Shown one piece after another: positions 1 through 55,282 of a stretch of DNA of 55,282 nucleotides. Both the position numbers and the translations under genes were made by a program. The DNA is taken from NCBI GenBank assembly GCA_013003715.1, contig JABDIN010000008.1:1-55282 (forward strand), read 5' to 3'. The stretch comes from Desulfobacteraceae bacterium. Lineage in GTDB: Bacteria; Desulfobacterota; Desulfobacteria; Desulfobacterales; Desulfosarcinaceae. The first letter of the stretch is position 1. Every line of letters begins with the position of its first letter. The notes below the pieces were generated by a model. It saw nothing but the letters and a program-made list of their open reading frames with translations. It did not search any database and was not told where the DNA came from.

Positions 1-22
1 GTGCATGCCGTTTAATATCCTA

Positions 23-53
23 TTGAAAAAATAAAGCTTTATTGTATTATAAT
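23..53 (+). promoter_or_regulatory. Possible sigma70 promoter
   Basis: A TTGAAA box at 23-28 is followed by a perfect TATAAT at 48-53. The 19-base spacer is longer than ideal. It lies 45 bases before the TTG start at 98 in an AT-rich stretch, so it is a plausible promoter for the large gene at 98. Confidence 0.4.
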
Positions 54-97
54 CGATATCTACTTCAATATGACAACGAGAGCCCGGAGACATCGGT

Positions 98-3000
98 TTG
101 AAAAACAGCACGCTGAAAACACCCAAAATGTTTTTCGACAAGCGCGACTACGAACTGATTCGCATCGTCAACAGTGTACTGGGCGGGAGCGGAAGAGATA
201 CCCATACCCGGCGCCACTACTACACCTATTTTCACGCCCAGGGCATCAAGGAGATGGCCGAGTCCAAGGGGTTGCGCACCGCTTACGCCACCATCCATCT
301 GCTCAGTTCCCTGGAAAAAGGCGGTGTGGATGACCGGATCAAGGCGCTGAGCGCTCTGCGCAAGGAGGTTATCGATACCGCGGAGGGTGCATTACCCAAG
401 AACACGGCAAGGGTGCTGCTGCAGATCATGAAAACCCTGGTGCGGGCGCATGGGGACGTTCACCGGCAATTGAAGCTGGCCCATGATTTCAGGATGACCG
501 CTTCCGGGAAACCCCGCGTTGTGCGACGCCAGCTTCAGCAGTACCACCTGCTGGAAATGCCCGAAGAGTGGAATCAAATCGCATTTGACGATCATGTCCA
601 CGATGCCAACACCAAAGGCCGCAAATCCCCCACGCATCTGATCATGGATGCGTGGATAAAAGGCATTCGCCGCCTGCGGGTAATCCACTACCATTATATA
701 GAACCGCGATTTGCCGCCGAACTGCTGGAAGCGGCCGTCATACTTGAAATCGATGTCCGCATCGGCATAGAGTACTATGCCTGCTATCGCAATAAATACA
801 TCCAGTTGATCTGGGTACCACGGGGATTTTCAGATGCCCAGGCCTTTCTCTGTTTCCTTGCCGAACCCCCAGTGGTCGAGGTCATGGAGGCCGGCCGTGA
901 AGCCGCCCAATATCTGCAGCGGTATGTCATGGAATTACTGCACCGGTACAACGAGGTTCATCGCCTGGATATAAACAAGCGCCTGGGCGTGGAATTGCCG
1001 GTCATCGGGGAGCAGGCATTCCTGAAATTCGTGGGTATCGGTCAGAAATCCAAGCTTCACCTGGCCAAATACATCCACGGCCAGGTCCTGGATGCCCTGG
1101 ATCACAAGGTTCGGCAACTGCGCAGTGAAATGCCTGAGGCTACGGCGGATCGCCGCCGCGACATCATTCAACAGATCGAGTCCGCCAATCGGCTTGACCT
1201 CGAAGAGATGCTGGACACCTGCTTTCAAAAGGCAAACAATCCGGGCATCGCTTATCCGGACCTGCCCGGCGATGATCCGGACGCACCAGGGCTGCTGCGC
1301 CTCACACCCCGGGAAATTCTGAACCGCCTGACACAATTGTCCACCGGTTACAGGGTCACATTGAACCTGAGCAATGTGAAGGTTCACGAGGTCCTTGAAC
1401 TCCTTTATGACTGCCAGGGCATGATTACCCGGCTTGAAATTTTCAACCTGAAAGACCAGGCGGCAGGGCAAACCGACCACATCGCCGATATCAGCAGGCT
1501 CCAGCAAACGATCAACCAGAACAATGTGATCAATCTCAAGCGCCTGATCCAGAACATCATCGACCAGTATGCATCCAACGGCGGCGGAGATGCCGACCAG
1601 GCGGAGAAACTCAATTCAATTCTCCATGACATCGACGCCTTCAAGGCATTTTACACCGTAAAATTGCTCAAGGCGCGTATCGGCAGTGATTCCACCGGGC
1701 GCTCGCCCAAGGTGCTCGGCATGGGGCTGGTGGTCCAAAACACGCTTCCCCGCCGGGTACAGCACAAAATCGAACGGGACGTGAGTGCTGATCTGCGCCA
1801 GATCATTCCCATCGACATTACCGCTCTGCGCAGCACCCTCGACATTCCAAAGCCCTTGAACCGTCCGTTCGGCAAGTTCATGAAACAATTGGCGGACCGG
1901 TTTGAGGGGTTACGCCGGCTGGGCTATTACCGAAAAAAAGGCTGGCAGGTGCAGAGCGAAACCATTCAGATGGCGCCCCGGGGCAACGTGGTGACCCTGG
2001 GTGGTGTGCAAAAAACCATCGACAATGGCTTTCAAACCAGGCCCGGGGACGAAAAGCGCAGGCGACGCTGGGGATGGCCGCATCTCAACACCCATCTGAA
2101 AAACAGCCTGAAAGTCATCATCGGGTTTATTCCCGCTTTTGCAACCTTTGCCTTGACCAAGGACTGGTGGGTCCTGGCCTATCTCGGGGCGTTCATATGG
2201 TTCGGCATCACCGGTCTGCGCAATATCGTCCAATCCATCCTGGGCGGTGGCGGCTTGCGCAGGTCGCCGCTGCTTGACTGGAATGACCTGATCTCATGGA
2301 CCCGCCTCACCGATTCTCTTCTGTATACGGGATTTTCCGTTCCGCTTCTGGACTATCTGGTGAAAACCATTCTGCTGGACCGCTGGTTGAATATCACCAC
2401 CGCCACGCATCCGTTGCTGCTCTATTCCTGCATCGCGTTGGCCAACGGCATCTATCTCTCCAGCCACAATGCCTTCCGCGGTTTACCCAAAGGAGCGGTT
2501 TACGGCAACTTTTTCCGCAGCATCCTCTCCATTCCCATTGCCATCGCCTTGAATACCGCGGCGGCGGCCCTGCTCTCCATGGCCGGTGCAGTGGCTGTGG
2601 ACAACATCCTGCAGAAATGGGCCGCCGTGATCTCCAAAGCGGCATCGGATATCGTTGCAGCCGTCATCGAGGGAACCGCCGACCGGTACAACAACATTCA
2701 AATGCGCCTGCGTGCCTATAAAAACAAGTTCCGCGACCTCATCGACGTCTATGCGCAGTTGGAATTATGCTACCCGGACGTGGAGAGCCACCGGGTATTG
2801 GAATATGCATCACATTCCCGTGAAAAAGCGTGCGCCGAAGCCCAGGATCTGGAAAAAATCATCATGATCCACGCCCTGGACCTGCTCTATTTCTGGATGT
2901 ATCAACCCCGGGCCCGCGTTGCCATGAAAGAATTTTTATCATCCCTGTCCGAAGACGAACGCCATATCCTGGTGAGTTCCCAGTTCACCCTGCTGCGCCA

Positions 3001-3148
3001 TCGCGAAGTCAGCCAGATGTTCATCGACGAGATGCTCGGCAAGAATTTCCCCAAACCTCTCTCCTTCTATCTTTCCCGCCATGAAGAGTACCTGGAAGCC
3101 GTCAAGGGGATGGTCTGGACCCATGAGAACACGGCAGACATTGGTTGA
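98..3148 (+). CDS. Large membrane protein of unknown function (1016 aa)
   Basis: I do not recognise the family. The start is TTG at 98, chosen because GGAGA lies 7 bases upstream; an ATG at 128 is the alternative. Residues 1 to about 660 look soluble and mostly helical, with a mixed patch near 205-250 (motif RVIHYHYIEPRFAAELLEAA) that could be a TIM-barrel-like or PHP-like segment; that is a guess. Residues about 668-840 contain four or five hydrophobic segments (roughly 670-688, 692-712, 740-760, 770-788, 806-838). A soluble helical tail of about 170 residues follows. No signal peptide is visible, so both ends may be cytoplasmic. It is monocistronic and converges on the PII gene. Length, the strong start context and consistent coding quality make it a real gene, but its role cannot be read from sequence. 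Confidence 0.85.
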   Translation: MKNSTLKTPKMFFDKRDYELIRIVNSVLGGSGRDTHTRRHYYTYFHAQGIKEMAESKGLRTAYATIHLLSSLEKGGVDDRIKALSALRKEVIDTAEGALPKNTARVLLQIMKTLVRAHGDVHRQLKLAHDFRMTASGKPRVVRRQLQQYHLLEMPEEWNQIAFDDHVHDANTKGRKSPTHLIMDAWIKGIRRLRVIHYHYIEPRFAAELLEAAVILEIDVRIGIEYYACYRNKYIQLIWVPRGFSDAQAFLCFLAEPPVVEVMEAGREAAQYLQRYVMELLHRYNEVHRLDINKRLGVELPVIGEQAFLKFVGIGQKSKLHLAKYIHGQVLDALDHKVRQLRSEMPEATADRRRDIIQQIESANRLDLEEMLDTCFQKANNPGIAYPDLPGDDPDAPGLLRLTPREILNRLTQLSTGYRVTLNLSNVKVHEVLELLYDCQGMITRLEIFNLKDQAAGQTDHIADISRLQQTINQNNVINLKRLIQNIIDQYASNGGGDADQAEKLNSILHDIDAFKAFYTVKLLKARIGSDSTGRSPKVLGMGLVVQNTLPRRVQHKIERDVSADLRQIIPIDITALRSTLDIPKPLNRPFGKFMKQLADRFEGLRRLGYYRKKGWQVQSETIQMAPRGNVVTLGGVQKTIDNGFQTRPGDEKRRRRWGWPHLNTHLKNSLKVIIGFIPAFATFALTKDWWVLAYLGAFIWFGITGLRNIVQSILGGGGLRRSPLLDWNDLISWTRLTDSLLYTGFSVPLLDYLVKTILLDRWLNITTATHPLLLYSCIALANGIYLSSHNAFRGLPKGAVYGNFFRSILSIPIAIALNTAAAALLSMAGAVAVDNILQKWAAVISKAASDIVAAVIEGTADRYNNIQMRLRAYKNKFRDLIDVYAQLELCYPDVESHRVLEYASHSREKACAEAQDLEKIIMIHALDLLYFWMYQPRARVAMKEFLSSLSEDERHILVSSQFTLLRHREVSQMFIDEMLGKNFPKPLSFYLSRHEEYLEAVKGMVWTHENTADIG

Positions 3149-3238
3149 CCCGGCTGACCGGGATGGCGATAAGACGTACTTGTCCTAAAAAGGAGATCGA
3201 TAAATAATCAGGATCCCGGTATATTGGTATGCATATTA

Positions 3239-3290
3239 GAAGTAGCCATATATACTTGGTTAGCGGCCCAACCATGTATTATATGGCTTC
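3239..3290. repeat. Imperfect inverted repeat between convergent genes
   Basis: The arm from 3239 (GAAG, then GCCATATATAC, then GGTT) pairs with 3270-3290 (AACCATGTATTATATGGC, then TTC), with two looped-out bases and a few mismatches around an 8-base loop. It sits between the stops at 3148 and 3298. It may end transcription from both sides, but there is no T run, so it is not a classical intrinsic terminator. Confidence 0.4.
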
Positions 3291-3297
3291 ATGCCAT

Positions 3298-3633
3298 TCA
3301 GCTCACCATAGACTTATTTTGCGAGATCTGGCTTTCCATACCGGCCACCTGTTCCACCGGTAGCACCATGGCAATACCGGTGCCGGGTTCGCTAAAATGC
3401 CCGGCTTCCTTGATGGCGGATAGAATCGATTCGACCATGGGGTCGTTTACCATGAAAAGTACCACTTCCGTACGAATGTCGAGACTGAGCCCGAAAAACG
3501 TTTTCGCCTCGCCGGCACCAGTCCCTGAAGCCGGTATGATGGTCGCCCCGGTGGCGCCGGCCTTTTTGGCCGAATTGACAACCTGGTCGGTCAAGTTCGG
3601 CTTCACCATTGCAAGGATGCATTTATATGCCAT
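3298..3633 (-). CDS. PII-like signalling protein (GlnB superfamily, DUF1538-associated)
   Basis: A 111-residue protein of PII size. The N-terminal strand (YKCILAMVKPNLTDQVVNSA) and the C-terminal strand (GTGIAMVLPVEQVAGM) match the two halves of the ferredoxin-like PII fold. The T-loop region (about 38-58) is short and has no uridylylation-type Tyr context, so it is probably not a canonical GlnB or GlnK. The start has AAAGGAG 8 bases upstream. It is the last gene of an operon behind two DUF1538 membrane proteins. PII-like proteins are commonly encoded beside such transporters, so the likely role is ligand-dependent control of that transporter. The effector cannot be read from sequence. Confidence 0.8.
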   Translation of the reverse strand: MAYKCILAMVKPNLTDQVVNSAKKAGATGATIIPASGTGAGEAKTFFGLSLDIRTEVVLFMVNDPMVESILSAIKEAGHFSEPGTGIAMVLPVEQVAGMESQISQNKSMVS

Positions 3634-3696
3634 TTTAAATTCTCCTTTGTGCGATTTGCAGCAATCATAGACTTGCTTTCAACCATTCGACGGCTG

Positions 3697-4455
3697 TCAT
3701 TTTTTCCGGTTTCGTCGCCGCACCACCCACTGAACCAGTTGCGCATACCCCAAAACACTGATAATCGGGAACAGGCTGGCAAAGGCAATGAGCCCGAACC
3801 CGTCCAGTACCGGACTTCGGCCCGGCACATTGGACGCCAGGCCCAGCCCGAGTGCTGCAACCAGCGGCACGGTAACGGTGGAGGTGGTCACCCCGCCGGA
3901 ATCGTAGGCCAGGGGTATGATCATCCGCGGTGCAAAAAAGGTCTGAACGGCAACAACAATATAACCCGCCAGAATATAAATATAAAGTGGTGTCCCGGTA
4001 ACAATTCGGAACGTACCCAGCGTTATGCCGACAGCAACACCAACGGCCACCGCAATCCGCAGGCCCAACGCAGATACAGCCTTGTACGAGGCCTCCTCCG
4101 CTTTGTTGGCCACGGCAATGAGTGACGGTTCCGCTATGGTGGTGGAAAACCCCACCAGAAAGGCAAATAGGTAAACCCATCCGTATGCAGTCCATATCTG
4201 CTGGCCGCCGCCTCGGGCGCCCTCGGCCAGTTGCAGTGCCATGGTCCTGCCCACGGGGAACAATGCCAGATCAAGACCGCCCAGAAAACAGGCCATCCCG
4301 ACCAGCACCAGGCCGAATCCGAAAATAATTCTACCGGGTCTCGGGGGCGGTCTCTTCAATACCACCAATTGAAACAACACCAGCAGCACCAGAACCGGGA
4401 GCACATCCTTGGCCGTGGCCAGCAATAATTTCACAGGATTGAATAAAAATTCCAT
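3697..4455 (-). CDS. DUF1538 membrane protein, second subunit (UmpB-like)
   Basis: A 252-residue polytopic protein with about six membrane segments. The DUF1538 signature GGVTTSTVTVPLV is followed by a GFGLIAFASLFPI segment. I place the start at the ATG at 4455 because AGGAG sits 4 bases before it and overlaps the stop of the upstream gene (4463-4465). A longer reading from 4482 would overlap that gene and has no ribosome site. DUF1538 proteins occur as adjacent pairs or fusions, and a pair named UmpAB was reported from Halomonas as a two-component Na+(K+)/H+ antiporter (recalled, not checked). Cation/proton antiport is therefore the best guess. The PII-like gene follows after 63 bases. Confidence 0.8.
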   Translation of the reverse strand: MEFLFNPVKLLLATAKDVLPVLVLLVLFQLVVLKRPPPRPGRIIFGFGLVLVGMACFLGGLDLALFPVGRTMALQLAEGARGGGQQIWTAYGWVYLFAFLVGFSTTIAEPSLIAVANKAEEASYKAVSALGLRIAVAVGVAVGITLGTFRIVTGTPLYIYILAGYIVVAVQTFFAPRMIIPLAYDSGGVTTSTVTVPLVAALGLGLASNVPGRSPVLDGFGLIAFASLFPIISVLGYAQLVQWVVRRRNRKK

Positions 4456-4462
4456 ACGGCTC

Positions 4463-5215
4463 CTAAAGTACCACCAATCCAAAAACCATGACGAAAATCA
4501 TCGGTGAAAGGGATGCCAGGGCAATCAGGCCGAAGCCGTCCGTCAACGGGTTTCGGCCACGGATCGTGCGGGCCAGCCCGACGCCCAGGGCGGTTACCAG
4601 CGGTACGGTGACAGTTGAGGTGGTCACCCCGCCTAGATCATAAGCCAGGCCCACGATCTCGTCCGGCGCGAACAAGGTCATTATCATGACCAGAACATAG
4701 CCGCTCACGATGAGGACCGGCAACGACCACCCGCGCAGAATTCTCAGGACACCGAGGACAATGGCGACGCCCACCGATAACGCAACGGCAAGCCGGACAT
4801 GGAGGGCATATCGCTGCACGGCCGCCGGGAGATTTTCGATAAGTCCGGCCTCCGCCGCAGCCCTGGCACCTTCCCGTGTCACGGCGATGAGGGCCGGCTC
4901 GGCAACGGTGGTGCCGAAACCCAGGGCGAAAGCGAACACCAGGAGCCAGAAAAGGCTGCCTTTGCGCGCAAACTCTTCGGCCAGTGTCTCTCCGAGGGGA
5001 AACAGGCCGATATCCAAACCCACCACAAACAGCGCCAGACCGATAACCACCAGTCCCAATCCGGCCAGTACCGAAACAAGCTCAGGGAAGGGTTGCTGCA
5101 GCACCAGGACTTGAAACAAGGCAATGACCAGGATGATGGGTGCCAGGTCACGGCATGCGCCAAGCAGGGAACGGCCTAAAGCTTTCAAGAAGTCAGGAAG
5201 TAATCCGGTGCGCAT
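4463..5215 (-). CDS. DUF1538 membrane protein, first subunit (UmpA-like)
   Basis: A 250-residue membrane protein homologous to its downstream neighbour. It carries the same GGVTTSTVTVPLV block followed by GFGLIALASLSPM. The N-terminus (MRTGLLPDFLKALGRSLLGA) is a short amphipathic stretch before the first membrane segment. The two genes are 7 bp apart and almost certainly encode a heterodimer, a duplicated version of the fused proteins seen elsewhere. The motif GTTVAEPALIAVTREG, shared with the partner as STTIAEPSLIAVANKA, puts conserved Thr, Glu and Pro residues in or beside a membrane segment, which is suggestive of ion coordination. No strong ribosome site is visible before the ATG at 5215. 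Substrate remains inferred. Confidence 0.8.
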   Translation of the reverse strand: MRTGLLPDFLKALGRSLLGACRDLAPIILVIALFQVLVLQQPFPELVSVLAGLGLVVIGLALFVVGLDIGLFPLGETLAEEFARKGSLFWLLVFAFALGFGTTVAEPALIAVTREGARAAAEAGLIENLPAAVQRYALHVRLAVALSVGVAIVLGVLRILRGWSLPVLIVSGYVLVMIMTLFAPDEIVGLAYDLGGVTTSTVTVPLVTALGVGLARTIRGRNPLTDGFGLIALASLSPMIFVMVFGLVVL

Positions 5216-5375
5216 GGACGGCTTTCACGGTTATTTATTGTCGAATGGCGTGCTGGAAAAAATCTTAACACAACATACTATGTTTAACCCATTTGTCATG
5301 AAGAAAAGGAAAAAAACAACTGCTACTTATCCAGAAAAACACGTTTTGAGCAAATAAAATCATTTGGTGATACGG

Positions 5376-5492
5376 ATGTTGACACACAAATACCATCTCG
5401 ATATATTCCCTTTTAGAAATACGAGTTCCCATCTTATCCCGAAAGCCGACATTCCTGATGAAAATGATATAGAAGAAGACAAGAGGCGCTGA
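5376..5492 (+). CDS. Small ORF (38 aa) directly before a B12 radical SAM gene
   Basis: ATG at 5376 opens a frame that ends with TGA at 5490-5492, three bases before the ATG of the radical SAM gene. The peptide begins MLTHKYHLDIFPF and ends in a very acidic and then basic tail (DENDIEEDKRR). GGTGA lies 6 bases before the ATG, and an in-frame stop at 5355-5357 limits the 5' end. It has an aromatic/basic front half with Asn, Thr and Ser, and a charged back half, but no Cys and no Gly-Gly leader site. Possible roles are a peptide substrate, a translational-coupling leader, or chance. No homology was tested. Confidence 0.4.
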   Translation: MLTHKYHLDIFPFRNTSSHLIPKADIPDENDIEEDKRR

Positions 5493-5495
5493 CTG

Positions 5496-7067
5496 ATGAA
5501 ATCTTTGGATGCTGTTATTATCTCCGGCTATGGATATGATTCACTCTCTGTGGTTTCCGGCCTGCGGTTAAACATCGATAATCAACCCGGCACGATTCAA
5601 CAAATCAAGAAAACCCTTCATCCGGACTTTGATATCGACCACTGTCCCACCTGGGCGGATGCACCGCATCTAAACGGCATAACCCTTTTCGATCATTGCA
5701 CGAAAGCCGGTTTTGCCTGTGAGATCATTGAAAAATACGACCCCCGTAAAAACTATGCGGACGTTGCGGGACAGAGCCCCACAGCCGTTATCATCTCCAC
5801 CACCTATATTTTCAGCAAGCTTCAATTTACCAGTATTGTCACCTCTGTCCGGCAGCAGTTTCCGGACGCGATCATCATCGCCGGCGGAACCTGGATTTAT
5901 GCGTCTTATCTGCTCCATTGTAAAATATCGGATGCCGAATACGACACGGGATCAGCGGCTGATTCCTACCTGTTCTTGTCCGAAGAAGATGAGCATTTGG
6001 CCGATTATTACATTATCAGCACCAGCGGGTTGGGACTTTTATCCGGTTTGTTGTCAACACTGAAACAGGGTGAACACACAGATACAACGGGGATTGCCGT
6101 CAGCACCCCCCGCGGCATCGTGTTCAACGGCGTCGACAATCGTTTCAGTTGTGAACGTTTCAACATCGACTGGGCGCAATTGCCCGACCATGTTTTCTCC
6201 CGGGGGGTTATCAGCCTGCAGGCCAGCAATGGTTGCCCGTATCGCTGTGCCTTCTGCAATTTCCAGAGGGATCGTACCACCACCTACTTAAGACCCCTGG
6301 ATGAATTGATCGCCGATATAAAAGCGGTTCAGGCCCGTGGGATTCGTTACGTCCGTTTTGTCGACGACAATTTCCGGCTGGGAAAAAATGATCTCAACGA
6401 TACCTGCCGGGCGTTTATTAATGCCGGTCTCGATGTCCAGTGGTTTTCATTTATCCGGCTGAGCAGCCTGCAACTGGCGGACATGCAATTGCTGAAAGAA
6501 AGCGGCTGTTATTCGGTTCAGGTCGGTCTCGAATCAGCCAACCAGCAAATTCTGGACAACATGGAAAAGAAGGTCGATGCCGCCATATATCCCGATGTCA
6601 TTTCGCGGTTGTTACATGCCGGACTGAATTGCACCGCCACGTTTATGATGGGTTTCCCGGGTGAAACCGAGGAGACGGTCCGGCAAACCATGCGGTTTAT
6701 CCAATCCATGGATATGGCCGACGCTCCCGGAACGGCGTTTTGGACCATATACCCGTTCATGCTCGCACCACTGAGCCCCATATATGAAAGGGCATCGCGG
6801 GACCGATATCAACTGAACGGCTATCTCGCAGAGTGGCGGCACACCACCATGGATTCAAAAACAGCCGTCAAACATATAAAATCGATGTTTTTGCAAATAG
6901 AACGGCCAACCCCCTCTTATCCCGAAGATGACCTTGATTTACTCCAAACATTGTCCATCAGCCAGCGGAAAATATTTCTAAACCGTCGGCATGACCTGGC
7001 GAAAACCGCCAAAACCCACGCCATCTCGGCTGAACACCTCAGCCGGGCATTCAGTGATCTATTGTGA
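5496..7067 (+). CDS. B12-binding-domain radical SAM protein
   Basis: A 523-residue protein. Residues about 1-200 have the Rossmann-like layout of cobalamin-binding domains, including a strand ending in IIIAGGTW. The radical SAM cluster motif is C247-x3-C251-x2-C254 (NGCPYRCAFCNF). FVDDNFRL follows, and the ELP3-like half contains VQVGLESANQQILDNM and TFMMGFPGETEE. The ribosome site is weak (AAGAGG about 8 bases upstream). Members of this class methylate or otherwise rearrange unreactive carbons in lipids, cofactors, antibiotics and peptides. The substrate cannot be deduced here. The only neighbour in the transcription unit is the 38-codon ORF ending 3 bp before the start. The C-terminal 80 residues are not clearly assignable. 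Confidence 0.85.
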   Translation: MKSLDAVIISGYGYDSLSVVSGLRLNIDNQPGTIQQIKKTLHPDFDIDHCPTWADAPHLNGITLFDHCTKAGFACEIIEKYDPRKNYADVAGQSPTAVIISTTYIFSKLQFTSIVTSVRQQFPDAIIIAGGTWIYASYLLHCKISDAEYDTGSAADSYLFLSEEDEHLADYYIISTSGLGLLSGLLSTLKQGEHTDTTGIAVSTPRGIVFNGVDNRFSCERFNIDWAQLPDHVFSRGVISLQASNGCPYRCAFCNFQRDRTTTYLRPLDELIADIKAVQARGIRYVRFVDDNFRLGKNDLNDTCRAFINAGLDVQWFSFIRLSSLQLADMQLLKESGCYSVQVGLESANQQILDNMEKKVDAAIYPDVISRLLHAGLNCTATFMMGFPGETEETVRQTMRFIQSMDMADAPGTAFWTIYPFMLAPLSPIYERASRDRYQLNGYLAEWRHTTMDSKTAVKHIKSMFLQIERPTPSYPEDDLDLLQTLSISQRKIFLNRRHDLAKTAKTHAISAEHLSRAFSDLL

Positions 7068-7330
7068 TAGACTGCTGGTTTCTCATCACACTGAAATCGA
7101 AAAAACCCGACCAAAATACAAAACCATAATACCGGGGACCGAACGTTTTTTTCATTATTTTCAATAAATAGCTTGCTTTCGGTATAAATTGAGTTATGAT
7201 GTCTACATATAATTCAACTCCGGTATCTTGAGATGGCGGGGCAATTCTTTTCTGCAGGAAAATTCTGTACTCCAACGAAGCATCCTCCAGATTTAAGATT
7301 TTGAATACTCTACGAAAGGAGGATGTTATC

Positions 7331-7531
7331 ATGGCCAATGGCATAGTAAAATGGTTTAACGACCAAAAAGGTTTCGGCTTCATAGAGCAGGAATCCGGAC
7401 CGGATGTGTTTGTTCATCATTCAGGTATCAACGCAAGCGGTTTCAAAAGCCTGAACGAAGGCGACCAGGTGTCCTTTGACATCGAGCAAGGTCCCAAGGG
7501 TCCTGCCGCCGTCAACGTAACCATCAGCTAA
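7331..7531 (+). CDS. Cold-shock protein, CspA family
   Basis: A 66-residue single cold-shock domain. RNP1 is KGFGFIE (13-19) and RNP2 is VFVHHS (26-31); W8, F15, F17 and F27 form the usual aromatic nucleic-acid-binding surface. The start is the ATG at 7331 with AAAGGAGG 8 bases upstream; a longer TTG-initiated reading from 7301 would run through that ribosome site and is rejected. CspA-type proteins act as RNA chaperones. The gene lies upstream of an RhlE-type helicase in the same direction, a common cold-adaptation pairing. The roughly 260-base upstream region may hold a long regulatory leader, but I could not identify a conserved cold box. Confidence 0.95.
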
Positions 7532-7552
7532 AGTTTTATTTCTCTGCTAAAA

Positions 7553-7586
7553 AGGGGCATACCACTCGAAGCAAGTGGATGCCCCT
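7553..7586 (+). other. Stem-loop after csp, no T tract
   Basis: AGGGGCAT, one bulged A, then CCACT pairs with AGTGG, ATGCCCCT around a 7-base loop. The 13-bp stem is strong, but the following bases are GGACCCCTGG and not a T run. It may stabilise the 3' end of the csp message or act as a partial terminator before the helicase gene. Confidence 0.5.
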
Positions 7587-7679
7587 GGACCCCTGGAAGT
7601 TCCCACCGCGAAATTACCAGCATCCAGACGAAGAGACAAAAAATCCCGGCACTTTTGCGCGGGTACCATTTATTAACTG

Positions 7680-7728
7680 AATGCGGAAGCGTTCCCGCCA
7701 TTGTTCGCGGGCACGATGATTCCGCATT
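7680..7728 (+). promoter_or_regulatory. Inverted repeat in the leader of the RNA helicase gene
   Basis: AATGCGGAA (7680-7688) pairs with TTCCGCATT (7720-7728), and an inner CCCGC (7694-7698) / GCGGG (7707-7711) pair gives a two-part stem. It ends 58 bases before the helicase start. DEAD-box helicase genes are often autoregulated or cold-regulated through leader structure, so this is a plausible control element; that role is inferred. Confidence 0.4.
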
Positions 7729-7786
7729 GACTCAACACGAGATCAATCGTCGAAATCGACGGCAGTGATCTCCCCCTAAGGAATTT

Positions 7787-9082
7787 ATGCATTTGAACTT
7801 TAACATGTTTTCATTTCACCCCGCGGTTGCCGAAGGCGCAACGAAAGCGGGTTATATCAGCCCCACCCCAATTCAGGCCCAGGCTATCCCCGAAGTTATG
7901 AAAGGCCGGGATGTCATGGGATTGGCCCAGACGGGCACGGGCAAAACGGCTGCCTTTGCGTTGCCGATATTGGATCGGCTGCTGCAACGGCAACACAGAG
8001 GTGTGGGGGCGCTGATCGTGGCCCCGACCCGCGAGTTGGCCGAACAGATCCACGAAGCCATCGAAACCCTTGGCCGGCAGACCCGATTGCGCAGCACGGC
8101 AATTTATGGCGGTGTCGGTATCAACCCCCAAATCCAGGCGCTCAAAAAAGCGGACATCGTGGTGGGCTGCCCCGGCCGGTTGCTGGATCTTATCAACCGC
8201 CGCACCATAAATCTCTCACGGGTTGACGTATTGGTATTGGATGAGGCCGACCATATGTTCGACATGGGCTTTTTACCGGACATCCGGCGAATCCTGACCC
8301 ACGTTCCCCAAAAAAATCGTCAGACTCTGCTTTTTTCGGCCACCATGCCCCCGGAAATCCGCAGTCTGGCCAATACTGTTTTACAACAACCCGTAACCGT
8401 TCAGATCGGGATCACCGCCCCGGCTGAGACCGTCAGCCATGCCCTGTTTCCGGTGGCCCAACATTTAAAAACAGCGCTGTTGATAGAATTATTGGGACAC
8501 ACCCGCATCGGATCGGTCCTGGTGTTCACCCGTACCAAATATCGCGCCAAAAGCCTGGGTGAAAAACTGGCCAAAGCCGGTTTTCGCTCAACCTCGATTC
8601 AGGGCAACCTGTCCCAGGGACGTCGCCAGGCAGCGCTGAACAGCTTTCGTTCCGGTGAAGCCCAGATTCTGGTGGCCACGGATATCGCGGCCCGTGGCAT
8701 TGACGTGTCCAATGTTTCCCATGTCATCAACTATGACATTCCGTCAACACCCGAGGCCTATATTCACCGTATCGGCCGCACCGGAAGGGCCGAGTGCAGC
8801 GGAGAAGCCTTCACACTGGTCACCACCGAAGATACACCCATGGTGAAAGCCATCAACCGGGCTATCGGCGGCAGCGTGGAACAACGGACCTTGACGGGTT
8901 TCAATTACAAGGCACCCATGGCATCTTCCCGGAAAAAAGCGTTTACCCGCACAAATTCAAACCGGTCGCAATCCACGGTCAACCAAAGACCGCGCAAGAC
9001 CACCGGGCGTTCTCAAAAAGGGACATTCGCATGGCTCTCCCCGAACAAGACCAGGGGCACCAGCATGCGCCACAGTCAATAA
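7787..9082 (+). CDS. rhlE: DEAD-box ATP-dependent RNA helicase, RhlE type
   Basis: A 431-residue helicase with all core motifs: Q motif around 24-30, AQTGTGKT (47-54), PTRELA (80-85), GG (108-109), PGR (129-131), DEAD (152-155), SAT (184-186), then ARGID and HRIGRTGR in the second RecA domain. The last 60 residues are a basic, Ser/Arg-rich, low-complexity tail (SSRKKAFTRTNSNRSQ) typical of RhlE and likely to bind RNA. It unwinds short RNA duplexes in ribosome assembly or RNA decay. The ATG has AAGGA 5 bases upstream. It follows the csp gene in the same orientation, and a 49-base inverted repeat lies in its leader. RhlE versus another DEAD subfamily is assigned from overall layout. Confidence 0.9.
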   Translation: MHLNFNMFSFHPAVAEGATKAGYISPTPIQAQAIPEVMKGRDVMGLAQTGTGKTAAFALPILDRLLQRQHRGVGALIVAPTRELAEQIHEAIETLGRQTRLRSTAIYGGVGINPQIQALKKADIVVGCPGRLLDLINRRTINLSRVDVLVLDEADHMFDMGFLPDIRRILTHVPQKNRQTLLFSATMPPEIRSLANTVLQQPVTVQIGITAPAETVSHALFPVAQHLKTALLIELLGHTRIGSVLVFTRTKYRAKSLGEKLAKAGFRSTSIQGNLSQGRRQAALNSFRSGEAQILVATDIAARGIDVSNVSHVINYDIPSTPEAYIHRIGRTGRAECSGEAFTLVTTEDTPMVKAINRAIGGSVEQRTLTGFNYKAPMASSRKKAFTRTNSNRSQSTVNQRPRKTTGRSQKGTFAWLSPNKTRGTSMRHSQ

Positions 9083-9085
9083 TAC

Positions 9086-9383
9086 AATTATTACCTGAAT
9101 TTTGCACGTGTTGGAGGCTTTAATATGCCCCGACGGCGGGATTTACGCTCCACTCCAACAAGGCATTAAGGGTGAAGCTGTAATTAGCCTACCGCGATCC
9201 CTTAATAACGCAGCAGATGGAAGCCTCCGGCACGCCTTTAGGTGAAAATTAATGAGAAAATAAGACCATTTTCCGATTTACCATTCGGGTTAAATTGAAA
9301 ATCTCTAAAATTCGATATTTATAAGTAAATACAGTTGTTTATATATTTCTCATTAATTTTCCTGCAAAATTCAGGTATTAATT
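9086..9383. repeat. 298-bp nested inverted-repeat element with three-way-junction fold
   Basis: It fills the whole gap between two convergent stops (9082 and 9388). The outer arms 9086-9106 and 9363-9383 pair over 21 positions with one mismatch; the core is TACCTGAATTTTGCA. Directly inside, 9107-9120 pairs with 9221-9234 over 14 positions, two of them G-T pairs. A perfect 16-bp pair, GAAAATTAATGAGAAA at 9244-9259 with 9346-9361, abuts the outer 3' arm. Smaller hairpins lie within, such as 9165-9172 with 9199-9206. An alternative pair, 9109-9116 with 9153-9160, competes with the second stem. No ORF is seen inside. It could be a structured RNA or a MITE-like element; it does not resemble tmRNA, RNase P, SRP or 6S RNA. 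Confidence 0.65.
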
Positions 9384-9387
9384 CACA

Positions 9388-11043
9388 TCACCCGTGCCGA
9401 CGATTGTCAGCCCGGGTGATGTTTCCGGCACCGCTTTTCACCGGCCACAATCCATCCGGTTTCAGAATCATGATGGTGACCAGTAGAATACCGTAAAAAA
9501 ATTGCCGGAACTCCGCAAATTCCCTGAGTATCTCCGGCAGACCGATCATGATCAGCGCCCCCATAAACACCCCGCCCATGCTGCCGATCCCGCCGACGAG
9601 TATCAGACACATGATGTTGATGGAAACAGCGAGGGTGAAACTCACCGGGAAAACGGATCCGATCTTTACCGCGAAAATGGCCCCACTGAATGCCGAAAAT
9701 CCCGCACCCACGGCAAATGCCTGGAGTTTGGCGCTGACGATATCGATACCCATTGCCTGTGCCACCTCTTCATCTTCTCGAATGGCCTTCCATGCCCTGG
9801 CGATTCTGGAATGATCAAGGCGGTGGGTTATGGTGACGGCAATCAGACACCCCGCTAAAATGAGATAATAGAGATCCCTGGGTTCATCGATTACCCAGCC
9901 CCCTAAGACCGGGCTCGGAATATGTCCGATGCCATGGGCCCCGTTCAGGTAAGGTTTCAAAATATCCGAAAGAAATAATATTCTCAGGATCTCCCCGAAG
10001 CCCAGGGTCACAATGGCCAGGTAGTCCCCTTGCATGTTCAATACGGGGATTCCGAGCAGAATCCCCGCCGTTATACCCAAAAAAACAGCAAATGGTATTG
10101 CCTGCCAAAAATTCAAATGAAAAAACCCGGGTTCAGGCGACGTTAGGATAGCCATGGTGTAGGCACCTATGGCAAAAAAAGCCACATATCCGAGATCCAG
10201 CAATCCGGCATAACCGACCACGATATTCAAACCCAGCCCAAGTATCACGTAGAGGCCGATGGTGGTTAACACCTCGCACATGTATAAATTCATAAATTGC
10301 GGAAGCAGCAGCAGTGTCAATATCAACACAATGCCGGGCACTGTCTTAACGGTTGCCGATGACCCGGCCAGAGCGTGATGAACGGTCCTGACCATCCTAT
10401 CACCCGGACCGTCAAACACCCATTGAAAACCGGAAATCAGGATAAGAAAAAAGAAGGCGGCCGGAATACTCAATCCATTGTTTGCGGGAAAGAGGATTTC
10501 AGAAAATTGGGTTAAGATCACCAGGTGTCCGTTGAGCAGCATGGGTCTCAGGAGATCCTGCAACACACCGGCGAGCATTACGCCGAAAAACCCCCTTACA
10601 ATGATCCGTTGCCATCCAACGCCAAGTGTAAGGATGATACCGGGTACCAGACCGGCGACAACACAGGCCAGAATCAACACCGTCAGACCCGTATAGGGTT
10701 CCAGTGAAAACAGAAGAATATCATAGAGGTTCGGCGAGGCATTGATCAGCACACACCTCAGGTTTATATGTTGCCCGGTAAGAACCAGGGTGCCCAAAAC
10801 AGCCCCATAAACCGCACCGCAACGGACGCCGTTTAAACACAACGCGATTCTGCGCGAATCCTTTGCCGATTTAGCAGCGAGATAACCGAAAAAAAAGACA
10901 ATGACCAGAAGCAGCCCCTGCCCCATGGTCACTATTTCATGAATAATAAATTTACGGTTAAACGATTCAACTATCCCCAACAGGCATGCCAGCAAGCCCG
11001 ATAAACCGCAGATCCCTCCTATTTTAACCGCCGTCGTTTGCAT
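9388..11043 (-). CDS. LivM-like branched-chain amino acid ABC permease with N-terminal extension
   Basis: A 551-residue membrane protein. Residues about 250-540 are a full LivM-type permease: LGLGLNIVVGYAGLLDLGY, then the coupling-loop region RAWKAIREDEEVAQAMGID, and GGIGSMGGVFMGALIMIGLP near the end. About 240 residues precede this domain and contain six or more extra membrane segments; they do not look like LivH, and I do not recognise them. LivM proteins are usually 300-450 residues. The partner permease, two ATPases and binding protein are not in the window, so it is an orphan here. The ribosome site before the ATG at 11043 is poor. It is divergent from a GntR-family gene, which may regulate it. 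Confidence 0.8.
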   Translation of the reverse strand: MQTTAVKIGGICGLSGLLACLLGIVESFNRKFIIHEIVTMGQGLLLVIVFFFGYLAAKSAKDSRRIALCLNGVRCGAVYGAVLGTLVLTGQHINLRCVLINASPNLYDILLFSLEPYTGLTVLILACVVAGLVPGIILTLGVGWQRIIVRGFFGVMLAGVLQDLLRPMLLNGHLVILTQFSEILFPANNGLSIPAAFFFLILISGFQWVFDGPGDRMVRTVHHALAGSSATVKTVPGIVLILTLLLLPQFMNLYMCEVLTTIGLYVILGLGLNIVVGYAGLLDLGYVAFFAIGAYTMAILTSPEPGFFHLNFWQAIPFAVFLGITAGILLGIPVLNMQGDYLAIVTLGFGEILRILFLSDILKPYLNGAHGIGHIPSPVLGGWVIDEPRDLYYLILAGCLIAVTITHRLDHSRIARAWKAIREDEEVAQAMGIDIVSAKLQAFAVGAGFSAFSGAIFAVKIGSVFPVSFTLAVSINIMCLILVGGIGSMGGVFMGALIMIGLPEILREFAEFRQFFYGILLVTIMILKPDGLWPVKSGAGNITRADNRRHG

Positions 11044-11218
11044 AGGTCATTCAGCCGTGTGCAGTTTTCAGAAAAAAATGACTTTTCGGCTGATGATATT
11101 TCGATGCGTGGAAATACCATCTGTCGAATTATCTTATTGCAATGAAAATTCATGAATTATTAATATATCTTTTTTATTTTTTAAATATATTTTGAATATT
11201 TTTATGTCAAGGTTATTA

Positions 11219-11246
11219 TTGACAGCATTCTGATTTCTGGTATTTT
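11219..11246 (+). promoter_or_regulatory. Sigma70-type promoter of the GntR-family gene
   Basis: A perfect TTGACA at 11219-11224, a 16-base spacer and TATTTT at 11241-11246 lie just upstream of the ATG at 11278, after a very AT-rich stretch (11157-11215). This gives a short leader of about 25 bases. Confidence 0.55.
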
Positions 11247-11277
11247 CCCTTAACGGATAAGGGGGATATCATTCATT

Positions 11278-11940
11278 ATGAAAAACAGACTGGCCGATCA
11301 GGCATACGAGATCATTCAAAGGCAAATTATTTCCCTGGAACTTGCGCCCGGCCAACAGATTGATGAAAAGCAACTGGCCGAACTCATCGGTATCGGCCGC
11401 ACGCCGGTTCGCGAAGCACTGCTCAAACTCACATCTGAGTATTTGGTCGAATCCCAGCCCCAAAAAGGATTCGTCGTCACGCATCTGACATTTCAGAATA
11501 CGAAATCAATTTTCGAAGCGTTGAGAATTCTTGAAATGGGGATAGCAGAGCTGGCTGTTCAGCAGGAATTGTCAGACACGTTCGCGTTGATGCAGGGCGC
11601 CTGCGATCAATTCGAATCCGCCATGGCGGGAAACGATTTCATGCGGTTATTCTGGGCCAACCATCATTTTCACCTGCACTTCGCAGGGTGCTCAAAAAAC
11701 GACTATCTCATCCGGGCACTGAAAGCGGTTCGAAATGAAGTGAACCGCTTGACGTTTCTGTCGTTCAACAGCCGGTTCAGCGACACGGATGACTTCCGCC
11801 GATACAACCAATCCGTTTTGCATGAACACAGTCAATTGATCGACTATTTGAGAAAAAAAGATATCGACAACCTTAAAAAGACATTGGACATGCATATACA
11901 AGGCTTCCAGCAGCGCGTGGTGGCCTATCTGACGTCTTAG
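11278..11940 (+). CDS. GntR-family transcriptional regulator, FadR/FCD subfamily
   Basis: A 220-residue regulator. The N-terminal winged helix spans about 1-70, with the helix-turn-helix around DEKQLAELIGIGRTPVREAL. The rest is an all-helical FCD effector domain with histidines at the expected metal-binding places (NHHFHLHF and HEHSQL). FCD regulators usually sense small carboxylic acids and repress adjacent catabolic or transport genes. It is divergent from the LivM-like permease with a shared 234-base AT-rich region, so that permease is the obvious target candidate. The purine-rich GGGGGA lies about 12 bases from the ATG, a long but workable spacing. Confidence 0.88.
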   Translation: MKNRLADQAYEIIQRQIISLELAPGQQIDEKQLAELIGIGRTPVREALLKLTSEYLVESQPQKGFVVTHLTFQNTKSIFEALRILEMGIAELAVQQELSDTFALMQGACDQFESAMAGNDFMRLFWANHHFHLHFAGCSKNDYLIRALKAVRNEVNRLTFLSFNSRFSDTDDFRRYNQSVLHEHSQLIDYLRKKDIDNLKKTLDMHIQGFQQRVVAYLTS

Positions 11941-12324
11941 CGGCACATACCCGCCCAGGGGGCGCGGTCTTTTGTAACCGTGAAGTAAGGACCGGATTAA
12001 AAAGACCTGCCGTCACCATCTAAAAATGCCCCATTAAACGAGACCGATTAAAGTGCATGGTGAAATGGGGTATTGGTGAAATAGTGAACCGTATCGTCTT
12101 ATCCCGGCGATATATAGTGGGCATCTCTCCTTCTTGAGAGTTTTTTCCCATCATTATACATCTAACTGACTCTTATTGAAGTCAACGGTATTATGCTTAA
12201 CATCTACTACCGGCAGCGATTCTGATGTTGCGGTGCGGAGAGCATATAATTGAACCACAAATCTCATTCATCTCCGCAATTCCAATCAATAACATCGACC
12301 AACAACCACAAAGAGAGGTTTAAC
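11941..12324 (+). other. Intergenic region with small hairpins and a possible -10 box
   Basis: Nothing coding is seen in these 384 bases. ATGCCCCATT (12026-12035) pairs with AATGGGGTAT (12064-12073) with one mismatch. CTCTC-loop-GAGAG followed by six T residues (12126-12147) is a weak intrinsic terminator that could close the GntR gene. TATAAT at 12245-12250 lies 75 bases before the fasciclin gene, but no good -35 box is spaced with it. Confidence 0.4.
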
Positions 12325-12825
12325 ATGAAACATTTATTCAGTCTTACCGTTATACTAGCCCTGATCGTCATTCCGTCCACCCTGATTGCCGGCGGTTACA
12401 GCAAAAAAGCCGCCACCCTCGATATCGTCGATACGGCGGTTTCCGCAGGCGATTTCAATACGTTGATTACGGCTTTGAAAGCGGCGGAACTCGAAGGCGT
12501 GCTTCGCGGAGAAGGCCCGTTCACGGTTTTTGCACCCACGGACGAAGCGTTTGGCAAGTTGCCTGAAGGTACCTTGGCCGACCTGCTCCTGCCGGAAAAC
12601 AAGTCAAAATTGCAATCCATACTGACCTACCACGTGGTTCCCGGAAATTACCCGGCTTCGGAAGTGGTCGGCATGAGCAATGCAAAAACCGCCAATGGTA
12701 AAAGCTTTACCATTAACCAAAGCGATGGCGCCGTGATGGTGGACAATGCAACGGTCGTCAAGACGGATATCATGGCCACCAATGGTGTAATTCACGTCAT
12801 AGACAGCGTGATCCTGCCGGAGTAA
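12325..12825 (+). CDS. Secreted fasciclin-domain (FAS1) protein
   Basis: A 166-residue protein with a clear signal peptide (MKHLFSLTVILALIVIPSTL, cleavage near the IAGG segment) and a single FAS1 domain filling the rest. The two hallmark boxes are present: GPFTVFAPTDEAFGKLP and, near the end, NGVIHVIDSVILP; the YH motif is in ILTYHVVPG. FAS1 domains mediate adhesion or bind small molecules outside the cytoplasm. The start is the ATG at 12325, with AGAGAGG 6 bases upstream; an upstream in-frame start at 12250 would mask the signal peptide and is rejected. A strong terminator follows, so it is monocistronic. Confidence 0.93.
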   Translation: MKHLFSLTVILALIVIPSTLIAGGYSKKAATLDIVDTAVSAGDFNTLITALKAAELEGVLRGEGPFTVFAPTDEAFGKLPEGTLADLLLPENKSKLQSILTYHVVPGNYPASEVVGMSNAKTANGKSFTINQSDGAVMVDNATVVKTDIMATNGVIHVIDSVILPE

Positions 12826-12856
12826 GGCATCTTAAAGATTGATTGCTGATTGTGCT

Positions 12857-12888
12857 GAGCCGGGGACTTCTTCCCCGGCTCTTTTTTT
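12857..12888 (+). terminator. Intrinsic terminator after the fasciclin gene
   Basis: A perfect 9-bp stem GAGCCGGGG / CCCCGGCTC with a 7-base loop is followed by seven T residues. It closes the fasciclin gene and also separates it from the convergent peptidase gene. Confidence 0.93.
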
Positions 12889-12903
12889 CGGTGGCCGGCA
12901 TCT

Positions 12904-14382
12904 TCAATGTGTGGCCGGCTCAAATCTGTCCCCAGCGCCGACGGAACGTTGATTTACGTCTGTGCTCCTGATCCTGTCGATCAATTCATCCCATTGGGTG
13001 TCGATGCTGAATCGTGATTGACGATACATCTGCTGATGGGCGCTGAAGATATTTTCGGGTATTCCGGTATGGGAGAGGTAGATGGAAAGCCCGTTCGATT
13101 CGGTATCATCCGTGTGTTTTTCGTAGACGAGCACCTTGTCCCGCAGCATCTGCGTGATACGGCTGCACAGGATTTTCAACCCGGTATCCGTTGTTTCTTG
13201 CCCGAGCTGATGGAGATAGTCCGGAAGATCGTAATATTCTAGGTTTAAAAAACTGGGATAACGCTGGGATGCGGACTGCGCCCGCCGAATGACTTCCAGA
13301 TAGCGCAATTTTTCCGGGCCGGATTCTAGTTTTTCCATCAGATAACCCGCCAGAACGTCCAATTCCGAGGCCAGTGGGTCCAGTGCCCCACAGTCCGTTA
13401 TGGAAAGACTGCCGGCGTAACGGTACGATTGTGGGACACCACCGACATCCGGCAGCTGATGACCGACGGCATATTGCCCGATATAGTCGTCCACGATATG
13501 TACCCCGATATCACGGGCGGAGATGCCGGGATCATCAAAGATCGTCTTCAGAAAACGCTCGAACCTGATGCCGCGGATCTGGAAACGCCCCGGCGGCGAA
13601 TTGACGATGCGGATTTCATCCTCGCTGCCGATGATGTAACGGGTGACTTCTTTCAGTTCGTATCCGATCTCCACCATGTTGGTCAGGCAGGTGAAAAAAA
13701 TCATGAGTTCAAATTTCCGGCCGGCCAAGGGACGTTGTATGGCTTCACGGAACTGCCCGAGCGTCAACAGGCCGGCGTCGGTATCGTCCACGGAGATAGC
13801 CAGGGTTTTATGGGGACCGGACGGCGCCAGCCGGTCGGTATCGATGATGCCCCGGCCATGGGAAAAGATGCCGAACATGTAACGATCCGCTTCAATTTCC
13901 AGCCCTTTCCGGATAAAGGCCTCCAGGGTCTCGGCCACCCCCAGATTCCGTTCGCCGTAATCCTCTATCACCCTCGATCGAATCACGCCCATCTCATCGT
14001 CCCGGGTCACATAAATCAGCCGGGTGCCGGCCCATTCCGGGCCATAATCACCAACATAGTCCTTATGACCGTCATACAGCACGAAGATATGAAGATTCTC
14101 CGATGAGCCTACTGTCTCGATCATATCCAGCGCGTGCAGCACCTCACCGTTCAGATTGTTGTCACCGTTGAAATAGAGCAGAACGACATTTTGTGGGGCG
14201 CCGCCCTCGGCATTGGCTGCACTCAATGTGAACGGAACCGATGTCAAGGCCGTCAATATGAATAACATCATTATGGTTCCGGAACGGTATATACAACACC
14301 GTCTGTATGGAGAACCCATACGAAAAAAATGGCGGCAATAGCGCAGGATCGGAGAGTTATAAAATTCGGCGGTTTGTGTCAT
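12904..14382 (-). CDS. Exported C11-family (clostripain-like) cysteine peptidase
   Basis: A 492-residue protein. The catalytic pair of family C11 is visible: H175 in MFGIFSHGRG and C232 in MIFFTCLTNMVEIGYEL. The motif LLYFNGDNNL near residue 68 is the usual first strand of these peptidases. A hydrophobic segment at 38-56 followed by Ala-rich residues is a signal peptide, so the true start may be Met22 (14319) or Met38 (14271); none of the three has a good ribosome site. Clostripain-type enzymes cleave after Arg or Lys. Catalytic residues and length are intact. Neighbours on both sides encode exported proteins, so it may act on surface or envelope proteins, but no substrate can be named. Confidence 0.85.
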   Translation of the reverse strand: MTQTAEFYNSPILRYCRHFFRMGSPYRRCCIYRSGTIMMLFILTALTSVPFTLSAANAEGGAPQNVVLLYFNGDNNLNGEVLHALDMIETVGSSENLHIFVLYDGHKDYVGDYGPEWAGTRLIYVTRDDEMGVIRSRVIEDYGERNLGVAETLEAFIRKGLEIEADRYMFGIFSHGRGIIDTDRLAPSGPHKTLAISVDDTDAGLLTLGQFREAIQRPLAGRKFELMIFFTCLTNMVEIGYELKEVTRYIIGSEDEIRIVNSPPGRFQIRGIRFERFLKTIFDDPGISARDIGVHIVDDYIGQYAVGHQLPDVGGVPQSYRYAGSLSITDCGALDPLASELDVLAGYLMEKLESGPEKLRYLEVIRRAQSASQRYPSFLNLEYYDLPDYLHQLGQETTDTGLKILCSRITQMLRDKVLVYEKHTDDTESNGLSIYLSHTGIPENIFSAHQQMYRQSRFSIDTQWDELIDRIRSTDVNQRSVGAGDRFEPATH

Positions 14383-14781
14383 ATCTGAAACAATGGTCGC
14401 GGGACATTATTTGACGACCGGTCCTGATAAAAGCTGAAGTCAGGCACCTGGGCCGACGGACGCCGCTACTTATCTATATCGCCCCTTTATCGAAACTCCT
14501 GAGCCGATGTTAGGATCAAATGAAATACCGCCATTTCAAAAGGATTTTCATGGAGAGGATAGTCGTTTCATCCCGTCAAAATTCGGCATAAAATTGTTTG
14601 TTCATAGCTGTTCCTCATATTATTCACAACTTCCGCATTCCCTTGGTGTCACAAATCAGAAAACAGCCATACCGTGACCTGCCCGCCGAAAGGCAACCGG
14701 AAGTCTCCGGGATGGATCAGGTACTTGCAATTTTGCATTCCTGATGAAAAGTTGCATGTATTGATTTCGAAATGACTCAAA
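14383..14781. other. Non-coding region before the tandem duplication
   Basis: About 400 bases between the peptidase start and the left end of the duplicated 3.3-kb unit. It must hold the peptidase promoter, but I see no convincing boxes. Short frames here lack ribosome sites. Confidence 0.3.
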
Positions 14782-15062
14782 TACACTGAACTGATTCCCA
14801 TTTCCACAACCCCGGCAAGCTTCCCACCTTCTTGAACAATCCATGAATTGTCCGTGGTGATTCACGTCACCTGTAAATTTCCTGAGCCGGTGGTGCGAGG
14901 TTTTTTTAATTCCGGCGTCTATTGGATCACGAATTAACAGAATCCACGCCGGATGTCATTGAAACCTGCAGCAACACAAATGTTAACCGCCGGCCGATGG
15001 TTTTTGATTCTTAACCCGGCCGGTCAAAAAGTGGGCTGATGCGGTTAAGTCATTCGCAAATC

Positions 15063-15084
15063 CCGGCAATCGCCGGCTTTTTTT
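15063..15084 (+). terminator. Terminator-like hairpin in the leader of copy 1
   Basis: CCGGC-AATC-GCCGG is followed by seven T residues, 34 bases before the start codon at 15118. Its position upstream of the gene suggests an attenuator or the end of a short leader RNA. The matching place in copy 2 (about 18451-18470) keeps the CCGCCGGC core but has lost the T run and most of the stem. Confidence 0.5.
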
Positions 15085-15117
15085 ATTAATGCGGTTTTTA
15101 CACGTAAAGGAGATCCT

Positions 15118-18021
15118 ATGAGGACTATTCAGAAGAAAAATTGTCGTTGGTGGACGCTGCTGATCATGTTAATCCCCCTGGCTTTGATAACAGCATGCGG
15201 CGGGGGCGGGGGAAGCGATGTTGTCGACGGCAGCGATCCTGGAGACGGCGGTATTGAAGAAGGGGAATACGTGATTTTTCTGGCCAATCAGGATGAAAAC
15301 GCGCCTGAAGATTATAATCTATACCTGGCGAACTCACAAAATCCGGAGACCCTGACCAAGCTGAACCCTCCCGGTGCCGCTGTGCATGGGGACGTCATCC
15401 AGATGGCATTCAGCCCGGACGGCGCATATGCGGTGTATCTGGCCGACCAGGAGAGCAACGGCATTTACGAGCTTTACCTGGTGGATATGGCCTCGCCGGG
15501 GACACCTGTCAAGCTTAACGGTACCCTGGTAAGCGGTGGCCGCGTGGATGATTTTACATTCAGCCCGGACAGCAGCCGGGTGGCGTACCGCGCCGACCAG
15601 GACACCGCCGGAGTGAATGAGCTTTACCTGGCAGCGGTTGCATCACCGGGAACCTCGGTCAAGATAAACAGTGCCCTGCCGGACCTCGGTGATGTCGAGG
15701 ATTTTTCCTTCAGCCCCGATAGCAGTATGGTAGCGTACATGGCGGATCAGGACACGGATGAGCATAACGAACTTTATCTCGTGGATCTGGCCGCACCCGA
15801 GACCTCAGACAAACTTAATGGTGCCCTGGTCGCCGATGGAGATGTGCTCGAATTTGCATTCAACCCGGGCAGCTACAGTGTGGTGTACCGAGCGGATCAG
15901 GATAGGGATCGGGTTTTTGAACTCTATACTGTGGATATTGTAACACCCGGGACCTCAGTCAAACTCAACAGCAGTCTCGTCGAAGGCGGAGATATTGCGG
16001 ATTTTCTAATCAGCCGAGACGGTATAGTGTTTTACCGCGCGGATCAGGATATTGATGGAACATATGAAGTCTATGCTGTGACGACACCCGGGAGTTCGCT
16101 TAAACTCAACAGCCCTCTTTCGGCAGGCGAAAGTGTTACTAAATTCATCTTGAATTATAATGGTTCAGCGATGGCGTACCGTGCCGACCAGGATATCGAC
16201 GGCGTTCATGAAATCTATTATGTGACCGGCGGAGCGATAACAAAAATCAACAAACCCCTGGTGGCGGGCAGAACCACCGGAGACTTTGCATTCAGCCCGG
16301 ACGGCACCTTGGTGGGATATATCGCGGACCAGGACACGGACGATGTTTATGAACTCTATACCGTGGATCTGACAGAACTGGTGTGGGGATCGACTAAAAG
16401 AAACACCCTCTTGGTCGCCGACAGAGAGATTACCGACTTCCAGTTCCGCCCGGACAGCCAGGGGATAATATACCGCGCCGACCATGATACCAAAGGTGTA
16501 TATGAGCTCTATTCGGCATCTCTGTCAACCCCCGGAACGGCATACAGACTCAACAGTCCTCTGCCAGCCGGTGGACAGGTCCGTCGTGATTTTTCATTTC
16601 ACCCCGACAGCACCCTCGTAGCGTATCGCGCCGACCAGGAGAATTACAGCGTGGACGAGCTCTATTATGTAGATATTACAAGTCCGGGTGACGTATTCAA
16701 GCTCAACAGCACATTGGCGACGGGTATTAAAATAGTCAACTATCAAGTCAGCCCCGACGGCAAACAGGTGGTGTACTGCGCCGACCAGGACATGAATGCT
16801 GTTTTTGAACTCTATCTTTTGGACATAACAAGGCCCGGAACATCCGTCAAACTCAGCGGTGCCCTGGTCGCCGACGGAGATGTGAGTTACGATGGTTTCA
16901 AGTTCAGCCCCGACAGCAGCCGGGTGGCCTATTACGCCGACCAGGACACAGATGAAGTTTATGAGCTCTATTTGGTGGATACGGCAACACCCGGAACATC
17001 GGTCAAACTCAACAGCGCACTGGTGGCAGACGGTGATGTGAGTACTGATGCTATCGCATTCAGCCCCGACGGCAAACACATGGTATACCGGGCCGACCAG
17101 GACACCGATCAGGTCTATGAACTCTATCTGGTGGATCTGACCGCACCCGGAGCTTCCGTCAAGCTCAACAGTCCCCGGGTGGCAGGCGGCGATATACTTG
17201 GCTCTGCCTTCAGTCCTGATGGCAGCCAAGTCGTATATCGCGCTGATCAGGACATAGATGAAATGGACGAGCTCTATCTGGTGGATGTGAGCACACCCGG
17301 AACATCAACCAAAATTAACAGCGCCCTGGCAGCCGATGCTGATATTACGCGCTTTGTTATCAGCCCGGATGGGCGCCGGATCGCGTACCGCGCTGATCAT
17401 GATACGGATGAGGTTTTTGAACTTTATCTAACGGATATGAGCACACCCGGAACATCGGTCAAGCTTAACAGCGCTCTTACAATCGGAGGCAATGTATACA
17501 GTTCCGGTTTTACCTTCAGTCCCGACGGCAGCCAGGTGTTGTACCGCGCCGACCAGGACATTGATGGTACAGTTGAACTTTATCTGGTGGATCTGACCGC
17601 ACCCGGAACTTCGGCCAAGCTCAACAGTGCGCTGGTGGCAGACGGTGATGTATCATCCCATGGCCTTTCGTTCAGCCACGACAGCAGCCATGTGGTGTAC
17701 TGTGCCGATCAGGATACCGACGATATCTATGAGATCTATTCGGTGAGCGTGGCGTCTCCGGGTGTATCCACCAAGCTGAATCAACCATTGGCGGAGGGTT
17801 CGGAGGTGTATATGCATGGGGTCAGTCCAGACAGTATAACCGTGTCCTTTGTCACTCACCAGGAGATAGATGATACACCATTGGGAGAACTCTACCTGGT
17901 TAGACAGGATGATCCCGGAAATGCCATCCGGTTGAACATTCCCCGCACGGGCACAGCACCCTACTTATACATAGAGGCGTTTTCTTTTGTCCCGGGTGAA
18001 GTATTTTACACTTATCATTGA
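15118..18021 (+). CDS. Lipoprotein with 18 propeller-type repeats, copy 1
   Basis: A 967-residue protein. The N-terminus is a lipoprotein signal with lipobox LITAC and the lipidated Cys at 27, then a Gly/Asp linker. The rest is about 18 repeats of 48-53 residues with consensus FSPDGSxVAYRADQDTDEVYELYLVD, then PGTSVKLNSALVADGDV. The FSPDG and YxAD strands match TolB/WD40-like (PD40) beta-propeller blades; eighteen blades would give two or three propellers in a row. The invariant DQDTD loop is acidic and could bind calcium, which is inference. It is exported and anchored to a membrane. AAAGGAG lies 6 bases before the ATG. It is nearly identical at both ends to its tandem paralogue, with a diverged middle. 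Ligand unknown. Confidence 0.88.
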   Translation: MRTIQKKNCRWWTLLIMLIPLALITACGGGGGSDVVDGSDPGDGGIEEGEYVIFLANQDENAPEDYNLYLANSQNPETLTKLNPPGAAVHGDVIQMAFSPDGAYAVYLADQESNGIYELYLVDMASPGTPVKLNGTLVSGGRVDDFTFSPDSSRVAYRADQDTAGVNELYLAAVASPGTSVKINSALPDLGDVEDFSFSPDSSMVAYMADQDTDEHNELYLVDLAAPETSDKLNGALVADGDVLEFAFNPGSYSVVYRADQDRDRVFELYTVDIVTPGTSVKLNSSLVEGGDIADFLISRDGIVFYRADQDIDGTYEVYAVTTPGSSLKLNSPLSAGESVTKFILNYNGSAMAYRADQDIDGVHEIYYVTGGAITKINKPLVAGRTTGDFAFSPDGTLVGYIADQDTDDVYELYTVDLTELVWGSTKRNTLLVADREITDFQFRPDSQGIIYRADHDTKGVYELYSASLSTPGTAYRLNSPLPAGGQVRRDFSFHPDSTLVAYRADQENYSVDELYYVDITSPGDVFKLNSTLATGIKIVNYQVSPDGKQVVYCADQDMNAVFELYLLDITRPGTSVKLSGALVADGDVSYDGFKFSPDSSRVAYYADQDTDEVYELYLVDTATPGTSVKLNSALVADGDVSTDAIAFSPDGKHMVYRADQDTDQVYELYLVDLTAPGASVKLNSPRVAGGDILGSAFSPDGSQVVYRADQDIDEMDELYLVDVSTPGTSTKINSALAADADITRFVISPDGRRIAYRADHDTDEVFELYLTDMSTPGTSVKLNSALTIGGNVYSSGFTFSPDGSQVLYRADQDIDGTVELYLVDLTAPGTSAKLNSALVADGDVSSHGLSFSHDSSHVVYCADQDTDDIYEIYSVSVASPGVSTKLNQPLAEGSEVYMHGVSPDSITVSFVTHQEIDDTPLGELYLVRQDDPGNAIRLNIPRTGTAPYLYIEAFSFVPGEVFYTYH

Positions 18022-18048
18022 TGTACTAATCCCGATATCTTCAACCGC

Positions 18049-18086
18049 GGGGGCGTCCTCAGATCCGGACGCCCCCGGCTCTTTTA
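18049..18086 (+). terminator. Intrinsic terminator after propeller lipoprotein copy 1
   Basis: GGGGGCGTCC / GGACGCCCCC, a perfect 10-bp stem with an 8-base loop, is followed after four bases by CTTTTAT. It is present in both copies of the duplication. Confidence 0.8.
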
Positions 18087-18504
18087 TCAAGCTGATATCA
18101 GATACAATCATCCCCGGAACTCACGCCCGATACCCAAATCCCGAAACAACGCCTACACTGAACTGATTCCCATTTCCACAACCCCGGCAAGCTTCCCCCC
18201 TTCAATACCAAACCATGAATTATCCGTGGTGATTCACACCACCTGTAAATTTCCTGAGCCAAAGGTGCGAGATTTTTATAATTTCGGCGTCTATTGAATC
18301 GTAAACGAATCAGCGCGTTTTTATGTAATTCGAATCCACGTCGGATGTCATTGAAACCTGCAGCTACATAAATATGAACCGGTGGACGGCGGCCTTTCAG
18401 TTTTAATTCGTACGGTCAAATGGAGGGACGATGCTTTTTTCGTTGGCAAATCCCAATAACCGCCGGCATTCAGTTAATGAGTTTTTACGCAAACAGGAGG
18501 TATC

Positions 18505-21408
18505 ATGAGAATTATACAGAAAAACAATTGTCGTTGGTGGGCGCTGCTGATCATTTTAATCCCCTTGGCCTTGATAACAGCTTGCGGCGGTGGGGGCGGC
18601 GGAGGAAGCGATGTTGTCGACGGCAGCGATCCTGTAGACGGAGGTATTGAGAAAGCGAAAGACGTTATTTTTCTGGCCAATCAGGATGAAAACGCGCCTG
18701 AAGATTATAATCTGTACCTGGCGAACTCACAAAATCCGGAGGCCCTGACCAAGCTGAACCCTCCCGGTGCCGCTGTGCATGGGGACGTCATCCAGATGGC
18801 ATTCACCCCGGACGGCGCGTATGCGGTGTATCTGGCCGACCAGGAGAGCAACGGCATTTACGAGCTTTACCTGGTGGATATGGCCTCGCCGGGGACACCT
18901 GTCAAGCTTAACGGCACTCTGTCAAGTGGTGGCAGTGTGGATGATTTTACATTCAGCCCGGACAGCAGCCGGGTGGCGTACAGCGCCGACCAGGATACCG
19001 CCGGAATGAAGGAGCTTTACCTGGCAGCGGTTGCTTCACCGGGAACATCGGTCAAGCTCAACAGCCCCCTGCCGGACCTCGGTGATGTCGAGGATTTTTC
19101 CTTCAGCCCCGATGGCAACTGGGTGGCATACACGGCGGATCAGGATACGGAGGCGATCAGCGAGCTCTATCTGGTGGATCCGACCGCACCCGGAACCTCA
19201 GCCAAACTCAACAGCGCCCTGGTCGAAGGTGGCGGGGTTAAAGAGTTTGCGTTCAGCCCGGACAGTCTCAACGTGGCATACCGCGCGGATCAGGATACGG
19301 ATGCGGTTTTTGAACTCTATAGTGTTGATATTGCATCACCCGGGACCTCAGTCAAACTCAACAGCAGTCTCGTCGAAGGCGGAGATGTTGCGGATTTTCT
19401 CTTCAGCCCAACCGGTCACCTGTATTACCGCGCGGATCAGGACACGGATGGAAGCGATGAAGTCTATATCGTGATATCACCCGGGAATTCACATAAATTC
19501 AACAGCCCTCTTGTGGCCGGCGGGAGTGTTACAGACTTTATTTTGAACTCTGGTGGTTCAGCGATGGCGTATCGTGCCGACCAGGATACGGACGGTGTCT
19601 ATGAACTCTATTATGTGGGCGGTGGGGTAAAAACTAAAATCAACGGCCCCCTGGTGGCCGGCGGAAATATCAAAGCGTTCGCGTTCAGCCCGGACGACAC
19701 AGAGGTGGGGTATATCGCGGACCAGGACACAAATGATGTTTATGAACTCTATACCGTGGATGTGACAGTGCTGGGGCCATCGGCCAAAATAAACGCTCCC
19801 ATGGCCCCAAACGGAGATGTTATGGAATTTAAGTTCCGCCCGGACAGCCTTGGATTGGCCTACCGTGCCGACCAGGATACCGATAATGTATATGAGCTCT
19901 ATTCGGTTACCCTGGCAACCCCTGGAGCGGCGACCAGGCTCAACAGCGGCTTGACAAACGGCGGAGATGTCCATGAATTTGCCATTCACCCCGACAGCTC
20001 CCGGGTGGTGTACCTCGCCGACCAGGAGAAGGACCTGGTTGACGAGTTCTATTCCGCCAGTATTGCAATGACGGGGGTCTTGCGTAAGCTCAACATCTCA
20101 CTGGCGACGGGTATTGAAATAACCGATTTTCAAGTCAGCCCCAACGGCAAACAGGTGGTGTACCGCGCCGACCAGGACATGAATGATGTTTTTAACCTTT
20201 ATCTTTTGGACATGACAACACCCGGAACATCCGTCAAACTCAGCGGCGCCCTGGTCGCCGGCGGAGATGTGAATTACGATGCTTTCGCGTTCAGCCCCGA
20301 CGGCAGCCATGTGGCCTATCACGCAGACCAGGACACCGATGAGGTTTATGAACTCTATCTGGTGGATACGGCAAACCCCGGAACTTCGGTCAAACTCAAT
20401 AGCGCACTGGTCGCAAACGGTGATGTGAGTAATGATGCTATCGCATTCAGCCCCGACGGCAACCACATGGTATACCGATCCGACCAGGACACCGATCAGG
20501 TCTATGAACTCTATCTGGTGGATCTGACCACGCCCGGAACATCGACCAAACTCAACAGCGCCCTGGTGGCAGGTGGCGATATATTGGACTATTCCTTCAG
20601 CCCCGATGGCAGCAAGGTCGCATATCGTGCCGATCAGGACATAGATGAAATGGAAGAGCTCTATCTGGTGGATGTAAGCACACCCGGAACATCAACCAAA
20701 CTTAACAGCGCGCTGGCAGCCGATGCTGATATTACGCGCTTTATTATAAGCCCGGATGGGCGCCGTATCGCGTACCGCGCTGATCATGATACGGATGAGG
20801 TTTTTGAACTCTATTTAACGGATATGAGTACACCCGGAACATCGGCCAAGCTTAACAGCGCTCTTACAATCGGAGGCAATGTATACCGTTCCGGTTTTAC
20901 CTTCAGTCCCGACGGCAGCCAGGTGCTGTACCGCGCCGACCAGGACATTGATGGTACAGTTGAACTCTACCTGGTGGATCTGACCGCACCCGGAACTTCG
21001 GCCAAGCTCAATAGCGCACTGGTGGCAGGCGGTGATGTATCATCCCGTGGCCTTTCGTTCAGCCCCGACAGCAGCAATGTGGTGTACCGTGCCGATCAGG
21101 ATACCTACGATATCTATGAGATCTATTCGGTGAGCGTGGCGTCTCCGGGTGTATCCACCAAGCTGAATCAACCATTGGCTGAAGGTTCGGAGCTGTATAT
21201 GCATGGGGTCAGTCCGGACAGTATAAACGTGTCCTTTGTCACTTACCAGGAGATAGATGATACACCATTGGGAGAACTCTACCTGGTTAGACGGGATGAT
21301 CCCGGAAATGCCATCCGCTTAAGCATTCCCCGCACGGGCACAGCACCCGACTTAAATATAGAGGCTTTTTCTTTTGTCCCGGGTGAAGTATTTTACACTT
21401 ATTATTGA
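18505..21408 (+). CDS. Lipoprotein with 18 propeller-type repeats, copy 2
   Basis: A 967-residue paralogue of the gene at 15118, of identical length despite many substitutions and small compensating differences. It has the same lipobox (LITAC) with two more Gly after the Cys, and the same 18-repeat array with FSPDG, ADQDTD and LNSAL positions conserved. AGGAGG lies 6 bases before the ATG at 18505. Repeats 4-10 differ most from copy 1 and repeats 12-18 least. Retention of an open frame over 2.9 kb with most changes outside the motif positions indicates both copies are under selection. The leader hairpin with T run seen before copy 1 is missing here, so expression may differ. Confidence 0.88.
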   Translation: MRIIQKNNCRWWALLIILIPLALITACGGGGGGGSDVVDGSDPVDGGIEKAKDVIFLANQDENAPEDYNLYLANSQNPEALTKLNPPGAAVHGDVIQMAFTPDGAYAVYLADQESNGIYELYLVDMASPGTPVKLNGTLSSGGSVDDFTFSPDSSRVAYSADQDTAGMKELYLAAVASPGTSVKLNSPLPDLGDVEDFSFSPDGNWVAYTADQDTEAISELYLVDPTAPGTSAKLNSALVEGGGVKEFAFSPDSLNVAYRADQDTDAVFELYSVDIASPGTSVKLNSSLVEGGDVADFLFSPTGHLYYRADQDTDGSDEVYIVISPGNSHKFNSPLVAGGSVTDFILNSGGSAMAYRADQDTDGVYELYYVGGGVKTKINGPLVAGGNIKAFAFSPDDTEVGYIADQDTNDVYELYTVDVTVLGPSAKINAPMAPNGDVMEFKFRPDSLGLAYRADQDTDNVYELYSVTLATPGAATRLNSGLTNGGDVHEFAIHPDSSRVVYLADQEKDLVDEFYSASIAMTGVLRKLNISLATGIEITDFQVSPNGKQVVYRADQDMNDVFNLYLLDMTTPGTSVKLSGALVAGGDVNYDAFAFSPDGSHVAYHADQDTDEVYELYLVDTANPGTSVKLNSALVANGDVSNDAIAFSPDGNHMVYRSDQDTDQVYELYLVDLTTPGTSTKLNSALVAGGDILDYSFSPDGSKVAYRADQDIDEMEELYLVDVSTPGTSTKLNSALAADADITRFIISPDGRRIAYRADHDTDEVFELYLTDMSTPGTSAKLNSALTIGGNVYRSGFTFSPDGSQVLYRADQDIDGTVELYLVDLTAPGTSAKLNSALVAGGDVSSRGLSFSPDSSNVVYRADQDTYDIYEIYSVSVASPGVSTKLNQPLAEGSELYMHGVSPDSINVSFVTYQEIDDTPLGELYLVRRDDPGNAIRLSIPRTGTAPDLNIEAFSFVPGEVFYTYY

Positions 21409-21433
21409 TGTACCCATCCCGATATCTTCAACC

Positions 21434-21473
21434 GCAGGGGCGTCCGCAGATGCGGACGCCCCCTGCTCTTTTA
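21434..21473 (+). terminator. Intrinsic terminator after propeller lipoprotein copy 2
   Basis: GCAGGGGCGTCCGCA pairs with TGCGGACGCCCCCTGC (one bulged C) around a 2-base loop, followed by TCTTTTAT. The stem is longer than in copy 1. Confidence 0.8.
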
Positions 21474-21537
21474 TCAAGCTGTTTTTCCGGAGAACGGCAT
21501 AGTTGAAAACAATTAGTGGACATGGGGGACGTCTTGA

Positions 21538-21665
21538 CTAAATTGACTGTCTTTTATTTTTCTCCCTCCCTATAGCCCGGCTCATCATTTTTGATATAGC
21601 CGACATTGTCACTCCCAGTTGTCGCGCCACCTCTGCAGGCGTCAAGCCGTGCTGCTTTGTGCCAG
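21538..21665 (-). pseudogene. C-terminal remnant of a transposase (REP-associated/IS200-like HTH tail)
   Basis: On the minus strand this frame reads GTKQHGLTPAEVARQLGVTM, then SAISKMMSRAIGREK and a TAG stop at 21538-21540. That is a helix-turn-helix tail like the C-terminal domain of REP-associated tyrosine transposases or similar YhhI/Y1-type proteins. The catalytic part is absent: the frame runs directly into AbiEi-derived sequence of opposite polarity near 21665. No ribosome site or start is seen. It marks a past mobile-element event at the left edge of the decayed region. Confidence 0.55.
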
Positions 21666-21676
21666 GATTTATATAG

Positions 21677-22060
21677 TGGCGAGAATGCCTGACCTCCGCG
21701 CTCTTTTTTCATGGCATCGGAACCCAAATGCCTTATGAAATATGGATGATGAGGCCGGATCGAAAGATGATGCCGAACAAAGACTTCCCCATTCGCTTTG
21801 TTTATTGCACGGGAGCTGCATTTTCGCATGGCATAGAAACACATCGCATCGAGGGCATGGAAGTGTGCATCTACGCACCCTCCAAGACGGTGGCCGATTG
21901 TTTCAAATATCGCAACAAAATCGGACTGGATGTCGCCACCGAAGCCCTTAAGGAGGGATGGCGGGCAAAGTGTTTCACAATGGACGAACTTTGGCAAGCG
22001 GCCAAAGTTTGCCGTGTGCAAAACATCATTCAGCCCTATGTGGAGATGCTTGTCCAATGA
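21677..22060 (+). pseudogene. AbiEi-family antitoxin, N-terminally truncated
   Basis: The readable frame begins after a TAG at 21674-21676 and gives ECLTSALFFHGIGTQMPYEI, followed by FPIRFVYCTGAAFSHGIETH, KTVADCFKYRNKIGLDVATE and CRVQNIIQPYVEML. This matches the C-terminal two-thirds of type IV toxin-antitoxin AbiEi proteins (known hallmark KTVaDCFKyRnKiGldva). The N-terminal winged helix is missing and the upstream sequence is transposase-derived. An internal ATG at 21728 could give a 110-residue fragment, but it has no ribosome site. The stop overlaps the ATG of the AbiEii remnant (ATGA), the normal arrangement for an abiEi-abiEii operon. It is judged non-functional as an antitoxin repressor. 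Confidence 0.8.
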
Positions 22061-22221
22061 GGGAACCCGTGAAAAACATGAGCGCATCGGTGCGAGCCCG
22101 GCTCTTGGACATGTCGAGATCAACCGGGAGAAATTTTCAGGAGTTGGTGATTCGATACGTTGTCGAACGTTTTCTTGCCCGATTAGTAGAGAGTGACCAC
22201 AGAAAACACGGAATACACTGA
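22057..22221 (+). pseudogene. AbiEii-family nucleotidyltransferase toxin, N-terminal stub
   Basis: ATG at 22057 overlaps the antitoxin stop. The 54-residue frame contains MSASVRARLLDMSRSTGRNF and QELVIRYVVERFLARL, which is the characteristic AbiEii N-terminal helix pair. AbiEii proteins are about 300 residues and transfer nucleotides onto RNA. Here the frame ends at 22221 inside an inverted repeat (22196-22266) that has replaced the rest, including the GS...D nucleotidyltransferase motif. The toxin is therefore destroyed, which fits decay of the antitoxin as well. Confidence 0.78.
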
Positions 22222-22266
22222 AAAAAGAAAAGATAGTAATTCTGTGTATTCTGTGTGTTCCGTGGT
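22196..22266. repeat. Inverted repeat interrupting the AbiEii remnant
   Basis: The arm 22196-22222 (ACCACAGAAAACACGGAATA...) pairs with 22240-22266 at 23 of 27 positions around a 17-base spacer. The consensus ACCACNGAANACACNGAA is itself a set of near-repeats of ACNGAA. The element joins the AbiEii stub to a methyltransferase tail, so it sits exactly at a recombination or insertion junction. Confidence 0.7.
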
Positions 22267-22267
22267 T

Positions 22268-22464
22268 GAAAATGAAGTATTCTTTGTGGATGGAAACGCA
22301 TTGACCGCCTGCTTTGCAATGAATGGTAAAATCACCGAGGACTTTTGTAAAGAGCTTGCCAAACGACAGCCTTTGCGGGCGGTTTTAAAGACGATAGCGT
22401 AAAAATTAACGTCGAGCAGATCTTCGAGCTGATATCACCCCATACAGAGGTGAAGTGCATATGA
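22268..22464 (+). pseudogene. C-terminal remnant of a DNA methyltransferase (type III Mod-like), frameshifted
   Basis: One frame gives VFFVDGNALTACFAMNGKIT, then CKELAKRQPLRAV up to 22384. A second frame, from about 22378, gives GGFKDDSVKINVEQIFELIS then PHTEVKCI and a TGA at 22462-22464. Put together they match the conserved end of type III (and related) adenine modification methylases, where LRvvFRDssF...KINveqIFk.LSP is typical. A small deletion where FRD is expected causes the frame change. The rest of the gene is missing, replaced by the AbiE remnants. The stop overlaps the start of the RhuM-family gene. Confidence 0.65.
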
Positions 22465-23506
22465 GCAACCACGAAAAACACGAAATGGAACCGGCAAAGG
22501 GCCAGTTTTTGGTCTATCAGGCTGAAGACGGCAAGTTGAAGCTGGATGTGCGGTTTGAAGGTGAATCGGTATGGCTGACGCAACCTTTGGTGGCGGATCT
22601 TTTTCAGACAACACAACAAAACATTAGTCAACATTTATTAAACATTTACGAGGAAGAGGAGCTGGCACCGGAGGCAACTCACAAGAAATTCTTGTCAGTT
22701 CGATTGGAGGGAAAGCGAGAGGTCAAAAGGTTATTGGATTATTATAATCTGGACATGATTATTTCCGTCGGTTACCGGGTCAAAAGCCATGTGGCGACTC
22801 GTTTCCGCATATGGGCCACCCAACAACTGACAGAGTTTATCAAAAAAGGTTTTCTACTGGATGATGAACGTCTGAAGAATCCGGACCTTCCCTTCGATTA
22901 TTTTGAAGAGTTGGAACGACGCATTCAGGATATTCGGACTTCGGAACGTCGTTTTTATCAGAAAATCACCGATATCTACGCGACCAGCATCGATTACGAT
23001 CCGACGCTGGAGATCAGCATCAATTTTTTTAAAACCGTTCAGAACAAAATGCACTGGGCCATTACCGGACAAACCGCGGCGGAAATCATTCATTCCAGAG
23101 CAGACTCTGCTAAGCCCAACATGGGTTTAACCAATTATCGTGGTGCTAAAGTCCGCAAACAAGATGTGACGGTTGCAAAGAATTACCTGAATGAGGACGA
23201 ATTGGCGGCATTGAATAACCTGGTCGAACAATATCTGATCTACGCCCAGGGCCAGGCCATTCGCCGGATCCCCATGCATATGAACGACTGGATTAAAAAG
23301 CTGGACAGTTTTATGACCCTCAACGACCGGGACATTCTTACGCATGCCGGGATATTTACGACGAAATGGCCAAGCAACTGGCCGAAGGCGAGTATGAAAA
23401 GTTCCACACCAGCCGTCTGAAAACATCAAACAAACAACTCAGTGACTTTGATAAAGCCGTTAAGCAGATCGAGGCCTCAAAGAAAAAAGGAGGCAACCAT
23501 GAATAA
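22461..23506 (+). pseudogene. RhuM-family (virulence/RM-associated) protein with one frameshift
   Basis: Start ATG at 22461 with GAGGTG 8 bases upstream. The frame runs with good RhuM similarity (VWLTQPLVADLFQTTQQNIS, LDYYNLDMIISVGYRVKSHV, FRIWATQQLTEFIKKGFLLD) to HAG at 23351, then goes out of frame and would stop at 23420. One base lower the frame continues DIYDEMAKQLAEGEYEKFH to TAA at 23504-23506, which is the normal RhuM C-terminus. Adding one G to the GGG at 23349-23351 restores a 348-residue protein, so it is either a real homopolymer deletion or a sequencing error. RhuM proteins are often encoded beside restriction-modification genes, consistent with the Mod remnant before it. Molecular function is not established. 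Confidence 0.75.
22469..22485 (+). repeat. 17-bp repeat, left copy flanking the RhuM gene
   Basis: CCACGAAAAACACGAAA. It lies inside the first codons of the RhuM-family gene and encodes part of its N-terminus (NHEKHE). A perfect inverted copy is at 23512-23528. Confidence 0.7.
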
Positions 23507-23511
23507 CAAAC

Positions 23512-23528
23512 TTTCGTGTTTTTCGTGG
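23512..23528 (-). repeat. 17-bp repeat, right inverted copy
   Basis: TTTCGTGTTTTTCGTGG is the exact reverse complement of 22469-22485. The pair brackets the RhuM-family gene, with the right copy six bases past the restored stop. The motif resembles the arms of the 22196-22266 repeat. Confidence 0.7.
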
Positions 23529-23602
23529 CTTTCGCCTCAAAGCCGTAGGCAAACGTTATTTCGGCAAAACCGCGAGAACGGTGGGTTGTTTTTGGCTTCC
23601 CA

Positions 23603-23628
23603 GTCCGCCGGAGGCGGACTCTACCGAC
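23603..23628. repeat. Palindromic short repeat, copy 1
   Basis: GTCCGCC-GGA-GGCGGAC followed by TCTACCGAC. The same 15-base hairpin and flank (TCCGCC-GGA-GGCGGA, CTCTGCCGAC) occurs at 24098-24123 inside a tRNA relic. It looks like a short interspersed palindrome that carries a scrap of tRNA-Asn D-arm sequence. Confidence 0.6.
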
Positions 23629-23631
23629 AGT

Positions 23632-23904
23632 TTATTGTGTTAAAACATTGATTCTAATCCATTCACGGCCCTGACCGCTTTTGAGGAAGCGTTCCCGTTT
23701 CATTGGGTCGGATCGTGTGGGGTATTCTTCGGCGTGTATCAATCGCCAGTGACCGCTGTGTTTGTGGGCATATCACGGAGATCCGGGTTCGTGAGAATTG
23801 TGGCGCTCGATCCGGGCCGTCAGGTCAGATGTCTGGCCTTTTTACAGTTTGCCGGTTGTTTCGTTTTGCAGGATGTACACCCAGTATGGCATTTTCCGGC
23901 TCAT
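23632..23904 (-). pseudogene. GIY-YIG nuclease-domain protein, two in-frame stops
   Basis: From the ATG at 23904 the minus-strand frame reads MPYWVYILQNETTGKL, stop (TAA), KGQTSDLTARIERHNSHEPG, SP, stop (TGA), YAHKHSG...W, ending in DPMKRERFLKSGQGREWIR before TAA at 23632. This is a full-length small GIY-YIG domain protein of about 90 codons. The first stop replaces the Tyr expected in the YKGQTSDL strand, and the TGA replaces an expected Arg codon. No frameshift is needed. Small stand-alone GIY-YIG proteins are often encoded singly in bacterial genomes; function is unclear. Two nonsense changes make this one a pseudogene. Confidence 0.75.
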
Positions 23905-23907
23905 AAT

Positions 23908-23943
23908 AAAAAAGGTCCAATCGGGATCGATTGGACCTTTTAT
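23908..23943 (-). terminator. Intrinsic terminator of tRNA-Asn
   Basis: On the minus strand AAAAGGTCCAATC / GATTGGACCTTTT is a perfect 13-bp stem with a 6-base loop, followed by TTATTATG after the T-rich stem end. It starts 6 bases downstream of the tRNA 3' end. Confidence 0.85.
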
Positions 23944-23946
23944 GTT

Positions 23947-24022
23947 TGGCTCCCCAGCACGGACTTGAACCGCGGACCCAGTGGTTAACAGCCACTTGCT
24001 CTGCCGACTGAGCTACTGGGGA
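23947..24022 (-). tRNA. tRNA-Asn (GTT), CCA encoded
   Basis: A 76-base cloverleaf on the minus strand. The acceptor stem is TCCCCAG / CTGGGGA with discriminator G and an encoded CCA. The D arm contains AGCTCAGTCGGCAGAGC. The anticodon arm GTGGCTGTTAACCAC carries GTT in a CTGTTAA loop. The T arm contains GGTTCAAGTCC. It has its own terminator immediately downstream. The gene lies at the right edge of a decayed mobile region and a broken partial copy of its 5' half lies 115 bases upstream. Confidence 0.95.
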
Positions 24023-24082
24023 ATAAAGTGATTACTTCCCTTGTATTTCAATTCCCTAATTCCAACCGGTGTTGGAATTTTT

Positions 24083-24137
24083 GAACCCAGTGGTGTAATC
24101 CGCCGGAGGCGGACTCTGCCGACTGAGCTACTGGGGA
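24083..24137 (-). pseudogene. tRNA-Asn relic with a palindrome in place of the anticodon stem
   Basis: On the minus strand the first half (TCCCCAGTAGCTCAGTCGG, then CAGAG) is identical to tRNA-Asn, including flanking ATAAA; 23999-24027 and 24114-24142 are a perfect 29-base direct repeat. After the D arm it enters TCCGCC-TCC-GGCGGA, resumes a CCACTGGGTTC-like piece and then diverges. The T arm and 3' acceptor strand are missing. It cannot form a functional tRNA. Confidence 0.7.
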
Positions 24138-24246
24138 ATAAATCAGAGAAACCGCTATTTAATAAAACCGCTCTGAAATGTCAAGCATAAATCTGCCCGG
24201 TCCGGTACTTTCATGTGGAGAAAATACAGGCGGTTAAAAAAACCGG

Positions 24247-26037
24247 TTATTCCGTTTTGGCCGCTTTTACCCGCAGTGACAACTCGTCCAGTTGTGCTTT
24301 TGCGGCACTGGATGGTGCGGATGTGAGCAGGCATGATGCCTTCTGGGTTTTGGGGAAGGCAATCACGTCCCGGATGGATGTTTCACCGCAGAGCAGCATG
24401 ATCAGACGGTCAAAACCGAAGGCGATGCCGCCGTGGGGCGGTGCGCCGGAATCCAGGGCCGACAGCAGGAATCCGAACTTTTCTTCATAGGTTTCAGGTG
24501 TCATGCCCAGGATGCCGAATATCTTTTTCTGCAATTCGGCCTGGTGGATACGAATGCTGCCGCCGCCGATTTCAAAACCGTTGAGTACCATATCATACGC
24601 CCGGGAACGCACGGCGCCGGGATCGCTTTCCAGCATTTCAAAGTCGGCTTCAAGCGGTGATGTAAAGGGGTGATGCAGGGCTTCGAACCGTTTGTCCCCC
24701 TCGTCCCATTCAAACATGGGGAAGTGGGTTACCCAGAGAAAATTGAATTCTTTGGGATCGATGAGTTCCAGCCTCTTGGCCAGATGGTTGCGCAGATGGC
24801 CCAGGGCCTCATTGGTGACCTTGGGCTGGTCGGCCACGAAAAAGATCAGATCGCCAGGGGCCATGTCGATGCGTTCGGTGAGAGCCGCTTTTTCATCGTC
24901 GCTGAAAAACTTGGCGATGGGTGATTGCCAGCTGTCCTCCTTGACTTTAATCCAGGCCAGCCCTTTTGCCTTGTAGATGGCGACAAAATCGGCCAGGTCG
25001 TCGATCTCTTTGCGGGAAAAACCGGTGCACCCCTTGGCATTGAGGGCTTTGACGACGCCCCCCTTTTCAACCACGGAGGCGAACACCTTGAACCCGGAGT
25101 CCTTCATGATATCCGATACATCCTTGAGTTCGAGGCCGAACCGGGTGTCCGGTTTGTCCAGGCCGTACCGGCCGACGGCTTCGGCATAATCCAGCCGGGG
25201 AAAGGGTGTCTCCAGGTCCACCTGCAGAAGCTCCTTGAAGAGTTTTTTCATCATGCCTTCGGCCACGGCCATGATATCTTCCTCACCCACGAATGACATT
25301 TCCATATCGATCTGGGTGAATTCCGGTTGCCGGTCCGCCCGCAGGTCTTCGTCCCGGAAACAGCGGACAATCTGGTAATACCGGTCGTAACCGGAAATCA
25401 TCAGCAATTGTTTGAAGATCTGAGGGGATTGGGGCAAGGCGTAAAACTGTCCGGGATTGACCCGCGAGGGCACAAGGTAATCCCTGGCGCCTTCGGGGGT
25501 GCTTCGTGTTAAAAACGGGGTTTCGATATCGAGAAAATCGCTGGTGTTTAAATATTCACGGACCAGTGCCCCGGCTTTATGCCGCATTATCATATTATTC
25601 TGAAGGGCCGGCCGTCTGAGATCCAAGTGCCGGTGTTGAAGCTTGATATTATCCGACACATCCACATTGTCTTCGATCATGAACGGAGGCGTTTGTGCCT
25701 GGTTCAGTATTTTCAACTCGGTGACCATGACTTCTATCTCACCGGTGACGAGGGAAGAATTGATCATGCCTTCAGGGCGAGGTGCGACCTTTCCGCGAAC
25801 ACCCAATACAAATTCGTTTCGAATCACATGGGCCTTTAAATGGATGTCTTTGTCCACTTCCGGATTGAATACCACCTGGGTAATGCCGTTTTTGTCCCTT
25901 AAATCCACAAAAATCACGCCGCCGTGATCACGCCGTCTCAACACCCATCCCATGAGAACTACTTCTTTACCGATATCTTCCTTGCAAAGCTCACAACAGG
26001 TGTGAGTTCTTCGCATATTTGACAGTAAATCCAACAA
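24247..26037 (-). CDS. aspS: Aspartyl-tRNA synthetase, bacterial type
   Basis: A 596-residue class II synthetase. The N-terminal OB-fold anticodon-binding domain (about 10-115) contains [15 protein letters not shown]. The catalytic domain has motif 2 around [20 protein letters not shown] and motif 3 [14 protein letters not shown], and the bacterial GAD insertion lies between about 290 and 420. The start is TTG at 26037, set by AGGAG 7 bases upstream and the 3-base gap from hisS. His38 and Gly in RDHGG match the pattern I recall for non-discriminating enzymes of the Pseudomonas aeruginosa type, which also charge tRNA-Asn with Asp for repair by GatCAB; E. coli has Leu there. That is inference. 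tRNA-Asn lies just downstream. Confidence 0.95.
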
Positions 26038-26040
26038 GGA

Positions 26041-27303
26041 TCAGCTCCTTTCGTTTATAGCTTTTGCCACATTTTCGATCAGGTTTTCAAGAGGTACGGA
26101 TTGCTGCGTTTTGGACGCCATATTCCTGAGTACGGCTTCTCCATTTTCGATTTCCGCGTCGCCCACAATCAATACGGATTGGGCGTTCAAACGGTTTGCC
26201 TTTTTCATTTGGCTCTTCAGGCTCTTTTCCGCATATTCCATTTCGCAACCGATGCCCAAACGGCCGAGGGACAGGCACCAGTCAAAGGCCTTGTCTCGGG
26301 CGGTTGCCCCCAAAGCGGCGATGAACAAGGGCAGCGGCTTTCTATAGTCCGCATCGGATTGTCCGACGATCTCCGCCAGCCGGTCGAAACCGATGGCGAA
26401 ACCAATGGCCGGTTGATCCGGTCCGCCCAAGGCGCTCACCAGGCCGTCGTATCGTCCGCCGCCGGCCACGGCGCTTTGGGCGCCCAGGGCACCGGTCTGG
26501 ATCTCGAAAGCCGTCCGGGTATAATAATCGAGCCCGCGAACAAGCCGTTTGTTGACCGTATACGGAATTTTCAACCGATCCAACCAGCCGGTTACGGTAT
26601 TAAAATGGTCGCTGCACGCATCGCAGAGATGGTCGATGAGTGCGGGCGGATCCTCCATGGCGTCCTGACAGGCGGGAACTTTGCAGTCCAGGACTCTCAG
26701 TGGGTTTTTGTCTTTACGGCGGACACAATTGGCGCACAGCTTGTCACTGACGCCATTTAACAATGTTGTCAGGGCTTCCTTGTAGGCGGGTCTGCATTCC
26801 GGACACCCCAGGGAATTGACATGAACTTCGACATCCGTAACATTCAATCGTTCCATGAGCGTATTGAGCAGCACGATGAGCTCAACATCGGCCAGAGGCG
26901 ACGCCACACCGAAGATTTCGGCATCGATCTGGTAGAACTGGCGGTAGCGGCCTTTTTGAGGGCGTTCGCGCCGGAACATGGGGCCGATCATATAGAATTT
27001 CTGCACCGGATCCGTCGCGTACATTTTGTGCTGGATATAAGATCGGACAATGGAGGCCGTGGCCTCGGGCCGCAGCGTCAACAGGTCTTTTTTCCGGTCT
27101 TCGAGAGTGTACATCTCCTTTTCGACAATATCGGTGGTTTCACCGATACTGCGGGCAAAAAGCGCGGTTTTCTCCATGATGGGGATGCGGATCTCGTTGT
27201 AGCGGAACGATTGGAAGAGGTCGACGGCGGTTTTCTCAATATATTGCCACAGCTCCGATTCGCCGGGCAGAATGTCCTTGAATCCCCTGATGAGTTGTAT
27301 CAT
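26041..27303 (-). CDS. hisS: Histidyl-tRNA synthetase
   Basis: A 420-residue class II synthetase from the ATG at 27303 (MIQLIRGFKDILPGE). A TTG at 27318 would add five residues, but neither start has a clear ribosome site and the shorter form fits the family N-terminus. Class and HisRS motifs are present: TLRPEATASIVRSYI, FRRERPQKGRYRQF, the histidine-specific RGLDYYTRTAFEI, and GGGRYDGL. The C-terminal anticodon domain runs from about 325. A CPEC...CANC...C pattern in the insertion domain is common in this type. It is the first gene of a hisS-aspS operon; the hisS stop is 3 bases before the aspS TTG and its last codons contain the aspS ribosome site. Confidence 0.95.
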   Translation of the reverse strand: MIQLIRGFKDILPGESELWQYIEKTAVDLFQSFRYNEIRIPIMEKTALFARSIGETTDIVEKEMYTLEDRKKDLLTLRPEATASIVRSYIQHKMYATDPVQKFYMIGPMFRRERPQKGRYRQFYQIDAEIFGVASPLADVELIVLLNTLMERLNVTDVEVHVNSLGCPECRPAYKEALTTLLNGVSDKLCANCVRRKDKNPLRVLDCKVPACQDAMEDPPALIDHLCDACSDHFNTVTGWLDRLKIPYTVNKRLVRGLDYYTRTAFEIQTGALGAQSAVAGGGRYDGLVSALGGPDQPAIGFAIGFDRLAEIVGQSDADYRKPLPLFIAALGATARDKAFDWCLSLGRLGIGCEMEYAEKSLKSQMKKANRLNAQSVLIVGDAEIENGEAVLRNMASKTQQSVPLENLIENVAKAINERS

Positions 27304-27896
27304 TTGTCTTGTCCGCAATTATATTTGGCGATGAAATTATAAATGAATAGCAAAAATGTAGATAATTATCCCAACTCGCTTGACCGAGTCAACACATAAC
27401 TTTTCAGGGGCACAGGGTGACCGCATGTAAATTCGGCATGGCATCGGATACTTAAAATATGGGTATGCGTTGATACAATGTACGGTTATCATTTCAAATG
27501 ACAAAATCCAAATGGCGGAATGCTGCCGTTTTATCTTCACTTCGTTATCAACGCTATCCTTCCGATCAGCTAGAATGGACGTCTTTACCGCTTGCACAGG
27601 CGCTTGTCCTGAGCCTGCTATTCACGCCCATTGACAAGAAATTCAATTTTGGTTAGTCTCGCCGGGTACCTGATCCGTAATCCGGACCAAATTACACGTT
27701 GAGATTTCAGGGGAGGTCGCCCGATCCAGGCGCCCGGTAGATCCAATGGCTGAACAGCCATCAGACGTTAACGCAGCTGATTTTTGAAATTCTGTATTTT
27801 ATGAGCGGAAATGGACCGAGCTGAAACGAACCGGGTGGTCTTTGACAAGGACCGGGCGCGATACGTTTTCCACGTCCGCCCGTTAAGGGAAATGCC
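27304..27896. other. Divergent intergenic region, no gene seen
   Basis: About 590 bases between hisS (minus) and the hydantoinase-family gene (plus), so both promoters should be here. TTGACA at 27631-27636 is a candidate -35 box on the plus strand, with only a poor -10 partner. A perfect 7-bp hairpin ATGGCTG-AA-CAGCCAT lies at 27746-27761. Short frames here lack ribosome sites and family resemblance. Confidence 0.4.
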
Positions 27897-29588
27897 ATGA
27901 TTATAGGATTAGACGTAGGCGGCACGCATACCGATGTTGTCCTTCTGGGAGAAACCGGTGTGATCAAGGAGGTAAAGGTTCCCACGGTTTCTTCCGATCT
28001 GTTCAGTACGGTGCTATCCGGTTTGGACGAAATCACCCGGGATATACCGCCCGAAGAGATTCGCCGGGTCGTTCTCAGTACCACCCTGACTACAAATGTA
28101 ATTGCACAGGGAAAAGCGCCGGCAGTGGGCATGATTGTTGCCGCCGGTCCGGGTATCGACCCGCTTCTTTTTTGCACCAATGATCACTACGCCGCTGTGG
28201 CGGGGGCCCTGGACCATCGGGGCCGGGAAACCGAGCCGCTCGACGAGGATGAAATCCGCACCATCGCCGACACCTATGAGGCGGCTGGTATCCGGCATGT
28301 GGGGATCGTCGGGAAATTCTCGGTGAGAAATCCGGTCCATGAACTGGCCATTGAAAAAATTCTCGGCAATCGGTTCGGCCGGTTGTTTCTGGGACACCGG
28401 GTCTCGGGCGTCCTCAATTTCCCGAGACGGATCGCCACCACCTTCCTGAACGCATCCATCTATCCTGTTCACAAGGAATTTTATGCCGCCGTACAAAAAT
28501 CCCTGACCGAAAAGGGTTTAAGTCTTCCCATTCGAATCCTCAAGGCCGACGGCGGGAACATGCGGTTCGAGGCTTCCATCGAACACCCGGCCCAAACCAT
28601 TCTTTCCGGACCGGCCGCAAGTGTCATGGGGTCCATCGCATTTGCACCCAAGAAAGGGGAATGCCTGGTTATGGATATCGGCGGCACCACCACGGATATG
28701 GCGGTGCTGATCGACGGCGTGCCCTTGTTGGACCCGCTTGGCATCGAAATCGGCGGGTTCAAAACCTTGATCCGCTCCCTGAAAACATTCTCCATGCCCA
28801 TCGGCGGCGACAGCCGAGTCGCGGTGAAAGACGGCGCCATTGCCATCGGCCCGGAACGTGCGGGTGTCGCCATGGCATATGGTGGCCCGGAGCCCACACC
28901 CACCGATGCATTCTTTGTTCTGGGCATGCAGGATAACGGGGATACAGAACGGGCGATGGCGGGTATCGCCGGCATCGCAAGCGAACTCGGTGTAGATGCA
29001 CGGACTGCTGCCGAGCAGGTGATATCCACGGCCTGTCAAAATATCCTCATCGGGGCGGCCGATATGGTTGACCGCATCAACAGCAAACCGGTCTATACCG
29101 TCCACGAATTGTGGGAAGGGAAAGAGGTCCGTCCGGACAGGATTTTGATTTTAGGAGGGCCGGCGCCGCTTTTTGCCCGGGCGTTGAATGAAAAATCCGG
29201 ATATAAAGTCACCGTGATCCCCCGCTGGACGGTTGCCAACGCCATTGGGGCCGCCCTGGCCAGGACCACCAGTGATGTGGTGCTGCTGGCCGATACCCAG
29301 CAAGGCGTCGTCGCTGCACCCATGGAGGGCTTCAGCCGTTCGATCCCCAAGGAATTCAGCTTGAAGGACGCCACCGATATCGCCATCGAAATACTCACGG
29401 AGAAAGCCATACAACGGGGCGCCAACCCGGATCATCTGGAAACCGAAATCATCGAGCAGATGCAGTTCAACATGATACGTGGATTCAGAACAGAAGGGAA
29501 AAACATCCGGATCAGGGCCCAGGTGAAACCCGGCCTGATTCATGGGTATGATCCGGTATCGGAAAAAATGTCAGAAGACATCTCTTAA
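27897..29588 (+). CDS. Hydantoinase/oxoprolinase-family protein (HyuA-like, short form)
   Basis: A 563-residue ATP-grasping actin-fold protein. The phosphate-1 loop is GLDVGGTHTDVVLL (4-17), and the second glycine-rich loop is VMDIGGTTTDMAVL near 259-272. ILSGPAASVMGS between them and LILGGPAPLFARAL near 420 are also typical. HyuA and oxoprolinase A subunits are usually near 700 residues, so this is a compact member lacking much of the C-terminal region. Family members hydrolyse cyclic amides (hydantoins, 5-oxoproline) or carboxylate ketones with ATP. No HyuB partner is present, so it acts alone or with unlinked partners. AGGGA lies 7 bases upstream. It is followed after 15 bases by a deacetylase-family gene, probably one operon. 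Confidence 0.85.
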   Translation: MIIGLDVGGTHTDVVLLGETGVIKEVKVPTVSSDLFSTVLSGLDEITRDIPPEEIRRVVLSTTLTTNVIAQGKAPAVGMIVAAGPGIDPLLFCTNDHYAAVAGALDHRGRETEPLDEDEIRTIADTYEAAGIRHVGIVGKFSVRNPVHELAIEKILGNRFGRLFLGHRVSGVLNFPRRIATTFLNASIYPVHKEFYAAVQKSLTEKGLSLPIRILKADGGNMRFEASIEHPAQTILSGPAASVMGSIAFAPKKGECLVMDIGGTTTDMAVLIDGVPLLDPLGIEIGGFKTLIRSLKTFSMPIGGDSRVAVKDGAIAIGPERAGVAMAYGGPEPTPTDAFFVLGMQDNGDTERAMAGIAGIASELGVDARTAAEQVISTACQNILIGAADMVDRINSKPVYTVHELWEGKEVRPDRILILGGPAPLFARALNEKSGYKVTVIPRWTVANAIGAALARTTSDVVLLADTQQGVVAAPMEGFSRSIPKEFSLKDATDIAIEILTEKAIQRGANPDHLETEIIEQMQFNMIRGFRTEGKNIRIRAQVKPGLIHGYDPVSEKMSEDIS

Positions 29589-29603
29589 CCAAAGGTACTT
29601 TAC

Positions 29604-30920
29604 ATGAACCTGTGCGCCAAACATAAGACCGGCCTGGTGTTCTTTCCGGCTTTTGACTGGGCCATCAGCCCGACACATCCGGAACGTGAAGAACGATTGC
29701 TGTACACCCAGGATCAGGTATTTGAAGAAGGCATTCTGGATATCGATGGTATTGAAGAATTCAAACCGGACGTGGTATCGTCCAATGATGTGCGACGCGC
29801 TCATTTTTGCGTTCCCGATCCCGGATACGTCATGACCGAATCCCATTTTATCAGCGCCGGCGGGGCCAAAACCATCGGGAAGGCCGTCGTTGAAAAACGG
29901 GTGGAACGGGGGTTTGCACTGGTTCGACCGCCGGGGCACCACGCCTGCCGGGTGGTGCATGGCGCCCGGGGGTTCTGCAACGTAAACATCGAAGCCATTA
30001 TGATCGAGTACTTGCGCAGCCGCTTCGGCATAAGGAAAGTGGCCATTGTCGATACGGACTGCCATCATGGAGACGGTACCCAGGATATCTATTGGCATGA
30101 CCCGAACACCTTGTTTATTTCCGTGCATCAGGACGGAAGGACATTATATCCCGGTTCCGGATTTGCCAATGAAATGGGGGGACCCAATGCCGTTGGCACC
30201 ACGGTGAACATCCCCCTGCCCCCCAACACGTCGGAAGAGGGTTTCCTGCATGCACTGGAACATTGCATCATGCCGATAGTGAAAGATTTTCAACCTGAAC
30301 TGATCGTCAACTCCGCCGGTCAGGACAACCACTATACCGACCCGATCACCAACATGAATTTTTCGGCCCGGGGATATGCCGACCTGACCTCAATACTCAA
30401 ACCGGATATCGCCGTTCTGGAAGGGGGTTACGCCATCGAAGGTGCACTGCCTTATATCAATGCGGGCATTATCCTTGCCATGGCCGGTATGGACTACAGC
30501 CGGTTACGCGAACCCGACTACGATCCGGAGAAAATCCGGCAAAGCCCGCAAATTACAAAATTCATCGAGGAGTCCTGTGCGCGGATTTTGGGAAACTGGC
30601 ATCAACGCCATCATTTGCAGGAGAAGATACGCGGAGAAGAAAAATGCAACGAACGCTCCCGTGGTATATATTACGATACGGACAACATCCAGGAGCGCCA
30701 GAACGAATTCATACAAATCTGTGATGCGTGCGCCGGTGCATTGCGTATCGATTCCGCGGCCGATAACGGCAAGCATGTCCTCTGCATTCACATCCCCCTG
30801 GGCGCCTGCGAATCATGCCGCGGTATCGGCCAGGGGTGGTACGATGGCGCTGACCTTGATAAATACGATCATATCTTTATTCAGGACAGAGAGAACGATA
30901 TTTATATGGAGAAGGCCTGA
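29604..30920 (+). CDS. Histone-deacetylase-family amidohydrolase with C-terminal CxxC/CxxC tail
   Basis: A 438-residue protein. The arginase/deacetylase fold has all expected residues: RPPGHHA (H112, H113), the zinc ligands D152 and H154 in DTDCHHGDGTQDIYW, D241 in NSAGQDNHYTDP, and LEGGY. Bacterial members deacetylate acetylpolyamines, acetoin-related or acetyl-lysine substrates. After about residue 340 there is an extra tail of about 100 residues with CDAC (373-376) and CESC (402-405), which could form a zinc ribbon; I do not recognise it. The upstream gene is a hydantoinase-family ATPase at 15 bp. Together they suggest amide-bond chemistry on an acylated amine, but the substrate is unknown. 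Confidence 0.85.
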   Translation: MNLCAKHKTGLVFFPAFDWAISPTHPEREERLLYTQDQVFEEGILDIDGIEEFKPDVVSSNDVRRAHFCVPDPGYVMTESHFISAGGAKTIGKAVVEKRVERGFALVRPPGHHACRVVHGARGFCNVNIEAIMIEYLRSRFGIRKVAIVDTDCHHGDGTQDIYWHDPNTLFISVHQDGRTLYPGSGFANEMGGPNAVGTTVNIPLPPNTSEEGFLHALEHCIMPIVKDFQPELIVNSAGQDNHYTDPITNMNFSARGYADLTSILKPDIAVLEGGYAIEGALPYINAGIILAMAGMDYSRLREPDYDPEKIRQSPQITKFIEESCARILGNWHQRHHLQEKIRGEEKCNERSRGIYYDTDNIQERQNEFIQICDACAGALRIDSAADNGKHVLCIHIPLGACESCRGIGQGWYDGADLDKYDHIFIQDRENDIYMEKA

Positions 30921-31081
30921 AACCGGGACACCTTATGTGAGTTGGCGCATTAAACGCATAGGAGCGATAATTTCAAATGCCGAATTACATATGTCATATG
31001 GTGGAATTCTGTCTGTTTGATGGATTGAACCGGGAACGTGATTTCTCATGTATCATCCTGCCCGGTAACTGAACATCCCGC

Positions 31082-32002
31082 ATGAATAAATATAGACAAC
31101 AACGGATAAAATCCAATCTGGAGTTGCGTGCCCGGATCATTCGGGCCATTCGCCGCTTTTTTATCGACGACGGTTTTCTGGAGGTGGAGACGCCCAACCG
31201 GATTCCGGCGCCCGCCCCCGAAGCGCACATCGATGCAGAGGTGTCCGGGCAGTTGTATCTGCATACCTCTCCGGAGCTCTGCATGAAACGGCTGCTGGCG
31301 GCCGGCTATTCGCGTATTTTCCAGATCTGCAAATGTTACCGGCGGCAGGAACGGGGGCGAAAACACCTGCCGGAGATGACCCTTTTGGAATGGTATGAGA
31401 CAGGCAAAGATTACACACACATGATGGGCATGACCGAGCGCCTGCTTCAATTCATTGCCCGGCATTGCAGTTCTGGTGAAAAGATCAATTACCAGGGGAG
31501 ACATATCGACCTGCGCGGCCCATGGGATCGCTTGAGTGTCTGCCACGCGTTTGACCGGTATGCTGAGATCTCGATGTCCGAAGCACTTTTAAACGATCGT
31601 TTTGATGAGGTAATGGGAATCCAGATCGAACCCCGGCTGGGATGCGACAAACCGGTGTTCCTTTATAATTACCCGGCGCAATGCGGGGCGTTGGCCAGGT
31701 TGAAAACCGATGATCCCGCGGTGGCGGAACGGTTTGAACTCTATATTGCCGGATTGGAATTGTGCAACGGATTCTCAGAACTGACGGATCCGGCGGAGCA
31801 GCGGAGTAGATTCGAATATGAACTAAAGGTGAGGCAGGCCGCCGGGAAGGCCGACATCCCCTTGCCCGAGAAATTCCTCGCATCCCTCAAGGACATGCCC
31901 GAAGCCACCGGTAACGCCCTTGGCATGGACCGGCTGGTCATGCTCTTCACCGACACCTCTCATATCGATGATGTCGTGGCGTTTACCCCCGAAGAGTTGT
32001 AA
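31082..32002 (+). CDS. epmA: EF-P lysine lysyltransferase EpmA (GenX/PoxA)
   Basis: A 306-residue, catalytic-domain-only relative of class II LysRS. It begins at the catalytic domain (RARIIRAIRRFFIDDGFLEV) with no OB-fold anticodon domain, which separates EpmA from LysS. Motif 2 is FQICKCYRRQERG...EMTLLEWY and motif 3 is GNALGMDRLVMLF. EpmA attaches (R)-beta-lysine to a conserved lysine of elongation factor P and needs EpmB; neither efp nor epmB is in the window. The start ATG at 31082 has no obvious ribosome site, and 160 non-coding bases precede it. A MITE-like repeat lies 50 bases after its stop. Confidence 0.92.
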   Translation: MNKYRQQRIKSNLELRARIIRAIRRFFIDDGFLEVETPNRIPAPAPEAHIDAEVSGQLYLHTSPELCMKRLLAAGYSRIFQICKCYRRQERGRKHLPEMTLLEWYETGKDYTHMMGMTERLLQFIARHCSSGEKINYQGRHIDLRGPWDRLSVCHAFDRYAEISMSEALLNDRFDEVMGIQIEPRLGCDKPVFLYNYPAQCGALARLKTDDPAVAERFELYIAGLELCNGFSELTDPAEQRSRFEYELKVRQAAGKADIPLPEKFLASLKDMPEATGNALGMDRLVMLFTDTSHIDDVVAFTPEEL

Positions 32003-32051
32003 TCGGAAGGAGACTGATGGACACCGGCCGATTTATCCACCCGATAGCCTC

Positions 32052-32145
32052 AGGGCTCGCGAAAAACAACTTAACCTTTTCGAGGGCCAATCATCCCATT
32101 CAGAGGCGTTTCGAAAATTAGTCAATTTATTTTTGCGAGAACCTT
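32052..32145 (+). mobile_element. MITE-like element, copy A (94 bp)
   Basis: The left end AGGGCTCGCGAAAAACAACT and the inverted right end AAGGTTCTCGCAAAAATAAA are imperfect terminal inverted repeats. The interior (TTTTCGAGGGCCAATCATCC) matches copy B at 44964-45123 in opposite orientation; copy A lacks about 66 central bases, apparently lost between CGAAAA repeats. It carries no ORF of its own. The right end overlaps the last eight codons and stop (32122) of the minus-strand gene. Confidence 0.65.
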
Positions 32146-32685
32146 AAGGAGACCGGCGAACCCGGGTATCCATTGCCCGAAAAAACGGATCAGCGGTCCG
32201 AAAAAACGAATCGCCTCCGGATCCAGCACCCCTGTGCCGATCACGTATTTTCCAACGGCAACACCGCCAAAGGCATAGTAACCTATCGCAACACCACCCA
32301 CGGAGGCGGCACCCATCGCTACACCGCCCAATGCAATCAATCCCGTGGCAAGTCCACCGATACCGAAAAATATCCCGAGTGAAAATCCGCCGAAACAGAT
32401 GGCGCCCAATGTGAATCCGCCCACAGCGATGAACCCGCGTGCGAAACCGCCTATGGCGATAATGCCCGTGGCAAAGTCGCCAAAGGCAATGATGCCACGG
32501 GCGTGTCCCGCTTCATTGTTCCTGTCCGGATCCTTGCCGAAGGCAACGGCATACAGCGGGAATCCCCAGATAGTTTTCGTTGAACTTTTGCGCACACATC
32601 CCCGGCGCCTGTATGCTTTCAGGTCATCGATCTCCTGTTCCAATTTGTCAATCCGCTGTTGCTGGGGGTCTATGTTCTCAGGCAT
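32122..32685 (-). CDS. Glycine-rich repeat protein of unknown function
   Basis: A 187-residue protein. Residues 1-25 are a charged coiled-coil-like segment (QQQRIDKLEQEIDDLKAYRR). From about 60 to 150 there are about ten repeats of roughly 9-10 residues of type A-x-G-G-F/V-A-x-G-x-I (ATGIIAIGGFARGFIAVGGF). These could be small hydrophobic hairpins in a membrane or turns of a beta-solenoid. No signal peptide is seen. GAGGAG lies 9 bases before the ATG. The last residues LKVLAKIN and the stop come from the end of the MITE-like element, so the original C-terminus was probably different. No function can be assigned. Confidence 0.75.
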   Translation of the reverse strand: MPENIDPQQQRIDKLEQEIDDLKAYRRRGCVRKSSTKTIWGFPLYAVAFGKDPDRNNEAGHARGIIAFGDFATGIIAIGGFARGFIAVGGFTLGAICFGGFSLGIFFGIGGLATGLIALGGVAMGAASVGGVAIGYYAFGGVAVGKYVIGTGVLDPEAIRFFGPLIRFFGQWIPGFAGLLKVLAKIN

Positions 32686-32865
32686 ATGAGACGTCTCCTC
32701 TTCAACTTAGTTTTTGCGGTACATCGCTGTATATTAATAGCCTTGCATTTTTTCTAGCTATGAGCCCTTGAGCATGAGATAACACTACGGAATGAAAAAC
32801 TATCCAACACGCGGCGTTATGGGAAAAACTCCCCGGTCCCTTAACCATATACATCTCGATACGTA

Positions 32866-34065
32866 CTACACAGACAATCGCTCTGACAACAATGCGTAGG
32901 CCAGGATCATTCCTGCGATAAATCCCACAGCCAGGCTAGAGGCCAATGTGATGCCCAGCATCAATAGCGGTACGAACATCTCTTTTCGGGTCTTCATATC
33001 CAGGATGGTGAGGGCAAGCTGTCCGCCTGCAAACATCAATAGCACACCCAGTATTGAGAAGGGAATCATGGACACCACGGACAGGATCTGATGTCCGAAA
33101 AAAAGGGCCATGGTCAAGAAAATACCGCCGATGATCAAATTTGAACCGGCACTGCGCGCACCGAAACGGTAGTGGGCCGCCAGGCCGCCCGCACCGTGAC
33201 ACAAGGGCATGCCGCCAAAAACAAAACTCAACAAATTGCCCAGGGCCATGGTGATGCAGAGGGCACGATGGGTGACTTTCCGGGAATGTTCTCCGAAATA
33301 AGACGCGGAAAGGTCGGCATCGGCTATGACTGCATTACCGATGGTCATGGGTATCTGTGGTAACACCAGCGCAAAGATGGCGACGACGAAATCGGCTTTT
33401 CCCGGAAAGGCAACGGGAAAAAATCTGGGGAACACCGGTTGTATGGAGATGTCTTCCCTGCCCGTGTCGATGCCGAATATCCAGCCGATGAGGATGCCTG
33501 AACAGATGACGACAAGGGCTGCCGGCATTTTTTTGTTTTCCAATAATAATAATGTCACCAGGAAACCGATGATTCCGATCACGATACCCACGGGAACCGG
33601 TCCGATATGTTGGAGAAGGAGATAAGGTTCGGCGGCATTTTTAAGCTGCTGAATCTGTGATTGGCCGAGAATCATCCGGACACCGCCGGACAAGAGTATG
33701 ATGCCTGTCGATAATTGGACCCCCCTGATCACGGATTTGGGCGCATACTTCCCGATGATATCAATTGCCCCGGTCAATCCGATGATCATAAGGATGCTCC
33801 CGACCATTAATCCCGCGGCCATGACCTGCCCGGTACTCATGGCCGTGGCAATGGCATATGCCCCGATGACCTTCATGGGCTGTACCGGGGTGGTGACACC
33901 ATAGTAAAACCCCGTTAAAATATAGAAAACGCCGATGGAAAAGAATACCCCTGTGGGGTTCAGACCGTTGACGACAATCATACCGACGGCAATCGGCAGC
34001 AAGGTACCCAGATCCCCCAGTGAGCCGGCCAATTCAAGCCTGTTGAATTTATAGGGAAGAGACAA
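32866..34065 (-). CDS. MOT1-type molybdate/sulfate transporter-like protein
   Basis: A 399-residue membrane protein with about ten helices. The two MOT1 signatures are visible: PVQPMKVIGAYA in the first half and PQIPMTIGNAV in the second, followed by GGMPLCHGAGGLAAHYRFGA. MOT1 proteins are SulP-related carriers, several of which move molybdate with high affinity. The start is a TTG at 34065 (MSLPYKFNRLELAGSLGDLG) with GGAG 9 bases upstream. It is the distal gene of a minus-strand run that includes, farther upstream, two MoeA-type genes, so a role in molybdate supply is reasonable. Sulfate as substrate cannot be excluded. Confidence 0.82.
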   Translation of the reverse strand: MSLPYKFNRLELAGSLGDLGTLLPIAVGMIVVNGLNPTGVFFSIGVFYILTGFYYGVTTPVQPMKVIGAYAIATAMSTGQVMAAGLMVGSILMIIGLTGAIDIIGKYAPKSVIRGVQLSTGIILLSGGVRMILGQSQIQQLKNAAEPYLLLQHIGPVPVGIVIGIIGFLVTLLLLENKKMPAALVVICSGILIGWIFGIDTGREDISIQPVFPRFFPVAFPGKADFVVAIFALVLPQIPMTIGNAVIADADLSASYFGEHSRKVTHRALCITMALGNLLSFVFGGMPLCHGAGGLAAHYRFGARSAGSNLIIGGIFLTMALFFGHQILSVVSMIPFSILGVLLMFAGGQLALTILDMKTRKEMFVPLLMLGITLASSLAVGFIAGMILAYALLSERLSV

Positions 34066-34127
34066 TGTTTTCTACTCCGAAAGATGAAAGTTGGTTGAGA
34101 AAAATCATATGGAATCCAGTATGAACA

Positions 34128-34928
34128 TCAAATCACGAAATGCATCATCCGCAGGATCTCCGGATAATCCTCATTCTCATATTGAACCGCTTTGGGTGAT
34201 ATCAGCTCCGCTCCGGGATAAAACGATGCTTTATAGGCTTCCTGAAAATCATTGTAGTGTATCGTCAAGGTAAAAAACTCAGGTATTTCAGGCACGAAAT
34301 TCTTCCCCGGATCGGCCAGGGCGGTCCGTGCGGATTCCTTTATTTTTTCAATACTCGATTGCGGGCTGATATTGATTGTTGACCCACCCACGCAACGCTT
34401 TACCGCCACCGTATGAATTTCAGGGAGCATTTCCCGGGCATCGGCGCATATCATCTCATCGCCGGTGACCAATACGACAGGGACTTTTTCATAAAATGAG
34501 GTAAGCATATTGAAGGACAGCTCGGAGGCAAGGTCGCCATTCAAGGTAATTTTGGAAATCAGCTTTCCTTTGAAGGTGTGCGCCAATGGATTGCCTTCCC
34601 TGCCGCCAGGGGCATGATAACCAATAAAAAACGATGCATTGAAGCTCTTGTCCACGCCCTGCATCATCCGGTAGGGATGGCCGCTCCATCCCCGGATCAA
34701 CGCCGCCTCATCCGGCAGGTGGTCGCCGATTAAATTCCGTGCACTCCCGTGAGCGTCCTTGATGACAATTTCTGTGGCGCCGGCCTCTTTAGCCCCCTCA
34801 CAGGCGGCGGCCACCTCTTTGGCCATTTGAACCTGGAAATCTTTGTAGTCCGGATGATCCTTGTTCGTCTCACTGCCGGCGGTAACACCCGTAACGCCTT
34901 CAATATCGGCGCTGATAAATACTTTCAT
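34128..34928 (-). CDS. M55-family D-aminopeptidase (DppA-like)
   Basis: A 266-residue protein with the M55 layout. Zinc ligands correspond to D8 and E10 (MKVFISADIEGVTGV), H60 (VIKDAHGSARN), H105 (FIGYHAPGG) and a later Glu near 136; H117 (PLAHTF) fits the catalytic His. DppA releases D-amino acids from short peptides and forms a decamer in Bacillus. GGAGG lies 6 bases before the ATG. It sits 19 bases downstream of an MFS transporter gene, so the two are probably co-transcribed and may handle D-amino-acid peptides from cell-wall turnover; UppP is two genes upstream. Confidence 0.9.
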   Translation of the reverse strand: MKVFISADIEGVTGVTAGSETNKDHPDYKDFQVQMAKEVAAACEGAKEAGATEIVIKDAHGSARNLIGDHLPDEAALIRGWSGHPYRMMQGVDKSFNASFFIGYHAPGGREGNPLAHTFKGKLISKITLNGDLASELSFNMLTSFYEKVPVVLVTGDEMICADAREMLPEIHTVAVKRCVGGSTINISPQSSIEKIKESARTALADPGKNFVPEIPEFFTLTIHYNDFQEAYKASFYPGAELISPKAVQYENEDYPEILRMMHFVI

Positions 34929-34947
34929 CTGATGCCTCCATAATTTC

Positions 34948-36147
34948 CTATGTATTTTCCATCGATTTTACCGGCTCCTGATGAAGGCATAGTGCGAAAA
35001 TCACGGTGCCGGCCGCCATCATAACACTGCCGGCGACAAATGCGTCCCGCAACTGCATTGTGTCCATCATCAGACCGGCCAGCACTGATCCGGTAAGCAT
35101 ACCCATGCTTTGGGCCATGGTGAGCAACGCCATGACCGATCCCATGGCTTCGGTCAGAGATCCTTTGTATACGGCAATGGCCATGTGCGCGGGCATGGAT
35201 ATGCCTCCCCCGATGCCGAAGACAACGCTGGCAATCACAAGATCTTCAACCCCCCGGGCCCAGCGAAAAAAAATAACCGACAAGGTTACGACCACACCAC
35301 CGATGAAAACCATCTTTTTCCGGTCCCATTGATCGGCCAGAAACCCGAACGGGGTGTTGAAGATGCCGCCCACCAGCACCAGCAGGGTTACCAGCACCCC
35401 GATGACGGAACTGGAGAGGTTAAATTCAGTATCGCAGAACAGCGGTAAAAATCCCCATATGATGCCGATACAGGCAGTGTAGACATAGCGATAAATAAAC
35501 AATCCGGCGATTGTCCGGTCCCTGATCAGGATGCGCCATTTTGCCTGTGGTTTCAATTTGGACCCTGTTTTTTCAGATGACGTCGGCGGCAGAAAAAACA
35601 GACTCAGACAAAATCCCGCAAATGCCAGAAGCCCCATTACGATAAAAGATGCCTGGAGAGTGAACTTATCCCGGATGACGCCGCCGAGTATGGGCCCCAG
35701 ACTCAATCCCAGGAACATGGACATGTTAAAGAGGCCCATGACAGATCCTTCCTTTCCTTCCGGTGTGATATCACCCACATACGCCTGTACCACAGGCATG
35801 ATCATGGCCGAGGCAATGCCCTGGACAAAACGTAAAACGATGAGCATTTCCACGGATGTCGAAAATACGAACCCGATGGAAATCACGGCATAAAAGAACA
35901 GGCCGATGACAATAAAAGGTTTCCTGCCGGACTTGTCCGATAACCTTCCGAACAAGGGCAGAAAGAAGGTTCGGGAAAGTGCGAATGCACCGAAAATCAT
36001 ACCGATATAGAGTCCGCTCGCCCCCAGATCATGGGCGTACACCGGTAGAAGCGGCACCACGATCCCCATCCCCATCACGGCGGCGAAAATGGAGAAAAAC
36101 AGGGTGCCGAAAACTTTTTTATCAAGAAGCCGGATGGATTTCGTCAA
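34948..36147 (-). CDS. Major facilitator superfamily transporter
   Basis: A 399-residue, 12-helix carrier. The loop 2-3 motif A is GRLSDKSGRKPFI, and motif B/C-like segments (LRFVQGIASAMIMPVVQAYV and LGLSLGPILGG) mark it as a drug:H+ antiporter-1-like member. The substrate is unknown; these proteins export drugs, metabolites or siderophores. It overlaps functionally ambiguous neighbours: UppP is 19 bases upstream and the M55 aminopeptidase 19 bases downstream, so it belongs to one operon. Confidence 0.88.
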   Translation of the reverse strand: MTKSIRLLDKKVFGTLFFSIFAAVMGMGIVVPLLPVYAHDLGASGLYIGMIFGAFALSRTFFLPLFGRLSDKSGRKPFIVIGLFFYAVISIGFVFSTSVEMLIVLRFVQGIASAMIMPVVQAYVGDITPEGKEGSVMGLFNMSMFLGLSLGPILGGVIRDKFTLQASFIVMGLLAFAGFCLSLFFLPPTSSEKTGSKLKPQAKWRILIRDRTIAGLFIYRYVYTACIGIIWGFLPLFCDTEFNLSSSVIGVLVTLLVLVGGIFNTPFGFLADQWDRKKMVFIGGVVVTLSVIFFRWARGVEDLVIASVVFGIGGGISMPAHMAIAVYKGSLTEAMGSVMALLTMAQSMGMLTGSVLAGLMMDTMQLRDAFVAGSVMMAAGTVIFALCLHQEPVKSMENT

Positions 36148-36166
36148 AATGGATTCCTAGATCAGG

Positions 36167-36994
36167 TCAGTCCAGATACCCGACGATGATGGTGATGGCA
36201 CCGACAGCGAAACAATATGGTGCGAACAGGTGGAGCTTGCCCCGTTCCACCAGCCGCAGTAAAATTATCAATGCCAGATAACCTGATATGGTGGCGGCGG
36301 CGGCACCAAGCAATACATGTACGGATGCCATGGTGGTATGAATTTCAGGGGATTTCAATCCCAGGATCAAGGCCCCGATAATGGCCGGAATAGAGAGCAA
36401 GAAAGAAAACCGGCCGGCAAGCTTGCGGTCGATGCCCAGGAGCAGGGCGGTTGAGATGGTGGAACCGGATCGGGAGATTCCGGGGATAATGGCCAATCCC
36501 TGTATTATTCCGATGATCAGGGAATGGGTGATGGTCATTTTTTGGGGGACGGTTTTTCCGCTCAATAGCCTGGGCAAGGATATGGTGATGCCGGTGACCA
36601 GCAGCATAAGGCCCACCACCGCCGTGGAACCGAAGATGACATCCGCAATATGCCGGAAAAACAACCCTAAAACAACCGTGGGGATGGTGCCCAGAACAAT
36701 GAATACACAGAGACGGACATTTTCATTCTGATGGTAGGCATTGCTGAAACCGCCGGTTTTTCGAACCAGACCGGGAATCTTGAACATGGTACCAACGAGT
36801 TCCAAGATCTCTGCACGAAACACGGCCAATACGGCAACCAATGTACCCACATGCACGCTGATATCAAACAGCAGTTCCGGTTCGTTCATGCCGAACAGGC
36901 TTTGAAACAACACAAGATGTCCTGAACTGCTGACCGGTAGAAACTCAGTGAGACCTTGTACAACACCTAATACAATCGCTTGTAAAAATTCCAC
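36167..36994 (-). CDS. uppP: Undecaprenyl-diphosphatase UppP (BacA)
   Basis: A 275-residue integral membrane phosphatase. The two active-site regions are intact: LTEFLPVSSSGHL (15-27, with Glu17 and the Ser/His group) and PGISRSGST (171-179, with Arg175). It dephosphorylates undecaprenyl diphosphate to recycle the lipid carrier for peptidoglycan and other surface polymers, and confers some bacitracin resistance. Length and motif order are standard. It lies 41 bases downstream of rtcB and 19 bases upstream of the MFS gene, in a tightly packed minus-strand series. Confidence 0.95.
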   Translation of the reverse strand: MEFLQAIVLGVVQGLTEFLPVSSSGHLVLFQSLFGMNEPELLFDISVHVGTLVAVLAVFRAEILELVGTMFKIPGLVRKTGGFSNAYHQNENVRLCVFIVLGTIPTVVLGLFFRHIADVIFGSTAVVGLMLLVTGITISLPRLLSGKTVPQKMTITHSLIIGIIQGLAIIPGISRSGSTISTALLLGIDRKLAGRFSFLLSIPAIIGALILGLKSPEIHTTMASVHVLLGAAAATISGYLALIILLRLVERGKLHLFAPYCFAVGAITIIVGYLD

Positions 36995-37035
36995 GCAATC
37001 CGGTTCCTTTCCGTGTTCGTCGAATGGTTACCCCA

Positions 37036-38469
37036 TCATCCCTTCACCACCGCAATGGGTCTCAATTTGGCCACTTTTTTTGAAATCCCCGCCCCATGGA
37101 CCACGTTCACCACCTGGGAAATATCCTTGTATGCCTCGGGCATCTCTTCGGCCAGGGTGGACCGCCCGGTCCATCGCACCAGGATGCCCTTATCCGCCAA
37201 TTCGCGGTATATGGCCCTGCCCTTGCTCTTTTTCTTGGCGGCCTTGCGGCTGAGCACCCGGCCCGCACCATGGCAGGTGGAACCGAAGGTTTGGGCCATG
37301 GCTTTTTCCGTCCCCACCAGCACATAGGACGCCGTACCCATGTCTCCCGGGATCAAGGTGGGTTGACCGGTTTGCCGATAATCCGCGCAAATCGCATCAT
37401 GCCCGGCGGGAAAAGACCGCGTGGCCCCCTTGCGATGTACACAGAGCTCCCGCTTTTCGCCATCCACCACATGGGTCTCTTTCTTGGCGATGTTGTGGCA
37501 TACATCATAAATCAGATCCATACCAAGCGCCCTGGGACTGATGCCGAGTACCTGCTGGAAAACCTCCCGCGACCGGTGAAGCAGCAGTTGCCGGTTCGCC
37601 CATGCATAGTTGGCCGCGCACGCCATGGCGCTTAAATATTGACGGCCGGCATCGGATTGGATCCTGGCGCAGGACAATTGGCGATCCGGTACGGCCATAC
37701 CGATGGACTTCACATGACGGGTCATGAAGGCGAGGAAGTCGTCGCAGACCTGATACCCGAACCCCCGGGACCCGCTGTGGAGCATCAGGGTGATCTGCCC
37801 CTCAAACAATCCGAAGACCGCTGCGGCGTCCGCATGATAAACGGTGTCCACCACCCCGATCTCCAGAAAATGGTTTCCTGAACCCAGGGTCCCCAATTGT
37901 TTTTTCCCTCGTTCCAGGGCACGCTCGCTAACGGCATCCGGGTCCGCACCGTCCAGACAGCCGCCGTCTTCGGTGTGTTCGATATCCAAATCAGTACCGA
38001 AACCCTGTCGAACCGCCCAGGGACTGCCCTCTTTCAGCACCCGTTTTTCCTCGGCACTGTTTAATCGAAGTGATCCCTGGGACCCGATACCCGAAGGAAT
38101 ATGACGATACAAAGCATCCACGAGGTCCTCGATTTTCGCTTTGACCTCCGTTTCCACCAGTTGGGTGCCGGCCAGCCGTACACCGCAATTGATGTCATAC
38201 CCCACACCGCCGGGTGACACCACACCGGTCTCCCAGTCAAAGGCCGCCACACCGCCGATGGGAAAACCGTATCCCCAGTGGATATCCGGCATGGCAAGGG
38301 AGGCGCCGACAATACCGGGCAGCTCGGCGACATTGGCGACCTGCTGTAGTGCCTTCTCCTGTTTTATGGCGTTCATCATACCGGCATCGGCGTATACGAT
38401 GCCGGGCACGTTCATTCGTCCGGTTTTCGGAACTTCCCACCGGTATTTATCCAAACGCTTAATGTTCAT
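37036..38469 (-). CDS. rtcB: RNA-splicing ligase RtcB
   Basis: A 477-residue protein with the full RtcB active site: GVGYDINCGVRL (D92, C95), LGSGNHFLEI, LMLHSGSRGFG and the guanylylated-His motif TCHGAGR followed by SRKAAKK. RtcB joins 2',3'-cyclic phosphate or 3'-phosphate RNA ends to 5'-OH ends using GTP and Mn2+, in tRNA or rRNA repair. The archease gene lies 155 bases upstream on the same strand. No RtcR regulator or RtcA cyclase is present, so control differs from the E. coli rtcBA system. No intein is present. Confidence 0.95.
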   Translation of the reverse strand: MNIKRLDKYRWEVPKTGRMNVPGIVYADAGMMNAIKQEKALQQVANVAELPGIVGASLAMPDIHWGYGFPIGGVAAFDWETGVVSPGGVGYDINCGVRLAGTQLVETEVKAKIEDLVDALYRHIPSGIGSQGSLRLNSAEEKRVLKEGSPWAVRQGFGTDLDIEHTEDGGCLDGADPDAVSERALERGKKQLGTLGSGNHFLEIGVVDTVYHADAAAVFGLFEGQITLMLHSGSRGFGYQVCDDFLAFMTRHVKSIGMAVPDRQLSCARIQSDAGRQYLSAMACAANYAWANRQLLLHRSREVFQQVLGISPRALGMDLIYDVCHNIAKKETHVVDGEKRELCVHRKGATRSFPAGHDAICADYRQTGQPTLIPGDMGTASYVLVGTEKAMAQTFGSTCHGAGRVLSRKAAKKKSKGRAIYRELADKGILVRWTGRSTLAEEMPEAYKDISQVVNVVHGAGISKKVAKLRPIAVVKG

Positions 38470-38624
38470 CGGATGACTCCGTGATCCGGCTGTTCAGATG
38501 GTTGAATAACTGAGGGGTCGGAGAGTTTTCCCAATTGAGCCGCGAGCTGGATAACGAAAAACTCACCACACCCTCAAATAACTACCTTAATAATATATCT
38601 TGATGTTCTACTCCCCCCCACGCA

Positions 38625-39062
38625 TCAGGTATCCAGAATCACCAGGGCTTCCCAGCAGCTCTTTCCCTGCTTTACCTCGGCCTGGTGAAAGGTGACGGCC
38701 TTGATCTCGTGAACGATCACGTGCAGATCCGGATCAAAATCATCATATGCAAGGGTGGCCGTGAGATGATTGCCGGAAATATCAATTTCCGGTATGCGGC
38801 CCACGAGTTTCTCCTCGCCGTTCCAGAGATAAAGCAATTCTCTCAACCAGTTCACGAGCAGCTCCGGTTTATCCTCACCCTGAATTTCAACGGTCAATCG
38901 GTGATCGCCCTTGATGGTCCGCAACGGCCCGATCAGGTCGAACATGGCCAGGGCGGCATGTGCAAACAATTGTCGGATGTCTTCGCCGAATACATGAATC
39001 CCGATATCCGCTGTGTGATCGATCAGTGTGTACGGAATCGCCGGAGACTTTTTTTGTGCCAT
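38625..39062 (-). CDS. Archease, RtcB cofactor
   Basis: A 145-residue protein of the archease family. The signature DHTADIGIHVFG (15-26) holds the acidic metal ligands D15 and D19; an additional Asp/Glu pair in the C-terminal part fits, and the protein ends in a conserved hydrophobic strand (WEALVILDT). Archease speeds RtcB guanylylation and allows multiple turnovers and alternative NTPs. It precedes rtcB on the same strand, an arrangement that supports a dedicated RNA-repair unit. Confidence 0.9.
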   Translation of the reverse strand: MAQKKSPAIPYTLIDHTADIGIHVFGEDIRQLFAHAALAMFDLIGPLRTIKGDHRLTVEIQGEDKPELLVNWLRELLYLWNGEEKLVGRIPEIDISGNHLTATLAYDDFDPDLHVIVHEIKAVTFHQAEVKQGKSCWEALVILDT

Positions 39063-39160
39063 GTGAGCCTGGTTCGTAAATTATCAAATGATCTTTTTCA
39101 ATCACCATGAATGTATGGGGATAACCACCTGGGAATCATGCCGGGCAACACCCGGACCAT

Positions 39161-41104
39161 CTATACGTCGATTATGTCACCGGTCCTTCGGGTATCATAC
39201 CCGCCGAGCCGGTTCACGCGTTGTTTGAAGGACACCGAGTTGATGGTATCCAACAATATGGATATGAAGTGCGAGTCGTAATAAATGTCGGGAATTATGA
39301 TATCGTATTGTTCGGTGACCACGGGAACGAAATCCAGGCCCAGGGCCATCGCCGCCGCGGCGATCCCCAATCCCGCATCCACCGCACCGCTCTGGACAGC
39401 CACCGCCACGGCCATGTGGGTAAATTCCTCGGTATGGTAACCAGCTACCTGTTCCGGCTTTATTTGCAATTGCTCCAGCCGATAGTCCAGTAAAATACGG
39501 GTACCGGACCCGCCCTGGCGGTTGATGAAGCGGATATCTCCACCGGCCAGATCCTCGATGCCGGTAACGCCCCTGGGATTTCCTTTCGGAACGATAAGGC
39601 CCTGCTCCCGCATCACCAGATGCACCAGCTTCACCGGAACCTCCGGCAGGAATTTCTTGATGTAGGAAATATTGTATGATCCGTCCGTAACGTCCAGCAG
39701 ATGCGTACCGGCCATATGGCAGACGCCTTTTTTGACGGCCATCAGCCCGCCCATGCTGCCGACGTGGCTGGAGGAAAGGGTGACACCGCTGCTGTGCGCG
39801 CGAAGTTCATCGGCCAGCACATCAAGGGTATTGTCATGACTGCCAACCACGACGATGGTATTGTTCAATTGTTCCCGTCCGGCCAACAGCTCGGCTTCCA
39901 CGGTATCGCCCGGTTTTAACCCCTCGTGGTGATTGGGTATCCTGATTATACCGTCGGCCTCGGTAATACTGGTGATACAGCCCGCCGCACGCGGAAGGGG
40001 CGTTGCCACGATTTGCCCGCCCACCTGCCCCAGCTTGACGCGGACAAATTCTTCGAGGCCGAGTTTGGAAGCGATTTTCCGTGTGGGCCGGACATGGACC
40101 TTCTGCCGCTCCGGCGCGGGCCGGCCCTGCATCCGGTAAAGCAATGGCTGCACAAACTGTTCGAAGGCCAGAATGGCGGATACCGGGTATCCGGGGATGC
40201 CAAAAACAGGTTTTTTTTCAATCTCACCGATGATGAGCGGCTTACCCGGCATCATGGTCACCCCGTGCACCAACACGCGCCCGAGTTGGGATATCACCGG
40301 TTTCGCGAAATCCTCGGATCCTGCCGATGATCCGCCGATGGTCATGATCAGATCAACATCGCCTGTGGCGGCAACAAGCACCGTTTGTTTGATATGATCG
40401 AGGTCGTCCATGACCATTTCCTGCCGGTTGCATACCGCGCCGCAGGCCTCCGCAAGGCAGCCCAACACATATGAATTGGTTTCGATTACCTGGCCCGGTT
40501 TCAATTCCGCCGGTGAGGTGCGACGCCAATCCACAAGCTCCGATCCCGTGGGGATGATCAGGACTTTCGGCCTTTTTCTCACGGATACCTCATAGATGCC
40601 GGCGGAAAGCAACGCCCCGATGCAATACGGCGTCACCACATGGTTCCGCGGGTACAGCAATTGAGTGGCGACGATATCCTCACCCATTTTCCGGACATGC
40701 TGCCAGGGGAATACCGGCGACTCGATCTGCAGACGGCGGTCATCGACCTCATTCACATGTTCGATCATGATGACGGCGTCGGTGCCGCCGGGCAGCACAT
40801 GACCGGTATTCACATATACGGCATCCTCCCCCGCAACCAGGGTTTTGGGGTGTCCGGGTTTGGCGCCGAACGTGGTTTCCGCCTTTACGGCAATGCCGTC
40901 CATGGCCGCTGAATGAAAATTCGGTGAAGAAACCACGGCGCTCACCGGCGAGGCAAGCACCCGGCCGACGGCTTCAGTGGCCGGAACAACCTCGGATTCA
41001 ATGGTATCCCGGCAGGGAAATGCATCAAACATGATTTTCCCGGCCTCTTCGATGGACCGCATTTCCAGGAATACATTACGTTTATGTCTTTGCTTTGGTT
41101 TCAT
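39161..41104 (-). CDS. MoeA-like molybdopterin protein fused to a PBP-like domain
   Basis: A 647-residue protein from the ATG at 41104 (MKPKQRHKRNVFLEMRSIEE); a GTG at 41173 would add 23 residues without a ribosome site. Residues to about 405 are MoeA, with NFHSAAMDGIAV, TGHVLPGGTDAVIMIEH, TGSEL, TIGGSSAGSEDF and GIPGYPVSA. From about 430 to the end is a substrate-binding-protein-like domain (PF12727 type) with SSHVGSMGGLMAVKKGVCHM and NRQGGSGTRILLDYRL. MoeA inserts molybdenum or tungsten into adenylylated molybdopterin. The fused domain is thought to bind an oxyanion such as molybdate or tungstate. It follows a second MoeA by about 80 bases. Confidence 0.9.
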   Translation of the reverse strand: MKPKQRHKRNVFLEMRSIEEAGKIMFDAFPCRDTIESEVVPATEAVGRVLASPVSAVVSSPNFHSAAMDGIAVKAETTFGAKPGHPKTLVAGEDAVYVNTGHVLPGGTDAVIMIEHVNEVDDRRLQIESPVFPWQHVRKMGEDIVATQLLYPRNHVVTPYCIGALLSAGIYEVSVRKRPKVLIIPTGSELVDWRRTSPAELKPGQVIETNSYVLGCLAEACGAVCNRQEMVMDDLDHIKQTVLVAATGDVDLIMTIGGSSAGSEDFAKPVISQLGRVLVHGVTMMPGKPLIIGEIEKKPVFGIPGYPVSAILAFEQFVQPLLYRMQGRPAPERQKVHVRPTRKIASKLGLEEFVRVKLGQVGGQIVATPLPRAAGCITSITEADGIIRIPNHHEGLKPGDTVEAELLAGREQLNNTIVVVGSHDNTLDVLADELRAHSSGVTLSSSHVGSMGGLMAVKKGVCHMAGTHLLDVTDGSYNISYIKKFLPEVPVKLVHLVMREQGLIVPKGNPRGVTGIEDLAGGDIRFINRQGGSGTRILLDYRLEQLQIKPEQVAGYHTEEFTHMAVAVAVQSGAVDAGLGIAAAAMALGLDFVPVVTEQYDIIIPDIYYDSHFISILLDTINSVSFKQRVNRLGGYDTRRTGDIIDV

Positions 41105-41183
41105 AAGGATAGACGTCCACCCACTTTTTCGAATAATTCCGTCCGGCTCTGCCGATCCCCGGAATCGGCTCACTACAATGATC

Positions 41184-42413
41184 TTAAAAAGGCATCACCG
41201 ATACTGTCGTTCCCGCATCCAGCCCTTCGCTGTTCATGTCCACGGCAATCAGGCCGTCCGCTTCCACCATGGTGTGAATCAGGCCGGATTTTCCCAGAAC
41301 AGGTTCGGCATAGCGTTGCCCCTCCTTTTCCCTGAACCGCACCCGGACATAATCGATGCGGCCCATGACCGACGACAGATTCCGGCTCAATATGGCGGGT
41401 ATGGGCCTTACCGTGCCCATTGACGGCAGAGCGCCGCGTAAATGGTGGATAAATGGTTTCACCACCACCGCAAACACAACCATGGCCGATACCACATGTC
41501 CGGGCAACCCCCACACCGGCTTGCCGGCACACCGGGCAAGAATCGTCGGTTTTCCCGGGCTGATGGTAATGCCGTGCACAAGAATCCGGCTGTCTGGAAG
41601 TGCGTGCAAGGTATCGATGGTATAATCCCTCAATCCCACACTGCTGCCCCCGGAAATAAACACCATATCGCATTTCCCAAGGGCCTTCCGGCAGACACTG
41701 ATCAAATCCCCGGCATTGTCTTTCACAATCCCGAAGGAAACAGGTATGGCACCGGCCGCCGCCAATTGACCGGACAAGGTGTAGCTGTTCACATCCCGGA
41801 CCTGGCCAGGCGCCGGAATGCTGTCCACCGGCACAATCTCATCTCCGGTGGAGATGATTCCGACAACCGGTTGCCGATATACAAGGGCATGTGTCCTGCC
41901 CATGGCGGCCAGCAACCCGGCTTCCTGGGGCCGGATGGGTTTTCCACATGTAAGGAGAACTTCTCCGTGTTTGAAATCCTCGCCCTTCTCCACCATGTTC
42001 TGGCCGGGTGCCACACTTTTATACACCTCGATGGTGTGCTCATCGAGAACGTCCGTATGCTCAACCATGACAATGCCGTCCGCGCCCTGGGGCAGCATGC
42101 CGCCAGTGGATATTTTGGCCGCTTCACCCGGTTTGATGGCGAACCCGGGAACATCTCCCATGGAAACGGTACCCTTGACCGTCAGATAGGCCGGGTTGGC
42201 TTCAGACGCCCCGTAGGTCGATGCACTCCAAACTGCGAACCCATCCATGGTGGAGCGATGGAATTCAGGAAGATCCGTATCCGCAACGATCTCCTCGGCG
42301 GTTACCCGCCCCAGGCTGTCCGCGATCTCAACCGTTTCGGCCGGCATCATGGAAAAACCATTGATGTGCTCGAAAACCTGATCAAGCGGTGTGACTTTAA
42401 AGAATTCTTTCAT
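41184..42413 (-). CDS. moeA: Molybdopterin molybdenumtransferase MoeA
   Basis: A 409-residue stand-alone MoeA. Key segments: FHRSTMDGFAV, STGGMLPQGADGIVMVEHTD, GIISTGDEIVP, FISGGSSVGLRDYT and PGKPTILA...GLPGHVVSAMV. It has the usual four-domain layout with the C-terminal domain IV. Two MoeA-type proteins in a row often mean one serves molybdenum and the other tungsten, or different enzyme classes, in anaerobes; which does which cannot be told here. The start has no strong ribosome site. The gene leads into the MoeA-PBP gene and follows a dehydrogenase gene by 113 bases. Confidence 0.93.
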   Translation of the reverse strand: MKEFFKVTPLDQVFEHINGFSMMPAETVEIADSLGRVTAEEIVADTDLPEFHRSTMDGFAVWSASTYGASEANPAYLTVKGTVSMGDVPGFAIKPGEAAKISTGGMLPQGADGIVMVEHTDVLDEHTIEVYKSVAPGQNMVEKGEDFKHGEVLLTCGKPIRPQEAGLLAAMGRTHALVYRQPVVGIISTGDEIVPVDSIPAPGQVRDVNSYTLSGQLAAAGAIPVSFGIVKDNAGDLISVCRKALGKCDMVFISGGSSVGLRDYTIDTLHALPDSRILVHGITISPGKPTILARCAGKPVWGLPGHVVSAMVVFAVVVKPFIHHLRGALPSMGTVRPIPAILSRNLSSVMGRIDYVRVRFREKEGQRYAEPVLGKSGLIHTMVEADGLIAVDMNSEGLDAGTTVSVMPF

Positions 42414-42526
42414 TTGAATATAGTATCTATCCGGAAGTTGAACATTAATACGATCTCATCGCATCCTTCTGCCGATGCCGTTATCCCCGCAAAGCCGAGT
42501 GTCCGGAAACGAACGGAAAAATAGGC

Positions 42527-43504
42527 CTATCTGTTAGCACAACACGCTTCCCAGTTCAAACAATTGGGGGGTTTGTCGCCGTTTAATCCGGCCATCAGGT
42601 TATCAGCAGCCATTCGGGCCATCAGCGTGCGGGTTTCAATGGTGGCGCTGCCCATATGGGGCAGCAGGATTACATTGTTCAACCCGGCCAATCCGGGCGC
42701 CAGTCGAGGCTCGTTCTCATATACATCCAAACCGGCACCGGCAATGTCAAGCCCTTTCAGCGCTGCCACCAGCGCCGCCTCATCAACCACCGGCCCGCGG
42801 GATGTATTGATCAGAAAACAAGTGGATTTCATCTTTTGGAACTCTTCCGCACCCACCATATGAGTGGTTTCCGGTGACAAGGGGACGTGCAGGGAGATAA
42901 AATCCGACCTGCGGTATAAGGTGTCCGCATCCACGTAGGTCAATCCCAGGGTCCTCTCGGATTCAGCGTCCAATGGCCGTCGGGAGTGATAGATAATCTT
43001 CATATCAAATCCGGCGGCCCGTCGCGCCACGGCGGCTCCGATTCTCCCCATACCGAATATTCCCAGCGTCTTGCCCGTCACGTGACTGCCGAGGAAATGA
43101 AGCGGTGACCAGAATTCGAATTTTCCAGCGCGTGTAAATTTATCGCCTTCCACTAACCGGCGGCCGATGGCCAGTATCAACCCGAAAGCGATATCCGCCG
43201 TGGCATCGGTGAGCACACCGGGTGTATTGGTCACCAGGATGCCGCGCGTTGAGGCGGCTTCCACATCGATATTGTTATACCCGACACCGAAGTTGGCAAT
43301 GACTTTAAGCGCCGGTGACTGATCCATTACCGATGGATCGATGGTATCCGTGATCATGCACAAAAGCCCCTCTTTTCCCTTCACACCGGCAAGAATCTCC
43401 TGTCGATCCATGGGATGGAACTTTGTGTTGGAGGTAACCTCATGCTCCTGGCGAATTGTCGATAAAACTTGCTCCGGAATTTTTCCTGTAACAAATACCT
43501 TCAT
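42527..43504 (-). CDS. D-2-hydroxyacid dehydrogenase (glyoxylate/hydroxypyruvate reductase type)
   Basis: A 325-residue NAD(P)-dependent dehydrogenase. The Rossmann loop is GKTLGIFGMGRIGAAVARRA. The catalytic triad follows: Arg in NTSRGPVVDEAALV, Glu in DVYENEP, and His in LLPHMGSAT. The N-terminal substrate domain with FGVGYNNIDVEAASTRGI is typical of the GyaR/GhrB group, which reduces glyoxylate and hydroxypyruvate. AGGAG lies 5 bases before the ATG. The C-terminal CCANR has two adjacent cysteines, which is unremarkable. It begins the long minus-strand block. Confidence 0.9.
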   Translation of the reverse strand: MKVFVTGKIPEQVLSTIRQEHEVTSNTKFHPMDRQEILAGVKGKEGLLCMITDTIDPSVMDQSPALKVIANFGVGYNNIDVEAASTRGILVTNTPGVLTDATADIAFGLILAIGRRLVEGDKFTRAGKFEFWSPLHFLGSHVTGKTLGIFGMGRIGAAVARRAAGFDMKIIYHSRRPLDAESERTLGLTYVDADTLYRRSDFISLHVPLSPETTHMVGAEEFQKMKSTCFLINTSRGPVVDEAALVAALKGLDIAGAGLDVYENEPRLAPGLAGLNNVILLPHMGSATIETRTLMARMAADNLMAGLNGDKPPNCLNWEACCANR

Positions 43505-43611
43505 CAGCGCTCCTAAAAATATATGACTTGACTAAAAAAACGGGTTCTTTAAGAATCAGGCGACTTTGCTTTTGATTCAGATATACCATTTTTTCTCCAG
43601 GAATGAAAACC

Positions 43612-43794
43612 ATGGGTAAATGCATCAGGCATCCGGACAGGGAGACACATCTGGTCTGCATGAAGTACAACGATCACCTCTGCGATGAGTGCGCGACATG
43701 CCGGGATCCGGAACTGTATTGCAAATTCCGCACGGCATGTCCGATCTGGTTTGTTTACAAGGAAAAGAACCGGAAAATACGGGATGCCTCTTAA
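43612..43794 (+). CDS. Small cysteine/histidine-rich B-box-like zinc-finger protein
   Basis: A 60-residue protein from the ATG at 43612; an ATG at 43603 would add MKT but overlaps the AGGA ribosome site. The pattern C-x2-H, then C, then C-x2-C-x2-C, C and C (KCIRHPDRETHLVC...CDECATC...YCKF) resembles a B-box-type zinc finger. Short proteins of this kind are known to me mainly from Desulfobacterota annotations, where they have no established role. It starts a three-gene operon, 13 bases before the next gene. Confidence 0.7.
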   Translation: MGKCIRHPDRETHLVCMKYNDHLCDECATCRDPELYCKFRTACPIWFVYKEKNRKIRDAS

Positions 43795-43807
43795 TGAAAG
43801 GACTTGT

Positions 43808-44359
43808 ATGAACGCATATGTGGATATCGATGAAACCGGGTGGCAATTTATCCATAAACTCTATGATGAAACAGGCGGCAGCCTGGAAGGACAGGCATCC
43901 ATGTACAATGTGGGTGATACGCTGGGCCTGGATAGATCAGCGGCTTCGGCGGTAGCGGAAAAACTCATCGGCTGGGGTCTCATCGAGATCAAGACCCTGT
44001 CCGGCGGTATCGGCATCACCGAGGAAGGAAAATCCCAGGTGGACCGAAAATTCGGTTCCGGCGTTTCCGGTGGCACCTCGGCGCAACGGTTGACCGATGC
44101 CATCGTGCTGGAGGAGGGATTGCATCCCGTCATCTCGCAGTTGACCTCGGATCTTAAATCCGGCATCGGTGACCTGAAGCTCGGCGTTGATTCATCGACC
44201 GAGCTCACCGCCGACATTAAAACCACGGAGGTCCAGATGACCTCTTCCCGTCCCAAAACCGCCATCATACGGGAAACGCTGAAATCCATAAAATCCGTAT
44301 TGGTCGGTTCCGCCGCCAAAAATATCATCGAATCCATCGATAGACTGCTGGGGGAGTGA
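43808..44359 (+). CDS. Winged-helix-like protein of unknown function
   Basis: A 183-residue protein from the ATG at 43808 (MNAYVDIDETGWQFIHKLYD), chosen for AAAGGA 5 bases upstream; longer in-frame readings from 43685 overlap the previous gene and lack a site. Residues about 5-85 fit a winged helix: a helical part, LGLDRSAASAVAEKLIGWGL as recognition helix, then IEIKTLSGGIGITEEGK as wing. The rest is polar and helical, ending in an Ala/Ile/Lys-rich helix. It may be a DNA- or protein-binding regulator of the operon. I do not recognise the family. Confidence 0.7.
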   Translation: MNAYVDIDETGWQFIHKLYDETGGSLEGQASMYNVGDTLGLDRSAASAVAEKLIGWGLIEIKTLSGGIGITEEGKSQVDRKFGSGVSGGTSAQRLTDAIVLEEGLHPVISQLTSDLKSGIGDLKLGVDSSTELTADIKTTEVQMTSSRPKTAIIRETLKSIKSVLVGSAAKNIIESIDRLLGE

Positions 44360-44360
44360 G

Positions 44361-44987
44361 ATGGAAAGCAACTACGCCGGCATCGTCCGGAACAATATTG
44401 AAGCCCTGTACCGCCGCCTGCCGGCCGATCTCGCACAACGGACCGGTGCAAAAAAAGATGCCGGCGGCAAGGTGTTTACGCTTGATGCATTCGGAAAATC
44501 CTGCCGCATCAGTGCCGGGGGTATATTCCTGGATGACGAGCCCCAAACCGATGTCCTGGGCATTCTGATTTCACTGTATGCGCTGAACGCCATACCGGAG
44601 GAGATGGTCATCGAACCGTGGAAAGCATTCAAGGCGTTTCCGGATGTTATGCCTTATGTGGGCGCCTTCACCTCCCATACGGAGCAGATCCTTATCGCTT
44701 ATGAGGACAAGATTAAAAAAAACAGGACCGGGATCGTCAGCACCTTGAACGGCGACCCGGATCATGGCAGCGATGGCGGAGATTATTCTTTTATGGTCCG
44801 CCCGCTCCCTAAAATTGCACTTTGTTACATCGTTTATGAAGCGGACGAGGATTTTCCGGCGTCCGTGACCTGCCTCTATTCCAGCAACGCCAACCATTTC
44901 CTGCCCAATGACGCGCTGGCGGATGTGGGGGAATACACATCGAAAAGGATACTGGAGCTTCTTAGGGTTCGCGCAACAATAAATTGA
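44361..44987 (+). CDS. DUF3786-domain protein
   Basis: A 208-residue protein starting one base after the previous stop, so translationally coupled. The C-terminal pattern ALCYIVYEADEDFPASVTCL...SSNANHFLPNDALADV matches DUF3786 (known pattern: aromatic-rich strand, GDEEFPP, then the sHFLP motif). Function is unknown; the family is mostly found in strict anaerobes. The last codons (LLRVRATIN and TGA) are the end of MITE-like copy B, so the natural C-terminus was probably replaced. Confidence 0.8.
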   Translation: MESNYAGIVRNNIEALYRRLPADLAQRTGAKKDAGGKVFTLDAFGKSCRISAGGIFLDDEPQTDVLGILISLYALNAIPEEMVIEPWKAFKAFPDVMPYVGAFTSHTEQILIAYEDKIKKNRTGIVSTLNGDPDHGSDGGDYSFMVRPLPKIALCYIVYEADEDFPASVTCLYSSNANHFLPNDALADVGEYTSKRILELLRVRATIN

Positions 44988-45123
44988 CAAGTTTTCGTGG
45001 GTCAGGCGCCCCGTCAGCAAGGCGCGAAAATGAAGGAATAGTCTACCTATTTCGTATTTTCGCAACACCGCTGAAGGGGATGGTTGGCCCTCGAAAATGT
45101 TAAGTTATTTTTTCGCGAGCCCT
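44964..45123 (-). mobile_element. MITE-like element, copy B (160 bp)
   Basis: Ends AGGGTTCGCGCAACAATAAA (plus strand, 44964 on) and, inverted at the other side, AGGGCTCGCGAAAAAATAAC form imperfect terminal inverted repeats of about 25 bp. Inside, GCGAAAAT...ATTTTCGC (45016-45064) makes a second inverted repeat. No ORF is inside. Copy A at 32052-32145 is a deletion derivative in the opposite orientation. It lies between the convergent DUF3786 and proB stops and provides the stop of the former. Confidence 0.7.
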
Positions 45124-45145
45124 TGGATAGCTGACCGGATATTCA

Positions 45146-46264
45146 TCAGGTGATGACGAGGTTATCGCGATGGATGATTTCATCGTAGGGTTTGCCGCCC
45201 AGGCAGCTTTTGATCTGAGAGGATTTCAGACCTTTGACCAGCCGTATATCGGCGGCGCTGTAGTTGACCAGACCGATCCCCAATGCGTCGCCGATTTTTG
45301 TCCTGAAGGTCACCGGCGCGCCGATGCCGAATTCTCCGTCAATGTCAACTACGCCGCTGGGCAACAGGCTTTTGCCCTTCTCCAATAGGGCCGCTGCAGC
45401 CCCGTCGTCGATAATAAGGCTGCCCTTTGGCGTCAAGGTATAGGCGATCCAGCACTTCCGGCTCGCCATCTTTTCTGCCTTGGGTAGAAAATAGGTGCCG
45501 TGGGGATGGCCGCTGAACAGTTCAAGCAGGATGTCGGGTGCATCACCCCGGGCCACGATCACGGGGATTCCGGCGGAAGTCACCTTTTTTGCCGCGTTGA
45601 CTTTACTCAGCATGCCACCGGTGCCCAATGTGCCTGGGATATCATCGGCATAATCCACGATTTTCCTACTGAATGTCGATACCCGGGGTATTAATTGCGC
45701 ATCGGGCTGTGTGCGCGGATCTTTTGTGTACAGGCCATCGATGTCCGTCAGGATAAACAGAAAATCCGCGTCCATCAGCAGCGTGATCATGGCGGCCAGG
45801 TTATCGTTGTCCCCCAGCCGTATCTCCTCCACACTGATGGTGTCGTTTTCATTGATGATGGGCACAACCTCCCAGGAAAGCAGGGTTTGCAGTGCATTTC
45901 GGGCGTTTAGGTAGCGTTTTCGATTGTTGAGGTCTTCGCTGGTGAGCAGAATCTGGGCCACCTTTTTATCATGGCGGCCAAAAACGGATTCATAAGCGTT
46001 CATCAACCCGCTCTGACCGATGGCGGCAATGGCCTGCCGCCTGGGGATTTCATCCGGCCGCCGGGACATGCCCATTTTACGGAGTCCGGCGGCCATGGCG
46101 CCTGAGGTAACCAGCAGAACCTCCACTCCACGGTCGATCAATGTACAGATCTGACTGGAAATGGCGTCTATCACGTCCAGGTTGAGACTGTTCCGGGCCG
46201 TCAGAATATTGCTGCCCACTTTCACCACAACACGCTTGGCTTGGTGTAAACGTTCATTCGTCAT
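45146..46264 (-). CDS. proB: Glutamate 5-kinase
   Basis: A 372-residue enzyme: amino-acid-kinase domain (about 8-255) with VVVKVGSNIL, LLVTSGAMAAGL and NENDTISVEEIRLGDNDNLA, and a C-terminal PUA domain (about 275-372). It phosphorylates glutamate in the first step of proline synthesis and is normally feedback-inhibited by proline. The start codon follows the proA stop by 4 bases with no separate strong ribosome site (TGAAGCC), so translation is probably coupled to proA. The proA-proB order is the reverse of the common proBA order. Confidence 0.95.
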   Translation of the reverse strand: MTNERLHQAKRVVVKVGSNILTARNSLNLDVIDAISSQICTLIDRGVEVLLVTSGAMAAGLRKMGMSRRPDEIPRRQAIAAIGQSGLMNAYESVFGRHDKKVAQILLTSEDLNNRKRYLNARNALQTLLSWEVVPIINENDTISVEEIRLGDNDNLAAMITLLMDADFLFILTDIDGLYTKDPRTQPDAQLIPRVSTFSRKIVDYADDIPGTLGTGGMLSKVNAAKKVTSAGIPVIVARGDAPDILLELFSGHPHGTYFLPKAEKMASRKCWIAYTLTPKGSLIIDDGAAAALLEKGKSLLPSGVVDIDGEFGIGAPVTFRTKIGDALGIGLVNYSAADIRLVKGLKSSQIKSCLGGKPYDEIIHRDNLVIT

Positions 46265-46268
46265 GGCT

Positions 46269-47564
46269 TCAACTGAAATTGTGGTTCAATTTTCGATGGG
46301 TGAATTGTCGGGCGTCACTGCCGGTATAGTCGGCGACGATGTGACCATTGCCGAGCAGCCGCCATTGATAGATCATCAAGCCTTCCAGCCCCACGGGTCC
46401 CCGGGCATGGATTTTATTTGTGCTGATACCCACCTCGGCCCCCAGGCCGTAGCGGAATCCGTCGGCGAAACGGCTGCTGCAATTCCAGAAGGCATCCGCG
46501 GTATCCACTCCATCCATAAACCGCAGGGCGCGTTCCCGCCGGCCGGTCACGATCACATCCGTGTGCCCGGAACCATATTGATTGATATGGGCCATGGCAC
46601 GGGCAAGGGACGGCATTGTTTTTACCGATACGATCAGATCGAGATATTCGGTGTGCCAGTCTTCGTCCACCGCCGGTTTGACATCGACAATACTCCTGGT
46701 CATGTCACATCCCCGGATCTCCACACCACGTTCCGCCAGAGCATCCTGAAGCACCGGCAGGATATGGCCGGCCACGTCCTGATGGATTAAAATGGTTTCC
46801 GTCGCATTACACACCGCCACATACTGGCACTTACTGTCAACGGCCAGGCGAACCGCCATCTCTGTGTCGGCATATCGGTCGATATACAGATGACAAATGC
46901 CATCGGCGTGGCCCAGCACCGGAATGACCGTATTGTCCATGATGTGACGGACAAATGCGTTGCTTCCCCGGGGTATGATCAGGTCGATAAACCGGTCCAG
47001 CTTCAACATCGCGGTCACATCGGACCGGGTTTCCAGCAGTCCCAGCCAATGGCCGGGAAGGCCGGCCCGTGCGCCGGCGGATGTGATGATTTCCGCCAGG
47101 ATCCGGTTGGTCCGGCTGGCCTCGCTGCCCCCCTTCAGCAGGACGGCGTTACCGCTCTTGAGACAGAGCGACGCGATCTGCACCAGGGCATCGGGCCGGG
47201 ATTCGAAAATCACACCGATTACCCCGATGGGCCGGCTTACCTTGAACAATTCCAGTCCATCGTCCAACTCGGTGGCACTGAGGGTTAGCCCGACGGGATC
47301 ATTAAGGGCAATCAATCCGGTGATGCCATCGTAAACTTCCCGGATTTTGGCATCGTCGAATCGCAATCGTTTGAGCAGCGGCGGGGCCAGGCCATCTCTC
47401 CCGGCATCCTCGAGGTCCTTTGCATTGGCCGCCAGGACATCTTTCCGACCCGCTTTCAAGGCCCCGATGATTTCAGACAATGCCCTGTCCTTCACATCGC
47501 CTTTCAATGCGGACATGGGCCCGGCGGCGGCTTTGGTATGAACGGCAAGTTGTTGGATGTCCAT
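46269..47564 (-). CDS. proA: Glutamate-5-semialdehyde dehydrogenase (gamma-glutamyl phosphate reductase)
   Basis: A 431-residue enzyme from the ATG at 47564 (MDIQQLAVHTKAAAG), with GAGGA 6 bases upstream; an upstream frame to 47651 is not needed. The catalytic Cys is in KCQYVAVCNATETILIHQD. SRPIGVIGVIFESRPDALVQ and LIIPRGSNAFVRHI are typical. It reduces glutamyl-5-phosphate with NADPH. The partner kinase follows at 4 bp, and the two enzymes act together because the acyl phosphate is unstable. A terminator lies between proA and the upstream transketolase. Confidence 0.95.
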   Translation of the reverse strand: MDIQQLAVHTKAAAGPMSALKGDVKDRALSEIIGALKAGRKDVLAANAKDLEDAGRDGLAPPLLKRLRFDDAKIREVYDGITGLIALNDPVGLTLSATELDDGLELFKVSRPIGVIGVIFESRPDALVQIASLCLKSGNAVLLKGGSEASRTNRILAEIITSAGARAGLPGHWLGLLETRSDVTAMLKLDRFIDLIIPRGSNAFVRHIMDNTVIPVLGHADGICHLYIDRYADTEMAVRLAVDSKCQYVAVCNATETILIHQDVAGHILPVLQDALAERGVEIRGCDMTRSIVDVKPAVDEDWHTEYLDLIVSVKTMPSLARAMAHINQYGSGHTDVIVTGRRERALRFMDGVDTADAFWNCSSRFADGFRYGLGAEVGISTNKIHARGPVGLEGLMIYQWRLLGNGHIVADYTGSDARQFTHRKLNHNFS

Positions 47565-47656
47565 GACCGGTCCTCTTTGAAACAACGGGATTCTATTCAG
47601 GGTAGCGGCTGATTGAAAGCGACTACGGAATGTGTTCTCATCGATGACCATGGGAA

Positions 47657-47683
47657 GTAAAAACCCCGAATCCGCATCCGGGG
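47657..47683 (-). terminator. Intrinsic terminator after transketolase
   Basis: On the minus strand CCCCGGAT-GCGG-ATTCGGGG (one G-T pair) is followed by five T residues. It lies 33 bases after the transketolase stop and separates it from proA. Confidence 0.85.
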
Positions 47684-47715
47684 CTTTACATGTATTTCCG
47701 GTAAAATTGAAATTA

Positions 47716-49734
47716 TCAGGTCAGCAATGCCATGGCTTTCTCAACGACGTTCCCGGCTGTGAAACCATATTCCTTCAATACGGTACCGCCGGGTGCGGAA
47801 GCACCGAAACCATCGATACCCAGAACGGCTCCCCGGCTGCCGGTGTATCGTTCCCAGCCCATGGGTATTCCGGCCTCCACCGCCAACCGGGCTGTGATAT
47901 CCGGCGGCAGGATCTTATCCTTATAGCTCCGGGAGGTCTTTTCAAACAATTCCCAGGACGGTATGCTGACCACGCGGGCCTTCACACCTTTACCTGCAAG
48001 TATTTGCCCGGCTTCACGGGTGATGTGAATTTCAGCCCCGGTGGCCATCAGCAAGATATCGGGTTTACCGTCGCAATCGTCCAGGATGTAAGCACCTTTG
48101 AACAATTGATTTCCGGTTATCTCCACTTCCAGTATCGGCAGTTTCTGGCGGCTGAGAACAAGGGCAACCGGACCGTCCGTGGCGAGAATGGCCTGGCGCC
48201 AGGCATCCGCTGTTTCCGTCGCATCGGCCGGACGTATAACGGTGAGGTTGGGTATGGCTCTCAATGCAGCCAGATGTTCCACAGGCTGATGGGTGGGACC
48301 GTCTTCCCCCACGGCCACACTGTCATGGGTGAACACAAATATCAGCGGCAGTTTCATGAGGGCGGCGACCCGGATGGCCGGGCGCATGTAATCGGCGAAT
48401 ACGAGAAAAGTGCCGCCGTATGGCCTGATGCCGTTATGCAGGAACAGGCCGGACATGATGGCCGCCATGGCGTGTTCGCGGACGCCGAAACGGATATTCC
48501 GTCCCCCATAGTTGTCCCTTTGAAGTTCCGTGCTGAAATTCAAATAGGTCTTGTTGGAAGGCGCCAGATCTGCCGATCCGCCGATAAGCGTGGGTAATTT
48601 TTCGGCAATGGCATTGAGTACGGTTCCGGAAGCGGCACGGGTGGCAATTGGTCCCTGGGAGGGTTCGAATACCGGAATCCCCTGTTCCCAGTCTTTTTCC
48701 AGATAACCGCTCAACGCGTTCACCCATTGTTCGGCCGTCTCCGGGTGAGCCTTGGCGTATGCCTTATGCTTCTCCTTCCAAATGGCTTCGGCCTGGGCAC
48801 CGCGATCCACGCATGCCCTGCAATGAGTCAATACATCCTCAGGTACGCAGAAGTTCTTGTCGGGTGAACACCCCATGCACTTTTTGGTCAGACAAACCTC
48901 TTCCTCTCCGAGGGGCGCGCCATGTGCGTCGGCCGTATCCTGCTTGTTCGGGCTCCCATAGGCGATGTGGGTGGACAAGATGATCAATGTCGGCGTTTGG
49001 GTGTTGTTCCTGGCGCTACGGATGGCCGCTTCGATGCCTTCAATATCCGCTGATGCTTCCGCGACTTCGATGATCTCCCATTTATATGCTTTGAATCTGG
49101 CCGCCACATCCTCGGTGAACGTGATGTCGGTTTTGCCTTCGATGGATATGTTATTGTCATCGTAGAGGCAAATCAGTTTCCCCAATCCCAGATGCCCCGC
49201 CAAAGAAGCGGCTTCGGAGGCAATCCCTTCCATCATATCCCCGTCTCCGCACATGACGTAGGTATAATGGTCGACGATGTCGTGACCGGGCTGGTTGAAA
49301 CGGGCGGCCAGATGGCGCTCGGCCATGGCCATGCCGACAGCATTGGCAAATCCCTGCCCGAGGGGACCGGTGGTGGTTTCCACCCCCGGTGTGTGACCGT
49401 ATTCGGGATGACCGGGGGTTTTGCTTTGCCATTGACGGAAATTTTTGATGTCATCCAGACTGAGATCATATCCTGTCAGATGGAGAAGACTGTAAAGGAG
49501 CATGGAGGCATGGCCGCCGGAGAGAACAAACCGGTCCCTGTCCGGCCAGTCCGGATTCTTTGGGTTGTGCTTGAGAAGCCGCGTCCAGAGGACATATCCG
49601 GCAGCGGCAAGCCCCATGGGGGCGCCCGGATGTCCTGAATTCGCCTTTTGAATGGCATCCATGGAAAGTGTACGAATCGTGTTCACGCATAAGCTGTCAA
49701 TGGTCATCGTATCCTGCTGCGCCCCATCATTCAT
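47716..49734 (-). CDS. tkt: Transketolase with an unusual cysteine cluster
   Basis: A 672-residue TPP enzyme of normal length. The cofactor motif is [20 protein letters not shown] (161-180) ending in NN at 194-195; catalytic His residues ([22 protein letters not shown], and [16 protein letters not shown]) are present. It moves two-carbon ketol units between sugar phosphates. Residues 281-308 are odd: [18 protein letters not shown] and THCRAC place six cysteines (281, 286, 289, 296, 305, 308) where family members usually read like LGWPYEPFEVPEEV with few or none. GGAGA lies about 10 bases before the ATG at 49734; Met10 (49707) is a possible alternative. It has its own terminator. Confidence 0.93.
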
Positions 49735-49861
49735 TGATAATGTTCTCCTTTATTGCCGTGGTCTTGATAATGGTTTGTGTTGGTAGCGAGGTGATACACC
49801 TGTTATTTCTCCAAATCAAGGGAATTAACCCTGCAAAATTCGGTGTTTGGTGCCCCTGTTG

Positions 49862-50731
49862 CTATAGTGCCCTCAACCATTCCGGCTTCAATGCAATTTG
49901 TCCGGAAAGTGCCTGATCGATCATTTTCAAGGTGGCCTCCTTGTCCCTGGGCATCCGGGCCCGGATCGGCAGGTAATTTGATGCATGGTTCGCATGAAAC
50001 AACCCTTTGGACAGGTGAGTGTGCTCGATCATGGTGCGCAATTCGGCAAGCATTTCATTCGGTTCGATGAGCGTGAAACGGCCGGCTTCGTATTCCTTAT
50101 GCAAGGCGGTGCCCGGAATCAGCATAAGACTCAACGCCCCGATATAATCCGGGTCAATGGCGGACAACACGCGCCCGGTCTCCCGGGCGTGGATCTGTGA
50201 GCGCTCCCTTCCGGCCAGCCCCAGCAACACGGTGATGGATATCTTGAATCCGGCGACCTTCGCTTTTTTGCCCATTTCAATCATCCGGTCCGGCCCAGCG
50301 CCTTTGCGGATATTCTTAAGGGTCACGCCGTCACCGCTCTCCAGGCCGATGTATAAAATACCAAGGCCGCCCGCCTTGATTTCAGCCAGTTCTTCGGGGG
50401 TTTTCAAATCAAGACATTTAGTATTGGCGTAGGCGCCCACACGCGTGACCCAGGGCAATTGCGTACGGATTTTGGTCAGGATGCCCAGTAAGCGTTTTTG
50501 CGGGATGATCAGGGCATCGCCATCGCAAAGGAAAACCCGCCGCTGCCGCCGGCAATTGGAGGCGGCAAAAGCGATGTCCGCATCGATGATATCATCGGAC
50601 TTGATTTTAAACCGCTCACCGGTATAGGTGCCGCAAAATGTGCATTTGTTGTGCGAACATCCGACAGTGACCTGCAGAAGAATGCTGTTGGCTTCGCTGG
50701 GCGGCCGGATAATATTGCCTTCGTAGTGCAT
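49862..50731 (-). CDS. Radical SAM protein of unassigned function
   Basis: A 289-residue protein from the ATG at 50731, with AAGGAG 8 bases upstream; a longer frame to 50830 passes through that site and is rejected. The cluster motif is C-x4-C-x2-C (VGCSHNKCTFCGTYTGERFK). FLCDGDALIIP and ILYIGLESGDGVTLKNIRKG are typical of the Elp3/HemN-like superfamily that also includes several uncharacterised oxidoreductase-like proteins. There is no B12 domain and no TRAM domain, and no HemW C-terminal motif is evident. No operon partner is present: it is divergent from the acetoacetyl-CoA synthetase gene. Confidence 0.85.
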   Translation of the reverse strand: MHYEGNIIRPPSEANSILLQVTVGCSHNKCTFCGTYTGERFKIKSDDIIDADIAFAASNCRRQRRVFLCDGDALIIPQKRLLGILTKIRTQLPWVTRVGAYANTKCLDLKTPEELAEIKAGGLGILYIGLESGDGVTLKNIRKGAGPDRMIEMGKKAKVAGFKISITVLLGLAGRERSQIHARETGRVLSAIDPDYIGALSLMLIPGTALHKEYEAGRFTLIEPNEMLAELRTMIEHTHLSKGLFHANHASNYLPIRARMPRDKEATLKMIDQALSGQIALKPEWLRAL

Positions 50732-50839
50732 GGAAAAGACTCCTTCGTGGTTACTTGAAAATCTTTTATCCTCTACCCCAATGCCCATTCCGTTTTCAAG
50801 CGTTTTCGGGGTTACGTTGAAAGATTTCAAATTCCAATC

Positions 50840-50863
50840 TACCTACTGACCGCACGGTAGGTA
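50840..50863. promoter_or_regulatory. Palindromic operator, TetR-like
   Basis: A 24-base palindrome with arms TACCTACTG and CGGTAGGTA (8 of 9 paired), separated by 6 bases. It lies 105 bases before acetoacetyl-CoA synthetase and between two divergent genes. Length, arm sequence and spacing fit TetR-family operators such as those of acyl-CoA-metabolism repressors. No TetR gene is in the window. Confidence 0.6.
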
Positions 50864-50968
50864 TTGTAATATTATCGAAAAATTGATACGAAGCATATTA
50901 CCCGATCAAATTCGATGATGCCTGTATTATCAGCCATCGCATAAAACATCACACCCTAGGAGGCGAAT

Positions 50969-52924
50969 ATGGCCAAATTGTTGTGGACACCTTCTGAAAA
51001 ACGCGTAACATCTTCTAATATATACAAATTCATGAATGTGGTGAATCAGACATATGGTCAACGATGTGAGACTTACCCGGAACTCTATGCATGGTCGATC
51101 GATAATATCCCGGAATTCTGGGCGGCTGTCTGGGAGTTCACCGGTATCACGGCATCAGCGCCTCACACCTGCGTGGTGGATGATCCCTATAAAATGCCGG
51201 GTGCCCGGTGGTTTCCCGGCGCCAGGCTGAATTTCGCCGAAAACCTTCTCAGATTCAGAAATGACCGAACGGCGTTGATATTCCACGGTGAGGACAAGAT
51301 CACCCGCCGTATGACATATGCACAATTGTACGATGAGGTCGCCCGCATGGCAAAATCCCTGAAGGAAGCCGGCGTGGTTTCCGGTGACAGGGTGGCCGGG
51401 TTCATGCCCAACATGCCGGAAACCATTGTTGCCATGCTGGCAGCCACCAGCATGGGCGCCACATGGTCATCCTGTTCCCCGGATTTCGGGATCAAAGGCG
51501 TTCTGGATCGATTCGGCCAGATAAAACCCAAAATTCTGTTCACCGCGGACGGCTATTTCTTTAAAGGCAGCCGCTTTGATTCACTTGCAAAAATCGGCGA
51601 CATCGTCAAGGAACTGCCCTCCATCGAAAAACTCGTGGTGGTACCGTATACACAAGAAACACCTGATATCAGCGCCATTCCGGTGGCGGTGCATTATGAA
51701 CGCTTCATATCCCACGACCCGGACCTTGCCATAGATTTCCAGCAACTGCCCTTTGATCATCCCCTTTATATCATGTATTCGTCGGGCACCACCGGACTGC
51801 CCAAATGCATGGTACAGAGTGCCGGCGGCATCCTGATCCATCACCTCAAGGAGTTGACACTGCACACCAACCTGGGCCTGGAGGACACCATTTTCTATTT
51901 CACCACCTGCGGATGGATGATGTGGAACTGGCTGGTCAGTTCACTGGCCACCGGTGCAACCCTGGTGCTTTTTGACGGTAACCCGTTCCATCCCGGACCG
52001 GGAGCGTTATGGCAAATGGCACAGGACGATGGTATCACGGTCTTCGGCACCAGCGCCGGGTACATCGCCGCGCTTCAGGCCAGCGGTGAAAAACCGGGAC
52101 AAAACTACGATCTGAGCGCCTTGAAAACCGTTCTGTCCACCGGCTCACCCTTATCCATCGAAGGCTTCGACTATATTTACAGAAACATCAAGGAAGACCT
52201 GCAACTGGCCTCCATCTCCGGCGGTACGGATCTGAACGGTTGTTTTGCCCTGGGCAACCCCATGGGGCCGGTGTATGCCGGTGAGCTGCAATGCCGGGGG
52301 CTGGCCATGAAAGTGGTGGCCCTTGATGACAACGGAAATCCGGTTGTCGGCGAACAGGGGGAACTGGTGTGTCAGGCCGCCTTTCCGTCCATGCCCATCT
52401 ATTTCTGGGATGATCCGAACCATGAAAAATACCATTCGGCCTATTTTGACGTTTACCCGAATGTCTGGCGGCATGGGGATTACATTGAGGTCACCGAAAG
52501 GGGCGGTGTGGTGATGTTCGGCCGGTCCGATGCCACTTTAAATCCCGGGGGCGTCCGTATCGGGACAGCGGAAATATACCGCCAGATGGATCAGATCGAC
52601 GAGATTGCAGACAGCGTCGTGGTCGGCCAGAACTGGAACAATGATGTTCGGGTCATATTGTTTGTCGTGATGGCACCGGACCGGATACTCGATGACGCGT
52701 TAAAGATAAAAATCGTCAAAACCATAAGGGCCAACGCATCGCCCCGCCATGTGCCGGCCAAAATCATTGCCGTACCGGATATTCCGTATACCCTGAATAT
52801 GAAAAAGGTGGAACTGGCGGTGAAAAAGATCATTCACAAACAAACCGTTCGCAATCGCGATGCCTTGAAAAATCCGGAAGCCTTGGATTTTTATGCCGAT
52901 ATACCGGAACTCAATGAACCCTGA
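50969..52924 (+). CDS. Acetoacetate-CoA ligase (acetoacetyl-CoA synthetase)
   Basis: A 651-residue adenylate-forming enzyme. The N-terminal segment (LLWTPSEKRVTSSNIYKFMN and FWAAVWEFTGI) and WFPGARLNFAENLL are typical of acetoacetyl-CoA synthetases rather than acetyl-CoA synthetases. Core motif A3 is YIMYSSGTTGLPK; SGGTDLNGCF, WRHGDYIEVTERGGVVMFGR (A7/A8 region) and the catalytic Lys in NMKKVELAVKKI are in place. It activates acetoacetate with ATP, linking ketone-body or leucine breakdown to acetyl-CoA. AGGAGG lies 6 bases before the ATG. A TetR-like palindrome upstream implies regulation by an acyl-CoA or related signal. An FMN reductase gene follows after 17 bases. Confidence 0.92.
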   Translation: MAKLLWTPSEKRVTSSNIYKFMNVVNQTYGQRCETYPELYAWSIDNIPEFWAAVWEFTGITASAPHTCVVDDPYKMPGARWFPGARLNFAENLLRFRNDRTALIFHGEDKITRRMTYAQLYDEVARMAKSLKEAGVVSGDRVAGFMPNMPETIVAMLAATSMGATWSSCSPDFGIKGVLDRFGQIKPKILFTADGYFFKGSRFDSLAKIGDIVKELPSIEKLVVVPYTQETPDISAIPVAVHYERFISHDPDLAIDFQQLPFDHPLYIMYSSGTTGLPKCMVQSAGGILIHHLKELTLHTNLGLEDTIFYFTTCGWMMWNWLVSSLATGATLVLFDGNPFHPGPGALWQMAQDDGITVFGTSAGYIAALQASGEKPGQNYDLSALKTVLSTGSPLSIEGFDYIYRNIKEDLQLASISGGTDLNGCFALGNPMGPVYAGELQCRGLAMKVVALDDNGNPVVGEQGELVCQAAFPSMPIYFWDDPNHEKYHSAYFDVYPNVWRHGDYIEVTERGGVVMFGRSDATLNPGGVRIGTAEIYRQMDQIDEIADSVVVGQNWNNDVRVILFVVMAPDRILDDALKIKIVKTIRANASPRHVPAKIIAVPDIPYTLNMKKVELAVKKIIHKQTVRNRDALKNPEALDFYADIPELNEP

Positions 52925-52941
52925 CGGAGGTGGAATACGCT

Positions 52942-53544
52942 ATGCCAGTAAACATTACGGCCATTTATGGGAGTCCGCGGCGCCGGGGAAATACGGCGAC
53001 GCTGCTTAAAAAGGCTGTGGAGGGCGCCATTGGTGCCGGTGCAATCGTCGATGAAATTGTACTGCGGGATATCAAAATGTCTCCCTGCATGGAAATATAC
53101 GGGTGCAAGAACAAAGGCAAGTGCATCATCAATGATGGCTTCCATGATGCATTGGAACGCACCTTGACCGCGGATGCACTGATGATCGCATCCCCGATTT
53201 TCTTCTATACGGTCAGCTCGCATATGAAAATCTTCATGGATCGCTGCCAATCCCTCTGGGTCAAAAAATACTGGTTCAACGGAACAGGACAGGACGCGCA
53301 CCAGAAGCTGAAAAAGGCGCTTTTCATTTCGGCCGGTGCCACCCAAGGGAAAAAACTGTTCGATGGTGTATTGCTGACCATGCGTTACTTTCTGGATGTC
53401 CTGAATACCGAATTATGGGAAAACCTTTTATGCAGGGGCCTGGATCATGAAGGAGATGTCACGAAGCATCCGGAATACCTCGAGCAGGCCTATAGGGCAG
53501 GCCAAAAGCTGGTTGGAGCCCTATCCGGTAAATCTTCAATATAA
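52942..53544 (+). CDS. NADPH-dependent FMN reductase / iron-sulfur flavoprotein family
   Basis: A 200-residue flavodoxin-fold protein. The FMN phosphate loop is YGSPRRRGNTATLL, and ASPIFFYTVSSHMKIFMDRC is the isoalloxazine-contacting segment of the family. Cysteines at C-x5-C-x5-C (CMEIYGCKNKGKC) resemble the cluster motif of the Isf group, though with different spacing, so cluster binding is uncertain. The start is the ATG at 52942, with GGAGG 11 bases upstream; a GTG at 52930 overlaps that site. It is 17 bases after the acetoacetyl-CoA synthetase stop and likely co-transcribed. Confidence 0.85.
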   Translation: MPVNITAIYGSPRRRGNTATLLKKAVEGAIGAGAIVDEIVLRDIKMSPCMEIYGCKNKGKCIINDGFHDALERTLTADALMIASPIFFYTVSSHMKIFMDRCQSLWVKKYWFNGTGQDAHQKLKKALFISAGATQGKKLFDGVLLTMRYFLDVLNTELWENLLCRGLDHEGDVTKHPEYLEQAYRAGQKLVGALSGKSSI

Positions 53545-53919
53545 GAGGTGTCTGTGCGCTTATCCCAATGAGCCGCGTGCCGGATATTTTCTAATCCCGT
53601 TGTAAAAACCCATACTTCCTGTAAAAAAACCCGGACCCCACAAATATATCACATTCACCGAATGTCAGTTAACGCCGGGCATACGCTGATTACGTTGATT
53701 CCATCATGGCACCTGGACGGATCATCACGAGATCTTATATATAGGTCCCGTCTATTTCAGCAGCAAAAAGGTAAAGTCCATACCCGGGTCGACCGATAAT
53801 CTAAATAACTGCTCATCACTACCAGAATAGCAATAAGCTCACTCAGTTCCTGAATCGATATGGCGTTGGTTTCACACCTTTCAATTCATGAATTGTCTGG
53901 GCTTTTTTTATAGGTTCCA
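53545..53919. other. Intergenic region, no gene seen
   Basis: About 375 bases between the FMN reductase and the histidine kinase. It contains A- and T-rich runs (for example CTTTTTTTATAGG just before the kinase) and no convincing terminator hairpin or promoter boxes. No frame with a ribosome site was found. Confidence 0.4.
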
Positions 53920-55282
53920 ATGAAACTAATAACTACTGAAAAAGAGAAGGAAGATTCCGGCCGATCCTTTCTCCACGTCGACCATAATAAAAAAACAGAT
54001 CGTCCCGAACGGCCCGGGGGAAATGATCATCCGCATCTATGCGGGGAAAATACCCATCACAAAACCGGCCCACAAGTGAGTCCGTTCACCCTGGCCTTCA
54101 ATCGGTCTTGTGAACATCTGGAAGCCCCTTTCCTGGACGCTTATGCCCGGGAATCCCTACCCCATATCCGGTTGTCGCTCGTGCTGGCGATCTTGATCTG
54201 GTCTGCTTTCTCCGTTCTGGATATCATGCTCGCACCGGACGTTAAAAACATGCTGTTATGGCTGCGTCTGGGCATCATATCTCCAGTGGCATTGTGTGTA
54301 TTCGCCTTTTCGTTCCTGCCGGTTTTCCGAAGGTTCATCCAGGCATCCAGCTGCCTGGTAATCGGAGTTGCCGGTATCGGCGTCGTTGTCATGATTCTGG
54401 TGGTCAATCAACCCACCAGCTATTTGTATTATGCCGGGCTCATTCTGGTGTTCTTTTACGGATCAACATTGTTAAAAATCCGTTTCGTCTGGCTGACCCT
54501 GACCATGGCTTCCGTGTCAGTCATCCATGAAATTGCGGTGAATCATGTGGGCAACATCCCTGCGGCCATCCACATCAGCAACAATTTTTTTCTTTTTGGG
54601 GCGGTTTTGATGGGCATGCTGGCGTCCTATTTCACCGAATACAGCAATCGTAGAAGATATTTTCTGACCCGGTTGCTGCAAAATGAACGGAAAAAACTCG
54701 CCCATGCCAACAAAAATCTTGAAAAACGGGTAATTTCCCGCACCAGGGACTTGGAAGAATCAAATCAGAAACTCAAAGAGAGTGAAAAACGGTTGATTAC
54801 GATTCTTGATACGGTGCAGTCCGGCATCGTCATGGTGGACACCGGAACCTGCCGCGTCACCAATGCAAACCTGGCGGCACTTGCCATGTTGGACGGAACG
54901 AAACCGGAGGTAATCGGCCGGAATTACCAGGACCTTATCGGAACATCTCAGGCAACAGGCTCCATGTCCACGAAGACCGAGTCGCCGTCCGTTCAAAATG
55001 ATCATTTTCTTATCACCCTCACCGGCAATAGGGTTCCCATCCTTAAAACCGAAGCGCCGATTTTACTGGCGGACCGCCAATACCTGCTCATCAGTTTTCT
55101 AAGCATCAAGGAAATAAAAGACGCGGAGATGGAGAGAAACAGCCTTGAAAAACAGCTGGTCCAGGCTCAAAAACTCCAGGCGCTGGGCACCTTGGCCGGT
55201 GGGATAGCCCACGATTTCAACAATATTCTCTTCGCCATTTTAGGGTTCGCGGAGCTTGCCATGGATGACGCCTTGCCGGACA
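53920..55282 (+). CDS. Membrane PAS histidine kinase, truncated by the window end
   Basis: The frame is open from the ATG at 53920 to the last base (454 codons). Residues 1-80 are polar and charged (the true start may lie downstream). Residues about 83-245 hold five or six membrane helices forming a 5TM/7TM-like sensor domain. A coiled coil follows (about 250-285, [20 protein letters not shown]), then a PAS domain (about 290-400, [15 protein letters not shown]), and the dimerisation and phosphoacceptor region [20 protein letters not shown] with His431. The AHDFNNIL form is typical of the large hybrid kinases common in Desulfobacterota. The ATPase domain and any receiver lie beyond the window. 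The ligand is unknown. Confidence 0.88.

Follow-up and report, generated by a model that had tools for sequence, protein, structure and literature searches.

A palindromic MITE with a CTWAG target, probably mobilised by ISAzo13-family elements, supplies the ends of two genes in a Desulfobacteraceae bacterium

Two genes ending within copies of one repeat

Two genes in the 55,282-nt stretch of Desulfobacteraceae DNA analysed here (the window) take their last codons and stop from copies of the same repeat, in the same frame, raising the question of whether the repeat is directed to gene 3' ends in a preferred frame, as the original prediction proposed, or whether a more general mobile element arrived there by chance. 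The two copies lie in opposite orientations and have their ends and interior in common, as had been described, and two inverted pairs between them show this, I1 at 88% over 57 nt and I2 at 85% over 40 nt. Their limits are given without the 3-bp target duplications. The full-length copy of 158 bp (44965-45122, + strand, with the A arm at the low end and the B arm at the high end) is flanked by TTA at 44962-44964 and by what is today TTG, one change away, at 45123-45125. The other copy carries an internal deletion and is 92 bp long (32053-32144, - strand, with the A arm at the high end in the - strand reading), flanked by TCA at 32050-32052, one base off the other side, and TAA at 32145-32147. 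Both duplications thus have a one-base mismatch between their two sides.

The gene at 44361-44987 (+ strand) encodes a DUF3786 protein (PF12654, 106 bits) with its last codons and TGA within the element, and the gene at 32122-32685 (- strand), which also ends within it, encodes a glycine-rich repeat protein for which a Pfam search gave no match, so the element does form the end of two genes and the host proteins are unrelated, as claimed. The tails gained from the repeat are LKVLAKIN* and LRVRATIN* (asterisks are stops), replacing one to five residues. Joining the flanks of each copy predicts an empty site at which the DUF3786 protein ends ..SKRILELLR* (or ..ELLG*) where the filled site gives ..SKRILELLRVRATIN*, and the glycine-rich protein ends ..GFAGLLRLSGG* where the filled site gives ..GFAGLLKVLAKIN*. 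Relatives of the DUF3786 gene end ..RILALV* and ..IIEIIEG*, to be compared with the ..LELLR* or ..LELLG* of the joined flanks. The empty-site check suggested with the prediction was carried through as predicted original C-termini with the ends of relatives set beside them, and the target duplication was found. Each copy sits between convergent genes, the neighbours being a tRNA-synt_2 (PF00152) protein at 31082-32002 (+ strand) and an AA_kinase plus PUA protein at 45146-46264 (- strand), which we take to be probably glutamate 5-kinase, and these are the low-harm positions that had been described.

A MITE family with a CTWAG target

A blastn search of the 5.5-Mb genome gave 25 matches, nine near full length (more matches than copies, as some copies give two or three), and repeat matches were present in 15 of 59 relatives (16 of 60 genomes with its own), spread over family f1 and another six families of its order, so the search for the end consensus yielded far more than the two copies of the window, and the repeat greatly exceeds chance expectation. 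We tabulated 24 copies or fragments in this genome. Several of them (L022-L025, L045, L048) are fragments with about 20 nt of an end, some of which could have arisen by chance; three-mismatch pattern matches at C3:16473, C3:21501, C50:11448, C78:2562 and C78:5143 were left out of this table, and a reversed control pattern itself yields 6 matches. Length is 156-158 or 179 bp in most divergent copies compared.

The youngest copies seen are those of one relative, G048, where 40 scored copies have 94-100% identity. An exact 3-bp duplication was found there at 27 of 30 loci, and over 41 copies of 157-159 or 179 bp the flanks were 17 TTA/TTA and 17 TAA/TAA versus two and two mixed and three others (p 1.7e-6), so that 34 of 41 have an exact TTA or TAA duplication within the target CTWAG. 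Another copy table gave an exact duplication in 21 of 31 rows (three of them alternative pairings of one copy), and just 4 of 12 two-ended copies keep one in the genome of the window, where the copies have the look of relics, with truncation common among them and no transposase of the ISAzo13 family (see below) found. The repeat is thus short, multicopy and without a transposase gene, with terminal inverted repeats and a target site duplication, and its description as a MITE-like mobile element was borne out.

Position and frame relative to genes

No called ORF spans any of the 41 G048 copies, but this test is blind to genes cut by the element and so it was repeated on joined flanks, where one of 41 targets lay inside an ORF, 4 nt from the called start codon, compared with 64 of 112 CTWAG sites that lie inside genes (genes were called here with a home-made codon model at cut-offs between 12 and 25 bits, in place of a standard gene finder). 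Of CTWAG sites lying outside gene interiors, 5 of 48 were near a gene 3' end, against 12 of 41 copies (p 0.03) or, when empty sites were used, 11 of 40 (p 0.053). The interval of -10 to +31 around the stop was chosen with the data already in view, and the test in its earlier versions gave 9 or 10 of 30 versus 0 of 11 or 0 of 9, and 6 of 25 versus 5 of 45. The target itself includes a host stop in 6 of 41 copies. As CTWAG contains TAG or TAA, a stop codon that is hit is restored by the insertion, as happened in all six, with the protein probably unchanged; the SSB gene in G016, its stop rebuilt in the target, keeps its ..DDIPF* tip.

Six genes were found that end inside a copy, among the copies examined in four partly overlapping sets (30, 24, 31 rows and 41, partly the same copies). 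Counted from the first element base their stops end at +23 (n=2), +18 (n=3) and +31 (n=1), and so all three frames are used (2:3:1), from both element ends. A gene at L045, read as another ending inside the element, was rejected because its stop is the TAG in the target. In a 12-row alignment, the TGA at which both window genes end (in TTGAC) is present in the two own-genome rows and missing from all 10 rows of other genomes, and we infer that two copies in one frame would arise by chance about 1 time in 3. Nor are tails always replacements of just a few residues, as the UvrA of G009 was shortened by about 27 codons by a copy (951 versus 978 amino acids).

An element designed to enter gene 3' ends in a single frame, adding a fixed short tail, would account for the common frame and tail pattern of the two window copies and for the modest 3' excess, but the spread of the six genes over three frames and both element ends, the confinement of the window TGA to this genome's copies in the alignment, and the 29 of 41 G048 copies outside -10 to +31 of any called stop make it very improbable. 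Of the original prediction on this point there remains an insertion excess at gene 3' ends that is weak, with p between 0.03 and 0.05 and limits set post hoc, while the preferred frame is lost: copies used regardless of frame, which it had itself named as counting against it, are what the six genes present.

ISAzo13-family elements as the likely mobiliser

Insertion sequences of the ISAzo13 family in related genomes have the ends, the duplication and the target of the repeat, and on these sequence grounds they are its likely mobiliser. The IS at L166 in G086 is flanked by a TTA duplication; of its two termini one is identical to a MITE end over the first 18 nt and the second is diverged, and its transposase is two-part, with a second ORF matching PF07592 (382 bits) and NF033519 (396 bits). 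One matching IS terminus was seen in each of G016 and G284. On the transposase 3' side, 23-26 of 27 nt agree with some MITE end in L165, L166, L167, L168, L169, L171 and L173, and 18 of 27 in L174; control sites other than IS ends reach at most 19. These eight loci were picked from 30 scanned as those with such an end visible. The second IS end is a poorer match (17-21 of 27 in L153, L166 and L169). In G019 three identical 1942-bp IS have TTA flanks in CTTAG, and the arrangement C-TTA-IS-TTA-G is found in L153, L157, L160 and L166, while L169 and L174 are without a matching duplication (TTA against TAA).

MITE ends number 154, 64 and 52 in the genomes with the best-matching IS (G016, G284 and G086 respectively), and of eight genomes with related transposases two are without a MITE end and two have one match each. 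No such end was seen at L170 and L172, which are among the closest of the 30 scanned transposase loci, and most of the more distant loci carry other ends. A PF07592 search gave no match in the window's own genome or in G048 (a 79% complete assembly), and so the mobiliser is deduced from other relatives. In the literature searched, no MITE of ISAzo13 elements was found described. Two pairs of ends were also rejected as autonomous elements: the ORFs of a 2.5-kb pair (L128) are by look not transposase-like, and a 1.49-kb pair (L207) holds a 214-amino acid ORF with a weak, below-cut-off Pfam match and no transposase.

IS1031-like elements of the IS5 family make a 3-bp TNA duplication, of the same length and form as that of the repeat. 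The TWA or C-TNA-G of related PHIS groups in eukaryotes (PMC4482050) also fits a MITE of the IS5 family. Against this, PF13586 had no match in five genomes, none of the 10 PF01609 matches in five genomes has matching ends that belong to it (L138, alone in having such ends nearby, adjoins a separate 179-bp MITE copy), and it is the ISAzo13 elements that match the repeat directly, so that an IS5 origin is hardly credible.

Comparison with known repeats

REP/RAYT elements are without target duplication and were ruled out, as the repeat has one; the Neisseria Correia/NEMIS and pneumococcal RUP elements have a TA-type duplication, and the transposase of PIF/Harbinger and NuwaII differs. An in-frame coding palindrome of the Rickettsia palindromic element (RPE) type was ruled out by the lack of any called ORF spanning the 41 copies. 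The ISAzo13 IS (PF07592, NF033519) share end sequence, TWA duplication and CTWAG target with the MITE in the elements examined, and differ in being autonomous, about 1.9 kb long and with a two-part transposase where the MITE has no gene.

The nearest parallel in gene ends is QMITE1 and QMITE2 of Coxiella burnetii, which extend into functional genes at the 3' end and supply them with a stop or some residues, including "(STOP)"-only cases, but these are of another host, their passages in PMC5896051 that we consulted do not mention a CTWAG target, and QMITE2 has direct repeats of 7-9 bp (PMC10969869, in part). According to the relevant parts of PMC2229807 and PMC10969869, RPEs are likewise palindromic, about 150 bp long and able to add protein residues, but genes read through them, as they sit in frame within the coding sequence; in the repeat, stops follow shortly after the ends, and one of 41 empty-site tests placed it inside a gene, at the start codon. 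The 155-bp Correia/NEMIS and the RUP are MITEs with stops in all frames and almost only intergenic (PMC2229807, same parts), and their sequences differ from that of the repeat. PIF/Harbinger and NuwaII share the TWA duplication, NuwaII using C-TNA-G (PMC4482050, in part), but they are eukaryotic and resemble the repeat in target alone.

Hairpin and strand bias

The full-length window copy has a folding energy of -79.5 kcal/mol (z -8.9). Covariation extends along the entire hairpin (changes on both sides in 22 of 61 pairs; 94.0% of cells paired versus 86.9% shuffled), and in each of the 30 copies examined folding is better on one strand, the arm-to-arm comparison giving 160 G-T versus 51 A-C.

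Both properties would be expected if the host kept the repeat as an RNA hairpin (a 3' UTR structure, a terminator or a small RNA) and it were not merely selfish, but we consider this improbable: an Rfam search of window positions 31900-45300 gave no match up to E 1, gene ends are entered in either orientation, near-identical young copies fit selfish spread, pair types are no more numerous than in shuffles (46 versus 45.0; 211 of 500), and template switching at quasi-palindromes is a possible source of covariation without selection. A combined reading, in which the C-TWA-G target and its duplication allow harmless landing on stops and paired changes on one strand maintain a 158-nt hairpin, the folded strand being functional as RNA or single-stranded DNA, is conceivable but doubtful.

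A model for the repeat and its meaning

We are confident, short of certainty, that the repeat is a palindromic MITE mobilised by ISAzo13 elements into C-TWA-G, that copies in gene interiors are removed or avoided, and that the two window genes share their frame by chance. Ends, target and duplication were observed for both the repeat and the ISAzo13 IS, and the matching IS ends suggest that ISAzo13-family transposases would mobilise in trans the repeat, a non-autonomous, fully palindromic MITE of Desulfobacterales-type bacteria, recognising the end GGG(C/T)TCGCGCAAAAATAA, inserting into C-TWA-G and duplicating TWA. Selection would then remove insertions inside genes, or such sites may be avoided, leaving as tolerated sites those between genes, at stop codons and within the last codons. 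An insertion on a stop codon would rebuild the stop with the protein probably unchanged, and one a few codons earlier would cause reading into the AT-rich end and a short tail, ended by the stops that lie in the element end at +1 (with the TTA duplication), at +18 and, in this genome's subfamily, at +23. The two window genes would be two such late-codon insertions.

What began as an impression from two copies is now a defined family of mobile repeats that follows a target rule and is tied to ISAzo13 elements; its covarying hairpin, with the strand bias, is an oddity open to test. A transposon with a stop codon in its target, as at the SSB gene, can occupy gene ends at little damage.

The repeat in the window and the genes that it ends

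Both copies of the palindromic hairpin repeat (here called a MITE, its arms and ends A and B) lie in the window where the original prediction placed them, in opposite orientations, and, as had been claimed, an ORF takes its last codons and stop from each of them. Copy 2 (44965-45122) is the full element of 158 bp, flanked by convergent genes, one for a DUF3786 protein and the other for an AA_kinase/PUA protein, and copy 1 (32053-32144) is an internally deleted relative of it between a gene for a PF00152 protein and a convergent one for a glycine-rich protein. When the flanks were joined with one duplication kept, the DUF3786 gene of the resulting empty site ended ..GEYTSKRILELLR before its stop (or ..ELLG if the duplication of the other side was kept instead), and joined flanks gave ..GFAGLLRLSGG and a stop for the glycine-rich protein. 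DUF3786 relatives from Desulfosarcina alkanivorans (L144) and a Desulfobacterales MAG (L145) end ..GEYTSKRILALV and ..GEYTSKKIIEIIEG. Of six relatives of the glycine-rich protein, the two read (only + strand ORFs were covered) end ahead of the affected region, at ..DPEAVEFFKTLWYRITT and ..DPEAVSFFKSLVSRYFER. From the empty-site ends and these C-termini, the tails in the window would thus replace one to five residues, lacking in the relatives compared. Elsewhere in the window (14782-21192) are two long blocks of degenerate 150-156-bp tandem repeats, about 3.4 kb apart, which we take, as a guess at the fold, to be perhaps a duplicated beta-propeller gene.

The further proposal that the element inserts in a preferred frame did not hold. 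When positions are counted from the first base of the element to the last base of the host stop, six genes end within copies: those of the two window copies (L001 and L015) at +23 (frame 2 each), an aminotransferase gene (L014) and the gene at L097 at +18 (frame 0), all through A ends, and, through B ends, a UvrA gene of the relative G009 (L075) at +18 (frame 0) and the gene at L095 at +31 (frame 1). The TGA at +23 is present in both own-genome rows of a 12-row alignment and in 0 of the 10 other rows. With frames 2, 2, 0, 0, 0 and 1 in use and this TGA absent from those 10 rows, no frame preference is seen. The UvrA protein of G009 is reduced from 978 to 951 amino acids through a copy; the gene (L075, 33-2885) stops within a 179-bp copy, about 27 codons before the empty-site end.

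Spread of the family and its target site

Searching the organism's own genome (5.5 Mb, 115 contigs) and 59 relatives, as the original prediction had proposed, showed the repeat to be multicopy, with matches in 16 of the 60 genomes. Besides the organism's own family, six others within the order are represented, some genomes having a match to one end only. The own genome gave 25 blastn matches, nine near full length, and 24 copies or fragments were tabulated from blastn and end-pattern matches, some of only about 20 nt. Two size classes, 156-158 bp and 179 bp, recur in divergent genomes. G048, a genome from another family of the order, has 40 scored copies with 94-100% identity to the query copy, which are so judged, from sequence, to be young.

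The three flanking bases in G048 are identical on both sides at 27/30 loci. Its 41 standard-length copies comprise 17 TTA/TTA, 17 TAA/TAA, 2 TTA/TAA, 2 TAA/TTA and 3 others (Fisher P = 1.7e-6 for the four main classes), with a preceding C in 26 and a following G in 24; the target is CTWAG, of which 3 bp are duplicated. The duplication was exact in 21 of 31 rows of another tabulation and in 4 of the 12 two-ended copies of the own genome, where the copies look older.

Position relative to genes

The host stop lies within the target (stop end at 0 or +1) in 6 of 41 G048 copies (L091, L098, L103, L111, L116 and L119) vs 2 of the 48 CTWAG sites that lie outside gene interiors (P = 0.14), these 41 copies overlapping but differing from the 41 of the duplication count. 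The same arrangement is found at L064 (G011) and L045 (own genome), and also in G016, where an SSB gene ends ..DDIPF, its stop being followed immediately by a MITE-ended element of 1.49 kb; in such cases the host stop is rebuilt.

Insertion at gene 3' ends, also part of the original prediction, showed a weak excess: G048 stops fall at -10 to +31, an interval chosen post hoc, in 12/41 copies vs 5/48 CTWAG sites (P = 0.03), and on empty sites the excess over this interval was slightly weaker (11/40, P = 0.053). Targets inside called genes, counted on empty sites since intact copies cannot show genes cut by the element, numbered 1 of 41 vs 64 of 112 CTWAG sites, the single one (L103) being 4 nt from a called start. 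Two own-genome copies, L051 (C71) and L009 (C73), adjoin gene starts; their empty sites fall close to the 5' ends of called ORFs, and joining the flanks gives longer ORFs of 305 and 346 amino acids, so each insertion may have cut into a start or displaced it. Among the other ten two-ended own-genome copies, the target falls within an ORF only for the two in the window, 8 and 20 nt from the 3' end. The distribution fits insertion at CTWAG with harmful events removed or avoided.

Folding of the repeat

The 12-row alignment (11 genomes) has 61 paired hairpin positions, with changes on both sides in 22 pairs (shuffled mean 11.5) and 94.0% paired cells (86.9% shuffled, 31-45% slid); its count of pair types was not above that of shuffles (46 vs 45.0). 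In the 179-bp class, 14 of 74 pairs are changed on both sides. Folding is better on the A-first strand in all 30 copies examined (in L009 by only 0.1 kcal/mol), and on this strand G-T outnumbers A-C among arm-to-arm transitions, 160 vs 51; with copies within a genome being related, neither count is of independent events. This pattern could come from selection for a folded strand, or from template switching together with a strand bias.

Transposases with matching ends

PF01609 and PF13586 transposases, considered in five genomes, do not have the MITE ends as their own, unlike elements of the ISAzo13 insertion-sequence family (PF07592, NF033519), which carry MITE-type ends. PF07592 matches were found in 4 of 10 genomes searched, with none in the own genome or G048, and when 291 genomes of the order were searched at the protein level, 36 contained relatives. 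G019 has three identical 1942-bp elements with end GGGTTCAGTCAGAAATAAGTTCAC.. and TTA duplications. The IS of G086 (L166), which lies between C TTA and TTA G, has two transposase ORFs of 261 and 301 amino acids, the second scoring 382 bits against PF07592 and 396 bits against NF033519; the stop of its last transposase ORF falls within the terminal repeat, and the end at the transposase 3' side shares 18 nt with a MITE end without mismatch.

Of thirty scanned transposase loci, eight with a visible end at the transposase 3' side were compared; these match a MITE end at 23-26 of 27 nt in seven loci and at 18 in L174. A control of 90 sites with TNA before GG from five of these loci, IS ends left in, gave top scores of 25, 24, 23 and 23, which equal the scores of those loci's IS ends, then 19 (mean 11.9). 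No such end was found at L170 or L172 among the thirty, and most of the more distant relatives carry other ends. Among the genomes scanned for MITE ends, G016, G284 and G086 have many, G062, G075 and G215 few, and G223 and G091 none.

A second type of short-repeat or IS end, (T)TAGG(G/A)CCTCGG.AAAAA.., occurs at L082 (3663-3837), L154 (1044) and L158 (613); ISAzo13 genes lie nearby at L154 and L158, and it is also seen close to the present MITEs. The 1.49-kb element of G016 (L207, 427-1916, contig C157), directly 3' of the SSB stop, has two MITE A arms and a TAA duplication; its 214-amino-acid passenger ORF has no transposase match, and the whole looks like MITE-carried cargo. In G048 (L128, 1928-4430, contig C146), two outward-facing MITE-type ends of differing class, with TTA at both outer sides, enclose 2.5 kb with an ORF judged by eye to be dehydrogenase-like, a pairing of ends which may be chance.

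Relation to known MITEs

No description of this MITE family or of any ISAzo13 MITE was found in the literature covered; most subscription journals lay outside that scope, so this negative is a weak one. One paper contains both "ISAzo13" and "MITE", the latter in general terms. QMITE1/2 are known MITEs that end genes, a likeness to the present repeat, and reviews report MITE-gene fusions.
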